Of a stretch of DNA of 64,000 nt, positions 1 through 64,000 are shown in pieces. Position 1 is the first letter of the stretch; every line of letters starts with the position of its first letter. A program made the translations under genes and the position numbers. The stretch is from Eutreptiella sp. 'Long Island Sound 2002' (Eukaryota; Euglenozoa; Euglenophyceae; Eutreptiales; Eutreptiaceae): positions 97,033,474 to 97,097,473 of the forward strand of contig OZ038384.1 of the NCBI GenBank assembly GCA_964036045.1, given 5' to 3'. The notes under the pieces were generated by a model. That model was not told the DNA's origin, did no database searches, and saw nothing but the letters and a program-made list of their open reading frames with translations.

Positions 1-377
1 CGCGTGCCTGGATCCCCTGCCCTTCTTGTGTGCGGAATTCCGCACCCCTATTGGTGTGTACGTGGCGTCCCTGCTCCATGGTGTGCACCCCTGCTCTGGG
101 ACCCTTCGGGTGTGTGCACCGATTCCGGTGCACGAGGAGGAAGCCCCCAATGTGGGTGGCGCAAGCTGCCCCACGGGGTGAAAGATTACATTCTGGGGCG
201 CCACTAACCCTTTATGTAGAAGAACATGCATTGACCCATGGCCTCTGACCATCCCTGGCACATCACAACAGTGAAGGCGGTCTCCAAGGTCTTCAGGGTG
301 GGGATGCCCAAAAAGGAGGTTGAAGACACGTCAACGATAATTGCCGTTCAACAACGATACATGACAATACATGACAA
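1..377. other. Left flank of the satellite, no gene recognised
   Basis: I see no convincing coding region here. Short reading frames exist but have no recognisable motif. The last 30 bases before the satellite hold a small direct repeat (ATACATGACA twice), after which the palindromic satellite begins abruptly. Confidence 0.5.
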
Positions 378-2889
378 TTTGGGGGGTGTACACCCCCAAA
401 ATATTTGACGGAAGGGGTTCCGTCAAATATTTGGTGGGTCTACAGCCCCCAAATATTTGACGGAAGGGGTTCCGTCAAATATTTGGTGGGTCTACACCCC
501 CCAAATATTTGATGCAAGGGGTTCCGTCAAATATTTGGAGGGTATACAGTCCCCAAATATTTGACGGAAGGGGTTCCGTCAAATATTTGGTGGGTGTACA
601 GGGGTTCCGTCAAATATTTGGGGGGTCTACACCCCCCAAATATTTGACGGAAGGGGTTCCGTCAAATATTAGGTGGGTGTACACCCCCCAAATATTTGAC
701 GGAAGGGGTTCCGTCAAATATTTGGAGGGTGTACAGCCCCCAAATATTTGACGGAAGGGGTTCCGTCAAATATTTGGAGGGTCTACAGCCCCCAAATATT
801 TGACGGAAGGGGTTCCGTCAAATATTTGCAGGGTCTACAGCCCCCAAATATTTGACGTAAGGGGTTCCGTCAAATATTTGGACGGTCTACACCCCCCAAA
901 TATTTGACGGAAGGGGTTCCGTCAAATATTTGGTGGGTCTACACCCCCCAAATATTTGATGGAAGGGGTTCCGTCAAATATTTGGAGGGTCTACAGCCCC
1001 CAAATATTTGACGGAAGGGGTTCCGCCAAATATTTGGTGGGTGTACAGGGGTTCCGTCAAATATTTGGGGGGTCTACACCCCCCAAATATTTGACGGAAG
1101 GGGTTCCGTCAAATATTAGGTGGGTCTACACCCCCCAAATATTTGACGGAAGGGGTTCCGTCAAATATTTTGAGGGTGTACAGCCCCCAAATATTTGACG
1201 GAAGGGGTTCCGTCAAATATTTGCAGGGTCTACACCCCCCAAATATTTGACGGAAGGGGTTCCGTCAAATATTTGGTGGGTGTACAGGGGTTCCGTCAAA
1301 TATTTGGGGGATCTACAGCCCCCCAATATTTGACGGAAGGGGTTCCGTCAAATATTTTCAGGGTCTACAGCCCCCAAATATTTGACGGAAGGGATTCCGT
1401 CAAATATTTGCAGGGTCTACAGCCCCCAAATATTTGACGGAAGGGGTTCCGTCAAATATTTGCAGGGTCTACAGCCCCCAAACATTTGACGTGAAGGGTT
1501 CCGTCAAATATTTGCAGGGTGTGCAGCCCCCAAATATTTGACGGAAGGGGTTCCGCCAAATATTTGGTGGGTCTACAGCCCCCGAATATTTCACGGAAGG
1601 GGTTCCGTCAAATATTTGGGGGGTCTACACCCCCCAAATATTTGACGGAAGGGGTTCCGTCAAATATTTGGTGGGTGTACAGCCCCCAAATATTTGACGG
1701 AAGGGGTTCCGTCAAATATTTGGTGGGTGTACAGGGGTTCCGTCAAATATTTGGTGGGTGTACAGCCCCCAAATATTTGACGGAAGGGGTTCCGTCAAAT
1801 ATTTGGTGGGTGTACAGGGGTTTCGTCAAATATTTGGGGGGTCTACAGCCCCCCAATATTTGACGGAAGGGGTTCCGTCAAATATTTTCAGGTCTACAGC
1901 CCCCAAATATTTGACGGAAGGGGTTCCGTCAAATATTTGCAGGGTCTACAGCCCCCAAATATTTGACGGAAGGGGTTCCGTCAAATATTTGCAGGGTCTA
2001 CAGCCCCCAAACATTTGACGTAAGGGGTTCCGTCAAATATTTGGTGGGTGTACAGCCCCAAAATATTTGACGGAAGGGGTTCCGCCAAATATTTGGTGGG
2101 TCTACAGCCCCCAAATATTTCACGGAAGGGGTTCCGTCAAATATTTGGGGGGTCTACACCCCCCAAATATTTGACGGAAGGGGTTCCGTCAAATATTAGG
2201 TGGGTCTACACCCCCCAAATATTTGACGGAAGGGGTTCCGTCAAATATTTGGAGGGTGTACAGCCCCCAAATATTTGACGGAAGGGGTTCCGTCAAATAT
2301 TTGGAGGGTCTACAGCCCCCAAATATTTGACGGAAGGGGTTCCGTCAAATATTTGCAGGGTCTACAGCCCCCAAACATTTGACGTAAGGGGTTCCGTCAA
2401 ATATTTGTACGGTCTACACCCCCCAAATATTTGACGGAAGGGGTTCCGTCAAATATTTGGTTGGTCTACACCCCCCAAATATTTGATGGAAGGGGTTCCG
2501 TCAAATATTTGGAGGGTCTACAGCCCCCAAATATTTGACGGAAGGGGTTCCGTCAAATATTTGGTGGGTGTACAAGGGTTCCGTCAAATATTTGGGGGGT
2601 CTACACCCCCCAAATATTTGACAGAAGGGGTTCCGTCAAATATTAGGTGGGTCTACACCCCCCAAATATTTGACGGAAGGGGTTCCGTCAAATATTTTGA
2701 GGGTGTACAGCCCCCAAATATTTGACGGAAGGGGTTCCGTCAAATATTTGCAGGGTCTACACCCCCCAAATATTTGACGGAAGGGGTTCCGTCAAATATT
2801 TGGTGGGTGTACAGGGGTTCCGTCAAATATTTGGGGGATCTACAGCCCCCCAATATTTGACGGAAGGGGTTCCGTCAAATATTTGGGGG

Positions 2890-5800
2890 GTCTACACCCC
2901 CCAAATATTTGACGGAAGGGGTTCCGTCAAATATTTGGTGGGTCTACACCCCCCAAATATTTGACGGAAGGGGTTCCGTCAAATATTTGGTGGGTGTACA
3001 GCCCCCAAATATTTGACGGAAGGGGTTCCGTCAAATATTTGGGGGGTCTACACCCCCCAAATATTTGACGGAAGGGGTTCCGTCAAATATTTGGTGGGTC
3101 TACACCCCCCAAATATTTGACGGAAGGGGTTCCGTCAAATATTTGGTGGGTGTACAGCCCCCAAATATTTCACGGAAGGGGTTCCGTCAAATATTTGGGG
3201 GGTCTACACCCCCCAAATATTTGACGGAAGGGGTTCCGTCAAATATTTGGTGGGTCTACACCCCCCAAATATTTGACGGAAGGGGTTCCGTCAAATATTT
3301 GGTGGGTGTACAGCCCCCAAATATTTGACGGAAGGGGTTCCGTCAAATATTTGGTGGGTGTACAGGGGTTCCGTCAAATATTTGGTGGGTGTACAGCCCC
3401 CAAATATTTGACGGAAGGGGTTCCGTCAAATATTTGGTGGGTCTACAGCCCCCAAAGATTTGACAGAAGGGGTTCCGTCAAATATTTGGTGGGTGTACAG
3501 GGGTTTCGTCAAATATTTGGGGGGTCTACAGCCCCCCAATATTTGACGGAAGGGGTTCCGTCAAATATTTTCAGGTCTACAGCCCCCAAATATTTGACGG
3601 AAGGGGTTCCGTCAAATATTTGCAGGGTCTACAGCCCCCAAATATTTGACGGAAGGGGTTCCGTCAAATATTTGCAGGGTCTACAGCCCCCAAACATTTG
3701 ACGTAAGGGGTTCCGTCAAATATTTGGTGGGTGTACAGCCCCAAAATATTTGACGGAAGGGGTTCCGCCAAATATTTGGTGGGTCTACAGCCCCCAAATA
3801 TTTCACGGAAGGGGTTCCGTCAAATATTTGGGGGGTCTACACCCCCCAAATATTTGACGGAAGGGGTTCCGTCAAATATTTGGTGGGTCTACACCCCCCA
3901 AATATTTGACGGAAGGGGTTCCGTCAAATATTTGGTGGGTGTACAGCCCACAAATATTTGACGGAAGGGGTTCCGTCAAATATTTGGTGGGTGTACAGGG
4001 GTTCCGTCAAATATTTGGTCACTGTACAGCCCCCAAATATTTGACGGAAGGGGTTCCGTCAAATATTTGGTGGGTCTACACCCCCCAAATATTTGACGGA
4101 AGGGGTTCCGTCAAATATTTGGAGGGTCTACAGCCCCCAAATATTTGACGCAAGGGGTTCCGTCAAATATTTGGAGGGTGTACAGCCCCCAAAATATTTG
4201 ACGGAAGGGGTTCCGTCAAATATTTGGAGGGTCTATAGCCCCCAAATACTTGACGCAAGGGGTTCCGTCAAATATTTGGAGGGTCTACACCCCCCAAATA
4301 TTTGATGGAAGGGGTTCCGTCAAATATTTGGTGGGTCTACAGCCCCCAAATATTTGACCGAAGGGGTTCCGTCAAATATTTGGTAGGTGTACACCCCCCA
4401 AATATTTGACGGAAGGGGTTCCGTCAAATATTTGGTGGGTCTACACCCCCCAAATATTTGACGGAAGGGGTTCCGTCAAATATTTGGTGGGTGTACAGGG
4501 GTTCCGTCAAATATTTGGTGGGTCTACACCTCCCAAATATTTGACCGAAGGGGTTCCGTCAAATATTTGCCGGGTCTACACCCCCCAAATATTTGACGGA
4601 GGGGGTTCCGTCAAATATTTGGTGGGTGTACAGCCCCCAAATATTTGACGGAAGGGGTTCCGTCAAATATTTGGAGGGTCTACAGCCCCCAAATATTTGA
4701 CGGAAGGGGTTCCGTCAAATATTTGGAGGGTGTACAGCCCCCAAAATATTTCACGGAAGGGGTTCCGTCAAATGTTTGGTGGGTGTACAGCCCCCAAATA
4801 TTTGACGGAAGCGGTTCCGTCAAATATTTGGAGGGTCTACACCCCCCAAATATTTGATGGAAGGGGTTCCGTCAAATATTTGGTGGGTCTACACCCCCCA
4901 AATATTTGACGGAAGGGGTTCCGTCAAATATTTGGTGGGTGTACAGCCCCCAAATATTTGACGGAAGGGGTTCCGTCAAATATTTGGGGGGTCTACACCC
5001 CCCAAATATTTGACGGAAGGGGTTCCGTCAAATATTTGGTGGGTCTACACCCCCCAAATATTTGACGGAAGGGGTTCCGTCAAATATTTGGTGGGTGTAC
5101 AGCCCCCAAATATTTCACGGAAGGGGTTCCGTCAAATATTTGGGGGGTCTACACCCCCCAAATATTTGACGGAAGGGGTTCCGTCAAATATTTGGTGGGT
5201 CTACACCCCCCAAATATTTGACGGAAGGGGTTCCGTCAAATATTTGGTGGGTGTACAGCCCCCAAATATTTGACGGAAGGGGTTCCGTCAAATATTTGGT
5301 GGGTGTACAGGGGTTCCGTCAAATATTTGGTGGGTGTACAGCCCCCAAATATTTGACGGAAGGGGTTCCGTCAAATATTTGGTGGGTCTACAGCCCCCAA
5401 AGATTTGACGGAAGGGGTTCCGTCAAATATTTGGTGGGTGTACAGGGGTTTCGTCAAATATTTGGGGGGTCTACAGCCCCCCAATATTTGACGGAAGGGG
5501 TTCCGTCAAATATTTTCAGGTCTACAGCCCCCAAATATTTGACGGAAGGGGTTCCGTCAAATATTTGCAGGGTCTACAGCCCCCAAATATTTGACGGAAG
5601 GGGTTCCGTCAAATATTTGCAGGGTCTACAGCCCCCAAACATTTGACGTAAGGGGTTCCGTCAAATATTTGGTGGGTGTACAGCCCCAAAATATTTGACG
5701 GAAGGGGTTCCGCCAAATATTTGGTGGGTCTACAGCCCCCAAATATTTCACGGAAGGGGTTCCGTCAAATATTTGGGGGGTCTACACCCCCCAAATATTT

Positions 5801-6835
5801 GACGGAAGGGGTTCCGTCAAATATTTGGTGGGTCTACACCCCCCAAATATTTGACGGAAGGGGTTCCGTCAAATATTTGGTGGGTGTACAGCCCACAAAT
5901 ATTTGACGGAAGGGGTTCCGTCAAATATTTGGTGGGTGTACAGGGGTTCCGTCAAATATTTGGTCACTGTACAGCCCCCAAATATTTGACGGAAGGGGTT
6001 CCGTCAAATATTTGGTGGGTCTACACCCCCCAAATATTTGACGGAAGGGGTTCCGTCAAATATTTGGAGGGTCTACAGCCCCCAAATATTTGACGCAAGG
6101 GGTTCCGTCAAATATTTGGAGGGTGTACAGCCCCCAAAATATTTGACGGAAGGGGTTCCGTCAAATATTTGGAGGGTCTATAGCCCCCAAATACTTGACG
6201 CAAGGGGTTCCGTCAAATATTTGGAGGGTCTACACCCCCCAAATATTTGATGGAAGGGGTTCCGTCAAATATTTGGTGGGTCTACAGCCCCCAAATATTT
6301 GACCGAAGGGGTTCCGTCAAATATTTGGTAGGTGTACACCCCCCAAATATTTGACGGAAGGGGTTCCGTCAAATATTTGGTGGGTCTACACCCCCCAAAT
6401 ATTTGACGGAAGGGGTTCCGTCAAATATTTGGTGGGTGTACAGGGGTTCCGTCAAATATTTGGTGGGTCTACACCTCCCAAATATTTGACCGAAGGGGTT
6501 CCGTCAAATATTTGCCGGGTCTACACCCCCCAAATATTTGACGGAGGGGGTTCCGTCAAATATTTGGTGGGTGTACAGCCCCCAAATATTTGACGGAAGG
6601 GGTTCCGTCAAATATTTGGAGGGTCTACAGCCCCCAAATATTTGACGGAAGGGGTTCCGTCAAATATTTGGAGGGTGTACAGCCCCCAAAATATTTCACG
6701 GAAGGGGTTCCGTCAAATGTTTGGTGGGTGTACAGCCCCCAAATATTTGACGGAAGCGGTTCCGTCAAATATTTGGAGGGTCTACACCCCCCAAATATTT
6801 GATGGAAGGGGTTCCGTCAAATATTTGGTGGGTCT
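2890..6835. repeat. Higher-order duplication, 1,945-bp period
   Basis: Within the satellite, the block from about 2,890 recurs at +1,945 with the same ordered variants: half-units, CACTGTAC spacer, CAAATACTTG arm, ATTTCACGG arm and GGGGG loop. Agreement runs until about 6,835, where the spacers diverge. This is a recent tandem segmental duplication rather than drift of single units. Boundaries are judged by eye. Confidence 0.85.
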
Positions 6836-7479
6836 ACAGCCCCCAAATATTTGACCGAAGGGGTTCCGTCAAATATTTGGTGGGTGTACACCCCCCAAAT
6901 ATTTGACGGAAGGGGTTCCGTCAAATATTTGGTGGGTCTACACCCCCCAAATATTTGACGGAAGGGGTTCCGTCAAATATTTGGTGGGTGTACAGGGGTT
7001 CCGTCAAATATTTGGTGGGTCTACACCTCCCAAATATTTGACCGAAGGGGTTCCGTCAAATATTTGGTGGGTCTACACCCCCCAAATATTTGACGGAAGG
7101 GGTTCCGTCAAATATTTGGTGGGTGTACAGCCCCCAAATATTTGACGGAAAGGGTTCCGTCAAATATTTGGTGGGTGTACAGGGGTTCCGTCAAATATTT
7201 GGTGGGTGTACAGGGGTTCCGTCAAATATTTGGTGGGTGTACAGCGCCCAAATATTTGACGGAAGGGGTTCCGTCAAATATTTGGTGGGTGTACGGCCCC
7301 CAAATATTTGACGGAAGGGGTTCCATGAAATATTTGGTGGGTGTACAGGGGTTCCATCAAATATTTGGAGGGTCTACAGCCCCCAAATATTTGACGCAAG
7401 GGGTTCCGTCAAATATTTGCAGGGTCTACAGCCCCCAAATATTTGACGGAAGGGGTTCCGTCAAATATTTGCAGGGTCT

Positions 7480-9690
7480 ACAGCCCCCAAACATTTGACG
7501 TAAGGGGTTCCGTCAAATATTTGGTGGGTGTACAGCCCCAAAATATTTGACGGAAGGGGTTCCGCCAAATATTTGGTGGGTCTACAGCCCCCAAATATTT
7601 CACGGAAGGGGTTCCGTCAAATATTTGGGGGGTCTACACCCCCCAAATATTTGACGGAAGGGGTTCCGTCAAATATTAGGTGGGTCTACACCCCCCAAAT
7701 ATTTGACGGAAGGGGTTCCGTCAAATATTTGGAGGGTGTACAGCCCCCAAATATTTGACGGAAGGGGTTCCGTCAAATATTTGGAGGGTCTACAGCCCCC
7801 AAATATTTGACGGAAGGGGTTCCGTCAAATATTTGCAGGGTCTACAGCCCCCAAACATTTGACGTAAGGGGTTCCGTCAAATATTTGGACGGTCTACACC
7901 CCCCAAATATTTGACGGAAGGGGTTCCGTCAAATATTTGGTGGGTCTACACCCCCCAAATATTTGATGGAAGGGGTTCCGTCAAATATTTGGAGGGTCTA
8001 CAGCCCCCAAATATTTGACGGAAGGGGTTCCGTCAAATATTTGGTGGGTGTACAGGGGTTCCGTCAAATATTTGGGGGGTCTACACCCCCCAAATATTTG
8101 ACGGAAGGGGTTCCGTCAAATATTAGGTGGGTCTACACCCCCCAAATATTTGACGGAAGGGGTTCCGTCAAATATTTTGAGGGTGTACAGCCCCCAAATA
8201 TTTGACGGAAGGGGTTCCGTCAAATATTTGCAGGGTCTACACCCCCCAAATATTTGACGGAAGGGGTTCCGTCAAATATTTGGTGGGTGTACAGGGGTTC
8301 CGTCAAATATTTGGGGGATATACAGCCCCCCAATATTTGACGGAAGGGGTTCCGTCAAATATTTTCAGGGTCTACAGCCCCCAAATATTTGACGGAAGGG
8401 ATTCCGTCAAATATTTGCAGGGTCTACAGCCCCCAAATATTTGACGGAAGGGGTTCCGTCAAATATTTGTAGGGTCTACAGCCCCCAAATATTTGACGCA
8501 AGGGGTTCCGTCAAATATTTGCAGGGTCTACAGCCCCCAAATATTTGACGGAAGGGGTTCCGTCAAATATTTGCAGGGTCTACAGCCCCCAAACATTTGA
8601 CGTAAGGGGTTCCGTCAAATATTTGGTGGGTGTACAGCCCCAAAATATTTGACGGAAGGGGTTCCGCCAAATATTTGGTGGGTCTACAGCCCCCAAATAT
8701 TTCACGGAAGGGGTTCCGTCAAATATTTGGGGGGTCTACACCCCCCAAATATTTGACGGAAGGGGTTCCGTCAAATATTAGGTGGGTCTACACCCCCCAA
8801 ATATTTGACGGAAGGGGTTCCGTCAAATATTTGGAGGGTGTACAGCCCCCAAATATTTGACGGAAGGGGTTCCGTCAAATATTTGGAGGGTCTACAGCCC
8901 CCAAATATTTGACGGAAGGGGTTCCGTCAAATATTTGCAGGGTCTACAGCCCCCAAACATTTGACGTAAGGGGTTCCGTCAAATATTTGGACGGTCTACA
9001 CCCCCCAAATATTTGACGGAAGGGGTTCCGTCAAATATTTGGTGGGTCTACACCCCCCAAATATTTGATGGAAGGGGTTCCGTCAAATATTTGGAGGGTC
9101 TACAGCCCCCAAATATTTGACGGAAGGGGTTCCGTCAAATATTTGGTGGGTGTACAGGGGTTCCGTCAAATATTTGGGGGGTCTACACCCCCCAAATATT
9201 TGACGGAAGGGGTTCCGTCAAATATTAGGTGGGTCTACACCCCCCAAATATTTGACGGAAGGGGTTCCGTCAAATATTTTGAGGGTGTACAGCCCCCAAA
9301 TATTTGACGGAAGGGGTTCCGTCAAATATTTGCAGGGTCTACACCCCCCAAATATTTGACGGAAGGGGTTCCGTCAAATATTTGGTGGGTGTACAGGGGT
9401 TCCGTCAAATATTTGGGGGATATACAGCCCCCCAATATTTGACGGAAGGGGTTCCGTCAAATATTTTCAGGGTCTACAGCCCCCAAATATTTGACGGAAG
9501 GGATTCCGTCAAATATTTGCAGGGTCTACAGCCCCCAAATATTTGACGGAAGGGGTTCCGTCAAATATTTGTAGGGTCTACAGCCCCCAAACATTTGACG
9601 TAAAGGGTTCCGTCAAATATTTGGAGGGTGTGCAGCCCCCAAATATTTGACGGAAGGGGTTCCGTCAAATATTTGGAGGGTGTACAGCCC
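7480..9690. repeat. Higher-order duplication, 1,102-bp period
   Basis: The variant order starting near 7,500 recurs at +1,102. It includes the AAACATTTGACGT arm, the CAGCCCCAAAAT spacer, the ATTAGGTGGG arm change and a GGGGGATATACAG spacer. Much of the same block also occurs 5,480 bp upstream near 2,020-2,870, so at least three related copies of this higher-order block exist. Confidence 0.8.
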
Positions 9691-12352
9691 CCAAATATTT
9701 GACGGAAGGGGTTCCGCCAAATATTTGGTGGGTCTACAGCCCCCAAATATTTCACGGAAGGGGTTCCGTCAAATTTTTGGGGGGTCTACACCCCCCAAAT
9801 ATTTGACGGAAGGGGTTCCGTCAAATATTTGGTGGGTCTACACCCCCCAAATATTTGACGGAAGGGGTTCCGTCAAATATTTGGTGGGTGTACAGCCCCC
9901 AAATATTTGACGGAAGGGGTTCCGTCAAATATTTGGTGGGTGTACAGGGGTTCCGTCAAATATTTGGTGGGTGTACAGCCCCCAAATATTTGACGGAAGG
10001 GGTTCCGTCAAATATTTGGTGGGTGTACAGGGGTTTCGTCAAATATTTGGGGGGTCTACAGCCCCCCAATATTTGACGGAAGGGGTTCCGTCAAATATTT
10101 TCAGGTCTACAGCCTCCAAATATTTGACGGAAGGGGTTCCGTCAAATATTTGCAGGGTCTACAGCCCCCAAATATTTGACGGAAGGGGTTCCGTCAAATA
10201 TTTGCAGGGTCTACAGCCCCCAAACATTTGACGTAAGGGGTTCCGTCAAATATTTGGTGGGTGTACAGCCCCAAAATATTTGACGGAAGGGGTTCCGCCA
10301 AATATTTGGTGGGTCTACAGCCCCCAAATATTTCACGGAAGGGGTTCCGTCAAATATTTGGGGGGTCTACACCCCCCAAATATTTGACGGAAGGGGTTCC
10401 GTCAAATATTTGGTGGGTCTACACCCCCCAAATATTTGACGGAAGGGGTTCCGTCAAATATTTGGTGGGTGTACAGCCCACAAATATTTGACGGAAGGGG
10501 TTCCGTCAAATATTTGGTGGGTGTACAGGGGTTCCGTCAAATATTTGGTCGGTGTACAGCCCCCAAATATTTGACGGAAGGGGTTCCGTCAAATATTTGG
10601 TGGGTCTACACCCCCCAAATATTTGACGGAAGGGGTTCCGTCAAATATTTGGAGGGTGTACAGCCCCCAAAATATTTGACGGAAGGGGTTCCGTCAAATA
10701 TTTGGTGGGTGTACAGCCCCCAAATATTTGACGGCAGGGGTTCCGTCAAATATTTGGAGGGTCTACACCCCCCAAATATTTGATGGAAGGGGTTCCGTCA
10801 AATATTTGGTGGGTCTACACCCCCCAAATATTTGACGGAAGGGGTTCCGTCAAATATTTGGTGGGTCTACAGCCCCCAAATATTTCACGGAAGGGGTTCC
10901 GTCAAATATTTGGTGGGTCTACAGCCCCCAAATATTTGACGGAAGGGGTTCCGTCAAATATTTGGAGGGTCTATAGCCCCCAAATACTTGACGCAAGGGG
11001 TTCCGTCAAATATTTGGAGGGTGTGCAGCCCCCAAATATTTGACGGAAGGGATTCCGTCAAATATTTGGTGGGTGTAGAGCCCCCAAATATTTGACGGAA
11101 GGGGTTCCGTCAAATATTTGGTGGGTCTACAGCCCCCAAATATTTGACGGAAGGGGTTCCGTCAAATATTTGGAGGGTGTACAGCCCCCAAATATTTGAC
11201 GGAAGGGGTTCCGTCAAATATTTGGTGGGTCTACAGCCCCCAAATATTTGACGGAAGGGGTTCCGTCAAATATTTGGAGGGTCTACACCCCCCAAATATT
11301 TGACGGAAGGGGTTCCGTCAAATATTTGGTGGGTCTACACCCCCCAAATATTTGACGGAAGGGGTTCCGTCAAATATTTGGAGGGTGTACACCCCCCAAA
11401 TATTCGACGGAAGGGGTTCCGTCAAATATTTGGTGGGTGTACAGGGGTTCCGTCAAATATTTGGTGGGTCTACACCTCCCAAATATTTGACCGAAGGGGT
11501 TCCGTCAAATATTTGGTGGGTGTACACCCCCCAAATATTTGACGGAAGGGGTTCCGTCAAATATTTGGTGGGTCTACACCCCCCAAATATTTGACGGAAG
11601 GGGTTCCGTCAAATATTTGGTGGGTGTACAGGGGTTCCGTCAAATATTTGGTGGGTGTACAGGGGTTCCGTCAAATATTTGGTGGGTCTACACCTCCCAA
11701 ATATTTGACCGAAGGGGTTCCGTCAAATATTTGGTGGGTCTACACCCCCCAAATATTTGACGGAAGGGGTTTCGTCAAATATTTGGTGGGTGTACAGCCC
11801 CCAAATATTTGACGGAAGGGGTTCCGTCAAATATTTGGTGGGTGTACAGGGGTTCCGTCAAATATTTGGTGGGTGTACAGGGGTTCCGTCAAATATTTGG
11901 TGGGTGTACAGCGCCCAAATATTTGACGGAAGGGGTTCCGTCAAATATTTGGTGGGTGTACGGCCCCCAAATATTTGACGGAAGGGGTTCCATGAAATAT
12001 TTGGTGGGTGTACAGGGGTTCCGTCAAATATTTGGAGGGTCTACAGCCCCCAAATATTTGACGCAAGGGGTTCCGTCAAATATTTGGAGGGTGTACAGCC
12101 CCCAAATATTTGACGGAAGGGGTTCCGTCAAACATTTGGAGGGTCTACAGCCCCCAAATATTTGACGCAAGGGGTTCCGTCAAATATTTGGAGGGTGTAC
12201 AGCCCCCAAATATTCGACGGAAGGGGTTCCGTCAAATATTTGGTGGGTCTACGCCGCGTCCAGGTTCTGTGGTCTGATCTGTACTTTTTCTCCTTGTAGT
12301 TTGTTTTTGCCTCATTACACCTTTCCCTGTGCGAGTTCGCGTTCTGCCAGTT

Positions 12353-12500
12353 CGCCTACTGTGCGCCTTTGAGCCAAAGCTACCTGGCTCGGTCCGAGCC
12401 ATTGCGCTTCGCGACTGAACCTTGATCGCCTACTGTGCGCCTTTGAGCCTCAACTTTCGGTCTCAGTCCAAGCCATTGCGCTTCGCGACTAAACCTTGAC
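12353..12500 (+). repeat. Two 74-bp direct repeats upstream of the protease gene
   Basis: CGCCTACTGTGCGCCTTTGAGCC recurs at a 74-base interval (starts at 12,353 and 12,427). Both copies continue to a shared CATTGCGCTTCGCGACT segment. The repeat lies about 260 bases before the long frame and could be promoter or 5' leader sequence of the element; that role is inference. Confidence 0.75.
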
Positions 12501-12511
12501 GTAGCCAGTGC

Positions 12512-12778
12512 GTGCCTGTGAGCAGCAGCAGTTCGTTTGTTGTCATAGCCCTAGCGCTCTCGACAACAAACCCACTAGCAACGGCGTCTCCTGGACGAGC
12601 CGGTGAGCCTGAGGACCAGCCCGGCTGGCACTTTGAGTACCAAGGACCTGCCCTTGATTGCCCCCCCGAGTTGTGGGAGCCCCATAGTGGTCCCGGTTGT
12701 GGACCCTGCAAGCCTCGAAGGTCACCCAAACCACTAACAGTCATGGTGCACGAGCCAAGCAATGGATCAGCGTGCTGA
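12512..12778 (+). CDS. Possible small leader reading frame
   Basis: An 88-codon frame that overlaps the start of the next gene by 17 bases. It starts at a GTG-type context rather than a clear ATG, has a Ser/Ala-rich start and then a Cys/Pro-containing tail. No domain is recognised. It may be only 5' leader sequence of the element. Confidence 0.2.
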   Translation: MPVSSSSSFVVIALALSTTNPLATASPGRAGEPEDQPGWHFEYQGPALDCPPELWEPHSGPGCGPCKPRRSPKPLTVMVHEPSNGSAC

Positions 12779-15700
12779 ATGGCCACCGGAGCACTTGCTG
12801 GAGCCAGCAAGAATGAAGTATGGCCTAATGCTGGCCACAGGACAATTGGGGTGGGAGGCCACACCGGAGGTGGCCGGGCGCCTATGGCGATGGTTGAGGG
12901 ACCGCATGGCCTCGTGTGACCTTGATGTGGTGAATCTGCATGGTTGCACGGCATTGTGCCGGTTCATGTACACCGAGCATGGGTTTGCCAAGCCCACCAT
13001 GCATGATGGGGGGAGCCTCGTGCACTACCGGGATGTTGCCACAGACTTGTGGGAACGACTTGCGAAACGGAACACTGGCCGTCCAGGCAGTCGTAAGGCC
13101 GGTGCTATTGCCGGGTGGCCGTCAAGTGTGAAGACAGCAGAGCAAAGGGACGTTTGGTGTGAACTGGTGCGTGCCCTACCTCTGGTCGACGAGTGGCCGT
13201 TCTGGACTGGGGACGTGGCGTATCCCACCCCTACCATGGGTTACTTCTATGACAAGGCTATTCGCCATGTGACGCCTGGCCCATATCTGTGGCCCCAAAC
13301 GACAAGTGGGCCCAAACCACTGGTGAGCGACCTGTTGCCAAGCCCCAAGGCGCGCGCTAGCGGTCGGCGCAACTCGTTGCTGCCTGAGGCTGCGGTCCCA
13401 CGTGCGTGTGTCACTGTCACCCAGACACGGCAAGAGCGCTTTGACCACGCGTTGCTGCAAGCCGCCCATGGGGCAGCCCGCTGCCTCACGATTGCATGCC
13501 AAGGGCTGCAAGAGCAGCGCCGAGAACCATTGACTGAGGACAGCCTGGTGGCAGCATACACGCTGGGCCGCCACTTCGCGAACAGCATGCGGGTGCCTAT
13601 GCAAGACTGCAACGAGCTCTTGCTGCGTTGCAGCCCCTTTAGCCCAGAGGTGCCAGACAGTCATCCCGGTCGTCTGCATGCGGCCGTACGGGTTATGGAC
13701 AACGCATGGAGGGATGATGCAGGGCTTGAGATGCTGCAGGTACTAGTGGAGGAGATGGAGGCGGCCGGTGTACAGCCAGCATACACCCAACGATTAAGTC
13801 CAGGAGGGCACCCCCGAGGTGACCCAAGTGACTCCACGTCCTCTGCCGTAGCGCAGGGGGTTGGAGCGGCGGTGCGCATGGAGGAGATGGAGGCGGCCGG
13901 TGTACAGCGACCATGCACCCAACCTTTAAGTCAAGAAGGGCACCCCAGAGGTGACCCAAGTGACTCCACGTCCTCTGCCGTAGCGCAGGAGGGTGGAGCG
14001 GCGGTGCGCATGGCAAGAGACCCCTCAGGCGATGAGTCTGTGACTCCCACTTCGTCCTCCCTGGCACAAGGGCGTGGTCCCCCGGCAGGTGCACCTAGGG
14101 TGGAGACTGGTGAGGTGTTAAGTCCACCTGCCTCCCCCCCAGGTGGTGCGAACGCGGCATGTGTTGAACGTGGAACACCGGACCCCTGGTCCCAGGTCTG
14201 CCCCGCTGGTGAGTCACACTCCCCGGCCCCCCACCCTGTGTGTCTGACACCGGCGGCTAGTGATGGAGGGGTGGCGAGTTCCTTGGAGGAGTCTCCTGTA
14301 CCACTTGCACAGAAACCCAAGGAGCCAGCTGCTGTGGACTGCAGTCCTTCTAGCACAGGCACTGTGGGGACAGTGAAGGCCTGCAGTCAGTCTAGTGCGG
14401 ATTCAGGGTACACCCCGGTTGAACACCCTAGTTCATTGGCGACAGTGAGGGCTTGCAGTCAGTCCAGTGCAGAGTCAGCGACCACCCCGGTTGCACACCC
14501 CAGTTCTGTGGGACAGAGCCCACGGAGCAAGAAGCGCCCAGGGGTTCCCCCACCAAGTAATGGGGCTGCCGTGAAACGTGGCAAGAAAGAGCAAGGCACA
14601 AAGACAGCGCCGATAGATCCAGATGCTATGGCATTGGACCACGTGGACAAAAAGCCCAGCAAGGCCGAGGTTGGCAGAGTCCTACCAACGGCAAGGTCCT
14701 TGAAGCTTCGCATTCTTCCCGACCAATACGTTGCCGGGGCATGTTTCTACTATGCCGTGGCCCAAAGCCTGCATGCTATCACCAGCAACACCCCGTTGGA
14801 CGGCGCATCGCTGCGGGCAAGGGCCATCGCCGTGTTTCGCGACATGTGTGGGCTTTCAATTCAAGAGTCTTCACTATCTGTGAACCGGGATCTTGAGAAG
14901 GACACATGGCGTGGCCGGCCCCAAGGGGGAATGGCTGACCACTTTGTTGCCTTGGCGAAGCACGTGGACGGTAGTGTGGTGTTGCTGCGATCAGACAGGT
15001 ACAGCATTGTGACGTCAGGGTTTGGGATTGACAGCGCGTTGACATCCGCTGCTGTTTGGGTGCCTGGACGGGAGCATCCGCTGCACTACCGTGACTGTGG
15101 GGATATGGAGGAGCAGTGCCACCGGGCGACGGTGGTGGTTATTGCCGAGGCGGAACGAGATGGTGTCAAAGGAGGTGGTCATTTTCGGGGTGCAGTCTTT
15201 GACCATTCGCTGCAGGTAGCCCCCTTTTGCACGTTGCACGGGATGATGGGCATCTTAGCATACAAGCGTGGGCCGGTTGGGGGGGTTAGAGCGTGGCATT
15301 TGCAACTAGGGGTTGGTGGTATGAAGGGCCACACCAATGCAACAGACTGCCGCCGCACTCGTCTAGTGCAACGGACACGCAACTACAAGCCACTAGTGAC
15401 CCTGGTGAACAAGATGGCAAGGCAGATGTTGCCTGATTGGTTCACATGGACCACCATGCAATTGTCTTGCAATGTGCTCACAAAACCGCATCAGCATGTG
15501 CATGACGCGTCCCCTTGGTCGGCAGTGTTTTCCACCGGCCAGCACACACGGGGACACATATGGGTGGAGGTAGGTGGTGTATGTAATGGTCGGGGTGGAC
15601 GGAGATGTAGTATGGAATGCTTGGATGGTGTTACACGGGTTGGCGCCACGTACGATGTATGCCGGCAACCGGTTCTCGTGCGTACGGGTGCATGGCATGG

Positions 15701-15827
15701 CACTTGTTCTTGGCACGGGGAGAGGAGGTTGGTGGTGTTGTACTCCCGTGGTGACTGGTGGACACTCCCGCCGCGGGACCGTGCATTCCTCGATGAGACC
15801 GCTTTCCGCTTACATGCAGGTGCATAG
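12762..15827 (+). CDS. OTU/papain-like cysteine protease candidate, 1,021 aa
   Basis: Function is not certain. Residues 1-180 form a unique Trp-rich domain I do not recognise. Residues about 320-640 are low-complexity Ser/Pro/Gly linker with two internal duplications. Residues about 647-815 look like an OTU-type cysteine protease fold: a candidate nucleophile Cys661 in GACFYYAVAQSL and a candidate His807 in GGGHFRGAVF, 146 residues apart, which suits that family. The usual OTU Asp three residues before the Cys is missing, so catalysis is uncertain. Residues 820-1,021 are His/Cys/Trp-rich and unassigned. The ATG at 12,762 has a purine at -3 and G at +4. The stop overlaps a possible next start (ATG at 15,814) in another frame. 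It presumably belongs to the transposon that also encodes the USP and transposase. Confidence 0.65.
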   Translation: MDQRAEWPPEHLLEPARMKYGLMLATGQLGWEATPEVAGRLWRWLRDRMASCDLDVVNLHGCTALCRFMYTEHGFAKPTMHDGGSLVHYRDVATDLWERLAKRNTGRPGSRKAGAIAGWPSSVKTAEQRDVWCELVRALPLVDEWPFWTGDVAYPTPTMGYFYDKAIRHVTPGPYLWPQTTSGPKPLVSDLLPSPKARASGRRNSLLPEAAVPRACVTVTQTRQERFDHALLQAAHGAARCLTIACQGLQEQRREPLTEDSLVAAYTLGRHFANSMRVPMQDCNELLLRCSPFSPEVPDSHPGRLHAAVRVMDNAWRDDAGLEMLQVLVEEMEAAGVQPAYTQRLSPGGHPRGDPSDSTSSAVAQGVGAAVRMEEMEAAGVQRPCTQPLSQEGHPRGDPSDSTSSAVAQEGGAAVRMARDPSGDESVTPTSSSLAQGRGPPAGAPRVETGEVLSPPASPPGGANAACVERGTPDPWSQVCPAGESHSPAPHPVCLTPAASDGGVASSLEESPVPLAQKPKEPAAVDCSPSSTGTVGTVKACSQSSADSGYTPVEHPSSLATVRACSQSSAESATTPVAHPSSVGQSPRSKKRPGVPPPSNGAAVKRGKKEQGTKTAPIDPDAMALDHVDKKPSKAEVGRVLPTARSLKLRILPDQYVAGACFYYAVAQSLHAITSNTPLDGASLRARAIAVFRDMCGLSIQESSLSVNRDLEKDTWRGRPQGGMADHFVALAKHVDGSVVLLRSDRYSIVTSGFGIDSALTSAAVWVPGREHPLHYRDCGDMEEQCHRATVVVIAEAERDGVKGGGHFRGAVFDHSLQVAPFCTLHGMMGILAYKRGPVGGVRAWHLQLGVGGMKGHTNATDCRRTRLVQRTRNYKPLVTLVNKMARQMLPDWFTWTTMQLSCNVLTKPHQHVHDASPWSAVFSTGQHTRGHIWVEVGGVCNGRGGRRCSMECLDGVTRVGATYDVCRQPVLVRTGAWHGTCSWHGERRLVVLYSRGDWWTLPPRDRAFLDETAFRLHAGA
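13748..14012 (+). repeat. Tandem coding duplication inside the protease linker
   Basis: A segment of about 132 bases encoding EEMEAAGVQ...GHPRGDPSDSTSSAVAQ occurs twice in tandem, keeping frame. A second, shorter in-frame pair (ACSQSSA...HPSS) lies near 14,371-14,505. Both expand the Ser-rich linker ahead of the protease-like domain. Confidence 0.8.
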
Positions 15828-16440
15828 TGGGCCACTTGGTGGAGCACCGCGGCGTCCATGGGGAATGGAGAATCCACATGGGTACCACTGGTGTTGGTTG
15901 GGTACCACGCTGCAGTGTCTGTTGGTGGCGTCGGGTGGACATGCAGGACACGCAGGACACGCAGGATGCCTGGACGAGGAGGGTGTCCGGGGACCATTGT
16001 GGCAGGGTGTTGTGGCACATGGAGGAGGTGGTGCATACAATCCACAGGACATTGCTGAGAGGCTGGCAATGGAGGATGCCATGTGTGAGACGGTGTGCCG
16101 ATGCAGCGGGCGATGCAAGTGCAAAGCCCCTGCACCAAAATTCCAATGGATGCGGCAGGCGGAGATGCCCGAGTGTTGGAAGTATATGGTGCCCAAGCTC
16201 ACGGCCGCTGGGGTGGTTGCTCTGTCATGTTGTTTGTCGTACGAGCAGTTCTGGCAATACTGTGGTGCCTGTGGGGTGAAGGTTCTGCGGGAGGGGGGGG
16301 AGACAGCCATGCCAGCGCAGATATTGCATGTGACGAACCAGGGACAGAGTGTGCGCCAGCGTGTGAAGGAGGGAATGAAGGGGAGACCGGTTGGGCTACC
16401 TGACAACCCCCCCCCCCGTGTCTGTGTGAGGGTGACCTGA
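15814..16440 (+). CDS. Ubiquitin-specific protease, N-terminal (Cys-box) half
   Basis: The frame contains GYHWCWLGTTLQCLL (codons from about 15,880). This matches the USP (peptidase C19) Cys box, in which an aromatic and Leu follow the nucleophile Cys, here at 15,892-15,894. Further on, YCGACG and MPAQILHVTNQ resemble the USP Cys-X2-Cys finger and the strand before the His box. The frame ends at TGA (16,438-16,440) just after an 11-base C run (16,407-16,417). The other half of the USP domain continues in a different frame immediately downstream. Starts possible at 15,814 (overlapping the previous stop) or 15,865. The GNTC signature is replaced (HWC), so activity is not assured. Confidence 0.65.
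   Translation: MQVHSGPLGGAPRRPWGMENPHGYHWCWLGTTLQCLLVASGGHAGHAGHAGCLDEEGVRGPLWQGVVAHGGGGAYNPQDIAERLAMEDAMCETVCRCSGRCKCKAPAPKFQWMRQAEMPECWKYMVPKLTAAGVVALSCCLSYEQFWQYCGACGVKVLREGGETAMPAQILHVTNQGQSVRQRVKEGMKGRPVGLPDNPPPRVCVRVT
16407..16417 (+). other. C11 run at the USP frame switch
   Basis: Eleven consecutive C separate the two USP halves. Upstream coding uses one frame and downstream coding uses another, and both frames are open across the run. A one-base length change here would join them into one USP-transposase polypeptide. Assembly error, mutation or slippage are all possible. Confidence 0.8.
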
Positions 16441-16451
16441 GGGAGGCACCA

Positions 16452-19400
16452 ATGTATACATCGGTGGTGTACAACGAGGTCGTGGGGTTACATGTCCACA
16501 ACCAGCAGGAGTACAAGTTGGTTGTGGACCATGAGTTTCTCGATTGCCTGGGGTGGCAATGGTCCTTGCATGCCATGGTGTTGCACATTGGAGCGACGAG
16601 GGAGGAGGGTCACTTTGTGGTGCATGTCGTTTTCAACGACAGGTGGTGGTCGTGTAACGAAACGACGGTGAAGGCCATGAATCCCCCCCCCGACCCGCGA
16701 AAGGCGACGTTTCTGCTATACAAGCGGAAACAGACAGATTTGGTTGTACCAGACATGTTGCAGCGTGCCTCCCAACGGACAGGACCGCCGGCCCCTGGTC
16801 AGACACGGGATGCCCGGAGCGTACCTACTGACACCTCGGTGCCAGCCATGGCGCTGGCACCAGGTGCGTCCCCCCCCACCCCTCCTTCAACACAGGGTGC
16901 ATCAAGGGTGGGGTACATCAGGAACAGGCCTATGCATGCCCAGAGCGTGCCTATGGACGCCTCTGTGCCAGCCATGGCGCTGGCACAAGGCGCACCCCCC
17001 CCTTCCCCAACTGCAACACAGAGTGCTTCAAGGGTAGGGGACATGAGTACGCATGCCCAGAGCATGCCTAATGAGATGTGTGTGGCTGCCTCGGCGCCGC
17101 TACAGACGTCCTCAGAATTTGTTGAGGCAATGGCACAGTTGCTGCAGAAGCGCAAGGTGCGAGTGGCAAGGCATCTGAGAGTGCGTGTTGAAGCACACCA
17201 GATGCAACTGAGAGCACGGCATGCAAAAGAGTGGGATGCGCGGCATGCAGAGCATGGCATGTCACAATCCTCAGTGGCACAATCAGTCGAGCAAGACAGG
17301 TTGAGGTCTGTTGCATTGGCCGCATCGGGGAAGGACGCATTGTGCGTGTTGATGCAGGCCACTCCCATGCAGCTGGACAGTGGTCCAAAGACACTACAAA
17401 TGTTTGTAGCCGCTCATTGGCAGCATCAGTTCACGACAAGTGGGGGTGTTGAGTGTGTGTGTTGTGCGTGGGCAAACGTGTGTGGCATTCCTGGGGTGGC
17501 GCGTCCCCCTAAGAAAAGTGAAGCCCTGGTATTGGGAACATATGCTGTAGGGATGCGCATGAAGACCTCCGGCCCAAAAACGTGGCGGAAGGAGGTGTTG
17601 GAAAGCCACTTGGGGTTATCACGTGGCACAACATCAAACCGAAAGAATCTGCATAGGCCAGGGCACCACCACCGATTGGCTGAGGACAGTTTCAAGCTGC
17701 ATTGTGCAGAGCGGTATCGCGCATTGTGCCCCACTGCTGGTGCCACAGCTGTGGTGGTGGGAGCGACCGTTGTGTTCGTCAGGGGGGAAGCCATGGACAT
17801 TGGTGTGGCAGTGTCGGATGCTGAGGCAGCCATTCTGTCACGGTTGGTTGAGGTGTATATAGGGTTACGCATGTGCACTTCCATCCGTGCTATAAGTGAG
17901 CGCATCCTTCTGCACTGTTCTCTGACATCCGCCCCTGGGCACCATGCATCACGGCGGTGGATAGTTGAGAAGGCTATTGCCGCAATGCATGATGCCATGC
18001 AGGATGAGGTAACGCATGCCCTATTCCTGGCAACGTTCATTGCAGTGTTGCTTGACGGCTCGGATAGGCAGAGGCATCGCATCAATGAGTATGCCATTCT
18101 GCTTATTTTCCCGGGGACTGGCCCTGGGGGCATGTGTGAGGTGTTTCTTGGTGTGGTGGATGTGGCCTGTGGTGATGCGCATGAGGTTGCAACGCAGCTA
18201 GAATGCGTCCTGATGTCCTGGATTCCTGACCGTGATTGGTGGGCAAAGAGGGTAGTGACCTTTGCAGTGGACGGGGCTTCTAACCTTGGTGTGCGGGGTG
18301 CCAGTGCGCGGCAGGTTGTTGATGTCTCACACATTGAGAGCAATGTGTTCGCCTTGATTGGGAAGTGGTTAGTGTTGATGACACCCTTGGGTGAGCCGTG
18401 CCATGTGTTGCAGCGCAAGTTGGGTCTTGCATTGGAGGCTGCTGGCCCAACCCATGTTGATTACTTGGCGGCCGTCAATCGGCAACGAGGCTTGTACAAT
18501 GGGGCACGGCAGTGGAAGGAGTTGCAAAAGCGTGTGCAAAGGCATGTGCAGGATAAACGTAGTGGCTTGCAGCTCATCCCCACAAGTCATCGCATCAGGT
18601 GGTCCCAGGCGCATGCACGGCGCAACACTGCTTTTTTGGCCAATGTCCCTTGGGTGGCACGACACTTGGATTCCAAGGTGCAGCATTCTACCAAGGAGGA
18701 GGATGTGTGGGAGGACTGCCATGATGCCAGTTTGCTTGCATGGGGGGTGGTCTACGGGGACATCCTGCATGGCATGCGGTGTTTTAACAGTGTGGCACAA
18801 CTACGTGCGCCCACTGGTGCACACTTAGCCACTGCAACGGGTATGCTAGAAGCCCGGTTGCAGAGGGTGGCTCGCGAGGAGGGTCCAGGGTGGTTGCAAT
18901 TCAAGGAGCAGACTGTAACTGGTGCGTGGCGTGGTGTGCAGTTGGTCCAGTTTGATTCAGGTGGGCAGAAGTGTGCAACAACCCCTCCTTTTCCAGGCGT
19001 TCAGGCGCGTGCAGTGACCGATGTGTTGCTTGCAGGCATCAAGGAGGGGCAGGCAACCATTGACCCCAGGGGGGTGTTGGAGTGCGCAGTCTTGTTGGAC
19101 CATGGCCGTTTCGTTGCCCTCCCGGTCAATGAGCGTGCTGCATATGGGGTGGAGCAGTTGCGTCAGTTCATGACTTCACACCAAGAAGAGTTGGGTGCAG
19201 CCAATGTGAACTGTGACCGTGCCTTGGTAGAGTGGGAAGGCCTTAAGGAGCACATGGTGCAGCACTTTGCAACTGTGCAAATGTCCAAGATGTGGGAGGC
19301 ACTGGCACCTGAAAGGGCACATGCGCAGTGGGGGAATGTGTGGCGCGTTCTCGCATTATTGCGAACATATTGCCCCGCTGAAGCTGCAGTAGAGCGTGCC

Positions 19401-20324
19401 ATCTCTTTGCGTGGGAGGTTCTGCAGTAGTATGCATGACACTGTGGAGACACATGTCCTGAGCATGTGCATGGCATTGCATTCCAACTTGCCCCCTTTAC
19501 AGCAATGGGCAAAGGGACAAGGCGTTGCAGTGGCACGCCACCTGGCTGCCCATGCACGCTTCGATCTGCGCCCAAGACAAAGGGTTTCAAAGAAGGTAGG
19601 GGACAGAGAATCTGTGGAGGCTGCAATGCTTCAATGTCTGCAAGGTAATGAAGCAGTGGCTGATGATGGTGACAGCCTGCCCTTCTTTGGAGGGCCGGGT
19701 ACACCACTGAGCTCAACGGCACCCTCAGGAAAGGGTACAGAACGGCACCAGGCAGATGTGGTCAGCATTGTTGCACCTGATGGGACCCCTGACTCGCGTG
19801 CTGGCAACCATGACTTCATCACTTTTCGCAGAGGTATGGAGTGTGCCACATGCAAGAAGGAGGTTCGCATCTGGTGCAATACATGTCTGGTGTGCCATGC
19901 ATGCTTTTGCGCAAGTCCACGTCCTTGTGGGAACGTGGTGGTGAATGTTGTAGATGATGTCTGTGATGAGGGGGAGAACAATAGTGCAGACGAATTGGCC
20001 ACACCACGGAAGCCAAATAAGAGGCGTGGTGTGGCCAGGATGCAGGCGAAATTGGTGATGGCCACGCAGAATGGCAGGCTGCGTGATTGGTCAAAGGGGG
20101 CGCTGTTGAACTGTCTGGATGTGCTTGGTGTGAAGGTGGCAGGTAACAGCGATCGGCAGGAACTGCGGGACCTTGCTACGCAGCATGCGTTGCCATTATT
20201 GGAAGAATGGGATGCCTTTGTGCCGGACACGGACCGTGTCACCCGTTCTGCGGCACCACCAAGCAGCTCCCAGCCCAGTTGCTCGCAGCCAGTGGATGAC
20301 ATGGATGGACTCATCGATGAATGA
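16452..20324 (+). CDS. USP His-box half fused to hAT-like transposase and SAP domain
   Basis: Residues 33-93 carry a USP His box: LHAMVLHIG, EEGHF with His54, WWSCNE with Asn69 in the third catalytic position, and the terminal ATFLLYKRK strand. After a Pro/Ala linker (95-215), residues about 320-420 hold a Cys/His cluster resembling a BED/TTF finger (CVCC...ESHLGLS). Residues 520-990 look like a hAT RNase-H fold transposase: Asp535 (LLDGSD), Asp607 (FAVDGASN), Cys650-His651 (CHVLQRKLGLA) and Glu981 near the C-terminal dimerisation-like region. Residues 1131-1160 form a Cys-X2-Cys zinc cluster, and 1210-1246 match a SAP DNA-binding helix pair. The frame stays open upstream of this ATG through the C11 run, so the protein may begin in the preceding gene. 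Confidence 0.75.
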   Translation: MYTSVVYNEVVGLHVHNQQEYKLVVDHEFLDCLGWQWSLHAMVLHIGATREEGHFVVHVVFNDRWWSCNETTVKAMNPPPDPRKATFLLYKRKQTDLVVPDMLQRASQRTGPPAPGQTRDARSVPTDTSVPAMALAPGASPPTPPSTQGASRVGYIRNRPMHAQSVPMDASVPAMALAQGAPPPSPTATQSASRVGDMSTHAQSMPNEMCVAASAPLQTSSEFVEAMAQLLQKRKVRVARHLRVRVEAHQMQLRARHAKEWDARHAEHGMSQSSVAQSVEQDRLRSVALAASGKDALCVLMQATPMQLDSGPKTLQMFVAAHWQHQFTTSGGVECVCCAWANVCGIPGVARPPKKSEALVLGTYAVGMRMKTSGPKTWRKEVLESHLGLSRGTTSNRKNLHRPGHHHRLAEDSFKLHCAERYRALCPTAGATAVVVGATVVFVRGEAMDIGVAVSDAEAAILSRLVEVYIGLRMCTSIRAISERILLHCSLTSAPGHHASRRWIVEKAIAAMHDAMQDEVTHALFLATFIAVLLDGSDRQRHRINEYAILLIFPGTGPGGMCEVFLGVVDVACGDAHEVATQLECVLMSWIPDRDWWAKRVVTFAVDGASNLGVRGASARQVVDVSHIESNVFALIGKWLVLMTPLGEPCHVLQRKLGLALEAAGPTHVDYLAAVNRQRGLYNGARQWKELQKRVQRHVQDKRSGLQLIPTSHRIRWSQAHARRNTAFLANVPWVARHLDSKVQHSTKEEDVWEDCHDASLLAWGVVYGDILHGMRCFNSVAQLRAPTGAHLATATGMLEARLQRVAREEGPGWLQFKEQTVTGAWRGVQLVQFDSGGQKCATTPPFPGVQARAVTDVLLAGIKEGQATIDPRGVLECAVLLDHGRFVALPVNERAAYGVEQLRQFMTSHQEELGAANVNCDRALVEWEGLKEHMVQHFATVQMSKMWEALAPERAHAQWGNVWRVLALLRTYCPAEAAVERAISLRGRFCSSMHDTVETHVLSMCMALHSNLPPLQQWAKGQGVAVARHLAAHARFDLRPRQRVSKKVGDRESVEAAMLQCLQGNEAVADDGDSLPFFGGPGTPLSSTAPSGKGTERHQADVVSIVAPDGTPDSRAGNHDFITFRRGMECATCKKEVRIWCNTCLVCHACFCASPRPCGNVVVNVVDDVCDEGENNSADELATPRKPNKRRGVARMQAKLVMATQNGRLRDWSKGALLNCLDVLGVKVAGNSDRQELRDLATQHALPLLEEWDAFVPDTDRVTRSAAPPSSSQPSCSQPVDDMDGLIDE

Positions 20325-20889
20325 GAGGATGCCCACGTATTTGCATGTGCCCTTTTGTTGTTGTGTGCTGTCTTCGAAGATTTTTCCCATTTTCCCTGTT
20401 TGCACATTTGATTTGATGTTCTGTGGCATTACCACGACCATTTTATTTGTGGATCTGAATTTAACTGATGCTGGTTGCAATGGTCATGATGCAATCCCTT
20501 GAGATGTTTCCCATTTGGCTTTTTTGTGTGGTGGTTGTTCAATTTTCCCACTTTTCCTGGTCCCACATTTTCCCCTTTCCCCTTTCCCCTTTCCCCTTTC
20601 CCCTTTCCCCTTTCCCAAAGTACACAAACAAATTGTCTGCTCAAACAACCAAAATCAGAATCAAATTGAAGTTGTCACATACACTACTGTCAACAACAGG
20701 TGTGCAATTGCTTTCCAAACAGGGGGGGTCTGTGTTTTCTGTGGCGCCTTTTCTCCTTGGGGGGGGGGAGGGAGGCTGGAAAGCACCCGATAGTGGGGGG
20801 GGGGGATGGGTGGGGGGGGTTTCCTGTGAAGAATTTGGTGTGGACAATGGCGGGGGGGGGGGGGGGGGGGGCATTGGACCCCTAGACCC
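20325..20889. repeat. Non-coding stretch with CCCCTTT microsatellite and G runs
   Basis: No gene is visible. A polypyrimidine repeat (CCCCTTT units, about 20,568-20,617) is followed by several G runs between 20,755 and 20,872, the last one about 18 bases. This separates the transposase frame from the next coding-like segment. Confidence 0.85.
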
Positions 20890-21757
20890 ACCTCCAGTAC
20901 ATAAGAATATCAGACATCTTCGTGGACAGACCGCACACACAACATCCCTTATCAGACATCAGGCATCAGACCTTATACACATAGCTGACGACCACGTGGC
21001 TGCCGATGCCCGTCACACCCTTGACACCCTGGGCCTCGAGGCGGTCATTGAGGCCCGGGCGGGAGGACAACGCTTGGTTCTGGCTTCCGCCAGGGGCCCG
21101 GAGCAGGACGGGGTTGATGTCATCGGGGAGGTCTTACGGGACTATGGTTGGGAGCTCCTGGCGCATGGCACACACAGCCCCAAAGTGGCGCGGTGGCCCC
21201 GGCTGCTTGAGAGCCTGCCGGTGATGCCCGACGGGCGACCGATGCTCCGCCCGGTGTCCACGTGGGAGGAAGCGAGGCGCAGCCTCCTCAGTTGTGCCAC
21301 AGCACGCACACTGGCGGGTGCTTTGCTCGGGCTCCAGGACGTGTGCTGCGATGTATGGCAGGACCTGTGGTCGCAGTGTTGTGATGGTAGCTGCGTTCCG
21401 TCGCGGTCTGTGCTTCCGCAGCGATGCCACGGGTGCGGGGAAACGGTGTCAGTTTGGGTTCATCAGTGTGCCTCCGTCCCGCTATGCGGGACATGTAAGG
21501 AGCGTGCCGATAGGGGGTGGCCTAAGGCGAGGTGGGCACTGCGGCACTCTGGACAGATGTCCTCAAGTGCCTGGAAGACTATCCAGGGTGGCCTGAAGAG
21601 CGTCCGAGTGGAAGGGGTACGGTGCCCTGGAGCGCCGTCTGCGGCCCTGCCCCTGATGCTGTGGTGGGCGGCTCTGGAGGGCGACTCACGGATACTCTGG
21701 TTGTGGCATCACGGAGGAAATGGTGACGGCGTGGTGGGGGCCGGGGGCGCAGATTGA
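20890..21757 (+). CDS. Hypothetical protein with Cys4 cluster
   Basis: An open frame of roughly 285 codons beginning within or after the G runs, with no clear start. It includes an Arg/Ala/Leu-rich region (LDTLGLEAVIEARAGGQRLV) and a possible zinc cluster CHGCGETVSVWVHQC...CGTCKE (about 21,425-21,505). From about 21,540 the alternative frame ending at 21,726 reads more naturally, suggesting an indel or intron. I do not recognise a family. Confidence 0.35.
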
Positions 21758-23153
21758 TGGGGTTAGGAATTATGGGTGCACCAGCTACCGTCCCTACGCT
21801 GGACGTAGCGGAGGGGGTAGCGCCTGAGAAGCAGTGCCTTCACGGCCTGATTGTGCGGTACTGGCAGGCGGCGTATGACGGCCAACGCGATGTGACAGGT
21901 CGTGCCGGCCTGATGGTGAGCCGTACTGCCCCCGTGCATGAGGGTCGGACAGGGATGCTTCACCCGCCTGCCCCGGGTCGCCGCATACAACAGTGAGGTG
22001 TCATGGGTCGTCCCGACCAGGGTAATAAGGCCCAAACCCCTGTAGGGTATTCCCATGGCACCGGGGTCTCTACTGGCGGCCTGGCTACGGCAGTACTGGG
22101 AGTGGTTGCTCGGGATACACCAGGGGTGCACGGAGTTGTCTGGGGGTTACGGCGTTGCGGCGCCCCCTGGGAGTGTTACACGGGGTTGCGGGGACAGCCT
22201 GCAGACCCCAGGGGCGGCGACGAGGCGAAGATGTGTGCGTAGAAGGATATGACAGCGAGGTCGTCAGGGGGACAGTATGGCGGGCGTCCTGGAGACGGCG
22301 TGGCAGCCTGGGGGGAGCACTCACGGGGGGCACGTAGAGTTCAAGGTGACGATGTACTGGCGTCTTGGGGGTATACGCGGCGGTACTGGGGTCCGTACGG
22401 TGGGGGTACGCGGCGGTACTGGGGAACCGTACAGTGGGGGAGCAGCGGGGAAGCATGGCGGTACTGGGGTGTCCCCCTGACCCCTCTAACAACTCAGGGG
22501 GAGCGTGGGGGCATCCCCTGGCCCCGTTAACAAACTAGAGGGACCGTGCCTGCGGGCATGTACATAGTCTAACCTCTGACCATGGCCTTGTGGTTGCGGT
22601 GGTGCGTGTCGTGGCGGCTCGCAGGTGGCGTCGGCGTGGCAACAGCGGTACTGCGTGGCGTCGTAGCGAAGAGTATGCGGTCGCCTCACCACTGTAACGG
22701 CTTACCCCTGGGGGGCGCCAGTCCGGTCGGCTAGAGGCGAGGAGGGAGAAGGAGCGGCATGCTGAGTGGTCCGGGGGGTGACGCGCGGGCCAATGCTATA
22801 AGTAGGCTCGCCACGTCGTCGGTGGGGGCCGAACCTGCGGCCTGGCCGCTGCTGTGGCGGAAGAGGCGCAACCACGGGAGCTGGCCAAACAGTGCAGGTA
22901 AGGGTCAAGGGTAGGCGCCAGGGCAATGTATGTGGGCCAGATGAGGTGCACCTGGTTACCACAGCCCGGGGCGAGCCTCTGGTGGGTACCCCTACAGGGG
23001 GTCGATAACCAAGCTACGGCACCCACCGGCCCGAATCCCAGCCAGCGATATTCACGGGTTGCGCCACTCCCGTCGCGTAGCGGCCGGCGTCCCCCCCTGT
23101 AGACCCTCAAGTTATATTATACGTGGGCAAGTGGATGCCTCGAAGCTGATTGG
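21758..23153. other. GC-rich stretch, no confident gene
   Basis: Many short frames on both strands, none with a recognised motif. Between about 22,370 and 22,470 the segment GCGGTACTGGGG recurs three to four times. The stretch could hold exons broken by small indels, but I cannot support any particular one. Confidence 0.5.
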
Positions 23154-23828
23154 GTGCTGGCCCCTGACATGGAGTGCCGGCATGGTATATATCTGGGGTG
23201 TGGGAGCAGCTCAGGGCCACGGGGACGTGGAATTGATACCGTGTTTCTGTACTATACTAGGGGGATGGTGCGGTGGGTCGGCGGCGTACATTGTGGGGAC
23301 ATGGGGGCGATGAAAGCTGAGGGCCAGGCTAGGCTGGAGCCTCCCAGAAATCCTGGCTATGCACATACGGGCTATTGCGTGCTGGCAGAGGGATACGTGG
23401 AGTTAGGGGTGGTGGGCAATTTCGAGAACGCAGACGGCAATGGATTCCGTGGGGTCATGGGTGATGGACGTCTCCACGGTTGCGGGGGTACGCGAACGAC
23501 GGAGGGTCAGCTGTCGCTTCGCCGCATGCGTGCTGCTTTGATCCTTGGTTGCCGCTTTGCGACGGACAGAGAAGCCCTTGCTTTCTACTTGTTGCGATGC
23601 TGCTGCGTTGCTTTGCCTTGCCCCCTTACCCCCGGCGAACAAACGGGCCAGCGCCCGTCGCCGTTGCTAATGCTAACGCACTGCAGTTGCCACTGCCCCC
23701 AAAGCCTGGTTGACCGGTATCCCCGGTCCTCTGGGTCCTCCGTCATGCTGTGGGCCACCTCAGGCAGCCCTGGGACCCACGGGATCGAGCGAGGCAGGAA
23801 CCACCTGTCGGCGCGAGATGCCCGGTAA
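23154..23828 (+). CDS. Hypothetical protein, weak
   Basis: A 224-codon frame with a Gly/Tyr-rich first half (VFLYYTRGMVRWVGG, GYVELGVVGNFEN) and a Cys-rich hydrophobic patch near residue 150. The overlapping frame from 23,059 reads almost as well. No family recognised; possibly not coding. Confidence 0.2.
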   Translation: MLAPDMECRHGIYLGCGSSSGPRGRGIDTVFLYYTRGMVRWVGGVHCGDMGAMKAEGQARLEPPRNPGYAHTGYCVLAEGYVELGVVGNFENADGNGFRGVMGDGRLHGCGGTRTTEGQLSLRRMRAALILGCRFATDREALAFYLLRCCCVALPCPLTPGEQTGQRPSPLLMLTHCSCHCPQSLVDRYPRSSGSSVMLWATSGSPGTHGIERGRNHLSARDAR

Positions 23829-23854
23829 CTCCAGTAGACGGCATGATAAGTGGT

Positions 23855-23905
23855 TATGACTATGACTATGACTATATATATATATATATATATATCTCTC
23901 TCTCT
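23855..23905. repeat. TGACTA / TA / TC compound microsatellite
   Basis: TATGAC repeats pass into (TA)n and then (TC)n. This tract abuts the left inverted repeat of the element described next. A mirror-image AGAGAGATATATA tract occurs at the right end (24,778-24,797). Confidence 0.9.
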
Positions 23906-24797
23906 GGGACATCCGGTTCATGCCAACACGGAGCGTTTTCACATTTTTTCAGACTTTTCTCAACTTTTGGCGTAATGCACCAAAATGTCGTCACCTTGGG
24001 GGGGGTATGTGTATGCTTTTCGAAATCTGTGGGAAAACGCCGTTTCAGAAATGTATGGGTTGGGGGGGGTAGGTGGTCACAGTTTTGCGCACCGAGCTGT
24101 ACAAGGGAGGACACACAGGGCACAGGCAATGGTCCAGGGATCACTCATTATTCCGAATCCGATTCGTTGTCATCGTTGCCCCTTTCTGCAAGGGCCGGGA
24201 CTCCATTGGGGCACACATCCCCGTGCTTGTGACTGGGAACATATTTCTTCAGTTGCCAGAAATTCGTGTTGCGAAGCCTTGGTGGGGTGAATCTTTTTAT
24301 CCCAAAACTGGGCTGCAAAAGCCGCGGCCTCAGTAGTGGATAAAATGTCGTGCTCTGTGTGGGCGCATGCAGGCTGCTGTGACCCACCGGTACGAGGCTT
24401 TTTGGCGCGCAAGTCAGGCCGCCGCGTCACCTGCACCCAAGTTTCACCCCCAGATCGCGCTCTTTTTCGCACCAAAGGTTTCAGTGGCGCATCAGGGGAA
24501 GCAACAGCACGTTGTGTGAATTTGTATGAAGACATGGTGGCTGCCTGTTAGCAAAAATAGGCAGCAGGCAACACAGGCACTGTCCAAAGCGGAGAAAAAT
24601 CTCAAACATGTCGTTAGCACAGCATGCAAACCTGGGGTGTTCCGAATAGCCCTTTTCAAGGGCTTTCCGAATATGCCCCACATACCCCCCCCAACCGGAC
24701 ACTCAGCGGGCACAAATGAGACCACAAAGGCACCAACCCCTGAAAACGCTCCGTGTTGGCATGAAACCGCACGTCCCAGAGAGATATATATATATAT
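23873..24797. mobile_element. Short inverted-repeat element in a TA/TC tract
   Basis: The segment 23,906-23,941 (GGGACATCCGGTTCATGCCA, continuing to CGGAGCGTTTTCA) recurs as its reverse complement at 24,741-24,777 with only a few differences. The match extends outward through TC and TA repeats, giving inverted ends of roughly 55-65 bp on a 0.9 kb unit. The size and ends fit a non-autonomous TIR element. The TA-rich ends hide any target duplication, so the superfamily cannot be assigned. Confidence 0.65.
24148..24535 (-). CDS. Small basic protein inside the inverted-repeat element
   Basis: On the minus strand an ATG at 24,535 sits in an excellent Kozak context (GCCACCATG), preceded by a TTTTTGCTAACAG acceptor-like tract. 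The frame encodes a basic N-terminal region (LKPLVRKRARSGG, LRAKKPRTGG) and runs to 24,170. Near 24,260 the other minus frame reads better and ends in an acidic tail (GNDDNESDSE) with stop at 24,148, implying a one-base indel. No family recognised. It is the only coding candidate in this element. Confidence 0.4.
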
Positions 24798-25225
24798 GTC
24801 CTGGTACCTCAGGACCCCCCCCCCCCCCCGCCTCCCCTGTCAGCCTGTTGAGGGCCCCCGTCACGGGAGCTCAGAAGGAGGGGGGGGGGTCCGGGAAAAG
24901 GGCTCGAACGACACCCCCCCTCCCCCCCGCGCAAGCCAATTCCCCCCCAGCCCTTCTTTATCAAATCCAGCCCCCCCCCCCCCCCAATGATACATAACTC
25001 TAATTTATTTACCGCGTCATAGAGATCATGCATTTTCTTAGCCACAGGGGGGGGGGGGGGGGGGGGGCAGGTTGAAATGAACAACCGGATCTAAGTTTTT
25101 GGCATGAGGCACAGCATCTGGCCTGCTCCCACCGGGGGAGGCTCGCCCAAGAAGGCACTGGGCCTACCAACCCAACAACCCACCAGCACGAGTGAAGGCA
25201 GGTCACGACCCTATACCCCGCTGAA
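24798..25225. other. Poly-C/poly-G rich spacer, no gene
   Basis: Several C runs (about 24,815-24,830, 24,915-24,935, 24,971-24,985) and a G run of about 18 (25,047-25,066). No coding or RNA feature is supported. Confidence 0.7.
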
Positions 25226-25232
25226 AACACCT

Positions 25233-25318
25233 CCAGGGGTTGGGTTTGAACTCGCAATACCTCAAAATTAGAAGTCCAGTAGTGGTTCTTGCAACTGTTT
25301 CGCTTGCATGTGCTTTGT
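25233..25318 (-). tRNA. tRNA-Arg(UCU)-like relic or tRNA-derived repeat
   Basis: On the minus strand the sequence holds an A-box-like CAGTTGCAAGA, an anticodon arm-like ACTGGACTTCTAATTTTGAGG with a UCU anticodon, and a B-box-like GAGTTCAAACCC. Order and spacing match a tRNA. The T stem does not pair properly and the D arm is poor, so this is a pseudogene or the head of a tRNA-derived SINE, not a functional tRNA. Confidence 0.4.
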
Positions 25319-26200
25319 CCTACCGTGCAGGTCTCTTGCACGAGTGCCATTTACCGTTTCCGTGCATTTTCGGTTTGCGCCTTCTATCTCTTGCGGTTGT
25401 ATGAACCAGCTGGGCCACCTCCACTGTGCCACAGTTGCGATTGCCGGACCAATGCTGTCAGCCCTGCACCGAGTGAGATGCGTTGGAGATTCTTGGATTT
25501 TACGCATCACCTGAAAAAATTTCCGGCACAACTTGTCACAACTGAAACAGCCGCCTGAAGCTTTCCCCCAGGCAAGTCTTAGAATGGCCATACACCATAG
25601 GAGAAGGGGGGTATCACCCCCCCCCCCCCCCCTCTTTGGACCCGCCCTCCCTCTTCTAGTACTCTCCGGCTTTCCCCCCTCCCGTACACAGCCCGGTGGC
25701 GCAACCTTTTCCCACTCTTCCGCACGAAGAGGAAATGATTCCCCTTTGGTGGCCCCCCTGTTTGCCGTCCTTGTGCCTTGGCTCGGGCCCTGGCACTGCT
25801 CCGTCTCTGCAGCACAGCCGATCCAGTTGATCTGTCTGCTGATACCCCACGGACTTGTACGTCTGATTGAGTGCAGTCCCTCGGGCCCCCAGCACAGCCA
25901 AGTTCCGTCACCCGGTGTCTTTGATCCGGGATGGACTCTGAGTCTTGATGTGTTCATGATGCGGGATGAATGCGATGCCGCTATCTTTCGGGTGCATTTT
26001 ACAGAAAAAGAAGTGTCCGCAGTAGTTGTGGGGTGTCAAATCATGCGTTTCATTGTCGCCTGAATTTTTCAAAAAAAAACCGGTGACCTCTGGCTCACCT
26101 CTGGGTCACAAAGTCTATTATTGGCTGCCAGCAGCCCATCACAACCCACGGCAGGCCTCCACGCACGTGAGCTGACCGGTCCCGCTGCCCACAGCAGCAC
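25319..26200. other. Unassigned, long open frames on both strands
   Basis: Frames of more than 170 codons exist on both strands (25,268-25,957 minus; 25,533-26,063 plus), but neither has a recognisable motif and both cross a 15-base C run near 25,618. A short A run (26,070-26,079) lies before the next gene. I do not call a gene. Confidence 0.4.
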
Positions 26201-26670
26201 ATGTCCCGCAATCAATGTGTCCTTGGGGGACTGGCAGGGGTGCATTGGAACCCCCCCTTCAGGGCGCCCAGCCTATGCTCAGCCACTGTCTCCCTGACAG
26301 CACCAGCTTCAATGGCATTTGTAACCGACAGTAACCGCCCCCAACCGCTTTGGCAGCCTCCTCCAACCGCCGGTCTAACCGCTTTTGGGGCTGCCTCTGA
26401 GGTCCCTTCCCTTTTCATGCATCCCTGGGGACTTGGTCAGTGCTTGCGCCTCAGCCCTCCAACACCGGGCCTGGCCCTGCCCTTTGCGCCCCGGACCCGC
26501 TGCCCGTCCTCCCGATGCACATTCTGTGGCATGCAGATCACCGAGAAGTACAACCCCGTCACGACGCATGAGAAGTTCACGTGTGCCCGGGAGCATTTGG
26601 AAATGCGCCACAGCACCAACGAGCGATGCCTGGAGTCCTTGCTGCTGGTCATCTGCCATGTGCTGTCCAG
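26201..26670 (+). CDS. Exon 1, zinc-cluster exon
   Basis: Open from an ATG at 26,201 to a TCCAG|GTGCCC donor. The C-X2-C ... H-X4-C-X3-H-X4-H pattern lies at about 26,515-26,610. The frame ends with two bases of an Arg codon. The Pro/Leu-rich first half may be partly untranslated. Confidence 0.5.
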
Positions 26671-29600
26671 GTGCCCACTGCGTGTCATCAGCAGGGCTCC
26701 TTTTAACAACTCGGCACCACAGGGGTGGTGGGGGGGGGGGGGGGGCACACCACCGACCCCAGACCCCCCCCCAAAGATTGGGCCAAATTCTCTGCTGGGC
26801 CTTTGGCCAATCAACAATTTGCTTTGCCGCCTTCGGCGCCAATCGGTTTAAACCCAAAAATTTCTTCAGCGCCTTTGGCGCCTCTTTTAACTCAGCATCA
26901 CATTCAGGGGGGGGGGTGGACCGACCCATTCACTCCTCTCTAGACCCCCCGTTAAAAGCAGCCCTAGTCATCAGTTAGGCTGCGTGGAGTATACAGTACA
27001 GTATGCCTTTCATCATGCGCTGAAAGGTCCGCTTCAAATGGGCCCTCAGCTAATGCAGCATTTTGGAACGACAGGAGTTGATGAGTGTTCCGGTGTGCGT
27101 TGGTGAGAGGTGTGTGTTGGTGAGAGCACGAAGCGTGGCAGGCAACCAGTGTGGCATAGGTCTTTCTGTGCCTCGGGCAAACCAGTGCAACCTGTTGATG
27201 CAGAAGTGGTCCCATGTTTTTGCTGTACCACGGGATAGGCGAGATTTGGAGCGGCAAAATTTGGCACAACCAAGGTGTGCCAAGTTATGGTATTTTAAGG
27301 TCAGAAGCCATTTTTCTAGGTAGCATTGTCAGCGCTCTTGGCATGCGCATTCCCTTTGTGCCCGCGCAGTATGCTCAACAGGGACGCTTTGGCAGGCTAC
27401 AAGCCTCCAGGAAGTAACCAGCGGAAGGCCCGTAGAAAATAACAACCGGTGTTCACAGCCTCTACCTGTTGTGCCACAATCTGGGTATTGCAGGTTATAA
27501 AGTTGGGAAAGGTTTGATGCAGGCATCGTCAGCTCAGAGGGCCCATGAATTGTCTGCAGGCGTGAGATTCATCGGTCAGTGCTTGCCGACCGCGACATCG
27601 ACACGGAGAGCGTGCATCAGGTCTATTTGCCTCGGGTTGACGAACAAGTGGCCAAAGCCATGGAGAGCTTCCACCACCGCACCATGGCCTGCTTCACCGC
27701 GCACGTGATCAACGCTGCCAGGCTTGTCAACAAGGTGTGCCCCAGCTGGTCCCCGACCCCTCCACGGCTGTCTTTTTGGCAGAAAGGGTGCCAGAAGGGA
27801 AGGAACAGTATTTTCATTGTCATTGAAGTTTGTTTTAATGCCCACGGCTTGAGCTTACAGGGGAGGCGAATTCCCCTTGTCTCCTTTGGGGTTTCAGCCC
27901 TGCCAGCAACTTTGTCCACCCTCGGCCCTCCAACCGCTTTCCACCCGCCAGGAATTGTCTGCCAACCTGGTGCATTGTTGCTGCTGCAATACCATTCACA
28001 TGACGTGTGTGCCCGGCTCTGCAGGAGAAACAGCCAACGGCATTACCGCTGTCCCGACTGTCTTTCAAAAACGAAGAGCCTTCGGAGCCATCCGGATTTT
28101 TGGCTGAGATGGAGACCAACAGCATCAAGTTTGAGGCACGCTCTCCATTTGCTGCCCTCAGCGGACGGGGAGATGTGTTCGACACGCAGAGTGAGATGAT
28201 CCAGTCCGTCCGTGATGGGGTGCATATCGATGCGGAGATGATTCCTTGCATGGAGTTGAAGGATACTTCACTTGCGTCGGATGGAAATCTGCTCATGAAT
28301 GCTGATGTGTTTGACTATCAACACAGTTCCTCGCAGGATGACGTGCTGAAGTGGAACGGCTTGAACTACAAGGAGTCGTGGGAGGTATGGCACTGTAGAG
28401 CATGCACTGGCGGCAGTTTCTTGGATGTGCAAAACTATTTGAATTGGAGTGTGCAAGTGGTTGGCCTTCTGAAGAAATGGGAGCCCAGATTAGAGCAAGG
28501 CAAGTCAAGCTTGCACTGTGTTGTGTCCCACCTTGGCGGCGAGCTGCTGCCAGCAGAATCCAAAAATTAGCTCTGGGGAGGCAGGTGCCAGGGCGTGTGG
28601 CGGAAGCTGTGGGTTCAGCCAGTTTGCAGCAGAAAGCGGACGTTGCGGATTTCCTAATAAGGGGTGGGAGGGAAGGGCGCTTGGCGCCAACTTGGATTTT
28701 TCTGACGTCCAGCGCCAGCGTCGCTGCACTGGGTGTGTGTTTGCACACCTTAGATTGCTTTCCAACCAGAAGTAAATGCCAAATGATGTGAACAGAAGTA
28801 AATGCCAGATGATGTGAATAGAAGTAAATGCAAAACAATGTGAACAGAAATAAATGCAAAATGATGTGAACAGAAGTAAATGCAACACGATGTGAACAGA
28901 AGTAAATGCCAAATGATGTGAACAGAAATAAATGCAAAATGATGTGAACAGAAGTAAATGCAAAATGATGTGAACACAGGCAGCTGGGATGGTACTCTGG
29001 TGTATCATTCTTTTTATCTTTTATGGGTGGGACTGTGTTGCTACCATGGGACTCCGGGCACAAAAAGCAACGCGACAGGAACAACCAGCCCTTGTTGTTG
29101 CCATCAAACCTTCGTTGCACCACCACGGTGATGTGACCTTGGGGATGGGTCAGCCCCCTGTTCTTTGTGGCAGTAGGGTGGATGTGCCCCAAACTTACCC
29201 AGTGGTTGGATGCTGTAGGTGTGGGACAAAACACAGGACAGCCAAGACTTAGGGGGATGGAAGATGTGGCCACACCGCTTCAGGGACGTCGTGTAGGTGT
29301 GAACCGTGGGGCGATCAACGGACAGCGATTACAAAGTCTGAACCAGAGAAACTCCATTGTGTACGGTGATTTGCCTGGAGCTACCCAACTTTGGCGGCCA
29401 CAATTTCAACCTCCCTGTCACTGGTGGACGCATGCCCTGGCCATTCTCCTCACCAGAAGGGTCTACAGGGAAGGCCAAGTACACTGGCGCAAACACTCTC
29501 CGCAGGACCTTGACTATTTCATGCGGTTCATGGGGCGTGTGGAAGACATCTTCACGCGCCTTGAGAAGATGATGCAGTCCAAAGGCCCTGGATCGCCCAC

Positions 29601-30430
29601 CACCCCGGCGGCAGATGGCGGCGACGTCACCCGCACTCCACTGCTCATGTGCCTGCGTGATTTGCTGCAGCGCTGCCAGGACTCATACAGCCATGCAGAC
29701 AGCAAGGCCCTCACTAGGCAGGTGTGCACCACCGCAACCCCCTGACACTCCCAGACACACCCTACCCCCTGTGCAGGGGGTGGATGAGAAGGGCTGTCAA
29801 TCATAAGGGGGGGATTTCAGGGGCATTCAACTTCGGGTGGGTAATTTCGCGGTTCAAATTGGGAGCAAAATTTCCCTCACAAAATCCAGGGTCTTCCGCA
29901 AAACTGGCACCTGTGACTCAGCTCCACCGAGCCTACAAAGCCTCACACACCACAATATTTCTGGGAGTGTCCGTGAAATTTACCGCACAAACTCCATGGG
30001 CTTCGGTGAAATTTCCTGCAGCGAAATTTACAACTACGACTTTGACTTGGTACGAAATCCGCCCCCCCCCCCCTGTCTGTAGGAGGGACTTGGGCGTGGA
30101 GGGGGGGGGGGGGGGGCACCGGGAGTCTGTGTCCGGCCTGAGGGCAGCACACTGCAGCAACGGTCAGCTCATATGTCCGACTCCCACCAAACATCTCTCT
30201 AATTTTGCTACTGCCCTGCCATGCATTCGATCCGGCGTTTTCCTTTTTTTTGGTTTTTGTTTTTATGGATAGTTACTGTTTGTTTGTTTTTTGTACGTTA
30301 AATTGTATTCCTGTCAGCCCTGTGGAACTGATTTGATGCAACCCATTGATAAAGCCAACGTTTGCATTTCCCTCAGTGCATCTGCATCTGTATAAGCTCC
30401 CTGCGCCAGATCTGCCAATCGATATCCTGA
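26201..30430 (+). CDS. Multi-exon gene of unknown function
   Basis: Proposed exons are 26,201-26,670, 27,560-27,734, 28,025-28,384, 29,506-29,721 and 30,377-30,430. Each internal junction has GT-AG borders, and the phases agree: exon 1 leaves two bases of a codon that exon 2 completes, and the other junctions are phase 0 with exon lengths of 360 and 216. Exon 1 encodes a Cys/His cluster (CTFCGM...HEKFTCAREHLEMRH) that could bind zinc. Exons 2-4 are hydrophilic with helical, acidic segments (MRFMGRVEDIFTRLEKMMQS). Exon 5 would add a short Cys/Ile-rich tail and TGA. No family recognised. The first exon may really begin at an upstream acceptor. Introns contain G runs, GGCGCC palindromes and a minisatellite. 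Confidence 0.55.
26720..26950. repeat. G-run and GGCGCC-palindrome block in intron 1
   Basis: Contains a G run (about 26,730-26,744), a C run, and two palindromic GC blocks (GCCGCCTTCGGCGCC and GCGCCTTTGGCGCC) separated by A/T-rich DNA. A similar GGCGCCGAAGGCGCC block occurs at 34,071-34,086. It looks like a piece of a dispersed repeat. Confidence 0.45.
27560..27734 (+). CDS. Exon 2 of the unknown multi-exon gene
   Basis: Bordered by TGTCTGCAG at the acceptor and CAACAAG|GTGTGC at the donor. 175 bases, starting with the last base of a split codon. Encodes a hydrophilic helical segment (VDEQVAKAMESFHHRTMA). Confidence 0.6.
28025..28384 (+). CDS. Exon 3 of the unknown multi-exon gene
   Basis: Bordered by GGCTCTGCAG and GTGGGAG|GTATGG. 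It is 360 bases in phase 0 at both ends. The product is acidic and Ser/Met-rich (GDVFDTQSEMIQSVRDG, MNADVFDYQHSSSQDD). Confidence 0.6.
28770..28977. repeat. 26-bp minisatellite, eight copies
   Basis: Unit AAGTAAATGCCAAATGATGT followed by GAACAG, repeated eight times with a few substitutions, inside intron 3 of the unknown gene. Not coding. Confidence 0.95.
29506..29721 (+). CDS. Exon 4 of the unknown multi-exon gene
   Basis: Bordered by CTCTCCGCAG and CTAGGCAG|GTGTGC. It is 216 bases in phase 0 at both ends. Contains two helical stretches separated by a Pro/Gly/Thr linker; the second is Cys/Leu-rich (LLMCLRDLLQRCQDS). Confidence 0.6.
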
Positions 30431-30760
30431 ATTACAACTGTCCTCGTCACCAGCTCCGCACACAAATAGGAGTCCGGATTGCCAGCGGCTGCATTCCCCT
30501 CTCGCCATCTGCAAGCACATGGGATTCTCTGAACCAGATCTACCAGGACTGTGCCTGTGCCTGTGTGACTAGCAGCCCTAGTTCAGTTAGTGTCGGCGTT
30601 GACAGTTATGTTCCTGAAAAGCAACCGTGTAGACAGCCTGCAGGACTTACAACTGCTCTCTAGAGCGTCACCCCAGATACCCTCTGCTGTGATCGACCCC
30701 CCCCCCCCCCCCATCACGCCACATTCCTCAACGCTGCCCACCAGCACCACGACTAACAGG

Positions 30761-31105
30761 GAGCAGAAGGCTCGATAGAAGGGGCAACGGTGGACGTAGG
30801 CCAATGGGGACTACCCAGTGCTCATAGCCTGTTTCCCCTTACCTGGGACGTCCTGTCCAGAATCAACCTGTAGTCACAACGTCCCACCACCAGAAAACTG
30901 CCCCCGCCCCCCAAACCACAACACGTTCTTTGTCACTACCCACCACCACCGCAACCAATGGCGAGAAGAGGGCTTGACAGAAGGGGCAATGGCGGACGTA
31001 GGCCAATGGGGACTTCCGAGTGCTCATAGCCTGTTTCCCCTTTCCTCAGAAATCCTGCCCAAATTCAACCCGTGGTTGCAGTGCCCCACCACCAGAAAAT
31101 ACCCC
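30761..31105. repeat. Tandem duplication, 202-bp period
   Basis: GGACGTAGGCCAATGGGGACT...GTGCTCATAGCCTGTTTCCCCTT occurs at 30,792 and again at 30,994, with good agreement through the CCCACCACCAGAAAA segment. No coding function is evident. Confidence 0.85.
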
Positions 31106-31175
31106 CCCCCCCCTCACCACAGCGCACAGTGCACAGTGCATGCACAATCTCGAAAGCAAAGACCGTTCATGCAGA

Positions 31176-31950
31176 CAGAAAGGATACAAGAGGTATTGGG
31201 TTGTCACGAATGTCGACAGGGTTGCTGCCGACATAAAAAACAATTTGAAAAAACTAAAAGGCCAGTCGGTCTTTACACATGACTTCGCCCGCATGTATAC
31301 CAGTATTCCACAGGAGCGACTCCAGACTAGAGTCAAACAGGCCATTTCTGAAGTTTTCACATGGCACAGTAAAAAAACTGGTGTTCCCTTTGAGCAACTT
31401 CGTGTTGACATCTCTTACTCCAGCAATGGACGTGCCACAGCCAAATTCGCTGAGGATGGCTTTTCTTTCAATGAGATTTCAAACATGTTATGCGAGGTCT
31501 GCGTGGAGGTATATTTCCAACAGCACGACCAGGGTCAAATCCGCAGACAGGTCTGCGGCCTTCCCATGGGAGGCAAATGTTCGGCAGAACTAGCAAATCT
31601 TGACTGCTATGCCGTTGAAGCTGAATTTATTGACCATTTAATTGAAAACAATCGCCTGGATGAGGCCAAGAAATGGTTTTTCACTTGGCGTTACATTGAT
31701 GACCTCTGCGGCTTTGGGGATAGAGGCCAAAGCTGGGATCGGCTCATGTATGGCATGGATCATGTAGACACAACCGATTCCCCCTACAATGTCCAGAATA
31801 AATCTTCAATGACTTTTTTTCTCGGCATGAAGATTACTACTAATGCCGACGGCATATGGACATCCGTCCAGCCCAAAGGGCCCAAAGGGGTCGGTTGGAA
31901 GTGATCCCTCAGCGTTTCATCGAGTATGGCTCATGCCATACACATTACAC
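31176..31950 (+). pseudogene. Penelope-type reverse transcriptase, 5' fragment
   Basis: RT motifs in order: motif A FTHDFARMYTSIPQ, motif B RQVCGLPMGGKCSAELANLD, catalytic FTWRYIDDLCGF, then FFLGMKI. The Met-Tyr-Thr-Ser-Ile-Pro and PMGG forms are characteristic of Penelope-like RTs rather than LTR or LINE types. The 5' part is missing after a C run near 31,108. A one-base indel near 31,898 shifts frame into VIPQRFIEYGSCHTHYT. The gene is cut at 31,950 by the insertion that begins there, and its remainder resumes at 42,105. Confidence 0.8.
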
Positions 31951-32065
31951 TCTTAGCTCAGCCGTGCCTGAGCTCTGGTTTAGCTCGTCGGGTGGTGTGT
32001 GTGTGTGCGTGCGTGTGTGCCGTGAGCCTTTGTACTTGTAGAGCATTTTTGCTTGTTGCCAGCAG
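31951..32065 (+). repeat. Left terminal direct repeat, 115 bp
   Basis: Begins TCTTAGCTCAGCCGTGCCTG, contains a (GT)n/GCGT tract and ends TTGTTGCCAGCAG. It matches 41,990-42,104 except for C versus T near the end (GCTTGTT versus GTTTGTT). Confidence 0.95.
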
Positions 32066-32121
32066 GCCATAGGTGGTCACACGTAGAGCTTGCTCCGTGA
32101 CACTTTGGAACGACCCGGTCT

Positions 32122-33162
32122 GTGAATATGTCTGTTGACGACTTTGCCGTTTTCTCAAAGGGAACAATTTGTTCCCAGTTCATTGATAGCGTTCCCATGC
32201 TGGAGATAGCCAGAGCTGCTTCGCAGGTGGAGATGAAGCTGTCAGTGCTGCTGGAACGCAGGTCAGAGTGGGAGGCTAATTTCGTCGCCAAGTACGGTAT
32301 CGAATTGGGGGAGGTGGGGCTTGTGAAGATGATCGCCTCGTTTTGCGTCATGGCCCAGTGCGACCCGGACGTGGCATCGCTGGGCTTTGTGAAGATGGCA
32401 ACACCGCCCCAACAGCCGCAGGCGATGTCGCCGGAATTTTTGGAGCTGAAGCAGTTGGTTGAGGGGCAAGCCGTCGTGATGGAGGGGCTGCGCAAGTAGC
32501 TGGAGGCGGTCAGTGCCAAGGCCGAGGCGGAGTCCAAGAGGAAGATGGCGAAGGTCCCGCCACTGTGTAAAGCGGAGGTCGTGAAGGTGAGGGAGTTGGA
32601 TTCTAAACCCCAGTGGGTCTTCGCCAGCCTCCTCGCGCTGTCCACTTTACTGTGGCGCAGGGAGGTGCCCCAACACGAGTACGTCTCCAAGTACAAGGAC
32701 AAGGAGAAGTTCACGGACGCCGCCCTGGACGAGCTGGCGCCGGTGGTGGACGCGGACACGGAAGTATGGCAGCTGGAGTCCATGGATGATGATGAAATCA
32801 CGCGCCTTCGGGGTTTTGTCCAAGCGGTCTGGACGTTCACGGTGACTAGCCTGTCGGCGTACAGGGGCAAGAAGGGCTTGGACCCCAGGCCAGTCGATGA
32901 GGGGTCGGACGCGGCCAAGGATGCATCCGACGTGCCTGTGCTGTCCGCAGGTTGTACTGGGGCGGCGGATGAGGAGGTGGTGGGACGACGGCTGCAAGCC
33001 ATGAAGTTCCGCGTTGAGGGGGGCCGCCGACTGTACACCGCCAAGCCGGGAGCCGAGCCGATGGACGTTACCAATCCTCCGGTGATAGCGTGTAGGGCAT
33101 GCAAGAACGCCGGGAGGGGAGTGAAACGACATTGGTTTCACGAGTGCCCCGGCTTTGACTGA
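32122..33162 (+). pseudogene. Gag-like protein with terminal zinc knuckle
   Basis: One frame of about 347 codons starting at ATG 32,122, broken by an in-frame TAG at 32,497-32,499. The N-terminal part is helical (VEMKLSVLLERRSEWEANF), the middle is acidic, and the end is CRACKNAGRGVKRHWFHEC, a Cys-X2-Cys/His/Cys knuckle typical of a retroelement nucleocapsid. It ends in TGA at 33,160 and the same frame continues directly into the recombinase. A gag role is inferred from position and the knuckle. Confidence 0.6.
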
Positions 33163-34026
33163 TGGGGGAGCTGCCCCATCCGGCCCATCCCTCCAGAGCC
33201 CCAGGGGGCCTTGGTGGTCCTCGGACCGTCGGACTTCCGGGATGGCGAGGACGTGGTTTGGCGCCTGGTGTGGGCAGCGTGGAGAAGGATATGGAAGGAG
33301 GATGAAATCACCTCCGTGGACGCGCTGCAGGCATCCTCCTGGGCAAAAAGCACAACGGGTACGTATTGTACCCATTTCCGCAAAATGGCCCTATGGGTGG
33401 GCTACACGCCCACATCCGAACTCGAACAAGCCGCGTGCCGCTACGTTTTCCAGTTGTGGGGACTGGGGTACTCGGGGAGCTCCCTCAAGATCGCAGTATG
33501 AGCATTCCGAGCGCTGGAGGACATGGGATGGTTGCCCGCGTTCGTCAGTCGCCGGGTGTGGCGCTGTGCCAAATGGGCGCCCACGGAACCAGCCCTACGG
33601 CCCTACGCTGGCTTGGACGACCTCCGCATTTTCGCGCTGGCTTGCACGGAGCGACCGCAGTGGACCGTCTATGGGATGGCAGTCCTGGCGTTCACCTGCC
33701 TACTGCGGGTGGGTGAGGCCGCGCCCCTCCGTCGGGGGGGCTCCCGGTGTCGGGGCCTGGCATTCCGCACGGTCAAGGTGGCACCACGCATCGTACGCAG
33801 GCGGCTGGGGAAGTATGCCCAAGCATGGCTGGGCTGGTTGGATGCCAAGGGGGCCACGTCCGCTGTCGTTGGAGCGCAGTTCTGTCCGCAGGGCCCAGCG
33901 TACATGCAGTCGGTCATGGCTGCCGCGTTGGGGGGCAGCGACCCGGGGGGGCGGCCGGGCCTGGTCCTTCTATGCAGCCCCCCCCAGCCCCCCCCCCCCC
34001 CCCCCCCCCCGGGTTTTGAAAGATAG
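33163..34026 (+). pseudogene. Tyrosine recombinase, C-terminally truncated
   Basis: Same frame as gag. The N-terminal half resembles a core-binding domain (SSWAKSTTGTYCTHFRKMALW). An in-frame TGA at 33,499-33,501 follows, then a catalytic-domain start with the first Arg in LAFTCLLRVGEAAPLRRG. The reading runs into a C run of about 35 bases (33,977-34,011) and stops at 34,024. The HXXR and Tyr boxes are absent, so the enzyme is incomplete. The later tandem repeats begin just downstream and probably removed the end of the gene. Confidence 0.7.
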
Positions 34027-34070
34027 TGGTGCCGGGTCGGCCACCAACAAGTGTCTCTAGAGAAAAGTGT

Positions 34071-34195
34071 CCGGCGCCGAAGGCGCCAAATTTTTTTTTC
34101 ATACTATGTGTTTATAGTCAAAATACTCAAAATTTTGTAGAGAATTCATATTTGTGTTAAAGCAACAAGAAAAAATTTTGACCTGAAGGAGGGCT
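34071..34195 (-). repeat. Dispersed repeat piece with conserved short peptide
   Basis: Contains a GGCGCCGAAGGCGCC palindrome and then A/T-rich DNA that aligns with 50,835-50,928 (for example GGAGAATTCA versus AGAGAATTCA, and CTTGAC versus TTTGAC). On the minus strand it encodes NFEYFDYKHI followed by a stop. The other copy reads SEYFEYRHV in the corresponding frame, suggesting an old conserved coding end. Confidence 0.5.
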
Positions 34196-35381
34196 ACCGG
34201 AGGGCTGCAGACCCTAACAGCAACCACAACCCTAGCTCTGACCCTAATCAAGACTGAATATTGGGACCGAGCTGGTGGGGGGGGGAACATCAGCTATGAC
34301 TGGTGAGGGGCATCAAGAATGATTCACACACTGATGGCTCATGACAAAGTGAAATCAGCTTGCACGTGAACCCCATCACCACGAGGCCCACTTTCAAGGC
34401 TTTTTGGACTTCTGAGGGGCCAAAATGCCCCAAAATGGGCTCAAAATGGGCTCATTTCACCCGTTTGTGCACCCCAAATGGTCTAGGATGATTTTTGGAA
34501 AAACGCGTTTTTGACCCATTCTTGACCCATTTCTGGTCCCAAAACAGCCTTTTTTCAAGGCATTTTGGGATTTTCGGAGGACCAAAATGGGCCACCACAA
34601 GCTTAAAACGGTCCAAAAACACTTTTTTTAGCGTCGCACGTGGTCTAGGATCATTTTTGAGAAAAGTCATCTTTTTGCCCCTACTGGACCCTAATGACCC
34701 ATTTGGGCACCCACCTGTTTGGGCTTGAGCTTGCAGCTTGCTGCAGCCTAGTGGGCCTAAGTACGAGGGTGTAGGCGTCCGTTTGGGCAATTCTAAGGGG
34801 TGGAAACCACAAAAAGTGGGGGGTTGCGGGTGGAGTAGGTGCCCTCGGAATCGCATTTTGAGCCATGTAGCCAAAGATATGGCCTATTCTTGGTTTGTGG
34901 CTGTCGGCATTTGGAGCTTCTGGGGCCTTTTTGGGCCGTTTCTGGGACATATCATGGAGTTAGAGGGCCGCAAAGGGCCCGTTGACACGGGGAAGTCAAG
35001 CCGCACGCGTAGTGTACCCACCGTTTCCCTTCGTCTGGCTGTTTTGAATGTGTTCCAGGGCTGTTTTGGCCCAAAAATGGCTGTTTTTGGCCCTAAAGTG
35101 CAATTTTTGAAAGCGAGGTCCGCCACTTGCAAATCCCGTTCCCGGCCGCCACCATTCAGTTTCTTGCTCAAACTTTGTGTGATTGTACTTCACACCCATA
35201 GGTATCATCCATCAAAATTTCACCCGAATGTGAAGCACCACGACGGAGGTCTGATTTTGGCCCATTTCGCGCGTGCTGCTGCTTGCTGCTTGCTGCTGCT
35301 TGCTGCTGCTTGCTGCTGCTGCTGCTAAACTTGGTAGGTCCACCCTAGACACTAAAAAGGGTTATAAAACCAAGACTGGTT

Positions 35382-35457
35382 CCACCAGCTCGGTGACCCT
35401 AGCCCTAACCCTAACCCTAACCCTAATCAAGACTGAATATTGGGACCGAGCTGGTGG
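35382..35457. repeat. 13-bp inverted arms around the telomere-like repeat
   Basis: CCACCAGCTCGGT and its perfect reverse complement ACCGAGCTGGTGG enclose 50 bases of telomere-like sequence plus TCAAGACTGAATATTGGG. The same arms recur at 37,362-37,374 / 37,401-37,413 with only one GACCCTAA unit between, so the loop length varies while the arms do not. The last monomer has only the left arm (38,941-38,953). Confidence 0.9.
35395..35426. repeat. Interstitial telomere-like repeat, CCCTAA units
   Basis: GACCCTAGCCCTAACCCTAA continues with further CCCTAA units to 35,426. It lies exactly between two monomers and between 13-bp inverted arms (CCACCAGCTCGGT at 35,382-35,394 and ACCGAGCTGGTGG at 35,445-35,457). 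Confidence 0.9.
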
Positions 35458-35512
35458 GGGAGGGAACATCAGCTATGACTGGTGAGGGACATCGAGAATG
35501 ATTCACACATTG

Positions 35513-36318
35513 GGGGAATCTTTGCACTGCGCGCGCACTGCGCGCGCACTGCGCGCTACTTTTAGACTATGTTCCCCCGGAAGAGCCCCCAAGCACACCC
35601 CTTGGAAACGCCCTTAGAATTAGGTGACCCAAACTGCCCCAGCTCAAGAAAGATGCAAACCACCTTCCCTGAACATAACACACATCATGCACATCTGGAA
35701 AGGCCATGAACAGCGCATTGGTCGCCACCCTCAAGAACACACAACTGTCTTTCTGGTCCATTGTCAACTAAGTACACATTGAGAATACGCAACTTGTGTG
35801 CACAACGTGACACAGTTGCGGAAATCAAAGAAATGTCACACTGTCACATGTGTGCGTGTCTATGCAATCCGTACAATATTGCAATTCACACTTGTCACAC
35901 ATGGACATCTTTTCAGAGTCAAACTTGGTGCAACAAAGGGCACAAACATCCCCATCATCACCCACAACATCCTCATCATCATTGTCCTCCTGTGTAGGTG
36001 CGGTCCATACATGTGCAGGTACGTGTTCCCACGGACCATATGGAGGGTACCGTACCTGTCTTCGAATCAAAAATTGCTGCAAATGCAAGAGTACACGCAC
36101 GTACTCATGCAACTCCGTACCGGATCCCCTCCATATGCTACGTCATCCCTGCATTCTCGGGGGTCCCCAAAAGAAGGGGAACAAAATCAGAAGTCAAAAC
36201 CTACGCTAGGGGTCACCATGATGCCCCTAGGGGCCCCTAGTATCACAAAGTATGGGTCTCTAGTACGGCCAGACGCCCAAATAGTTGCACTGCCCGCGCA
36301 CTGCGCTTAAGGCTCCCC
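35513..36318. mobile_element. 806-bp TIR element with 5-bp target duplication
   Basis: Inserted in the second monomer. Target CATTG is duplicated (35,508-35,512 and 36,319-36,323). The uninterrupted site CACATTGATGGCTC is seen in the third monomer at 37,460. Ends begin GGGGAATC and finish GGCTCCCC, with imperfect inverted repeats rich in GCACTGCGCGC. The inner part carries a dispersed repeat block (36,127-36,225) also seen at 52 and 61-62 kb. A 5-bp duplication with these ends does not match a superfamily I can name. Confidence 0.75.
35825..36112 (-). CDS. Cys-rich zinc-finger-like protein in the TIR element
   Basis: A 95-codon minus-strand frame with an acidic stretch (EDNDDEDVVGDDG) followed by a dense Cys cluster: CALCC...MCDKCELQYCTDC...HTC. 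The spacing suggests two or more zinc sites (RING- or B-box-like). It ends with TGA at 35,825. It may be the C-terminal exon of a larger transposase, since many DNA transposases end in Cys-rich domains. No catalytic core lies in this short copy. Confidence 0.45.
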   Translation of the reverse strand: MHEYVRVLLHLQQFLIRRQVRYPPYGPWEHVPAHVWTAPTQEDNDDEDVVGDDGDVCALCCTKFDSEKMSMCDKCELQYCTDCIDTHTCDSVTFL

Positions 36319-38953
36319 CATTGATGGCTCTTGACAAAGTGAAATCACCTTGCAAGTGAACCCCATCACCACAAGGCCCACTTTCAAGGCTTTTTGGACT
36401 TCTCAGGGGCCAAAATGCCCCAAAATGGGCTCCAAATGGGCTCATTTCACCTGTTTGTGCACCCCAAATGGTCTAGGATGAGGTTTGGAAAAATGCGTTT
36501 TTGACCCATTTTTGACCCATTTTTGGTCCCAAAACAGCCCATTTTCAAGGCATTTTGGGATTTTCGGAGGACCAAAATGGGCCACCACAAGCTCAAAACA
36601 GTCCAAAAACACTTGTTTTAGCGTCGCACGTGGTCTAGGATCATTTTTGAGAAAAATCATCTTTTTGCCCCTACTGGATGGACCCTGTTGACCCATTTGG
36701 GCACCCACCTGTTTGGAGCTTGCAGCTTGCCGGAGCCTAGTGGGCCTAGGTATTGGGGTCTAGGCGTCCGTTGGGGCAATTCAGAAGGGTGGAAACCACA
36801 AAAAGTGGGGGGTTGTGGGTGGAGTAGGTGCCCTCGGAATTGCATTTTGAGCCATGTAGCCAAAGATATGGCCTATTCTTGGTTTGTGGCTGTCGGCATT
36901 TGGAGTTTCCGGGGGCCTTTTTGGGCCGTTTCTGGGACATATCATGGAGTTAGAGGGCCGCAAAGAGCTTGTTGACACAGGGAAGTCAAGCCGCACGCGT
37001 AGTGTACCCACCGTTTCCCTTCGTTTGGCCGTTTTGAATGTGTTCCAAGGCTTTTTTGGCCCAAAAATGGCCGTTTTTGGCCCTAAAGTGCAGTTTTTGA
37101 AACTGAGGTCCGCCACTTGTGAATCCCGTTCCCGGCCGCCACCATTCAGTTTCTTGCTCAAACTTTGTGTGATTGTACTTCACACCCATAGGTATCATCC
37201 ACCAAAATTTCACCTGAATGTGAAGCACCACGACAGAGTTCTGATTTTTACCCATTTCGCGCGTGCTGCTTGATGCTTGCTGCTGCTGCTTGCTGCTGCT
37301 GCTGCTAAACCTGGTAGGTCCACCCTAGACACTAAAAAGGGTTATAAAACCAAGACTGGTTCCACCAGCTCGGTGACCCTAATCAAGAGTGAATATTGGG
37401 ACCGAGCTGGTGGCGGAGGGAACATTAGATATGACTGGTGAGGGACATCAAGAATGATTCACACATTGATGGCTCTTGACGAAGTGAAATCAGGTTGCAA
37501 GTGAACCCCATCACCATGAGGCCCACTTTCAAGGCTTTTTGGACTTGTGAGGGGCCAAAATGCCCCAAAATGGGCTCAAAATGGACTCATTTGACCCGTT
37601 TGTGCACCCCAAATGGTCTAGGATGAGGTTTGGAAAAATGCGTTTTTGACCCATTCTTGACTTGGTCCCAAAACAGCCCATTTTCAAGGCATTTTGGGAT
37701 TTTCAGAGGACCAAAAAGGGCCACCACCAGCTCAAAACAGTCCAAAAACACTTTTTTTAGCATCACACATGGTGTAGGATCATTTTTGAAAAAAGTCATT
37801 TTTTGCCCCTACTGGACCCTGTTGACCCATTTGGGCACCCACCTGTTTGGGCTTGAGCTTACACCAATGAGTCACACATTGAAGGCCGTTGATAGACCGG
37901 AATCAGCTTGCAAGTGATCCCCATCACCACAAGGCCCACTTTCAAGGCTTTTTTGGACTTCTGAGGGGCCAAATTCCCCCAAAATGGGCTCAAAATGGGT
38001 TCATTTCACCCGTTGGTGCACCCCAAATGGTCAAGGATGAGGTTTGGAAAAATGTGTTTTTGACCCATTTTTCACCCATTTTTGGTCCCAAAACAGCCCA
38101 TTTTCAAGGCATTTTGGGATTTTCGGAGGACCAAAATGGGCCACCACAAGCTCAAAACAGTCCAAAAACACTTGTTTTAGCATCACACATGGTGTTAGGA
38201 TCATTTTTGAAAAAAGTCATTTTTTGCCCCTACTGGACCATGTTGACCCATTTGGTCACCCACGTCTTTGGGCTTGAGCTTGCAGCTTGCCGCAGCCTGC
38301 TGGGGCTATGTATGGGGGTCTAGGCGTTTGTTTGGGCAATTCTGAGGGCTGGAAACCACAAAAAGTGGGGGGTTGCGGGTGGACTAGGTGCCCTCGGAAT
38401 CGCGTTTTGGACCATGTAGCCAAAGATATGGCCTGTTCTTGGTTTGTGGCTGTTGCCGGCCAATCTGCACAAAATTTGGGGCTTCTGGGGTCTTTTTGGG
38501 CCGTTTCAAGGACATATGGTGGAGTTAGAGGGCCGCAAAGAGCTCGTTGACACGGAGAAGTAAAGCCGCACGTGGAGTGTACCCACCGTTTCCCTTTGTT
38601 TGGCCGTTTTGAATGGGTTCTAGGGCTTTTTTGGCCCAAAAATGGCTGTTTTGGCCCTAAACTGTAGTTTTTGAAACTGAGGTCCGCCACTTGCGTCACC
38701 CGTTCCCGGCCGCCACCGTTGAGTTTCTGGCTCATACTTTGTAGGGTTGTCCCTCACACCCATAGGTATCATCCACCAAAATTTCAGCCGAATCCGAAGC
38801 ACCACGACGGAATTCTGATTTTTCCCCATTTCGCGCGTGCTGCTGCTTGCTTGCTGCTTGCTGCTGCTTGCTGCTGCTTGCTGCTAAACCTGGTAGGTCC
38901 ACCCTAGACACTAAAAAGGGTTATAAAACCAAGACTGGTTCCACCAGCTCGGT

Positions 38954-39005
38954 GACCCTAACCCTAGGGCTAACCCTAACCCTAACCTGAACCCTAACCC
39001 AAACC
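38954..39005. repeat. Second telomere-like repeat block
   Basis: GACCCTAACCCTAGGGCTAA followed by further imperfect CCCTAA units, immediately after the left inverted arm at 38,941-38,953. It marks the end of the tandem array. Directly after it begin C-rich tracts and then the RT-bearing part of the retroelement. Confidence 0.9.
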
Positions 39006-39119
39006 CCCCCCTCCTCACCCCTAGCTGGACCCCCCGACCCCCGGCCAGACCCCCCCCCGACCCCCAGCTGGACCCCCCCCCCGACCCCCGGCTGGACCCC
39101 CCCCCCCCCAACTGCCCCC

Positions 39120-39640
39120 CCCCCCTGACAGGAGAGTTCGTATGGCGCACCGTATCCCTCCGGGACGTTTTCCCGCGGGAACTCTTGGAACTTTGTGTCC
39201 CTGACGCCGGTGAGCCCCCCAAATGGGGAGATGATGGAGATGGGTCGGCGGGGGGTCGGGGTGGATCGTACCTAGGGGAGTCCGCGGGCTCTGCCACTGA
39301 GGGGACTGCTGGGGGGGAGGACCGGGCTGGCGCACGAGACCTGGGGGCCCCTCCGGCCCTTACGGCTATTGAGGGGTCCTCAGGTCGCGGGCGCCGGCCG
39401 CAGGCAGTCGGGGGGGGTGAAGTCATTGACGTGGATGCGGACCCCCCGCCTGCCTCTGCAGCCGGCTCTTCCATCAGGCGGTTGCGCATCGCGGCCCGCA
39501 GAACGGGTGAGGTCGCGTCCGTCTTGGGCAAGCGGAAGGCCGCAAGCCCGGCCAGGGTTGTGGGTGCGGCTGCCCGAGCGGCGATTTCCCGGCGCGTCGG
39601 AGCTGGGTCAGTGGGTGCGGGAGCGCCTTCGGACCGGTGA
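39120..39640 (+). CDS. N-terminal region of the DIRS-like polyprotein
   Basis: After the C-rich tract (39,005-39,125), the frame reads RTVSLRDVFPRELLELCVPD and then a Gly/Ala/Ser-rich linker up to TGA near 39,640. The RT frame overlaps it from 39,369, and the likely true switch is near 39,490-39,600. It may be a gag-to-RT linker segment. A small indel or frameshift is needed to join the two. Confidence 0.4.
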
Positions 39641-41147
39641 GTGGGACGACTGGTTGTGTTCCCTGCGGGCTTGTCTGCCCCGCGCGCCGCCTGGTTTGTT
39701 GGCGCGTTGCCTCCTACAGTTTCTTCAGTGGGGCCGTGAAGCTGCCCGGGATCTCAGGCAACAGGATTTTCTGCGAGTCTTGGCTGTGGCTTTGTCCTCG
39801 TTTAGCCCTGACGTATGGGAGTCTCTCTTGCATGATTCTACGTCGCCAAAATTGCTTATGCAGCGTATCAGGGAGGAGGTCTTGGAGCGGGACCTGGGGC
39901 TGGTGGGGCGCGTGGATATCCCCCGTGAGATCTGGGATAGTTGTGTGCCGGACTGCTTCGCGGACTTGGCGGGCAGGCAGTTTTCTGGGATAGTACCCCC
40001 GTCGGACGAGGCAGTGGTCATGATGCGGGCGTTGCGGGGCCAGGGTTTGCTTTTCCCCCTGCCGCCGGGGTTGCCTGGGCCCAATGGGGGAGTTTTTGCT
40101 ATTCCCAAGACGGAGGAAAAATGCAGTTTGATTGCCAATCTTGTGCCCCTTAATGAAGAGATGCGGTCTCGGCCGGAGAAGTTCTCCCTCCCCTCTGTGG
40201 AGGTGTTGGCCCTTTTGGCGCAGGTGGCGCAGCAAGGGTCCTCTTTCTTCCTCCCCTCTTTTTATGCCCGGGCACGTTGCTTGAGGCCGGTGTGGGACGT
40301 TCTGTCCCTGCCGGGGGGGGAGGGGGAAGATGAACTTTGTATGTGCCACATTGACCTGAGCAATTGTTTTTGGTCTCTTCAGTTGCCACGCGAGTTTTGG
40401 GGGGCCTTTCGCGTCTCGGATGGAGAGGGGGGGGTGTTGGCTTTCCGATGTTTGCCCTTTGGATGGAAGTACAGCCCCCTCTTGTGCCAGCGCGTGTTAG
40501 AGAGACTGGTGGCCGACGCGGGGCTATCGGGGGTACTGGTTATTTACTTGGATGATGTTCTGGTTGTGGGGCGCGGCCGAGCGCGTGTGCACAAACAGAC
40601 GGCGAGGGCGACGGAGGCATTGCGCCGTGCAGGAGCTGTGGTCAGCCCGAAGAGTACATTACAGCCTGTGCAGCGGCTGGTGTGGCTGGGGAAGGACATT
40701 GATTTAAAGGGGGGGGAGGTGCGGACTGCTGGCAACGCATGGGAGGCTCTGTTTGCGCATTGGTTGAGGTTGTCTGTGGGGCCCTGTAGGGTAAAGCGGC
40801 TGCAGCAGTTCTTGGGGCGGGCGCAGTGGATCTGTCGCCCGGGTTTTGGGCACAGTCCGCATCTGTCTGGGGTGTGGGCTCATGTGCTCTGGGCGCCCCC
40901 CGGGCTGCCATTTACCCCTGTGCGTTTGCTTAAGTCTATGTGCGTGGCGTGCGTGATGGCCAGGCGGCAATGGTCGGTGGTGTCCCTCCCCAGAGCGGTA
41001 AAGCGGTCGCCGTTGGTTATTTACGTCGACGCGGCGATGGACGCAGGTAAGTATCGGTTGGGCCTGTTTTCCATGGATGTGGGTTCTCGGTGGGTTGTGC
41101 CCGCGGAGCAGCCGCCCAACCAGCAGTCGGTGGGTGCGATGACGTGA
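39369..41147 (+). CDS. DIRS-like reverse transcriptase / RNase H
   Basis: RT motifs: GGVFAIPKTEEKCSLIANLV (fingers), MCHIDLSNCFWSLQLP (motif A Asp), CLPFGWKYSP (motif B), VIYLDDVLVVG (YLDD catalytic pair near 40,545) and VWLGKDIDLKGGEVR (primer grip region). RNase H starts at LVIYVDAAMDAGKYRLGLFS. The stop at 41,145 falls just after PNQQSVGAM, before the remaining acidic residues, so RNase H is cut short or frameshifted. The translation before about 39,500 is probably out of frame. This is the best preserved part of the element. Confidence 0.85.
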   Translation: MRGPQVAGAGRRQSGGVKSLTWMRTPRLPLQPALPSGGCASRPAERVRSRPSWASGRPQARPGLWVRLPERRFPGASELGQWVRERLRTGEWDDWLCSLRACLPRAPPGLLARCLLQFLQWGREAARDLRQQDFLRVLAVALSSFSPDVWESLLHDSTSPKLLMQRIREEVLERDLGLVGRVDIPREIWDSCVPDCFADLAGRQFSGIVPPSDEAVVMMRALRGQGLLFPLPPGLPGPNGGVFAIPKTEEKCSLIANLVPLNEEMRSRPEKFSLPSVEVLALLAQVAQQGSSFFLPSFYARARCLRPVWDVLSLPGGEGEDELCMCHIDLSNCFWSLQLPREFWGAFRVSDGEGGVLAFRCLPFGWKYSPLLCQRVLERLVADAGLSGVLVIYLDDVLVVGRGRARVHKQTARATEALRRAGAVVSPKSTLQPVQRLVWLGKDIDLKGGEVRTAGNAWEALFAHWLRLSVGPCRVKRLQQFLGRAQWICRPGFGHSPHLSGVWAHVLWAPPGLPFTPVRLLKSMCVACVMARRQWSVVSLPRAVKRSPLVIYVDAAMDAGKYRLGLFSMDVGSRWVVPAEQPPNQQSVGAMT

Positions 41148-41989
41148 TGTTGTATGGTGTCGACGCCTGCTTGTAGCACTCGTTTTCTTGGTCCATGTGA
41201 TCATGACCCGGCGAGTGCTGCCCTGGGGTGGCCGGGCTGCTTTGCGCCCGGGCGGTGCTTACGCTTTTGCCGGCGGTTTTGGTTCCATGGCCGCGCCGGT
41301 GTTGTAATTGTCGTGCGTGGGACGTTTTCTCTCTGCGATGGCAGATCCAGTATGAGCAGGCGGGGGCCCCCCGGGCAATTGTCTGTAGAGGTGGCTCTGC
41401 CCTGCGCTGATGTTGGAGGCCGTCTGCGTGGCTGTGCGCCGAGCAATGGTCATTTGGCCTACGCCACTTCCACATTGCTGTGGGTTCGGGGTCCATGCTT
41501 TCTTAGGCTTGGTGTTGTGGTGAGCGCTGGCCCACTGATTTTGGGTCTGGTGCGGGATTCTGGGGACTGCCCTGGGCTGACCGGGCTGCTTTGCGCCCGG
41601 GCGGTGGTACCCGACCTTCGCTGTGCATTCGCCGCTTCCTCGTTGGCATTGGCATGGGGTCGGGGTCCACGCTCTCTTAGGCTTGGTCTGCGGGCGTATG
41701 CTGCCTGACGTCTGACGTCTGACGCCTGACGAGACGTGCCGGTGTGTACAGGGCGCCTCTGGCGCTTTGTGTCTTGGGCGACCGTTGCTTCGTGGGCGTG
41801 ACGTGCGTTGAGCACTGGCTCAACACGGTCTCAGGGCTGCACCGGTTGTTGAGCGGGGGGGGGGGGGGGGTTATGCAGCAGTTTGGCATGAACGAGACCC
41901 ACGAGGAGGCGGCACACTGACGAGATGTACTGCAAGAGACGTGCGTGTTTTGCCTCCTGTTTGCGTGTTTGCTTCTAGTTTTAGCTAAA
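41148..41989 (+). repeat. 3' non-coding region of the retroelement with internal repeats
   Basis: GGGCTGCTTTGCGCCCGGGC occurs near 41,233 and 41,585. A second block, GGGTTCGGGGTCCA...CTTAGGCTTGGT, occurs near 41,482 and 41,657. GACGTCTGACGTCTGACGCC lies at about 41,707. A G run (41,857-41,870) follows. Such internal direct repeats are expected near the split repeats of YR retroelements, but I cannot match them to the left end. Confidence 0.55.
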
Positions 41990-42104
41990 TCTTAGCTCAG
42001 CCGTGCCTGAGCTCTGGTTTAGCTCGTCGGGTGGTGTGTGTGTGTGCGTGCGTGTGTGCCGTGAGCCTTTGTACTTGTAGAGCATTTTTGTTTGTTGCCA
42101 GCAG
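41990..42104 (+). repeat. Right terminal direct repeat, 115 bp
   Basis: Near-identical copy of 31,951-32,065, with one C/T difference. It ends at CCAGCAG, after which the interrupted Penelope-like frame resumes at 42,105. Confidence 0.95.
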
Positions 42105-43469
42105 CCCGCCCGTCCCACCCAATGACGCTATTTGCGACTTCTATTGCCAAATTGCCAAATGGTACATGCTCAAAGGCCTTTTGATTCGTGCATTGACTAT
42201 ATGCAACAATCAGCCAGATTTTATGAAGGCAGTAATTTATTACACACACAGGGCCTCATTTCCAGAGGCTTCCCTGCCAGTGCCCTGCGCAGAGCTTGGC
42301 GCAAGTTCATGTACGATAAAATCCTTGCTCAAAACACCAGAAAGGTCCTCACAGAAGCTTTTGACGAATGGCTCAACAAGCAAAACTTTTCCCAGGCGTC
42401 AGCTGACGAAGGGCAGCAAAGACAGCAACGCAAAGATGCTACACAGCATCAATTTGAAAGCTTCTTGATTAATGGCCTCACTGCCATCAATCACATCCTA
42501 TGAGCCACTAACGGTAATCTCAACACTCTTGAGGACATGAAACAGGCAGCTGCTTCCATGGCTGACCTGGAAGCCAGCATCATTTCAGGCTTTGATGCCC
42601 GGCACATTCTCAGTCTCCAGCACAAAAATATACACCCTGCTGACATACTGCTGAATGTATTGCGCAGCCAGGACAATCTCCTGGTTAACAAATGGGACGA
42701 AACGTCGCCAATTCAAACCAAAATACTGCTTGTTGCCAGTGGTAAAGCATGGACCGCTGTCCTGCAGGATAAACAGCAATGCTGGTCCGAATTCCACAGG
42801 CGTGCTCGTTTCCCCTCACATAATATCACCAATTTTTGGACACACAAAGTCAAACAGGGCACAGTATATACTGTTGACTCCTGGAATATGGATGACCCTG
42901 ACAAAAAAGGCAGGCCACCTGATGATGTTCAGCCAACCCCAGGTGGTTCTTTCATCCCTTCCACCGTAGGTTTGGCCACCCCTCTGCACGAAAACAAATG
43001 CAGGACGCTGAATCCTCGCAATGAATCCATCGCTGCACGCTATGTCCGTCTTTTTCCAACGCCAAACATTCGGTTTGCCAGCACTGGCAAAGCTGTCCGC
43101 CAGTTTGGAAAAGACTACAACCCTGCTCACACACGTGGAGAATTTGCTATTCCAGCCCAGTTCAAGCAAAACCCTGTCTTTCATTTCAGCAATCAGGACA
43201 GGCTTGAGTCCCAAGCTGCAGCAACTGCTCCCTCCCAAGACCTGCTCGGAATTTTGATCGACAGTCTCACACCTGAAAGCCAAGCCAAATCAAGTGCAGA
43301 AATTTCCCCTGCCAGGCCCAGAAATCTAACTGATGTTTTTTCCAGCATCAGCGCCGCCTTGACTTTGTCTCGTACACCCTCCCGTAGTCAGGGGAGGTCA
43401 CAAAGTCAGGAAAGCACTGATATGCTATGCACCCCATCACGGTCCAATACCAAAGTGTCCCATAGTTGA
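42105..43469 (+). pseudogene. Penelope-type retroelement, 3' part of the RT gene
   Basis: Continues the RT cut at 31,950: NDAICDFYCQIAKWYMLKGL, then a frame change near 42,245 into GLISRGFPASALRRAWRKF, resembling the post-catalytic segment of Penelope RTs. An in-frame TGA (42,501-42,503) precedes a long open stretch to 43,469 (HILSLQHKNIHPADILLNVL) ending in a Ser/Arg-rich tail. I see no GIY-YIG endonuclease. With the left piece this makes one decayed gene split by the 10 kb element. Confidence 0.7.
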
Positions 43470-44063
43470 TTGTGAAATGTCCTCCTGCAAGAGATACGAT
43501 GTAATTAATGTCCAATCTGTTTTGCCAGAGTGTTACAGGACTACTATTATGGTATGCTTGCCTTCAGCATCATTTTTGCTGTCAGATCCTCGTTGAGTTT
43601 GTTGCCAGTTGTGGCAGTTGAAGTTGGACAGGCAAATTGGAGTAGTAATATCTGTTTCCCTTACCTTAAACAACTCCCCTCTGCAAAGCCCTTTACGGGC
43701 CTCTGTTTGGTGGATGCAAGGCACAGAGGGCGATGTTAAGGGGAATCTCAGTCTCAGGCATATGGTGTTGGAGGGGTTGGAAATTTGCCAAGTAGGAACC
43801 CCAAAAAAATCAGCGTCATGTCAGCAACAAGACCAGTATGCAGATGAATTTGGATGATGATTTTAATTGTTTATTGACTGTGCCCGTCATACATGTTGTG
43901 TGTTCTGTCATTTTGTTTTATGTTGTGATGTATGGTGGCACAGATTGCAGATGATGACTTCAGAAGTGCATCTGATCTTTTATCCCTCTGCTGCTGTATC
44001 TGGTTGCTGACATGGTAATTTTTTGGGGTTCTTTTTCAGGGAAGGCAAACTCTCAACCACATG
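43470..44063. other. A/T-richer spacer, no gene seen
   Basis: Short frames only. The sequence is T-rich with no repeats or motifs I recognise. It probably includes the 3' end of the Penelope-like copy. Confidence 0.5.
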
Positions 44064-44240
44064 TCACCTAGCACCAAGCAGTTGTGCATAATTTGTGTAC
44101 ATGCCATTCCAATAAGGGGGAAGCAGCCCCTTCAAAACATTTGCGAGCAGTAAATCATCATCATCACCACAAAGCGTCCACGCAGCAATATCTCCCGGTC
44201 GCACCTTTACCAGAGTGCAGAGGAAGCATCTAACAAAGAA
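44064..44240 (-). CDS. Possible terminal exon on the minus strand
   Basis: The minus frame reads VRPGDIAAWTLCGDDDDLLL and continues to LLPPYWNGMYTNYAQLLGAR and a TAG stop at 44,064. A CTTCTTTGTTAG acceptor-like site lies near 44,232. Composition looks like real protein, but no domain is recognised and no upstream exon is convincing. Confidence 0.3.
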   Translation of the reverse strand, partial: FFVRCFLCTLVKVRPGDIAAWTLCGDDDDLLLANVLKGLLPPYWNGMYTNYAQLLGAR

Positions 44241-46330
44241 GCAAAAGGAAAAGCGTCCAGAAACACAGCCCACAAAGGCCAAACACAATACTTATCCGAA
44301 AGACGTCGCTGTGCCCTTGTGTGACAACAAGCCGCACCTGCCAAGACATTACAGAAACTTGTCCTCCCTCGCTCCCACTCCACTCTTGATCTATCGTCGT
44401 GTTCCAAATTTTTGATGACGAATGTATTTCTTGACTTGATGCCGTTCATGAGATGTCTCATTGCACTGAACCTTTTTGCCATCTGTCCCCATGCACCCCT
44501 CAGGCCCGATTTGGATTCATGTTTGCCCGTTTGCTGAAGTGTTTGTGTGTGTGTCGTTCTGTAAGTATTTGTTTTCTTTTTTCTGACGAGGGTCAACCAG
44601 GTCTGATCAGGGGAATGAAGAGGCGCTCGGGTCACATTGAGGAGTGCATTCCTGTACGTGCTGATCCTTCTATGTGCGTCATCTCACATTCGGTCAATCA
44701 GTCCTCCAAATAATGTTGGAGGGGGGGTTCGTTAGGGGACAATTTTGTTGGGAAATTTCGTTTTTCAGATTTTCCCGACGAATTTTTTTTCTGCAATTTC
44801 GGGTTCTCCTCCCCCTTCTGCACCCCCTCTGGTGGCGGTAGCCAGGTATTGTTGCGCCGTTGTCGTCAGTCCATCCGTTCGTCACGTCGAGACTGTTTGT
44901 GAGTTTTGTTCGAGTGCGAAAAAGGCCACATTTCTTGACTGCCGGGGGTGTTGAAGTTTCCCGCGTCTGATGGCCCCGCACCAAAGTTGGAGGTGTGCCG
45001 AAAATTTCCCCTGATGAAAATTTCCCCTCGACATCCCCCCCCCCCCCCGTAATCTAATACACTGGACTGCTAGACTGGAGAGTTTCCCGGTCTGGTGCCA
45101 GAGGGTGACGAGAATCGTCGAATTATGGCCAATCCGCGCGTGCCACTGTGCTGTGGTGCAGAGTACAGTCCCCCTTCCCGTCGCGCCTCTCCGTTCGCGT
45201 TTCTCACAGGAGAAGCGCAAGGCGACCACCAAACTCACCGCGAAGAAGCCCAAGCGCCCACCCCTCATCAAGCGTGACCCCCGCCAGAACCGTCGCCGCT
45301 AGTCCCCCGGCCGGCCGGTGCGCAGAGGGCGCCTGCCCTCTGCCCACCCTCTGTGTCAACCCCCCGACCGGAACGACGGGAGGGGGGCTGGGTGCGTCTG
45401 GGTGCCCCCGAGACGTGCTCCACGCGCCTCATGCCCTGCTCACAACATCCGCGTGAAGCAGGGGACCGCCAAGTGTCACCCCGATCCGCCCCTGTGCCGG
45501 CGCGACCCTTTGGGCCGGGTGGTGTTTGTTACACCCGAGCCCTCGACAGTCGTCGTGGCCTCGGGCATCAAGTGTTGGACCGACAGGGCGTTCCGCGGAT
45601 TGGGGGGTGCTGCCGGGGATTTCCAACAGCCGCGCGCCCAATCGTTTGGTTTGAGGCAGCGGCTTTGCGGTGTGCACCGGAGGCGCCACTGCGGCATGTG
45701 AGTGCAAGGCAACAACGTGTGCCATGGGGTGGCATGGCGCCCCAGTCAATGGCCGCGCACATCGGCAGTGGCGCAGTGCGCGAGTCGCGCGGTGCGTCAG
45801 ATCCCCCCGGCGGTCCCCGTCCTACGATGGACGTTCCGTTAGTTGACGGTTAACCAATGGCACTGGGTGGGTGGGCCGAGTGATTGCGGGTGGCAAAGCA
45901 CCTGCGGCAGTTGGCGGTTCATCTACCGCCCGTTGGCAGTCCCAAGAGCGTCGGAATTTTGAATTCTAAGGCCCGCTGATCTCCTGCAGCCTGCGCCCTC
46001 TTCTCCCTGGGTACTCCAGCACCCCCGCCCCCCTCCCCTGAGTTCACATTAATGTGACTGTGCAGGGCCAAAGCCAGCACGTGAGTCTTTTGACTCCTGG
46101 TGGTGGCCCATGCAGATTTTCAACGAATTTGTCCCCAGGGCTGCCGGTTAGCCGGCAGCAGTGGGTTGTTGACTTGGCAGGAAGGCCTTGCCGGAGCCTA
46201 ACGTGGGGCGTCAACGCGGAGGCAAGCCCCCCTCCCCCCTTTCAATACTCTCAAATTAATGAGGTCTCCCCCCCCCCCCCCCTTTGTAACCTGCGGTGGG
46301 TGGCGAGCTGTCTTTTGGGAATAAGCTATT
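44241..46330. other. Unassigned region, weak coding signals only
   Basis: Several 100-170 codon frames exist on both strands between 45,095 and 45,860. One plus frame ends in a basic tail (KKPKRPPLIKRDPRQNRRR, to 45,302) and another contains a hydrophobic patch (LGRVVFVTPEPSTVVVASG). Neither has a recognised motif or clear start. C runs lie near 45,030-45,048 and 46,267-46,281. Confidence 0.4.
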
Positions 46331-46345
46331 TCTTTCGTTTTCTCA

Positions 46346-46678
46346 TTGCAGCCGTCCCGAGGGTATCGGTGGCAGGGTTCGGTCAATCAACGGCGGTTGA
46401 CACTCAACCGACGAAGGTTGGCAGTTATCCGACGCCGGTTCGCGGTTGGCCCACAACAGTCCCTCGTGGCTTTAGCAACCGACACATCTGTGGGAGCGGG
46501 ATGCGGCTTTCCTCCTGAGACAATGTGTTGTGCGGGGCAGGGGCCTCCAACAACGCTCTGCATCCTTCAAGGGGTCGCTCGAGCTGGAAGGCTGAGTGCG
46601 CATGGCAGGCGTGTTCTGCTGACCGGTCAGCAGGACGGCGTCGCATGCGGCACACTGCTAGTACCGAGCTGGATCTGA
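46346..46678 (+). CDS. Possible exon, unrecognised
   Basis: Follows a CTCATTGCAG acceptor-like site. Encodes an Arg-rich segment (LTLNRRRLAVIRRRFAVG) and then Gly/Cys-rich sequence to TGA. Another candidate follows at 46,700 after CCCATCTCAG (FERERWVRERASACIQDN). These could be exons of one gene, but I cannot confirm the joins. Confidence 0.22.
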   Translation: MQPSRGYRWQGSVNQRRLTLNRRRLAVIRRRFAVGPQQSLVALATDTSVGAGCGFPPETMCCAGQGPPTTLCILQGVARAGRLSAHGRRVLLTGQQDGVACGTLLVPSWI

Positions 46679-47338
46679 CCCACGTGCCACCCATCTCAGT
46701 TTGAAAGGGAGCGATGGGTAAGGGAGCGAGCGTCCGCGTGCATCCAGGACAACGGATCCCTCCCAGACACCCACCACCGCGTTTTTGGCTGTTGGCGCCC
46801 GTCGGCGCCCGCCAGCCCACAGGCCCATCCATGGGCTGCCTACTGCCTGAACCCCCCCCCCCCCCCCCTCCTCAGAAGGGGGAGTTCCGACGACCCCGAC
46901 CCACTGCGTGGTGCGCCCTCCTCCCCCAGGTCGGAGTGGATCAGCACGCGTCTGCGCAGGAGGGAGCCTCACGTCCACCTGTGGGACTGCAGCTATGGCA
47001 AGAGTGCCGGCACAGGCCTCAGGGGTCCTTTTTTTTTTTTGCATTGACTGTCCACTTTCAGGTCCGTACTGGACCTAAGGCCTTAGGGGCCTCCTCAGCA
47101 TACACACACACCAGGCTTCGTTTACAAGGAGCTAATCTGGTGGGGTTGGGGGGGGGTGAGGCCTGTGGGGGTCCCGTAAGGGCCGCTTGTTTAAATTTGG
47201 TTTTTGCTGAGCCAATTTTTTGTCAAGATTTGTTTTGGGGTGGGTGGGTCTTTGCAGGCTCAGGACCCTGCCCCCCATCTTATAAACGAAGCCTGACACA
47301 TGCGCGCGGGCACATGCACATGCGTGCACCCTTTCTTT
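46679..47338. other. Unassigned, C run and T run
   Basis: Contains a C run (about 46,853-46,868), a T run (47,030-47,040) followed by an acceptor-like TCCACTTTCAG, and a further G-rich tract near 47,147. No gene is supported. Confidence 0.4.
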
Positions 47339-47695
47339 TCACGTGCATGCGGTCACAATCCCTCTTTCGGGCCTCCCCCCCGGGTGTTGTTGTGCTGCGT
47401 GTTGGCATTGCCTGCTGTTTTTGTCTGTGGTGGGGCCGGCGGGGGTACTTTGTGCCCCCTCTATCTTGCTCTTGTGCCAGCCCCGCGCCATTACGCTGCC
47501 CACAATGCTCCAGACAAGGGCACAGCCGGGGGGTGCCCTGCGCCTCTGGAGCCCCATCTGAACCGCTCGCCGAAGGCACTGGATGGTCTCCCCCCCCTGG
47601 ATTGCATGGGTCATCCTAGCGGCATATGGCATATTGCTCTTGTATGACATGCACTCTGCAAGGGTCTGGAGCACATTCTGGTAGTTCTTTTCCAC
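47339..47695 (-). CDS. Hypothetical small protein, minus strand
   Basis: A 118-codon minus frame starting MEKNYQNVLQTLAECMSYKS, with balanced composition for its first 75 codons. The last third looks less protein-like. No family recognised; it may be an exon or chance. Confidence 0.25.
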   Translation of the reverse strand: MEKNYQNVLQTLAECMSYKSNMPYAARMTHAIQGGETIQCLRRAVQMGLQRRRAPPGCALVWSIVGSVMARGWHKSKIEGAQSTPAGPTTDKNSRQCQHAAQQHPGGRPERGIVTACT

Positions 47696-49309
47696 AGTAT
47701 CTGTGGCTATTCAGAGGTAAAAAAGACATTCATTTTCAGGGGATTTGCAGCCTTGTTGTGGAGGGACCCAAAGATGCAAACTGGACACCAGAAGTAGTCC
47801 CGGCACCCAGGACATCTCACACTTGGCACTTGGCATATCAGTGCCAATTGTTTAGGTGCACTTTTTTTTCCAATACACATCACATTGAATTTTTTGGCAA
47901 CCTAGGCCCTTTGAACCTGAGCTATGTTTCACGCAGATAGGGTTGGTAGCACTCCTCTCCATGACAAACAAAGGTTTGGTGGTATCCAAAGTCTCCATAG
48001 TGCAGGTGTGTGGTTGCCGTCAGTGATGGCTACACAGGGGTGTGGTTGGTGGATGAGCGGGTGAGAGGGGGTGGCTGGGTGAATGAGATACTGCGTCAGT
48101 AAGATAAACTGAGTATGTGTGAGAGTGGATGGCGGAGTGTATGTCTGCATGTGTGGTGAGTGGGTGATGGAGTGATGTCTGCATGTTCTTTGTACTGACA
48201 GTCATCAGCTTCTCAATTTGTGGTGCTGAGAGTGTGCATATCATGTCTAGCATGGAATGTGGCATTTCTTGAGAAAGGGGACAAGCAGGGTGCAAGAAGT
48301 AGGGCCTAGGAGGGCAGACAAAATTGGCAGCAAACAAGTCTGCTGATTCATTGCCCCTCAAAGAGCACCAGCGCAAAGACCCAGCCATTTAACCCTGATG
48401 TGTTGGAGTACAGGAACAGTGGACCCACCGGCAGGCCCGGGCCAGAGCCACTAGAGAATAATGCCATGGGAGCTGTAAGTATCAATGTTTGAAAGTGTGG
48501 ACCCTTCCTGCAGCAACCAGCAACCAGCCAGTGCGGGTGGCCCCACCCGGATAGCTGGGAGCCACAGTGCAAAAAAAAGCAACCAGCCAGTGTGCTATGG
48601 CACAAGGGCAGAATATTGCTCTTCAGAATACAACAGAGAGTTCTAAGGGAATTGTGGTGATTCAATTGGACATTGTGTTTTCATTGCTCTGCATAATTGC
48701 AAAATATACCAAATTACAGTATTCAAGGATCACAGATTGCTGTTGCTTGCTGTTGCACATTTGCTGTGGAAATATTTGGCTGTGTCTGTGTATTCAGCAT
48801 TCCAATGTTGCACACAAATGTTGATCCTGTCCGAGGCAATTTAATTGGGTTGGTGAAGCCATTCATGCTGTGTTGCCGTCAATCGCTTCAGTTTTCATCT
48901 TAAATCTTTTATTGAGCTTGAAACACAGCAATACAGCCACAAACATGCTCACTTCGTTGCCTCAAAACGCTCTCAAAGCCTCCTCATTCCTCATGATGGG
49001 CTGCTTGTTGCCCTTTTTGGTGTCATCTCGGTTGCCTTTGAGCAGTTGCCATTATGGGACGCGCTATATCTGTGTATATTTGGATGTACCGCGTGGTTGC
49101 GCTTCGGATTACACTGTGGGCACTGTTTTGGAGCGAGTGTTCAAGAACAGGAACCATGTAGCAAGCAAAGGCGTTGCAGATTCCGACTGGGGGGGGTGGG
49201 GAGATGCGGACCATTGAAAAGGTTGATGGACTGTGAGGTGTTTCATCACACTGCAAGCCGATCCGGCCATTGTAAATGGGATTGGAGAATTGCTCCCGCT
49301 TGTGTTACA
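47696..49309. other. Unassigned region
   Basis: Short frames only. GTGG-rich DNA lies at 48,000-48,180. A possible coding patch (YICVYLDVPRGCASDYTVG, about 49,065-49,130) has no supporting context. Confidence 0.4.
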
Positions 49310-50838
49310 AGGGGGTGCCCACTTGTGGGCCACCTCTGACTCTGCCCCCCGCTCTGAAGCGGTGGGGACCCCCCAGGCGGCAGGGGTTATGTAGCCACTC
49401 TGCCCACTTGTGCGCCATTTCTAATTCTGCCTCCCGCTCTGAGGAGGTGGGGACCCCCGAGGTGGCAGGGGTTAAGTAGCCACCTTGCCCACTTGTGGGC
49501 CACTTCTGATTCCGCCCCCTGCTCTGAAGCGGAGGGGATCCCCGAGGCGGCAGGGGTTATGTAGCCACTTTGCTCACATCTGGGCCACCTGCGATTGTGC
49601 CCCCCGCTCTGAAGCGGAGGGGACCCCCCCAGGTGGCAGGGGTTATGTAGCCACCTTGCCCACTTGTGGGCCACCTCTGATTCTCCCTCCCGCTCTGAAA
49701 CGGTGGGGACCTCCCAGGCGGCAGGGGTTATGTAGCCATGTTGCTCACTTGTGGGCCACTTCTGACTCTGCCCCCCGCTCTGAAGCGGTGGGGACCCCCG
49801 AGGCGGCAGGGGTTATGTAGCCACCTTGCCCACAAGGTGGGCCACTTATAACTTTGCCCCCCGCTCTGAAGCGGAGGGGACCCCCAAGGCGGCAGGGGTG
49901 AAGTAGCCACTTTGCCCACAAGTGGGCCACCTCTAATTTTGCCTCCTGTTCTCAAGCGATGGGCACCCCCCAGGCGGCAGGGGTTATGTAGCCACTTTGC
50001 CCACTTATGGGCCACCTCTGATTCTGCCCCCCGCTCTGAAGCGGTGGGAACCCCCCTGGCGGCAGGGGTTATGTAGCCACCTTGCCCCTTTGTCGGCCAC
50101 TTCTGATTCTGCCCTCCGCTCTGAAGCGGTGGGAACCCCCCTGGCGGCAGGGGTTATGTAGCCACGTTGCCCACTTGTGGGCCACTTCTGATTCTGCCCC
50201 CCGCTGTGAAGCGGAGGGGACCCCCCCGGCGGCAGGGGTTATGTAGCCACGTTGCCCACTTGTGGGCCATTTGTGATTCGGCCTCCCGCTCTGAAGCGTT
50301 GGGGACCCCCAAGGCGGCAGGGGTTATGTAGCCACATTGCTCACGTTAATCACTTGTGGGCCACTTCTGATTTTGCCTCCCGCTCTGAAGCGGTGGGAAC
50401 CCCCCTGGCGGCAGGGGTTATGTAGCCACCTTGCCCACTTGTGGGCCACTTCTGATTTTGCCTCCCGCTCTGAAGCGATGGGGACCGCCCAGGCGGTAGG
50501 GGTTATGTTGCCACCTTGACCACAAGTTGGCCACCTCTAATTCTGCCCCTCGCTTTGAAGCGGTGGGGGCCCCCCAAGGGGCAGGGGGTATTTAGCCACT
50601 TTGCCCACTTGTGGGCCAGTTATGAATCTGCCTCCCGCTCTGAAGCGGTGGGGACCCCCCAGGAGGGCGGGATTATGTAGCCAATGCCCAGGTCTGGGCC
50701 ACTTCTGACTCTGCCTCCTGTTCTCAAGCGGTTGGGAGGGGTTACGTAGCCACCTTGCCCAGAAGTGGGCCACTTCTGATGCTGCCCCCCGCTCTGAAGC
50801 GGAGGGGATCCCCCAGGCGGCAGGGGTGATGTAGCCAC
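49310..50838. repeat. 85-86 bp minisatellite, about 17-18 copies
   Basis: Unit: GGGGACCCCCGAGGCGGCAG, then GGGTTATGTAGCCAC, TTGCCCACTTGTGGGCCACT, TCTGATTCTGCC and CCCCGCTCTGAAGCGG. Successive units are 85-86 bases apart (TTATGTAG at 49,387, 49,472, 49,557, 49,643, 49,728, 49,813). Several near-palindromic segments (CCCACTTGTGGG; CCGCTCTGAAGCGG) are included. Minus-strand frames read YITPAASG(V/I)P before shifting. The core GGGGACCCCCGAG...GCAGGGGTTATGTAGC matches a dispersed repeat at 36, 52 and 61-62 kb. Confidence 0.95.
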
Positions 50839-50935
50839 ATTTTTTCACCCTACGTGTCTGTACTCAAAGTATTCAGAACTTTATGGAGAATTCAATCATT
50901 GATGAAAATCATGAAAAAAAATCTTGACGCTCCTC
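50839..50935 (-). repeat. Diverged copy of the 34.1 kb dispersed block
   Basis: Directly follows the minisatellite. It aligns with 34,088-34,185 at roughly 70% by eye, with shared TTTTTTCA, GAGAATTCA and TTGAC anchors. On the minus strand the frame SEYFEYRHV corresponds to FEYFDYKHI in the other copy. Confidence 0.5.
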
Positions 50936-51207
50936 GTCCCCCAAGCTTCAGCCCCAGCCCAGCTAATGGGGCCTCCATGTCAGTATGAAATGTTTTTTTC
51001 AAAAATTCCTTTTACCCTAACATACATGGTTTGTAATGATCAGCGCGACGAGGCAGTCAATTTGAGCCATATGTGTCCGCCCCCCCCCCCCCCTGCGGGC
51101 GCCCAGACCCCCCCCCCTCGCCCCCCCATCCCCCCCTCCCTGAATGTGGCATAAATGTGGGAGGGAGTCGGCGTATGGACCGGGCCCGGTGGCCCCCCCC
51201 CCCGTGA
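50936..51207. other. C-rich spacer
   Basis: C runs at about 51,080-51,093, 51,108-51,132 and 51,193-51,203. No gene visible. Confidence 0.7.
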
Positions 51208-51495
51208 TTACGATGGACAATGGGTGTTAACAATTGGGAAAGGGGTCATTGTGTCAGGTGATGTGTGAGGAAGTTTGAGCCGAATTCGGAGCCATGTGCG
51301 CTCCGCTCTGCACTTCAACGCTTGGTATGTTGCGGTCACACGTTGGACAAGCTGCTTTGCATGTGTTGCAATATCAGCTTTGGTGACCTTTCGCCACATT
51401 TGTCCAGAATATTCATCACCACGGGGCAATTTCTGGCGCCTTTGCGTTTTTGCGTGCAGTGTTACACCTTGCGAGGAAGGAGATTCACTTGGCAA
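51208..51495 (-). CDS. Hypothetical basic protein, minus strand
   Basis: A 95-codon minus frame with a Lys/Arg-rich, helical composition (KTQRRQKLPRGDEYSGQMWR; HAKQLVQRVTATYQALKCRA). The plus-strand alternative (51,265-51,765) is Cys-rich and less convincing. No family recognised. Confidence 0.3.
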   Translation of the reverse strand: MPSESPSSQGVTLHAKTQRRQKLPRGDEYSGQMWRKVTKADIATHAKQLVQRVTATYQALKCRAERTWLRIRLKLPHTSPDTMTPFPIVNTHCPS

Positions 51496-53605
51496 TTATG
51501 TCTTATGGAGGGGGATCGCCAGCTAGGCAGAGTACGAAAACTTTACATCAGCACAACATATCCCTATGAGGGTGCATTAGCGCACCGGGCATGTGCCGAA
51601 CACGCGCCCCTAGTTCCCCCATTTTACGCACATTTTGTTCCCGCATCGGGGACATGTTGTTGTTTGAAAACGGGCATTGCTACACTACGCTATACTACAC
51701 CCTATATTATTTGCTTGGGGTGTAGTTCTCAGCAGGCATTACGGTTGTGGATTAACAAGAAATGAACGATTTTTTGTTCACCTGCACTTGTGGTTTGTTG
51801 TGTCATTCGTGCTTACGGTTCCTGTGCTGAAAGAGGGTGTGATATTTAATGGTAAGACATTGCGATAAACGACTGTGACTTTGGTTTGGCCGGCGGGCGC
51901 GCCAGGCACGCTGGGCGAACGTCCCCTCTATGCCCACAAATTGTCTAATGTGGGCCTCCCAATGGTAAAGGTAAAAAATAGTAAAATGGTAAACGGAAAG
52001 AAGCTATAAGTTACTAACTGCTCCTTGTGCTGTTTGGGCAAGTTGGCTTCTAGATGTGTCCCATGAAGTCAATGGACAAAAACACAGCACCATAGCCTAA
52101 GACTGCCTGCGTTTTGGGCACAATTTTCTCATAGAGGGAGCGTTAGCGCGCCGGGCACGAGCCCTGCATCTTTTTGGACCCGTGCCCTTCAAGTAAGAGG
52201 GCGCACTTAGCGCAGTGCAGCTATTTGGGCGTCTGGCTGTATTAGAGACCCACATTTTGAGATACTAGGAGCATCATGGTGACCCCTAGCGTAGGGTTTG
52301 ACTTGGTTAATGCACCATTGGCGCCAAAAATTATTTTCCATGGTTGCTGCAAGCTTTTTCTTTGTGCACTGGCCCCTTGCCAGTTGGGGATATGCACTGG
52401 CCCATTTCTAGTTGCGGATACAAAACTGCCCCTTTGTAGTTGGAAATCCAGACCCATAGGATGTCAAACTTGCTAATAGAAAATTAGGATGCAGGGCGCG
52501 TGCCGGGCAAACATTCCCCCAAGACTGCTTGCGTTTTGAACACAATTTTCTCATAGTTCCACCCTTTTAGGGAGGGGATGTGAGTGCAGAAGGTGTACAT
52601 GGCGTTCTCCCAAATGCCATATACGGGGGGTACCTAGTACGGGAGAAAACCTGTTTGGAAAATTTTACCGCCCAGGAACTTGTTGGACTTGTTGAAAAAT
52701 GCGCCAACCCGGTGGGTTTTCGGGGCTTTGTATCATTGTTGCTTCATTTCAGGTAGGGATATGTGGGGTATATTCGGTAAGCCTTTAGCAAGGGGAAGGG
52801 GTCGGTGTATGGGAATGCCATGCACGCAATGCGCACGCAGTGCGCACGCAGTGCGAAGTTTTGGATGTCGGCAAATACTCGAACCCTAGTTTTGGCCCCC
52901 TTTCACAAGTTTTTGGTTCCGTACCACGGTTTTTTTGGCTTCCCAAGCATTTAGGATGTGGCATATTTGAATTGTCAACCATTTCCCCCTAGAAGAGGTC
53001 CATCGTGTACACCGTTGACACCACTCGGATCTCGACGTCGTCATTGTCGACACTGCAGCGAGCCTGGTATCCGTAGAGGCAGTTCGATTCGCCCTGCAGA
53101 GTACTCTTCCCAACAGTTTGATTCGCCTTGCACAGTGCTCTTCCCGACAGATAGTATGTGCACCAAAACCTTGGTCGACTTCAAGGTGATTCTCAAACCG
53201 AGATGCTCAAGATTATCGATCGGTATGGCCACGTCCACAACTGCAAAGAAGTCAACGTGGTCATCGTCGCTCGAAGGCTCTCGATTGCCGATACTCGATG
53301 GTGGCAGGTCGACACCAGGACCGGATAGTTCTTCTTCGACGATGCTGTTGGTGATAACTACAACCAGAAGTATCGATGGACACCTGGCCAAAGCTATGGT
53401 ATTGACACCTTTCAGTCATCCCCCTAGTAACCAAGTGACAGGTATTTTTGGGTGAGTATCCTAGCCTCTGTGTGCGCAATATGCACGCAGTGCAAACACT
53501 TAGCCTATGGCCCGTTGCTACGCCCCCCCCCCCTACCCTGTGAGCGCAACCGCTGCAATGTTTCCGCAATGTTTTCGCAGGTGAATTCTCTTCGGACCAT
53601 ATTTT
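51496..53605. repeat. Repeat-rich spacer with relics of the 806-bp element family
   Basis: 52,200-52,310 matches the reverse complement of the right part of the 806-bp element (GCGCAGTGCAGCTATTTGGG, CATCATGGTGACCCCTAGCG). The pair 52,096-52,136 / 52,528-52,565 (CTGCGTTTTGG-type, CACAATTTTCTCATAG) is a local direct repeat. The motif AGGG(A/T)GC(A/G)TTAGCGC(A/G)CCGGGCA appears at 51,569 and 52,135, and CACGCAGTGCG runs lie near 52,829 and 53,480. Frames between 52,900 and 53,460 contain stops and no recognised domain. Confidence 0.55.
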
Positions 53606-54017
53606 ATGTACCCACACATTGTTCTCTTGCTGTTGATCCTCTTCCACGGCAGAATACAAGCAAGCACATCACATGTCTGGGATTTTCCTTGCTCTGGATT
53701 TGATACAGGAATCCGTGACAATTTTGGAGAAACACAAGTTCGCTGCCCGGCATGTGCAGGCGACACATCGTTACACACCTCCTACTATACAGCGTTATGG
53801 GGCACTGGACCTTTTCATGGCCGCGCTTTTTGCAAAGCGGCGATATGGGCTGGCATAATTTCAATGGAGGGTGGAGGCGATTTTACTGTCTATTCTCACG
53901 GTGCACTTCCATTCAATCTCCCCGGTGGTACCCAGAATGGAGTAACCAGCGAAGAGAGCACACTGCAGATATACACATCTTTTGACTTCACGCTTGTGAA
54001 CCAAAATAGAATTATCG
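53606..54017 (+). CDS. LCCL-domain gene, signal peptide and first LCCL (part 1)
   Basis: Starts with a signal peptide (MYPHIVLLLLILFHGRIQAS) and then an LCCL domain: CPACAGD, YYTALWGTGPFHG, CKAAIWAGIISMEGGGDFTV and the terminal GGTQNGVTS. These are hallmark LCCL positions (WGTxxF, C-AA-HAGV-like, NGV-S). The last shared codons (NQNRII) are duplicated at 58,148, where the gene resumes in the same frame. Beyond 54,017 the open frame runs only to a chance TGA at 54,026. Likely a secreted or surface protein; the ligand is unknown. Confidence 0.8.
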
Positions 54018-54447
54018 TCACTTTCTGAGTGTCTATTTTTTTTCGCCAAAATATGACCATGCCCGCCTACAACAAAAAGCTGAAGCAGTTTATCGTGACG
54101 CGCAACCCAGTCCGCAACCGCAACTAGAACCAGTTCAAGAGAGCCAATGAGAACGTCGGCTGCTCCGCAGAGAACCTCTCCGCAGACCTCCGCTCCAGAA
54201 CTCGCTGCAAGGACCTGCACTCTGGCACTCAGAAAGTGAACGAGGTCATGACTCGCCGCAGCATCCCTTCCAAAGAACATCTCGTCAACAGTACCTCCTG
54301 CCTACTGTTTTGTTCTTTAGTTTTGTCGTTGCCCATCTCCATAAGCGCCTGCGTTCACTACCGAAACATGGTGAACCTAACCGCCGAACAAAGAGACTAC
54401 GAAAAAGGACGCGCAACGCCACTCCAACGAAGTGCATCCCCTTGAGA

Positions 54448-55032
54448 ATGTTTCTCCGTCAATACCAACCAAACCGTGTTCCCCGTTACGTGGAAACCGA
54501 CTCCGATGCCGTGGGAGACCTCAATGACAATCTCAGGTACCCGCCGCTGCCTACTTTGAAAATGAAAAACCCGTCGAAGCAACAAAGAGTTTGTCGTCGT
54601 GCCTCACGCCCTCGCAAGCTGATTTGTCACCAGAGAAGTACAATACAGCCGTCCCTAGATACACAGGCCTTCTCGCCGGAAGAAGGTGGGCAATGTGCAG
54701 CCCAACCTACGCCAGAAGCACACTTTTGTGATCCACCTCTGGCGGTCCCTGAGATGAGGCTTGAACCTGTATCCAAATCATCAGCTATCGTCCAAAACCA
54801 GACGACAACGGTCCTTCCCTTGGTGTGGTACGGCTTACGGCGAGGTGTAGAAGTTGTTCGTCGCCAAGACGACTTCGGGCGTCTACGGGATGATTGGAGG
54901 TGCACCTGTGGATACCTCAATTGGCAAAGTCGCGTCGAGTGCCGTACGTGCAGCGAACCTAAGCTGAGGCCCACACATCTTCCACCAACAAGCTCGCCGT
55001 CACCGTCGAAGGAAAACTTTCTTATACAGTAA
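54448..55032 (+). CDS. Basic protein with RanBP2-like zinc finger
   Basis: An ATG at 54,448 (open upstream to 54,310) leads into an Arg/Pro-rich region and then DDWRCTCGYLNWQSRVECRT followed by C. The W-X-C, Asn and C-X2-C positions match a RanBP2/NZF zinc finger, except that the first Cys pair is one residue apart instead of two or more. Such fingers bind ubiquitin or RNA; which applies here is unknown. It ends with TAA at 55,030. It lies within the insertion that splits the LCCL gene, so it may belong to the mobile unit. Confidence 0.45.
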   Translation: MFLRQYQPNRVPRYVETDSDAVGDLNDNLRYPPLPTLKMKNPSKQQRVCRRASRPRKLICHQRSTIQPSLDTQAFSPEEGGQCAAQPTPEAHFCDPPLAVPEMRLEPVSKSSAIVQNQTTTVLPLVWYGLRRGVEVVRRQDDFGRLRDDWRCTCGYLNWQSRVECRTCSEPKLRPTHLPPTSSPSPSKENFLIQ

Positions 55033-57055
55033 TTACAATGTGAATCTGATTGATGTGAAATTTCACTTTCGTGCAGGCGCCCCAGAACTGCCCGTACCAT
55101 CAATAAATGTCACATATGCGGCCTTGTGATGTCTGGACAACCTTTGGTTTTCTTATATGGGTCAGCTTTGCCCGTCTTCTGATATTTTTGCCTCTGCCAA
55201 GATGCGAAATTGCCTTTGCCGCTAAGGGAAGGCGGAGAACCACAAATATCTTTCCGTTTCCCTGGAACACGGGGACCTACGCCCTTGTTTTTGTTTTCTG
55301 CATATATCTTTTTGGCAGTCAACATCAAGTGCATTACTGTCTATGACACACACATGCTTGGCAACGTGTGACGCTGTGATCAGCAGTCACGAACTTTGTT
55401 TCTGAACTGCATACACCATTCCTTTACTTTGCTGTTTGTCACTGCCTTGAGCCTGTTGTGTTTTCCCCTAGGGGTGAAACAACATGGTTTTCAAAACAGT
55501 GTCAGCAGTCAAGAAGATGGGAACAACAACATGCTGTCTACACCTATACCTCACTGGCACCACTTCGGTCAGCTCACACTTACACACATGCTCACACACA
55601 CTCACACAAACACAAAGCCGCTTTTCCTGGCACATACAACATGTTAAATGCACCATCCTAACGACCCTTACAGCATTTTTACTCACCATGACCCACCCAG
55701 GCCTGTGGCAGAGGCATGGGTCCCGCCGCTCAGCCAGTTTTAGTCTCAGCTAAATTTTTGTTTTGGCTTTTTTTATTTTGTTTTTTCCTGCTTAAACTCT
55801 CTTTTTCTTACACTCGACCATTTGACCGTCAGTTCAATTTGTCTCAACCAGCCAGCTGCTCAGCCTCAGTTTTACTTTTCGACTATTCTGATATTCTATT
55901 CGACTTTCAACCTGATGTAGAATCACATCATTTTGATTTGTTCCAACACTTGAGTAAGCCTCGGCTGATTTCGTCCACATCTCACGTCTCACCACGTCTC
56001 ACACCACAACGCCTCCATCCCTCCCCTCGATCCTGATCTCATTCTGTCAATCCGCCAGTTCTATGTGCAACTAACCAGGCACCGACACGGGCGCGTGCCA
56101 AGGCAACCTCGTTCTCTACAACCCTACCCATCCATGACAGGGCGAGTTCCAAGGTTCCTCCATGGCTACAACCCTCACATAGTGCTAGGGAGAGCCAAGC
56201 ACATTTGTTTATACACATCACTCTGATTGAGGGCTCTGTCCCTGTCCGGTAAGGTTCGGAATTGGCTTGCACCAAAAATAACCAGTTATAAACGATTATT
56301 TTACCAAAAATAATCGGTTTTTCCGATTATTTTCTTAAAAATAACCGATTCAATCCGATTATTTTGCCCAAAATAACCAATTAATTGCCAATTATTTGTT
56401 TGATTTTCCATCAAATTTTGTATCTCTGTGATTTCACCCTTGCACCTTTGAGTTGTTGTGTTCAGGGTTGGGATTAACAAACGTTGCTTGTTAATTTTTT
56501 TGGGAAAATTACCGAACGAACGAACGAACGATGAAAATAAACGAACATCGTTTGTTAATTTTTTTCCTTGTTCATGTTGTTTCGGTTTGCTTCTAATGGT
56601 TTACTTGCTTCTATTGTGCCCCATCCTAGTGCTTTTTTAGAAAAAGTAGACTCACAACGTTTTTTTTGACAAAATAATGTTTCAGATTTTTTTAACAACC
56701 ATTGTGCTTCCTTTGAAAAAAGAATGATTCAGATATTTTTGAAAACCATTGCGTTCGAGATCAAGGCCCCAGGAATTCCAGCCTCGTGAAGGCACCTGTC
56801 CCCAGGCTGACCAGCAAATGGCCAAAAATGGCAAAGAGTGAGCAACCAGCAAAAAATAAAGCAAGCGCATGTCTCTTTGCAGGTGCTGCAGCACACATAC
56901 AGGTCCCTGGCGTCACTTGAAGCCTCTGTGCAGAAGTGTAATTTTGAGCATCAAATGACATCACTGAGATGCAGCAGCAAACTGACTCAGTCCACCATAA
57001 AGGATCATATAAAGGACAACGAAGGCTCACTCAAAACTGTCGAGACAACAGAAGC
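55033..57055. other. Inner part of the insertion, no confident gene
   Basis: Includes CA-rich DNA (55,570-55,615), T-rich tracts, and an A/T block at 56,270-56,405 in which (A/T)AATAATCGG and its complement CCGATTATTTT recur as inverted copies. A CGAA(C) microsatellite lies at 56,514-56,530. A possible exon begins after GTCTCTTTGCAG (56,881; VLQHTYRSLASLEASVQKC) and runs into the following minisatellite. Confidence 0.45.
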
Positions 57056-57595
57056 GAGCGCAACGAACACTCAAACGACACTCACAGCACGCGCCGACAC
57101 TCAAATAACACTCACAGCACGCGCCGACACTCAAATGACACTCACAGCACGCGCGAACACTCAAGTGACACTCACAGCACGCGCAAGCACTCAAATGACA
57201 CTCACAGCACGCGCCGACACTCAAATGACACTCACAGCACGCGCCGACACTCAAATGACACTCACAGCACGCGCCGACACTCAAATGACACTCACAGCAC
57301 GCTCAAACACTCAAGTGACACTCACAGCACGCGCCGACACTCAAAGGACACTCACAGCACGCGCAGACACTCAAATGACACTCACAGCACGCGCCAACAC
57401 TCAAATGACACTCACAGTATGCGCAAACACTCAAGTGACACTCACAGCACGCGCCGACACTCAAATGACACTCACAGCACGCGCCGACACTCAAATGACA
57501 CTCACAGCACGCGCCGACACTCAAATGACACTCACAGCACGCGCGACACTCAAATGACACTCACAGCACGCGCAAACACTCAAGTGACACTCAGA
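57056..57595 (+). repeat. 30-bp minisatellite, about 18 copies
   Basis: Unit CACTCAAATGACACTCACAG followed by CACGCGCCGA. Because 30 is a multiple of three, all frames stay open: TLTARADTQM in one frame and HSNDTHSTRR in another. One unit near 57,541 has lost a base, which ends the first frame at 57,555. Whether it is translated is unknown. Confidence 0.93.
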
Positions 57596-57830
57596 GCACC
57601 TTCTTCCTCTTGTGCTTCTTCTTCGTCTTCTTCGTCTTCACTCCCCAGTCTTCTTCCCTTCTGCAGCTTCTCGATCTTCTTCTGTCTTCTTCTTAACGTC
57701 TCTTTGATCTCCTTCGCCTCTTCCGCTCCTTCTTCTGTTCTTTCTCTCTTCATATTCTTCCCTCCTGTTCTTGTTCTCCTTCTTCTTCACTTGCTTCTTG
57801 TGTCGCCCTGCAAACGCAGAACAGGCAGAA
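57596..57830. repeat. CTTCTT-rich polypyrimidine tract
   Basis: About 200 bases of CTT/CTC-rich sequence directly after the minisatellite. No gene. Confidence 0.85.
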
Positions 57831-57969
57831 AAAGTCAACCACCAATATTAATGAAACGAAATTCAAATTCAAATCATTGCAAATTCCATAAAGTACCTCA
57901 CATTTGCACTGTTAATCCTTGGCCATGTGTGTCTGAACCTTGCCGTCTGCAGCAGCGACTCCCCTGTGC

Positions 57970-58095
57970 GGCGCGGCTGAAAATAATCGATTCGATTTCA
58001 AGGCGGGTAGCAAAATAATCGATCGATTGCAATTAATTTTTTTGGATGGCCGATAATTGGCGATTAATCGATTAATCGATTAATCGCCAAAATCG
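57970..58095. repeat. AATCGATT palindrome cluster near the end of the insertion
   Basis: ATCGATTAATCGATTAATCG and related copies form overlapping palindromes, similar in content to the 56.3 kb block (TAATCGG/CCGATTA). The cluster lies 50 bases before the A tail of the insertion and may be part of its 3' end. Confidence 0.6.
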
Positions 58096-58147
58096 ATTCC
58101 AAACCTTACTGTCTGGACATTAAAGTGGCTGTACAATTCAAAAAAAA

Positions 58148-58979
58148 AATAGAATTATCGATATTGCCTGTGACACAACTAATTGGTGGGATGGTGGAAA
58201 GCACTTTTACCGTTTGGTACGCTGCCCGAGTGGGTGTTTGGACCTGTTGGAGGAAGAAGGGATAATGGTGTGGGGTACCGGGCCGTTCCTCGACATCCGC
58301 AATCTGTGCAGCAGCGATATTTGCTGGGAAACTTACGAATGATTCCGGTGTTGTGGAACTACACTGGCTACCGGGTACCACTGACGGTCAATATTCCAAT
58401 GGTACGGAGAATGGAGTTACCACGCGGAAACTATTTGATGGAACGGGAAAAGGAGCTTTTGATTTTGACGAGACAGAGACAGAGTGCTCCACACCCCCAC
58501 AGTTCAAGTGCGAATGGACCCCATCTTTTTATTGGGGTACTAACTGGGGAACCCAAACAGTCTATTGCCCGAGTGATTGTACAGAGACAATTTACTGCTT
58601 GGATCCATTCACGAATGGCTATGATTCCCTTTGCAGTGCAGCAAAATTTGCCGGTAGACTTCAAGACGGTGATGGCTTTGTGCAAGTGCGTTTCGTGGGG
58701 TTGAGTTTTGATTGGTCAGAAGAAGGTTACCAAAATGGTATTGAAGTAGATTATACAAAGGATGAACATGCCCGGGCTTATACTTTTGAGGATGTCTCGC
58801 CATCGCCATGTCCCCCATTGCCGTCACCATCACCGGCACCATGACCATCACCATCACCAAGTCCGCCATCACCAACACCATCACCATCACCACGTCCGCC
58901 ATCGCCATCACCATCACCATCACCAAGTCCAAGACCCCACATTGTACAGGTGGATAGCTTGGCAGCTGCGGCTGAGTGA
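58148..58979 (+). CDS. LCCL-domain gene, second and third LCCL plus Ser-Pro linker (part 2)
   Basis: Resumes at NRIIDIACDTTNWWDGG in the frame left at 54,017. LCCL 2: CPSGC, MVWGTGPF, then a frame change near 58,295 into SAICAAAIFAGKLTNDSG and TENGVTT. LCCL 3: YCPSDC, SLCSAAKFAGRLQDGDGFVQ, GYQNGIEVDY. A Pro-Ser linker follows (PSPSPSPPSPTPSPSP), interrupted by an in-frame TGA at 58,842-58,844 where the repeat would have TCA, and it ends at TGA 58,977. Two lesions plus the insertion indicate a pseudogene, unless some are read errors. The domain layout is that of a secreted or surface protein. Confidence 0.7.
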
Positions 58980-59465
58980 ATGTTAGCCCATTTAGGATTC
59001 ACTTTTGGCAGCTTGCCATCTCAGGCACCGACTGGGACTTCTTCAGAGGTGGTAATGCATGGCTCAAAAACCGTTTGGACCTGGAAGGCAGGGTCCTTCA
59101 TGCCTTCATCCATCACTCCCGGCAACGGGCACACATATTCCATCATGAGCTTTGGAGATGGTATTGATCAAGCAGTCGTCATCGCAATGGATTGGGCGGA
59201 ATCTGAAAGTACCATTGGTACCACATTCCAATTGCCGTCTACTCTGCATTCCGTGGCGTCGCAAGTGTTATCTATTCAACGTTGGGATATCTCTGCTAAC
59301 CTGATTTCGGCTCTGCCAATCACCATTGTTTGTGCCTGTCTGATGTGTCTGGCACTCCTGACTTTCACAGGTACAATGATGGTTCCAGCAGCCCGAATCG
59401 AATTCTTGATGAAGGCGGCACAGCAACATTACGCAGCTCTGATGGATGCTGGGAGGTCACTATGA
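58980..59465 (+). CDS. LCCL-gene continuation, unassigned ectodomain part
   Basis: The frame reads TVWTWKAGSFMPSSITPGNG and continues with Ser/Thr-rich extracellular-like sequence to about 59,270. After TGACTTTCACAG (59,371) a different frame (YNDGSSSPNRILDEGGTATL) reads better, suggesting a small intron or indels. The domain is not recognised. It sits between two Ser-Pro linkers of the same gene. Confidence 0.4.
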   Translation: MLAHLGFTFGSLPSQAPTGTSSEVVMHGSKTVWTWKAGSFMPSSITPGNGHTYSIMSFGDGIDQAVVIAMDWAESESTIGTTFQLPSTLHSVASQVLSIQRWDISANLISALPITIVCACLMCLALLTFTGTMMVPAARIEFLMKAAQQHYAALMDAGRSL

Positions 59466-59492
59466 TAGAAACCTCTTAACTTACAGCGTTCA

Positions 59493-59809
59493 CTGTCGGT
59501 GCCTCAGGCACTAGTCCGAGTCCGAGTCCGAGTCCCAGCCCAAGTCCTAGTTCTAGTCCACACAATTGGGCAATTTGGTTGGACTTTTTGTCTGTTCTCG
59601 TTCTGGTGCCCCCAATCTCTTGGTTTTTGTGGAAACAAACTGTGCAGGAACAGGGCACAGAATCACCGGCTGAATCACCGGCTGCAGAGTTGAACACTTC
59701 ACGAGCTGCAGAGTTGCAGGGCACAGATTTTTTGTATGTGTGGGATGAGTTCCAGTGGACTTCAGAGGAGCTGTGGCAACCGGCTCCTACGCCGTATCTT
59801 TTCGTATAG
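59493..59809 (+). CDS. LCCL-gene C-terminus: Ser-Pro linker, TM helix, cytosolic tail
   Basis: An acceptor-like CTTAACTTACAG (to 59,485) precedes a frame with a second Ser-Pro linker (SPSPSPSPSPSPSSSP). It continues with a hydrophobic helix, FLSVLVLVPPISWFLW (about 59,580-59,630), and an acidic, Ser/Glu-rich tail ending at TAG 59,807. This gives the gene a type I membrane topology: signal peptide, LCCL domains, linkers, one TM helix, short tail. Exon joins are inferred. Confidence 0.55.
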
Positions 59810-60190
59810 TTCATAATTGCACCCGTCTTATTGTACCATGCATTTGCTGCTGATATATGGGCCTTTTTGCCAATGCAAAGTGTCCCCATGCCCATATATG
59901 CGGGCCTTTTTGCATGTGCAAAGCTCATTAGCTTTGCTTCTAAAGTATGTTTTGCAATCCACTGTTCTTCTCAGCCTACGGTCTTTGGTGCTTCAGTCGT
60001 CCGGGAGATGGTGGCCTCGGCGCGTCTTCGGTGACATGCTGGACCACATGAAGGGATGGACATGGCAAACAAAGTCCTTCAATCCTTAGGCCAAGTCCTT
60101 AGATTCTGATTCTCTGTTGCCATGTGACCTGGCTTTGCAACTGTGTTGCACCCAGGACTATACATTCTCTATGTATCCCACATTTGGGCG
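59810..60190. other. Downstream flank of the LCCL gene
   Basis: Contains a short imperfect duplication (ATATATGGGCCTTTTTGC and ATATATGCGGGCCTTTTTGC, near 59,855 and 59,895). No gene. Confidence 0.5.
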
Positions 60191-61000
60191 TGGAATGCTG
60201 TGAATTGTGAGCCAGTGGTGGCATGCGGTTCAGAATGGGGTATGCACTTTTATGCTGTTCGGCAATTTGCTGTGTGGCACAACTGATTCTCCACTTGCAC
60301 CCGGCCTGCTATGCAACCGTGTCTGTTGCATCCAAGGCCATACATTTCTCTATGTATTTCGCACAATGCTTCGTGTTTCGGATTTCAGGTTGTTGCTGGA
60401 CCGCTGTGAACCGCATGTATGGCCATGGCTCCTTGACATGCGACTGTCCACAGTGTGCATGTCAATGTATGGGCCAGTTTACAGCATCTCCCCCCAGAAA
60501 CCGAAGTCCATTTGGCCGTGAAATGCTGTGAATTGTGAGCCAGTGGTGGCATGCGGTTCAGAATTGGGTTGGCTCTTTTATGCTGTTCGGCAATTTGCTG
60601 TGTGGCACAACTGATTCTCCACTTGCACCTGGCCTGCTGTGCAACCGTGTGTGTTGCATCCAAGGCAATACATTTCTCTATGTATTTCGCACAATGCTTC
60701 GTGTTTCGGAATTTCAGGTTGTTGCTGGACCGCTGTGAACCGCATGTACGGCCATGGCTCCTTGACATGCGACTGTCCACAGTGTGCATGTCAATGTATG
60801 GGCCAGTTTACAGCATCCCCCCCTAGGAAACCGAAGCCCATTTGGGCGTGGAATGCTGTGAATTGTGAGCCAGTGGTGGCATGCAATTCAGAATTGGGTT
60901 GGCACTTTTATGCTGTTCGGCAAATTGCTGTGTGGCGCAACTGTTTGTCCACTTGCACCCGGCCTGGCTGTGCACAATCACCTCGAAGAGAGGTTGTTAG
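60191..61000. repeat. 329-bp tandem repeat, two and a half copies
   Basis: GAATGCTGTGAATTGTGAGC starts units at about 60,193, 60,521 and 60,851. The first two units are about 95% alike by eye and the third is cut off after about 150 bases. Frames are open in places but shift between copies, so coding is unlikely. Confidence 0.93.
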
Positions 61001-61674
61001 ATCAAGCGCAGGCGCGAGCATCGTATACCCCCCTTTTTTGGGGTCGTTCGCGTAGCCTACCCCAATGTATGGTTTCTAACGTCTAGGCCCATGTAAAATC
61101 ATCATTTTAGGACCAAAAATGATCCCCCAAAGATTTTTTGGGTTTTGACCCCCGTACCCCCCCGCACCGGGGTAACCTTTTTTGAGGGGGTGGGGGGGGG
61201 GCAAAACTTGTCAAGAAGGAATGGCACCAGAACACCAGGATGAATCAGGATTAGTTCATTCCAAATCAGAGCATGTAACATAGAGGGGCTACAAAGGAAG
61301 GTGCACACTTACACTATACAAAGCACCAATGTTCCATGAACAAAGCAAAAGATTTGGTTTAAAAATTGTAGTATTCTGGCCCAATACATAGTGATGGACA
61401 CTTCATGTGCACTGTTTTGGTTGCAATGGCGTTGGTTCAGACCTTGGGGCAAGTAGGTTGTGCCAGACAGAAGATATGGCTTGGCCAACCCATTGAATTC
61501 AGAATCGGTTAGAAAATGGGACCACATCTCGGGGAGAAGTCTCCTCGGTCCCGGTACGCGACTCCCCCCCACCCCCCCCTCACGGACCCTCCGAGCCCAC
61601 TTAGTTACCAAGGGTCAATGGCTACTAGCCATCCATAGGGGAACGTAGGGGGTGCGCTAAGGGGGCTCACTTAG
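61001..61674. other. Unassigned spacer with G/C runs
   Basis: Contains fold-back C and G tracts near 61,150-61,200 and 61,560-61,585. No gene is supported. A GTGCGCTAAGGGGGCTC segment at 61,651 resembles the ends of the 806-bp TIR element. Confidence 0.5.
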
Positions 61675-61962
61675 GACAATCTTTGAATCCACGCTTCGTT
61701 GCGTGGTGCATCATGGTGACCCGTAACGGAGGTTTCGAGTTCTGATTTTGATCTTTTGTTGGGGACCCCCGAGAATGCAAGGGTGATGTAGCATTTCCGC
61801 CCTCTTTTGGGCCCCAACCGTCCCATGCTATTGAGGAAACCGGGACAATTTTTGAATCCACGCTTTGTTGCGTGGTGTGTCATGGTGACCCCCGGCGTAG
61901 GTTTTGAGTTTTGATTTTGTTCCCTTTGTTGGGGTCCCCCAAGAATGCAGGGGTGATGTTGT
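61675..61962 (-). repeat. Dispersed repeat, tandem pair with 169-bp period
   Basis: GACAATCTTTGAATCCACGC ... CATCATGGTGACCC ... GATTTTG ... TTGGGGACCCCCGAGAATGC ... GGGTGATGTAGCA occurs at 61,675 and again from 61,844. The block is shared with 36,127-36,225 and 52,262-52,310. Its last third matches the 85-bp minisatellite core. The minus-strand frame is conserved among copies (CYITLAFSGVP, GHHDAPRNEAWIQ). Confidence 0.85.
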
Positions 61963-62189
61963 GGACCCCTTTAACTCCTCCTCCTCCTCGTCCTCCTCCT
62001 GCACTGAGGCACCATCAGGTGCGAAACGCTCACGCCCTTTGTAGAGTGTGGGGCAGCGCAGGCAAATGGACTTGTCATGGACAAGGCTTCGAAAGCGGCG
62101 GAATACAAATTTCGCAAATGTCTCTGATTCGAACTCGTCGTCGGAGGGAGAACTTCCGGTGTGATGGGCCGTGTCGGAGAGACCAGCAT
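61828..62189 (-). CDS. Acidic Cys-containing protein, minus strand
   Basis: A minus frame open from 62,189 to TAG at 61,828, about 120 codons, without a clear ATG. It reads SDDEFESETFAKFVFRRFRS, ICLRCPTLYKGRERFAPDG and an acidic VQEEDEEEEE, then passes straight into the dispersed repeat (GGHHDTPRNKAWIQKLS) and stops. A TATATATA tract lies just upstream at 62,187-62,196. Possibly the last exon of a transposon protein whose 3' end spread as the dispersed repeat. No family recognised. Confidence 0.4.
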
Positions 62190-63050
62190 ATATATACGGC
62201 CCTCCCCAGGCAGGGGCTGTGGGCGCCTACAACCACCATTGCAATGGTGAGGAGGTAGAGTGGAGGCCTCCGTTGTTGTAGAGTAACCCCTTAGGCCACC
62301 GCGTCTCTGCCAGACTGGACTAGACCTCGGCTAAACCCTCTCCCCTAACCCCCCCCCCCCCCTAGCAACTAGCAGCGACTAGCTAGTCCCCTAGGGAGGC
62401 CCTCCTCGGCGGCTACCCCCCCCCCCCTAGGGGCCTTCGGCCCACTTCTACTTGGGGGGGGGGAGTCGCGTACAGAAGCGAGGAGATGTCCCCCCCGTGG
62501 ACCACATTAAGTAGAAAAAACCTTTGAGCATCTAGGTCCTGAGATTGACCACTAGGATTAACCTTCGACGAAACATGCATGAAGCGCCTACATTATTTCG
62601 GTATTACCTCCATGACGGAATATACCTCCACCCTTTGAGTGGTAGGGGTGAACTTCATGGAGGGCTAGGGTTATTACCGTAGTTAATTTGAAAATTGTAA
62701 TTATGCTCAAAAGATTGGAGAAAATGATTAAATGTTAGCTTTTAATACTTTCCAAAGAATTGGGGGGGGCTTGGCCTGGATGAAGTCCTCCACAGCAGAC
62801 GTGCAAGTGACCCCTCCCCCCCCTGGAGTACTAGTTGATCAACCTAGTAGGATCAAGGAAAAAGGCTCAAGTTCCGAAGAAATGGCGTTAGAAAATACCT
62901 CAAACCAGCAAATGACACTCTCATCAGTTCATGTAAACATTTTACACTTTTGGCACCTTGGAAACAGTGCAAAGCACTCTTTATGATGTCCCAATCGAGG
63001 GGCATTCGTGAAAGATTTTGAAAATTGGGCAAAAGCACTGGTTAAAATTT
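62190..63050. other. Spacer with poly-C blocks, no gene
   Basis: C and G runs at about 62,348-62,362, 62,417-62,429 and 62,454-62,463, with CTAG-containing sequence between. The A/T-richer remainder has only short frames. Confidence 0.5.
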
Positions 63051-63062
63051 TTGGGGTTGTGG

Positions 63063-63125
63063 GTTTGGAACCCAGGTCCTCTTCTTTAGAGCACACATGG
63101 TTAACCCCTTGGGTATGGTCGATCG
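63063..63125 (-). tRNA. tRNA-like relic (Leu/Ser-type boxes)
   Basis: On the minus strand, an A-box-like ACCCAAGGGGTTAACC and a B-box-like GGGTTCCAAACCC (four-base T stem with a seven-base loop) are spaced as in a tRNA, with a GCTCTAAAGAAGAG segment in the anticodon position. The acceptor stem is not evident and the B box has C for the conserved G. Probably a tRNA-derived repeat or pseudogene. Confidence 0.35.
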
Positions 63126-64000
63126 CTCCAATGCGCCGTGACATCGTTGTATGAACAGTGTTTTAGTAAACCTTCTGACCAAAGGTCAGGGTGCAGCAAT
63201 ATTTCCAATGAAGAGCACAAATCTTCAAAGGCTGAAAAAAATGGAAAATGGAATTTGCAAGGTGTGAATCGTGAAGCTTAGCGAAGGCGCCAGCAAATAC
63301 GAAAGTCAAATCGCTAAAATTTGACATAAGAATGTTAGAAATCATCAAATCCTTTCCAAAAGTTTTACTCGCAGGTAAGCGCAACTGAGCCGCGACTAAT
63401 CAGACAAAGGCGGAAACACAACGGCACACAAAAACAAAGGTGTGAACCATGTTTTCGAAAGCTGTTAAGCAAAATTTTTAGCCAGTTGCTTTTAAATTTT
63501 TATACACCACAGAGAATAAGAAAGAAGAACAGCGCGGGCCAAACAAACGGCCCGCCGTTCAGGTGTGTTCATGTCATGCCAGATGCCTGCATTTTGCTTG
63601 TGTTGTTTGTTTTGTTAAAAGGGTAGGGCTGTCCTTGTTGTGCCGTGTGGGGCCTGGGTATTCACCTTCTTCTCTTCTGCGCAGGAGTACAAACAGATGA
63701 GAGGTATACAAGACGAATGGAGCACTCGGCGCGCACGTACGGTTAAATGGGACGTTGTGCCCGCCATGCATGTGCCTAGTCCGCTAGGTCACTCGTTGTT
63801 GTGTTTCTTTATGCGCTCGGCCACACTCGCCGCCTTTTCTTTATTCATAGGTCAAAGTGAGTTTGCCAGAACCATGATGAGTGTGAGTCACGATACGTCT
63901 AATTAACATCAAATTTGGTCGTGTTATGATATTCCGCCACACGCAACAGTTATTCCACTAGATGTAAGTAGAATTTTATACGTCTACCGGAATGTTATAT
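63126..64000. other. A/T-richer right flank, no gene called
   Basis: A possible acceptor (CTTCTCTTCTGCGCAG, 63,669-63,684) precedes EYKQMRGIQDEWSTRRA, which could be a short exon. Nothing else supports a gene before the window ends. Confidence 0.4.

Follow-up and report, generated by a model that had tools for sequence, protein, structure and literature searches.

A USP-type domain joined to a putative hAT-like transposase in a euglenophyte locus

Ubiquitin- and SUMO-class proteases of the OTU, Ulp1 and VTD types recur in unrelated transposons, according to the parts of two papers that deal with them (PMC2836005, PMC9741609). As described there, Ginger1 transposons have transposases that end in an OTU or Ulp1 domain (PMC2836005), the T. 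vaginalis protein XP_001314237.1 combines Transposase_11 and Peptidase C19 in one protein (PMC2836005), and Helitrons and Helentrons carry VTD and OTU domains, for which protection of the transposition proteins has been proposed (PMC9741609).

The stretch of DNA analysed here (64,000 nucleotides, hereafter the window) had been interpreted in a sequence-only reading as encoding a USP that is split by a frame change and runs on into a transposase. This observation was confirmed and is beyond chance: the Cys box, His box, C run, D535, D607, CH pair and E981 were all verified in the window sequence at the positions listed in Table 1. The two USP boxes lie in separate frames, and the His half is continuous with the transposase, with D535, D607, C650-H651 and E981 in one frame with the His box. 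The first ATG of that frame is at 16452, giving 1290 aa.

Table 1. Positions of features in the window
Feature	Position	Strand	Remarks
ORF1, the element's first gene (1021 aa)	12762..15827	+	open frame; relatives P0045, P0046
OTU-like stretch of ORF1, DQYVAGACFYYA ... GGGHFRGAVFD	14721..15203	+	by eye
Frame of the USP N half	15574..16440	+	contains Cys box; overlaps end of ORF1; 36 related proteins
Candidate starts of the USP N half	MRPL at 15793, MENP at 15865	+	from sequence
USP Cys box CWLGTTLQ	15892..15915	+	putative catalytic Cys codon 15892-15894
Cysteine cluster CRCSGRCKC	16096..16122	+	from sequence; may form the first part of a USP zinc site (putative role)
CGACGVKV	16261..16284	+	from sequence; may form the second part of a USP zinc site (putative role)
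Transposase frame, including USP His half and proline-rich linker	16404..20324	+	8 related proteins
Run of exactly 11 C	16407..16417		frame change in window copy
USP His box WSLHAMVLHIGATREEGHF	16560..16616	+	putative catalytic His codon 16611-16613
Asn codon at third-catalytic-residue position	16656..16658	+	NETTVK; ND or DD in relatives
Proline-rich linker	16740..17117	+	limits approximate; 126-base direct repeat at 16810-17044
ECVCCAW, possible zinc finger ahead of transposase core	17451..17471	+	by eye
D535, first putative catalytic Asp	18054..18056	+	invariant in 8 rows of alignment A1
D607 (DGASN), second putative catalytic Asp	18270..18272	+	invariant in 8 rows of alignment A1
C650-H651	18399..18404	+	CH in 6/7 relatives P0001-P0007; CN in P0003
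E981 (ERAIS), putative catalytic Glu	19392..19394	+	in 5/5 relatives reaching it
Cys-rich, so-called SAP-like transposase tail	19842..20135	+	from sequence

The fusion and the frame change among the copies

Because the USP His half and the transposase lie in a single open frame both in the window copy and in the three database proteins P0002, P0005 and P0044, the joining of a USP (C19) domain to the transposase is supported as an architecture common to the relatives. Identity over the USP part among the joined proteins goes down to 54%; between subfamilies, the USP His half is 54-56% identical, the linker 38-45% and the D-D core 73-78%. Judged on these sequences and on the USP boxes described below, the Cys half and the His half with its transposase are both real and belong together. 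None of the relatives found is a single database protein that runs from the Cys box through to the transposase, and the whole gene is a composite of overlapping partial frames.

The C run is covered by 18 clusters, of which 10 (104 member sequences) read through it and 8 (25 member sequences) do not. P0002 reads through in frame without a long proline stretch, and other copies are also broken at other G/C runs. Conservation of the frame offset in other copies had been suggested as a check, and the offset was absent in the ten read-through clusters. The join had been attributed to either a programmed slip or a one-base error; because 10 of the 18 clusters cross the run in frame, programmed recoding is disfavoured and was discarded as the main reading, leaving an error or mutation of one base as the favoured cause. 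The C11 frame change looks like slippage, an indel arising copy by copy, or an error in the assembly. Unlike the USP-transposase fusion, it is, by comparison of the clusters, not common to the family.

The two halves of the USP-type domain

Membership of peptidase C19 is best seen in the His half. Pfam UCH (PF00443; USP, peptidase C19) matched the window copy over residues 36-90 of the 1290-aa frame (E=3.4e-5, 24.0 bits vs a cut-off of 23.9), and six of the seven relatives scanned were also above the Pfam cut-off (best 2.6e-9), with P0009 below it. The His at the catalytic position is retained in 9/10 relatives, P0005 having Pro, and the codon at 16656-16658, which we take to be the third catalytic residue by USP7 numbering, corresponds to Asn or Asp in all nine relatives reaching it. 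The Cys half gave no profile match: Pfam was negative for 15574-16437 and for 15865-16437, and PDB for the Cys-half frame and for relative P0009. A UCH annotation was precomputed for 7 of the 36 proteins related to this frame. Among the 22 relatives with a readable Cys box, 20 retain the Cys (Ser in P0011 and P0031), and the position two residues before it is His in the window copy vs Asn in 19.

Both boxes were compared with single-base shuffles by using PROSITE-like patterns that had been loosened to fit. On that basis, a six-frame scan of the window (64 kb) gave one match for the relaxed His-box pattern vs 0/40 shuffles, and one for the relaxed Cys pattern vs a mean of 0.2 and a maximum of 2 in the same 40; the strict His pattern had zero matches within the window. 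Because the Cys box is unique in the six frames and is kept in 20/22 relatives, the N-terminal frame is identified as a candidate Cys half. The order of Cys box then His box within one protein is found in P0009 (Cys 34 and His 271, a spacing of 237 residues). A 17-row family profile searched against PDB matched five sequences at E<=10, all of them USP5 or USP12 (best E=0.039) and covering the His box only, and the 1290-aa frame alone gave three matches at E<=10 with USP5 last (E=1.5). The AlphaFold2 model of P0009, built on a shallow alignment of 17 rows, had a mean pLDDT of 30.7.

Transposase half, ORF1 and element ends

The order D, D, E is present in the transposase half, the catalytic role of each residue being putative; the relatives that reach E981 are P0001, P0003, P0004, P0007 and P0046. 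The label of hAT-like, given in the sequence-only reading, is plausible from motif order, and profile matches did not add to it: UCH was the sole family listed by Pfam for the eight members of alignment A1 at E<=10, nothing relevant to hAT was returned for sub-stretches of the window, and a PDB profile search with alignment A1 gave no match. Pfam was also negative for 17352-17735 and for 19791-20321, the latter leaving the proposed SAP-like end without a match. In hAT transposases, C/DxxH follows the second D. C650 and H651 are adjacent and not three apart; D624-V-S-H627 is present in the window, and the other subfamily has Ala in place of H627 (alignment A1, by eye). AlphaFold2 modelling of the transposase from a shallow nine-row alignment gave a mean pLDDT of 31.8, with values >=50 only at residues 892-937 and 957-969 of the 1290-aa frame (583-628 and 648-660 in model numbering), just before E981. 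Foldseek with this stretch returned 12 matches at E<=10 (best E=1.0, none <=0.001), which were taken as meaningless.

ORF1 is assigned to the same element because natural deletions in P0008 and P0046, both of which are without the USP, join ORF1 sequence to transposase sequence. To the eye, ORF1 looks OTU-like: VAGACF is present in all three covering rows of alignment A6 and GGH in all four, and relative P0041 has Pro in place of the GGH His. ORF1 had no match in Pfam and no relevant match in PDB, where the matches were unrelated.

Elements of the hAT type have short inverted ends and duplicate 8 bases of their target. A search of 11901-12740 vs 20320-24000 for an exact 8-base duplication with 12-base ends (<=3 mismatches) found none, and no convincing pair of ends emerged. 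One 7-base duplication case (12588/22294) had 3 mismatches in 12, vs 0 cases in each of three shuffles; the remaining duplication lengths gave no more cases than the shuffles did. PHROGs and NCBIfam returned nothing relevant, Rfam had no match in the window, and relatives were not found in viral contigs by using one protein and two alignments, in a search that may leave out sequences from the genome to which the window belongs.

Explanations and comparison with known systems

On balance, we favour reading the window copy as a decayed member of a many-copy, two-gene DNA transposon. Such an element would encode ORF1 and a second protein in which a proline-rich linker connects a USP-type cysteine protease with a DDE transposase of hAT-like type. 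The USP would be an active ubiquitin hydrolase and, because it is carried on the transposase, would be expected to act on that protein or on its complex with DNA. Its most probable substrates would be ubiquitin tags on the transposase or on host proteins bound there; once these are taken off, the complex may evade proteasomal removal or change ubiquitin-dependent repair signals. The C11 frame change, presumably a per-copy indel or assembly error, places the Cys box and the His box of the window copy in different frames. The composite make-up of the gene, the lack of profile matches for the Cys half and for hAT, and the low pLDDT of both models count against this explanation, as does loss of the Cys in P0011 and P0031 and of the His in P0005. 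These same losses of Cys and His, along with broken frames in many copies and the deletions that removed the USP from P0008 and P0046, would be expected if the USP were a captured host domain with no use in transposition, decaying as a passenger. We regard a passenger as somewhat unlikely, given that the USP boxes are retained between subfamilies, that the USP is more conserved than the linker and that the transposase is also broken in other copies. A tentative extension of the favoured reading, to which we give a similarly low probability, is an element with two ubiquitin-editing proteases of different classes, in which the USP would edit the transposase complex in cis and the targets of the OTU-like enzyme of ORF1 would be chromatin or repair factors.

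The length and variability of the linker could also suit a role in processing, with the protease cleaving proteins of the element and, for instance, freeing itself from the transposase; maturation of polyproteins is a common task of cysteine proteases. USPs, however, usually act on ubiquitin specifically, and this role seems improbable. That Cys box and transposase never share a single frame among the proteins found would fit two separate genes, with the joined frames as gene-caller artefacts, but the window, P0002, P0005 and P0044 are stop-free from the USP His half via the linker into the transposase, which makes separate genes quite improbable. We consider it very improbable that programmed slippage at the C run yields a USP fragment and a low rate of joined protein: C runs are slippery in principle, and the window and 8/18 clusters fail to read through, whereas the majority of clusters and member sequences stay in frame, P0002 does so without the long proline stretch, and other G/C runs break other copies too.

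If a USP is indeed carried on a DDE-type transposase, the role of such proteases in transposition becomes testable, because both activities would lie in one protein and each catalytic residue could be changed separately. The window element resembles the hAT superfamily in the order and look of the D, DGASN and ERxxS near the C-terminus. It differs in having no hAT profile match, in a C/DxxH that is not clearly present, in the lack of ends found and in carrying a USP. Likeness to the USP family (PF00443; nearest solved USP5 and USP12) is seen in the His box over the Pfam cut-off, the Cys box and the 237-residue spacing in P0009, and the window family departs from it in a Cys half too divergent for profiles and in being joined to a transposase.

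Among described transposons, and as far as the relevant parts of the papers describe them, Helitrons and Helentrons similarly place deubiquitinase-class domains on transposon proteins, sometimes two classes together, but they have a rolling-circle Rep-helicase without a DDE transposase, and VTD is not a USP (PMC9741609). Ginger1 likewise has a DDE transposase bearing a protease of the ubiquitin or SUMO class, and differs in protease class, in its position on the C-terminal side and in an integrase-like transposase (PMC2836005). A USP joined to a hAT transposase was not among the literature matches listed. The sequence-only reading knew of no USP in this position; since a Transposase_11 and C19 protein is in print (PMC2836005), the USP-transposase fusion as such is not new in kind, and that statement narrows to the type of transposase. 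XP_001314237.1 of T. vaginalis, like the window family, unites a DNA transposase with a C19 (USP-type) domain in a single protein, and by its description in that source it is set apart by a transposase of the Transposase_11 type vs the hAT-like one here (PMC2836005).

Layout of the element and its surroundings

The motif positions of the sequence-only reading proved correct upon checking the window sequence. Positions of the element's frames, including ORF1 (its first gene) and the two ORF2 frames, and of other features in the window are listed in the table below.

Coordinates of the element and of neighboring features in the window
Feature	Position	Description
Satellite array	377-12252	52-base unit, largely self-complementary; stops about 500 bases ahead of ORF1
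ORF1	12762-15827	1021 aa
OTU-like stretch of ORF1	14721-15203	by eye
Cys-box frame (ORF2)	15574-16440	overlaps ORF1
ORF1/USP frame overlap	15574-15827	frames differ
Long frame with His box and transposase (ORF2)	16404-20324	ATG at 16452, 1290 aa
C11 run	16407-16417	meeting place of the two ORF2 frames
TTTCCCC repeats	20569-20616	about seven perfect copies, soon after the transposase gene
Open frame	31020-31904	294 aa; weak RVT_1 match (0.0037), under cut-off
Open frame	39369-41147	592 aa; RVT_1 match (2.3e-11), probably a retroelement
Tandem array	49316-50838	85-base unit; higher-order period of 256 bases
Tandem array	57067-57599	30-base unit, about 18 copies, within a 349-aa frame

ORF1 was assigned to the same element because, in two related database proteins (P0008 and P0046), a deletion has fused ORF1 sequence with that of the transposase. 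In P0037 and P0040, upstream of the overlap, the ORF1 frame leads on into that of the USP. Profile searches gave no support to the OTU-like stretch of ORF1, and its His is absent in one relative, P0041. A search of the flanking sequence found no element ends. Judged by eye, P0003 starts with the 52-base satellite of the window in translated form and then enters the transposase, which places at least this protein in the window's own genome or a close one.

The protease and its joining to the transposase

Fusion of a ubiquitin-specific protease (USP) to the transposase, as initially proposed, was confirmed for the half carrying the His box, which is continuous with the transposase in the window frame, in P0002 (aligned over 97% of the 1000-residue query at 60% identity) and in P0005; P0044 extends from the His half through the linker to the first part of the transposase. 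The Cys and His boxes share one frame in P0009. None of the database proteins found spans the Cys box to the transposase, and the whole gene was therefore assembled from overlapping partial frames. Subfamily identity (window versus P0002 and P0005) was 54-56% for the USP His half, 38-45% for the linker and 73-78% for the D-D core, which, as a protein-level comparison rather than a measure of selection, is as would be expected with the USP retained and the linker free.

The protease identification held for the His half by the UCH profile (Pfam PF00443, peptidase C19), but the Cys half had no match of its own to Pfam or PDB profiles. The window His half matched UCH at 3.4e-5, barely over the curated cut-off; matches were stronger in relatives, 6 of the 7 scanned exceeding the cut-off (top P0033, 2.6e-9), and P0009, which ends ahead of the third catalytic residue, fell under it (0.003). 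In the eight-member alignment around the long frame (A1), two members matched UCH and only three contain the USP stretch. Searching PDB sequences using a 17-row family profile returned five at E up to 10 (best 0.039), each of them a USP5 or USP12 sequence matched at the His box; the single 1290-aa frame reached USP5 at just 1.5, ranked after two unrelated proteins. The putative catalytic His is retained in 9 of 10 relatives (Pro in P0005), and Asn or Asp occupies the putative third catalytic position in all nine relatives compared.

The Cys half is a putative USP part on the basis of its unique box, Cys retention and Cys-His spacing. The box (CWLGTTLQ) occurred once in the window's six frames, versus 0.2 matches expected. 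Among the 36 relatives found, 22 had a readable box and 20 of these keep the Cys. Counting against the assignment, Ser replaces the Cys in P0011 and P0031, and the window copy has His at the Cys-2 position, which is Asn in 19 of the 22. Spacing between Cys and His in P0009 is 237 residues, approximately that of known USPs.

The frame change at the C run

Eighteen protein clusters cover the C run, excluding the window copy and P0005 (which starts inside the run and continues). Ten pass it in frame (P0002, P0009, P0013, P0015, P0025, P0026, P0030, P0033, P0038 and P0044; 104 member sequences) and eight do not (P0010, P0011, P0012, P0014, P0017, P0018, P0027 and P0035; 25 member sequences), the member numbers being rough because clusters are 90% identity groups. 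The alignment shows the P0033 frame continuing past the run, P0013 breaks shortly after it, and P0035 passes into unrelated sequence. Frame is lost earlier, beside a G run at 16293, in P0016, P0020, P0032 and P0036, and later, near a C run at 16683, in P0015, P0026 and P0030. The sequence-only reading had allowed either a programmed slip or a one-base error at the join; with 10 of 18 clusters in frame, the simplest reading is homopolymer slippage in individual copies or an assembly error. Runs of G or C, 7 to 11 bases long, lie at 14134, 15279, 16293, 16407, 16683, 16870 and 16995 within 12762-20324, and several relatives lose frame beside some of them.

The transposase and comparison with known systems

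The putative catalytic residues D535 and D607 are invariant in all eight A1 rows, and E981 was found in all five relatives extending that far. Member sequences number 215 in one transposase cluster and 231 in another. By motif only, the transposase may be called hAT-like: its D, D and E motifs fit that description, but A1 members and window sub-stretches gave no hAT profile or PDB-profile match, and the hAT C/DxxH motif was not clearly recognizable.

USPs remove ubiquitin, and one carried on a transposase would act at the location of the transposase. For transposon protease domains of this kind, one study proposes DNA repair factors as targets (PMC2836005), and another alternatively proposes protection of transposition proteins against degradation (PMC9741609). 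A USP N-terminal to a hAT-like transposase was met in no published report among the matches listed; ubiquitin/SUMO-class proteases on transposases, including C19, are already known, one study describing a protein with Transposase_11 and C19 as well as transposases that carry OTU or Ulp1 (PMC2836005).
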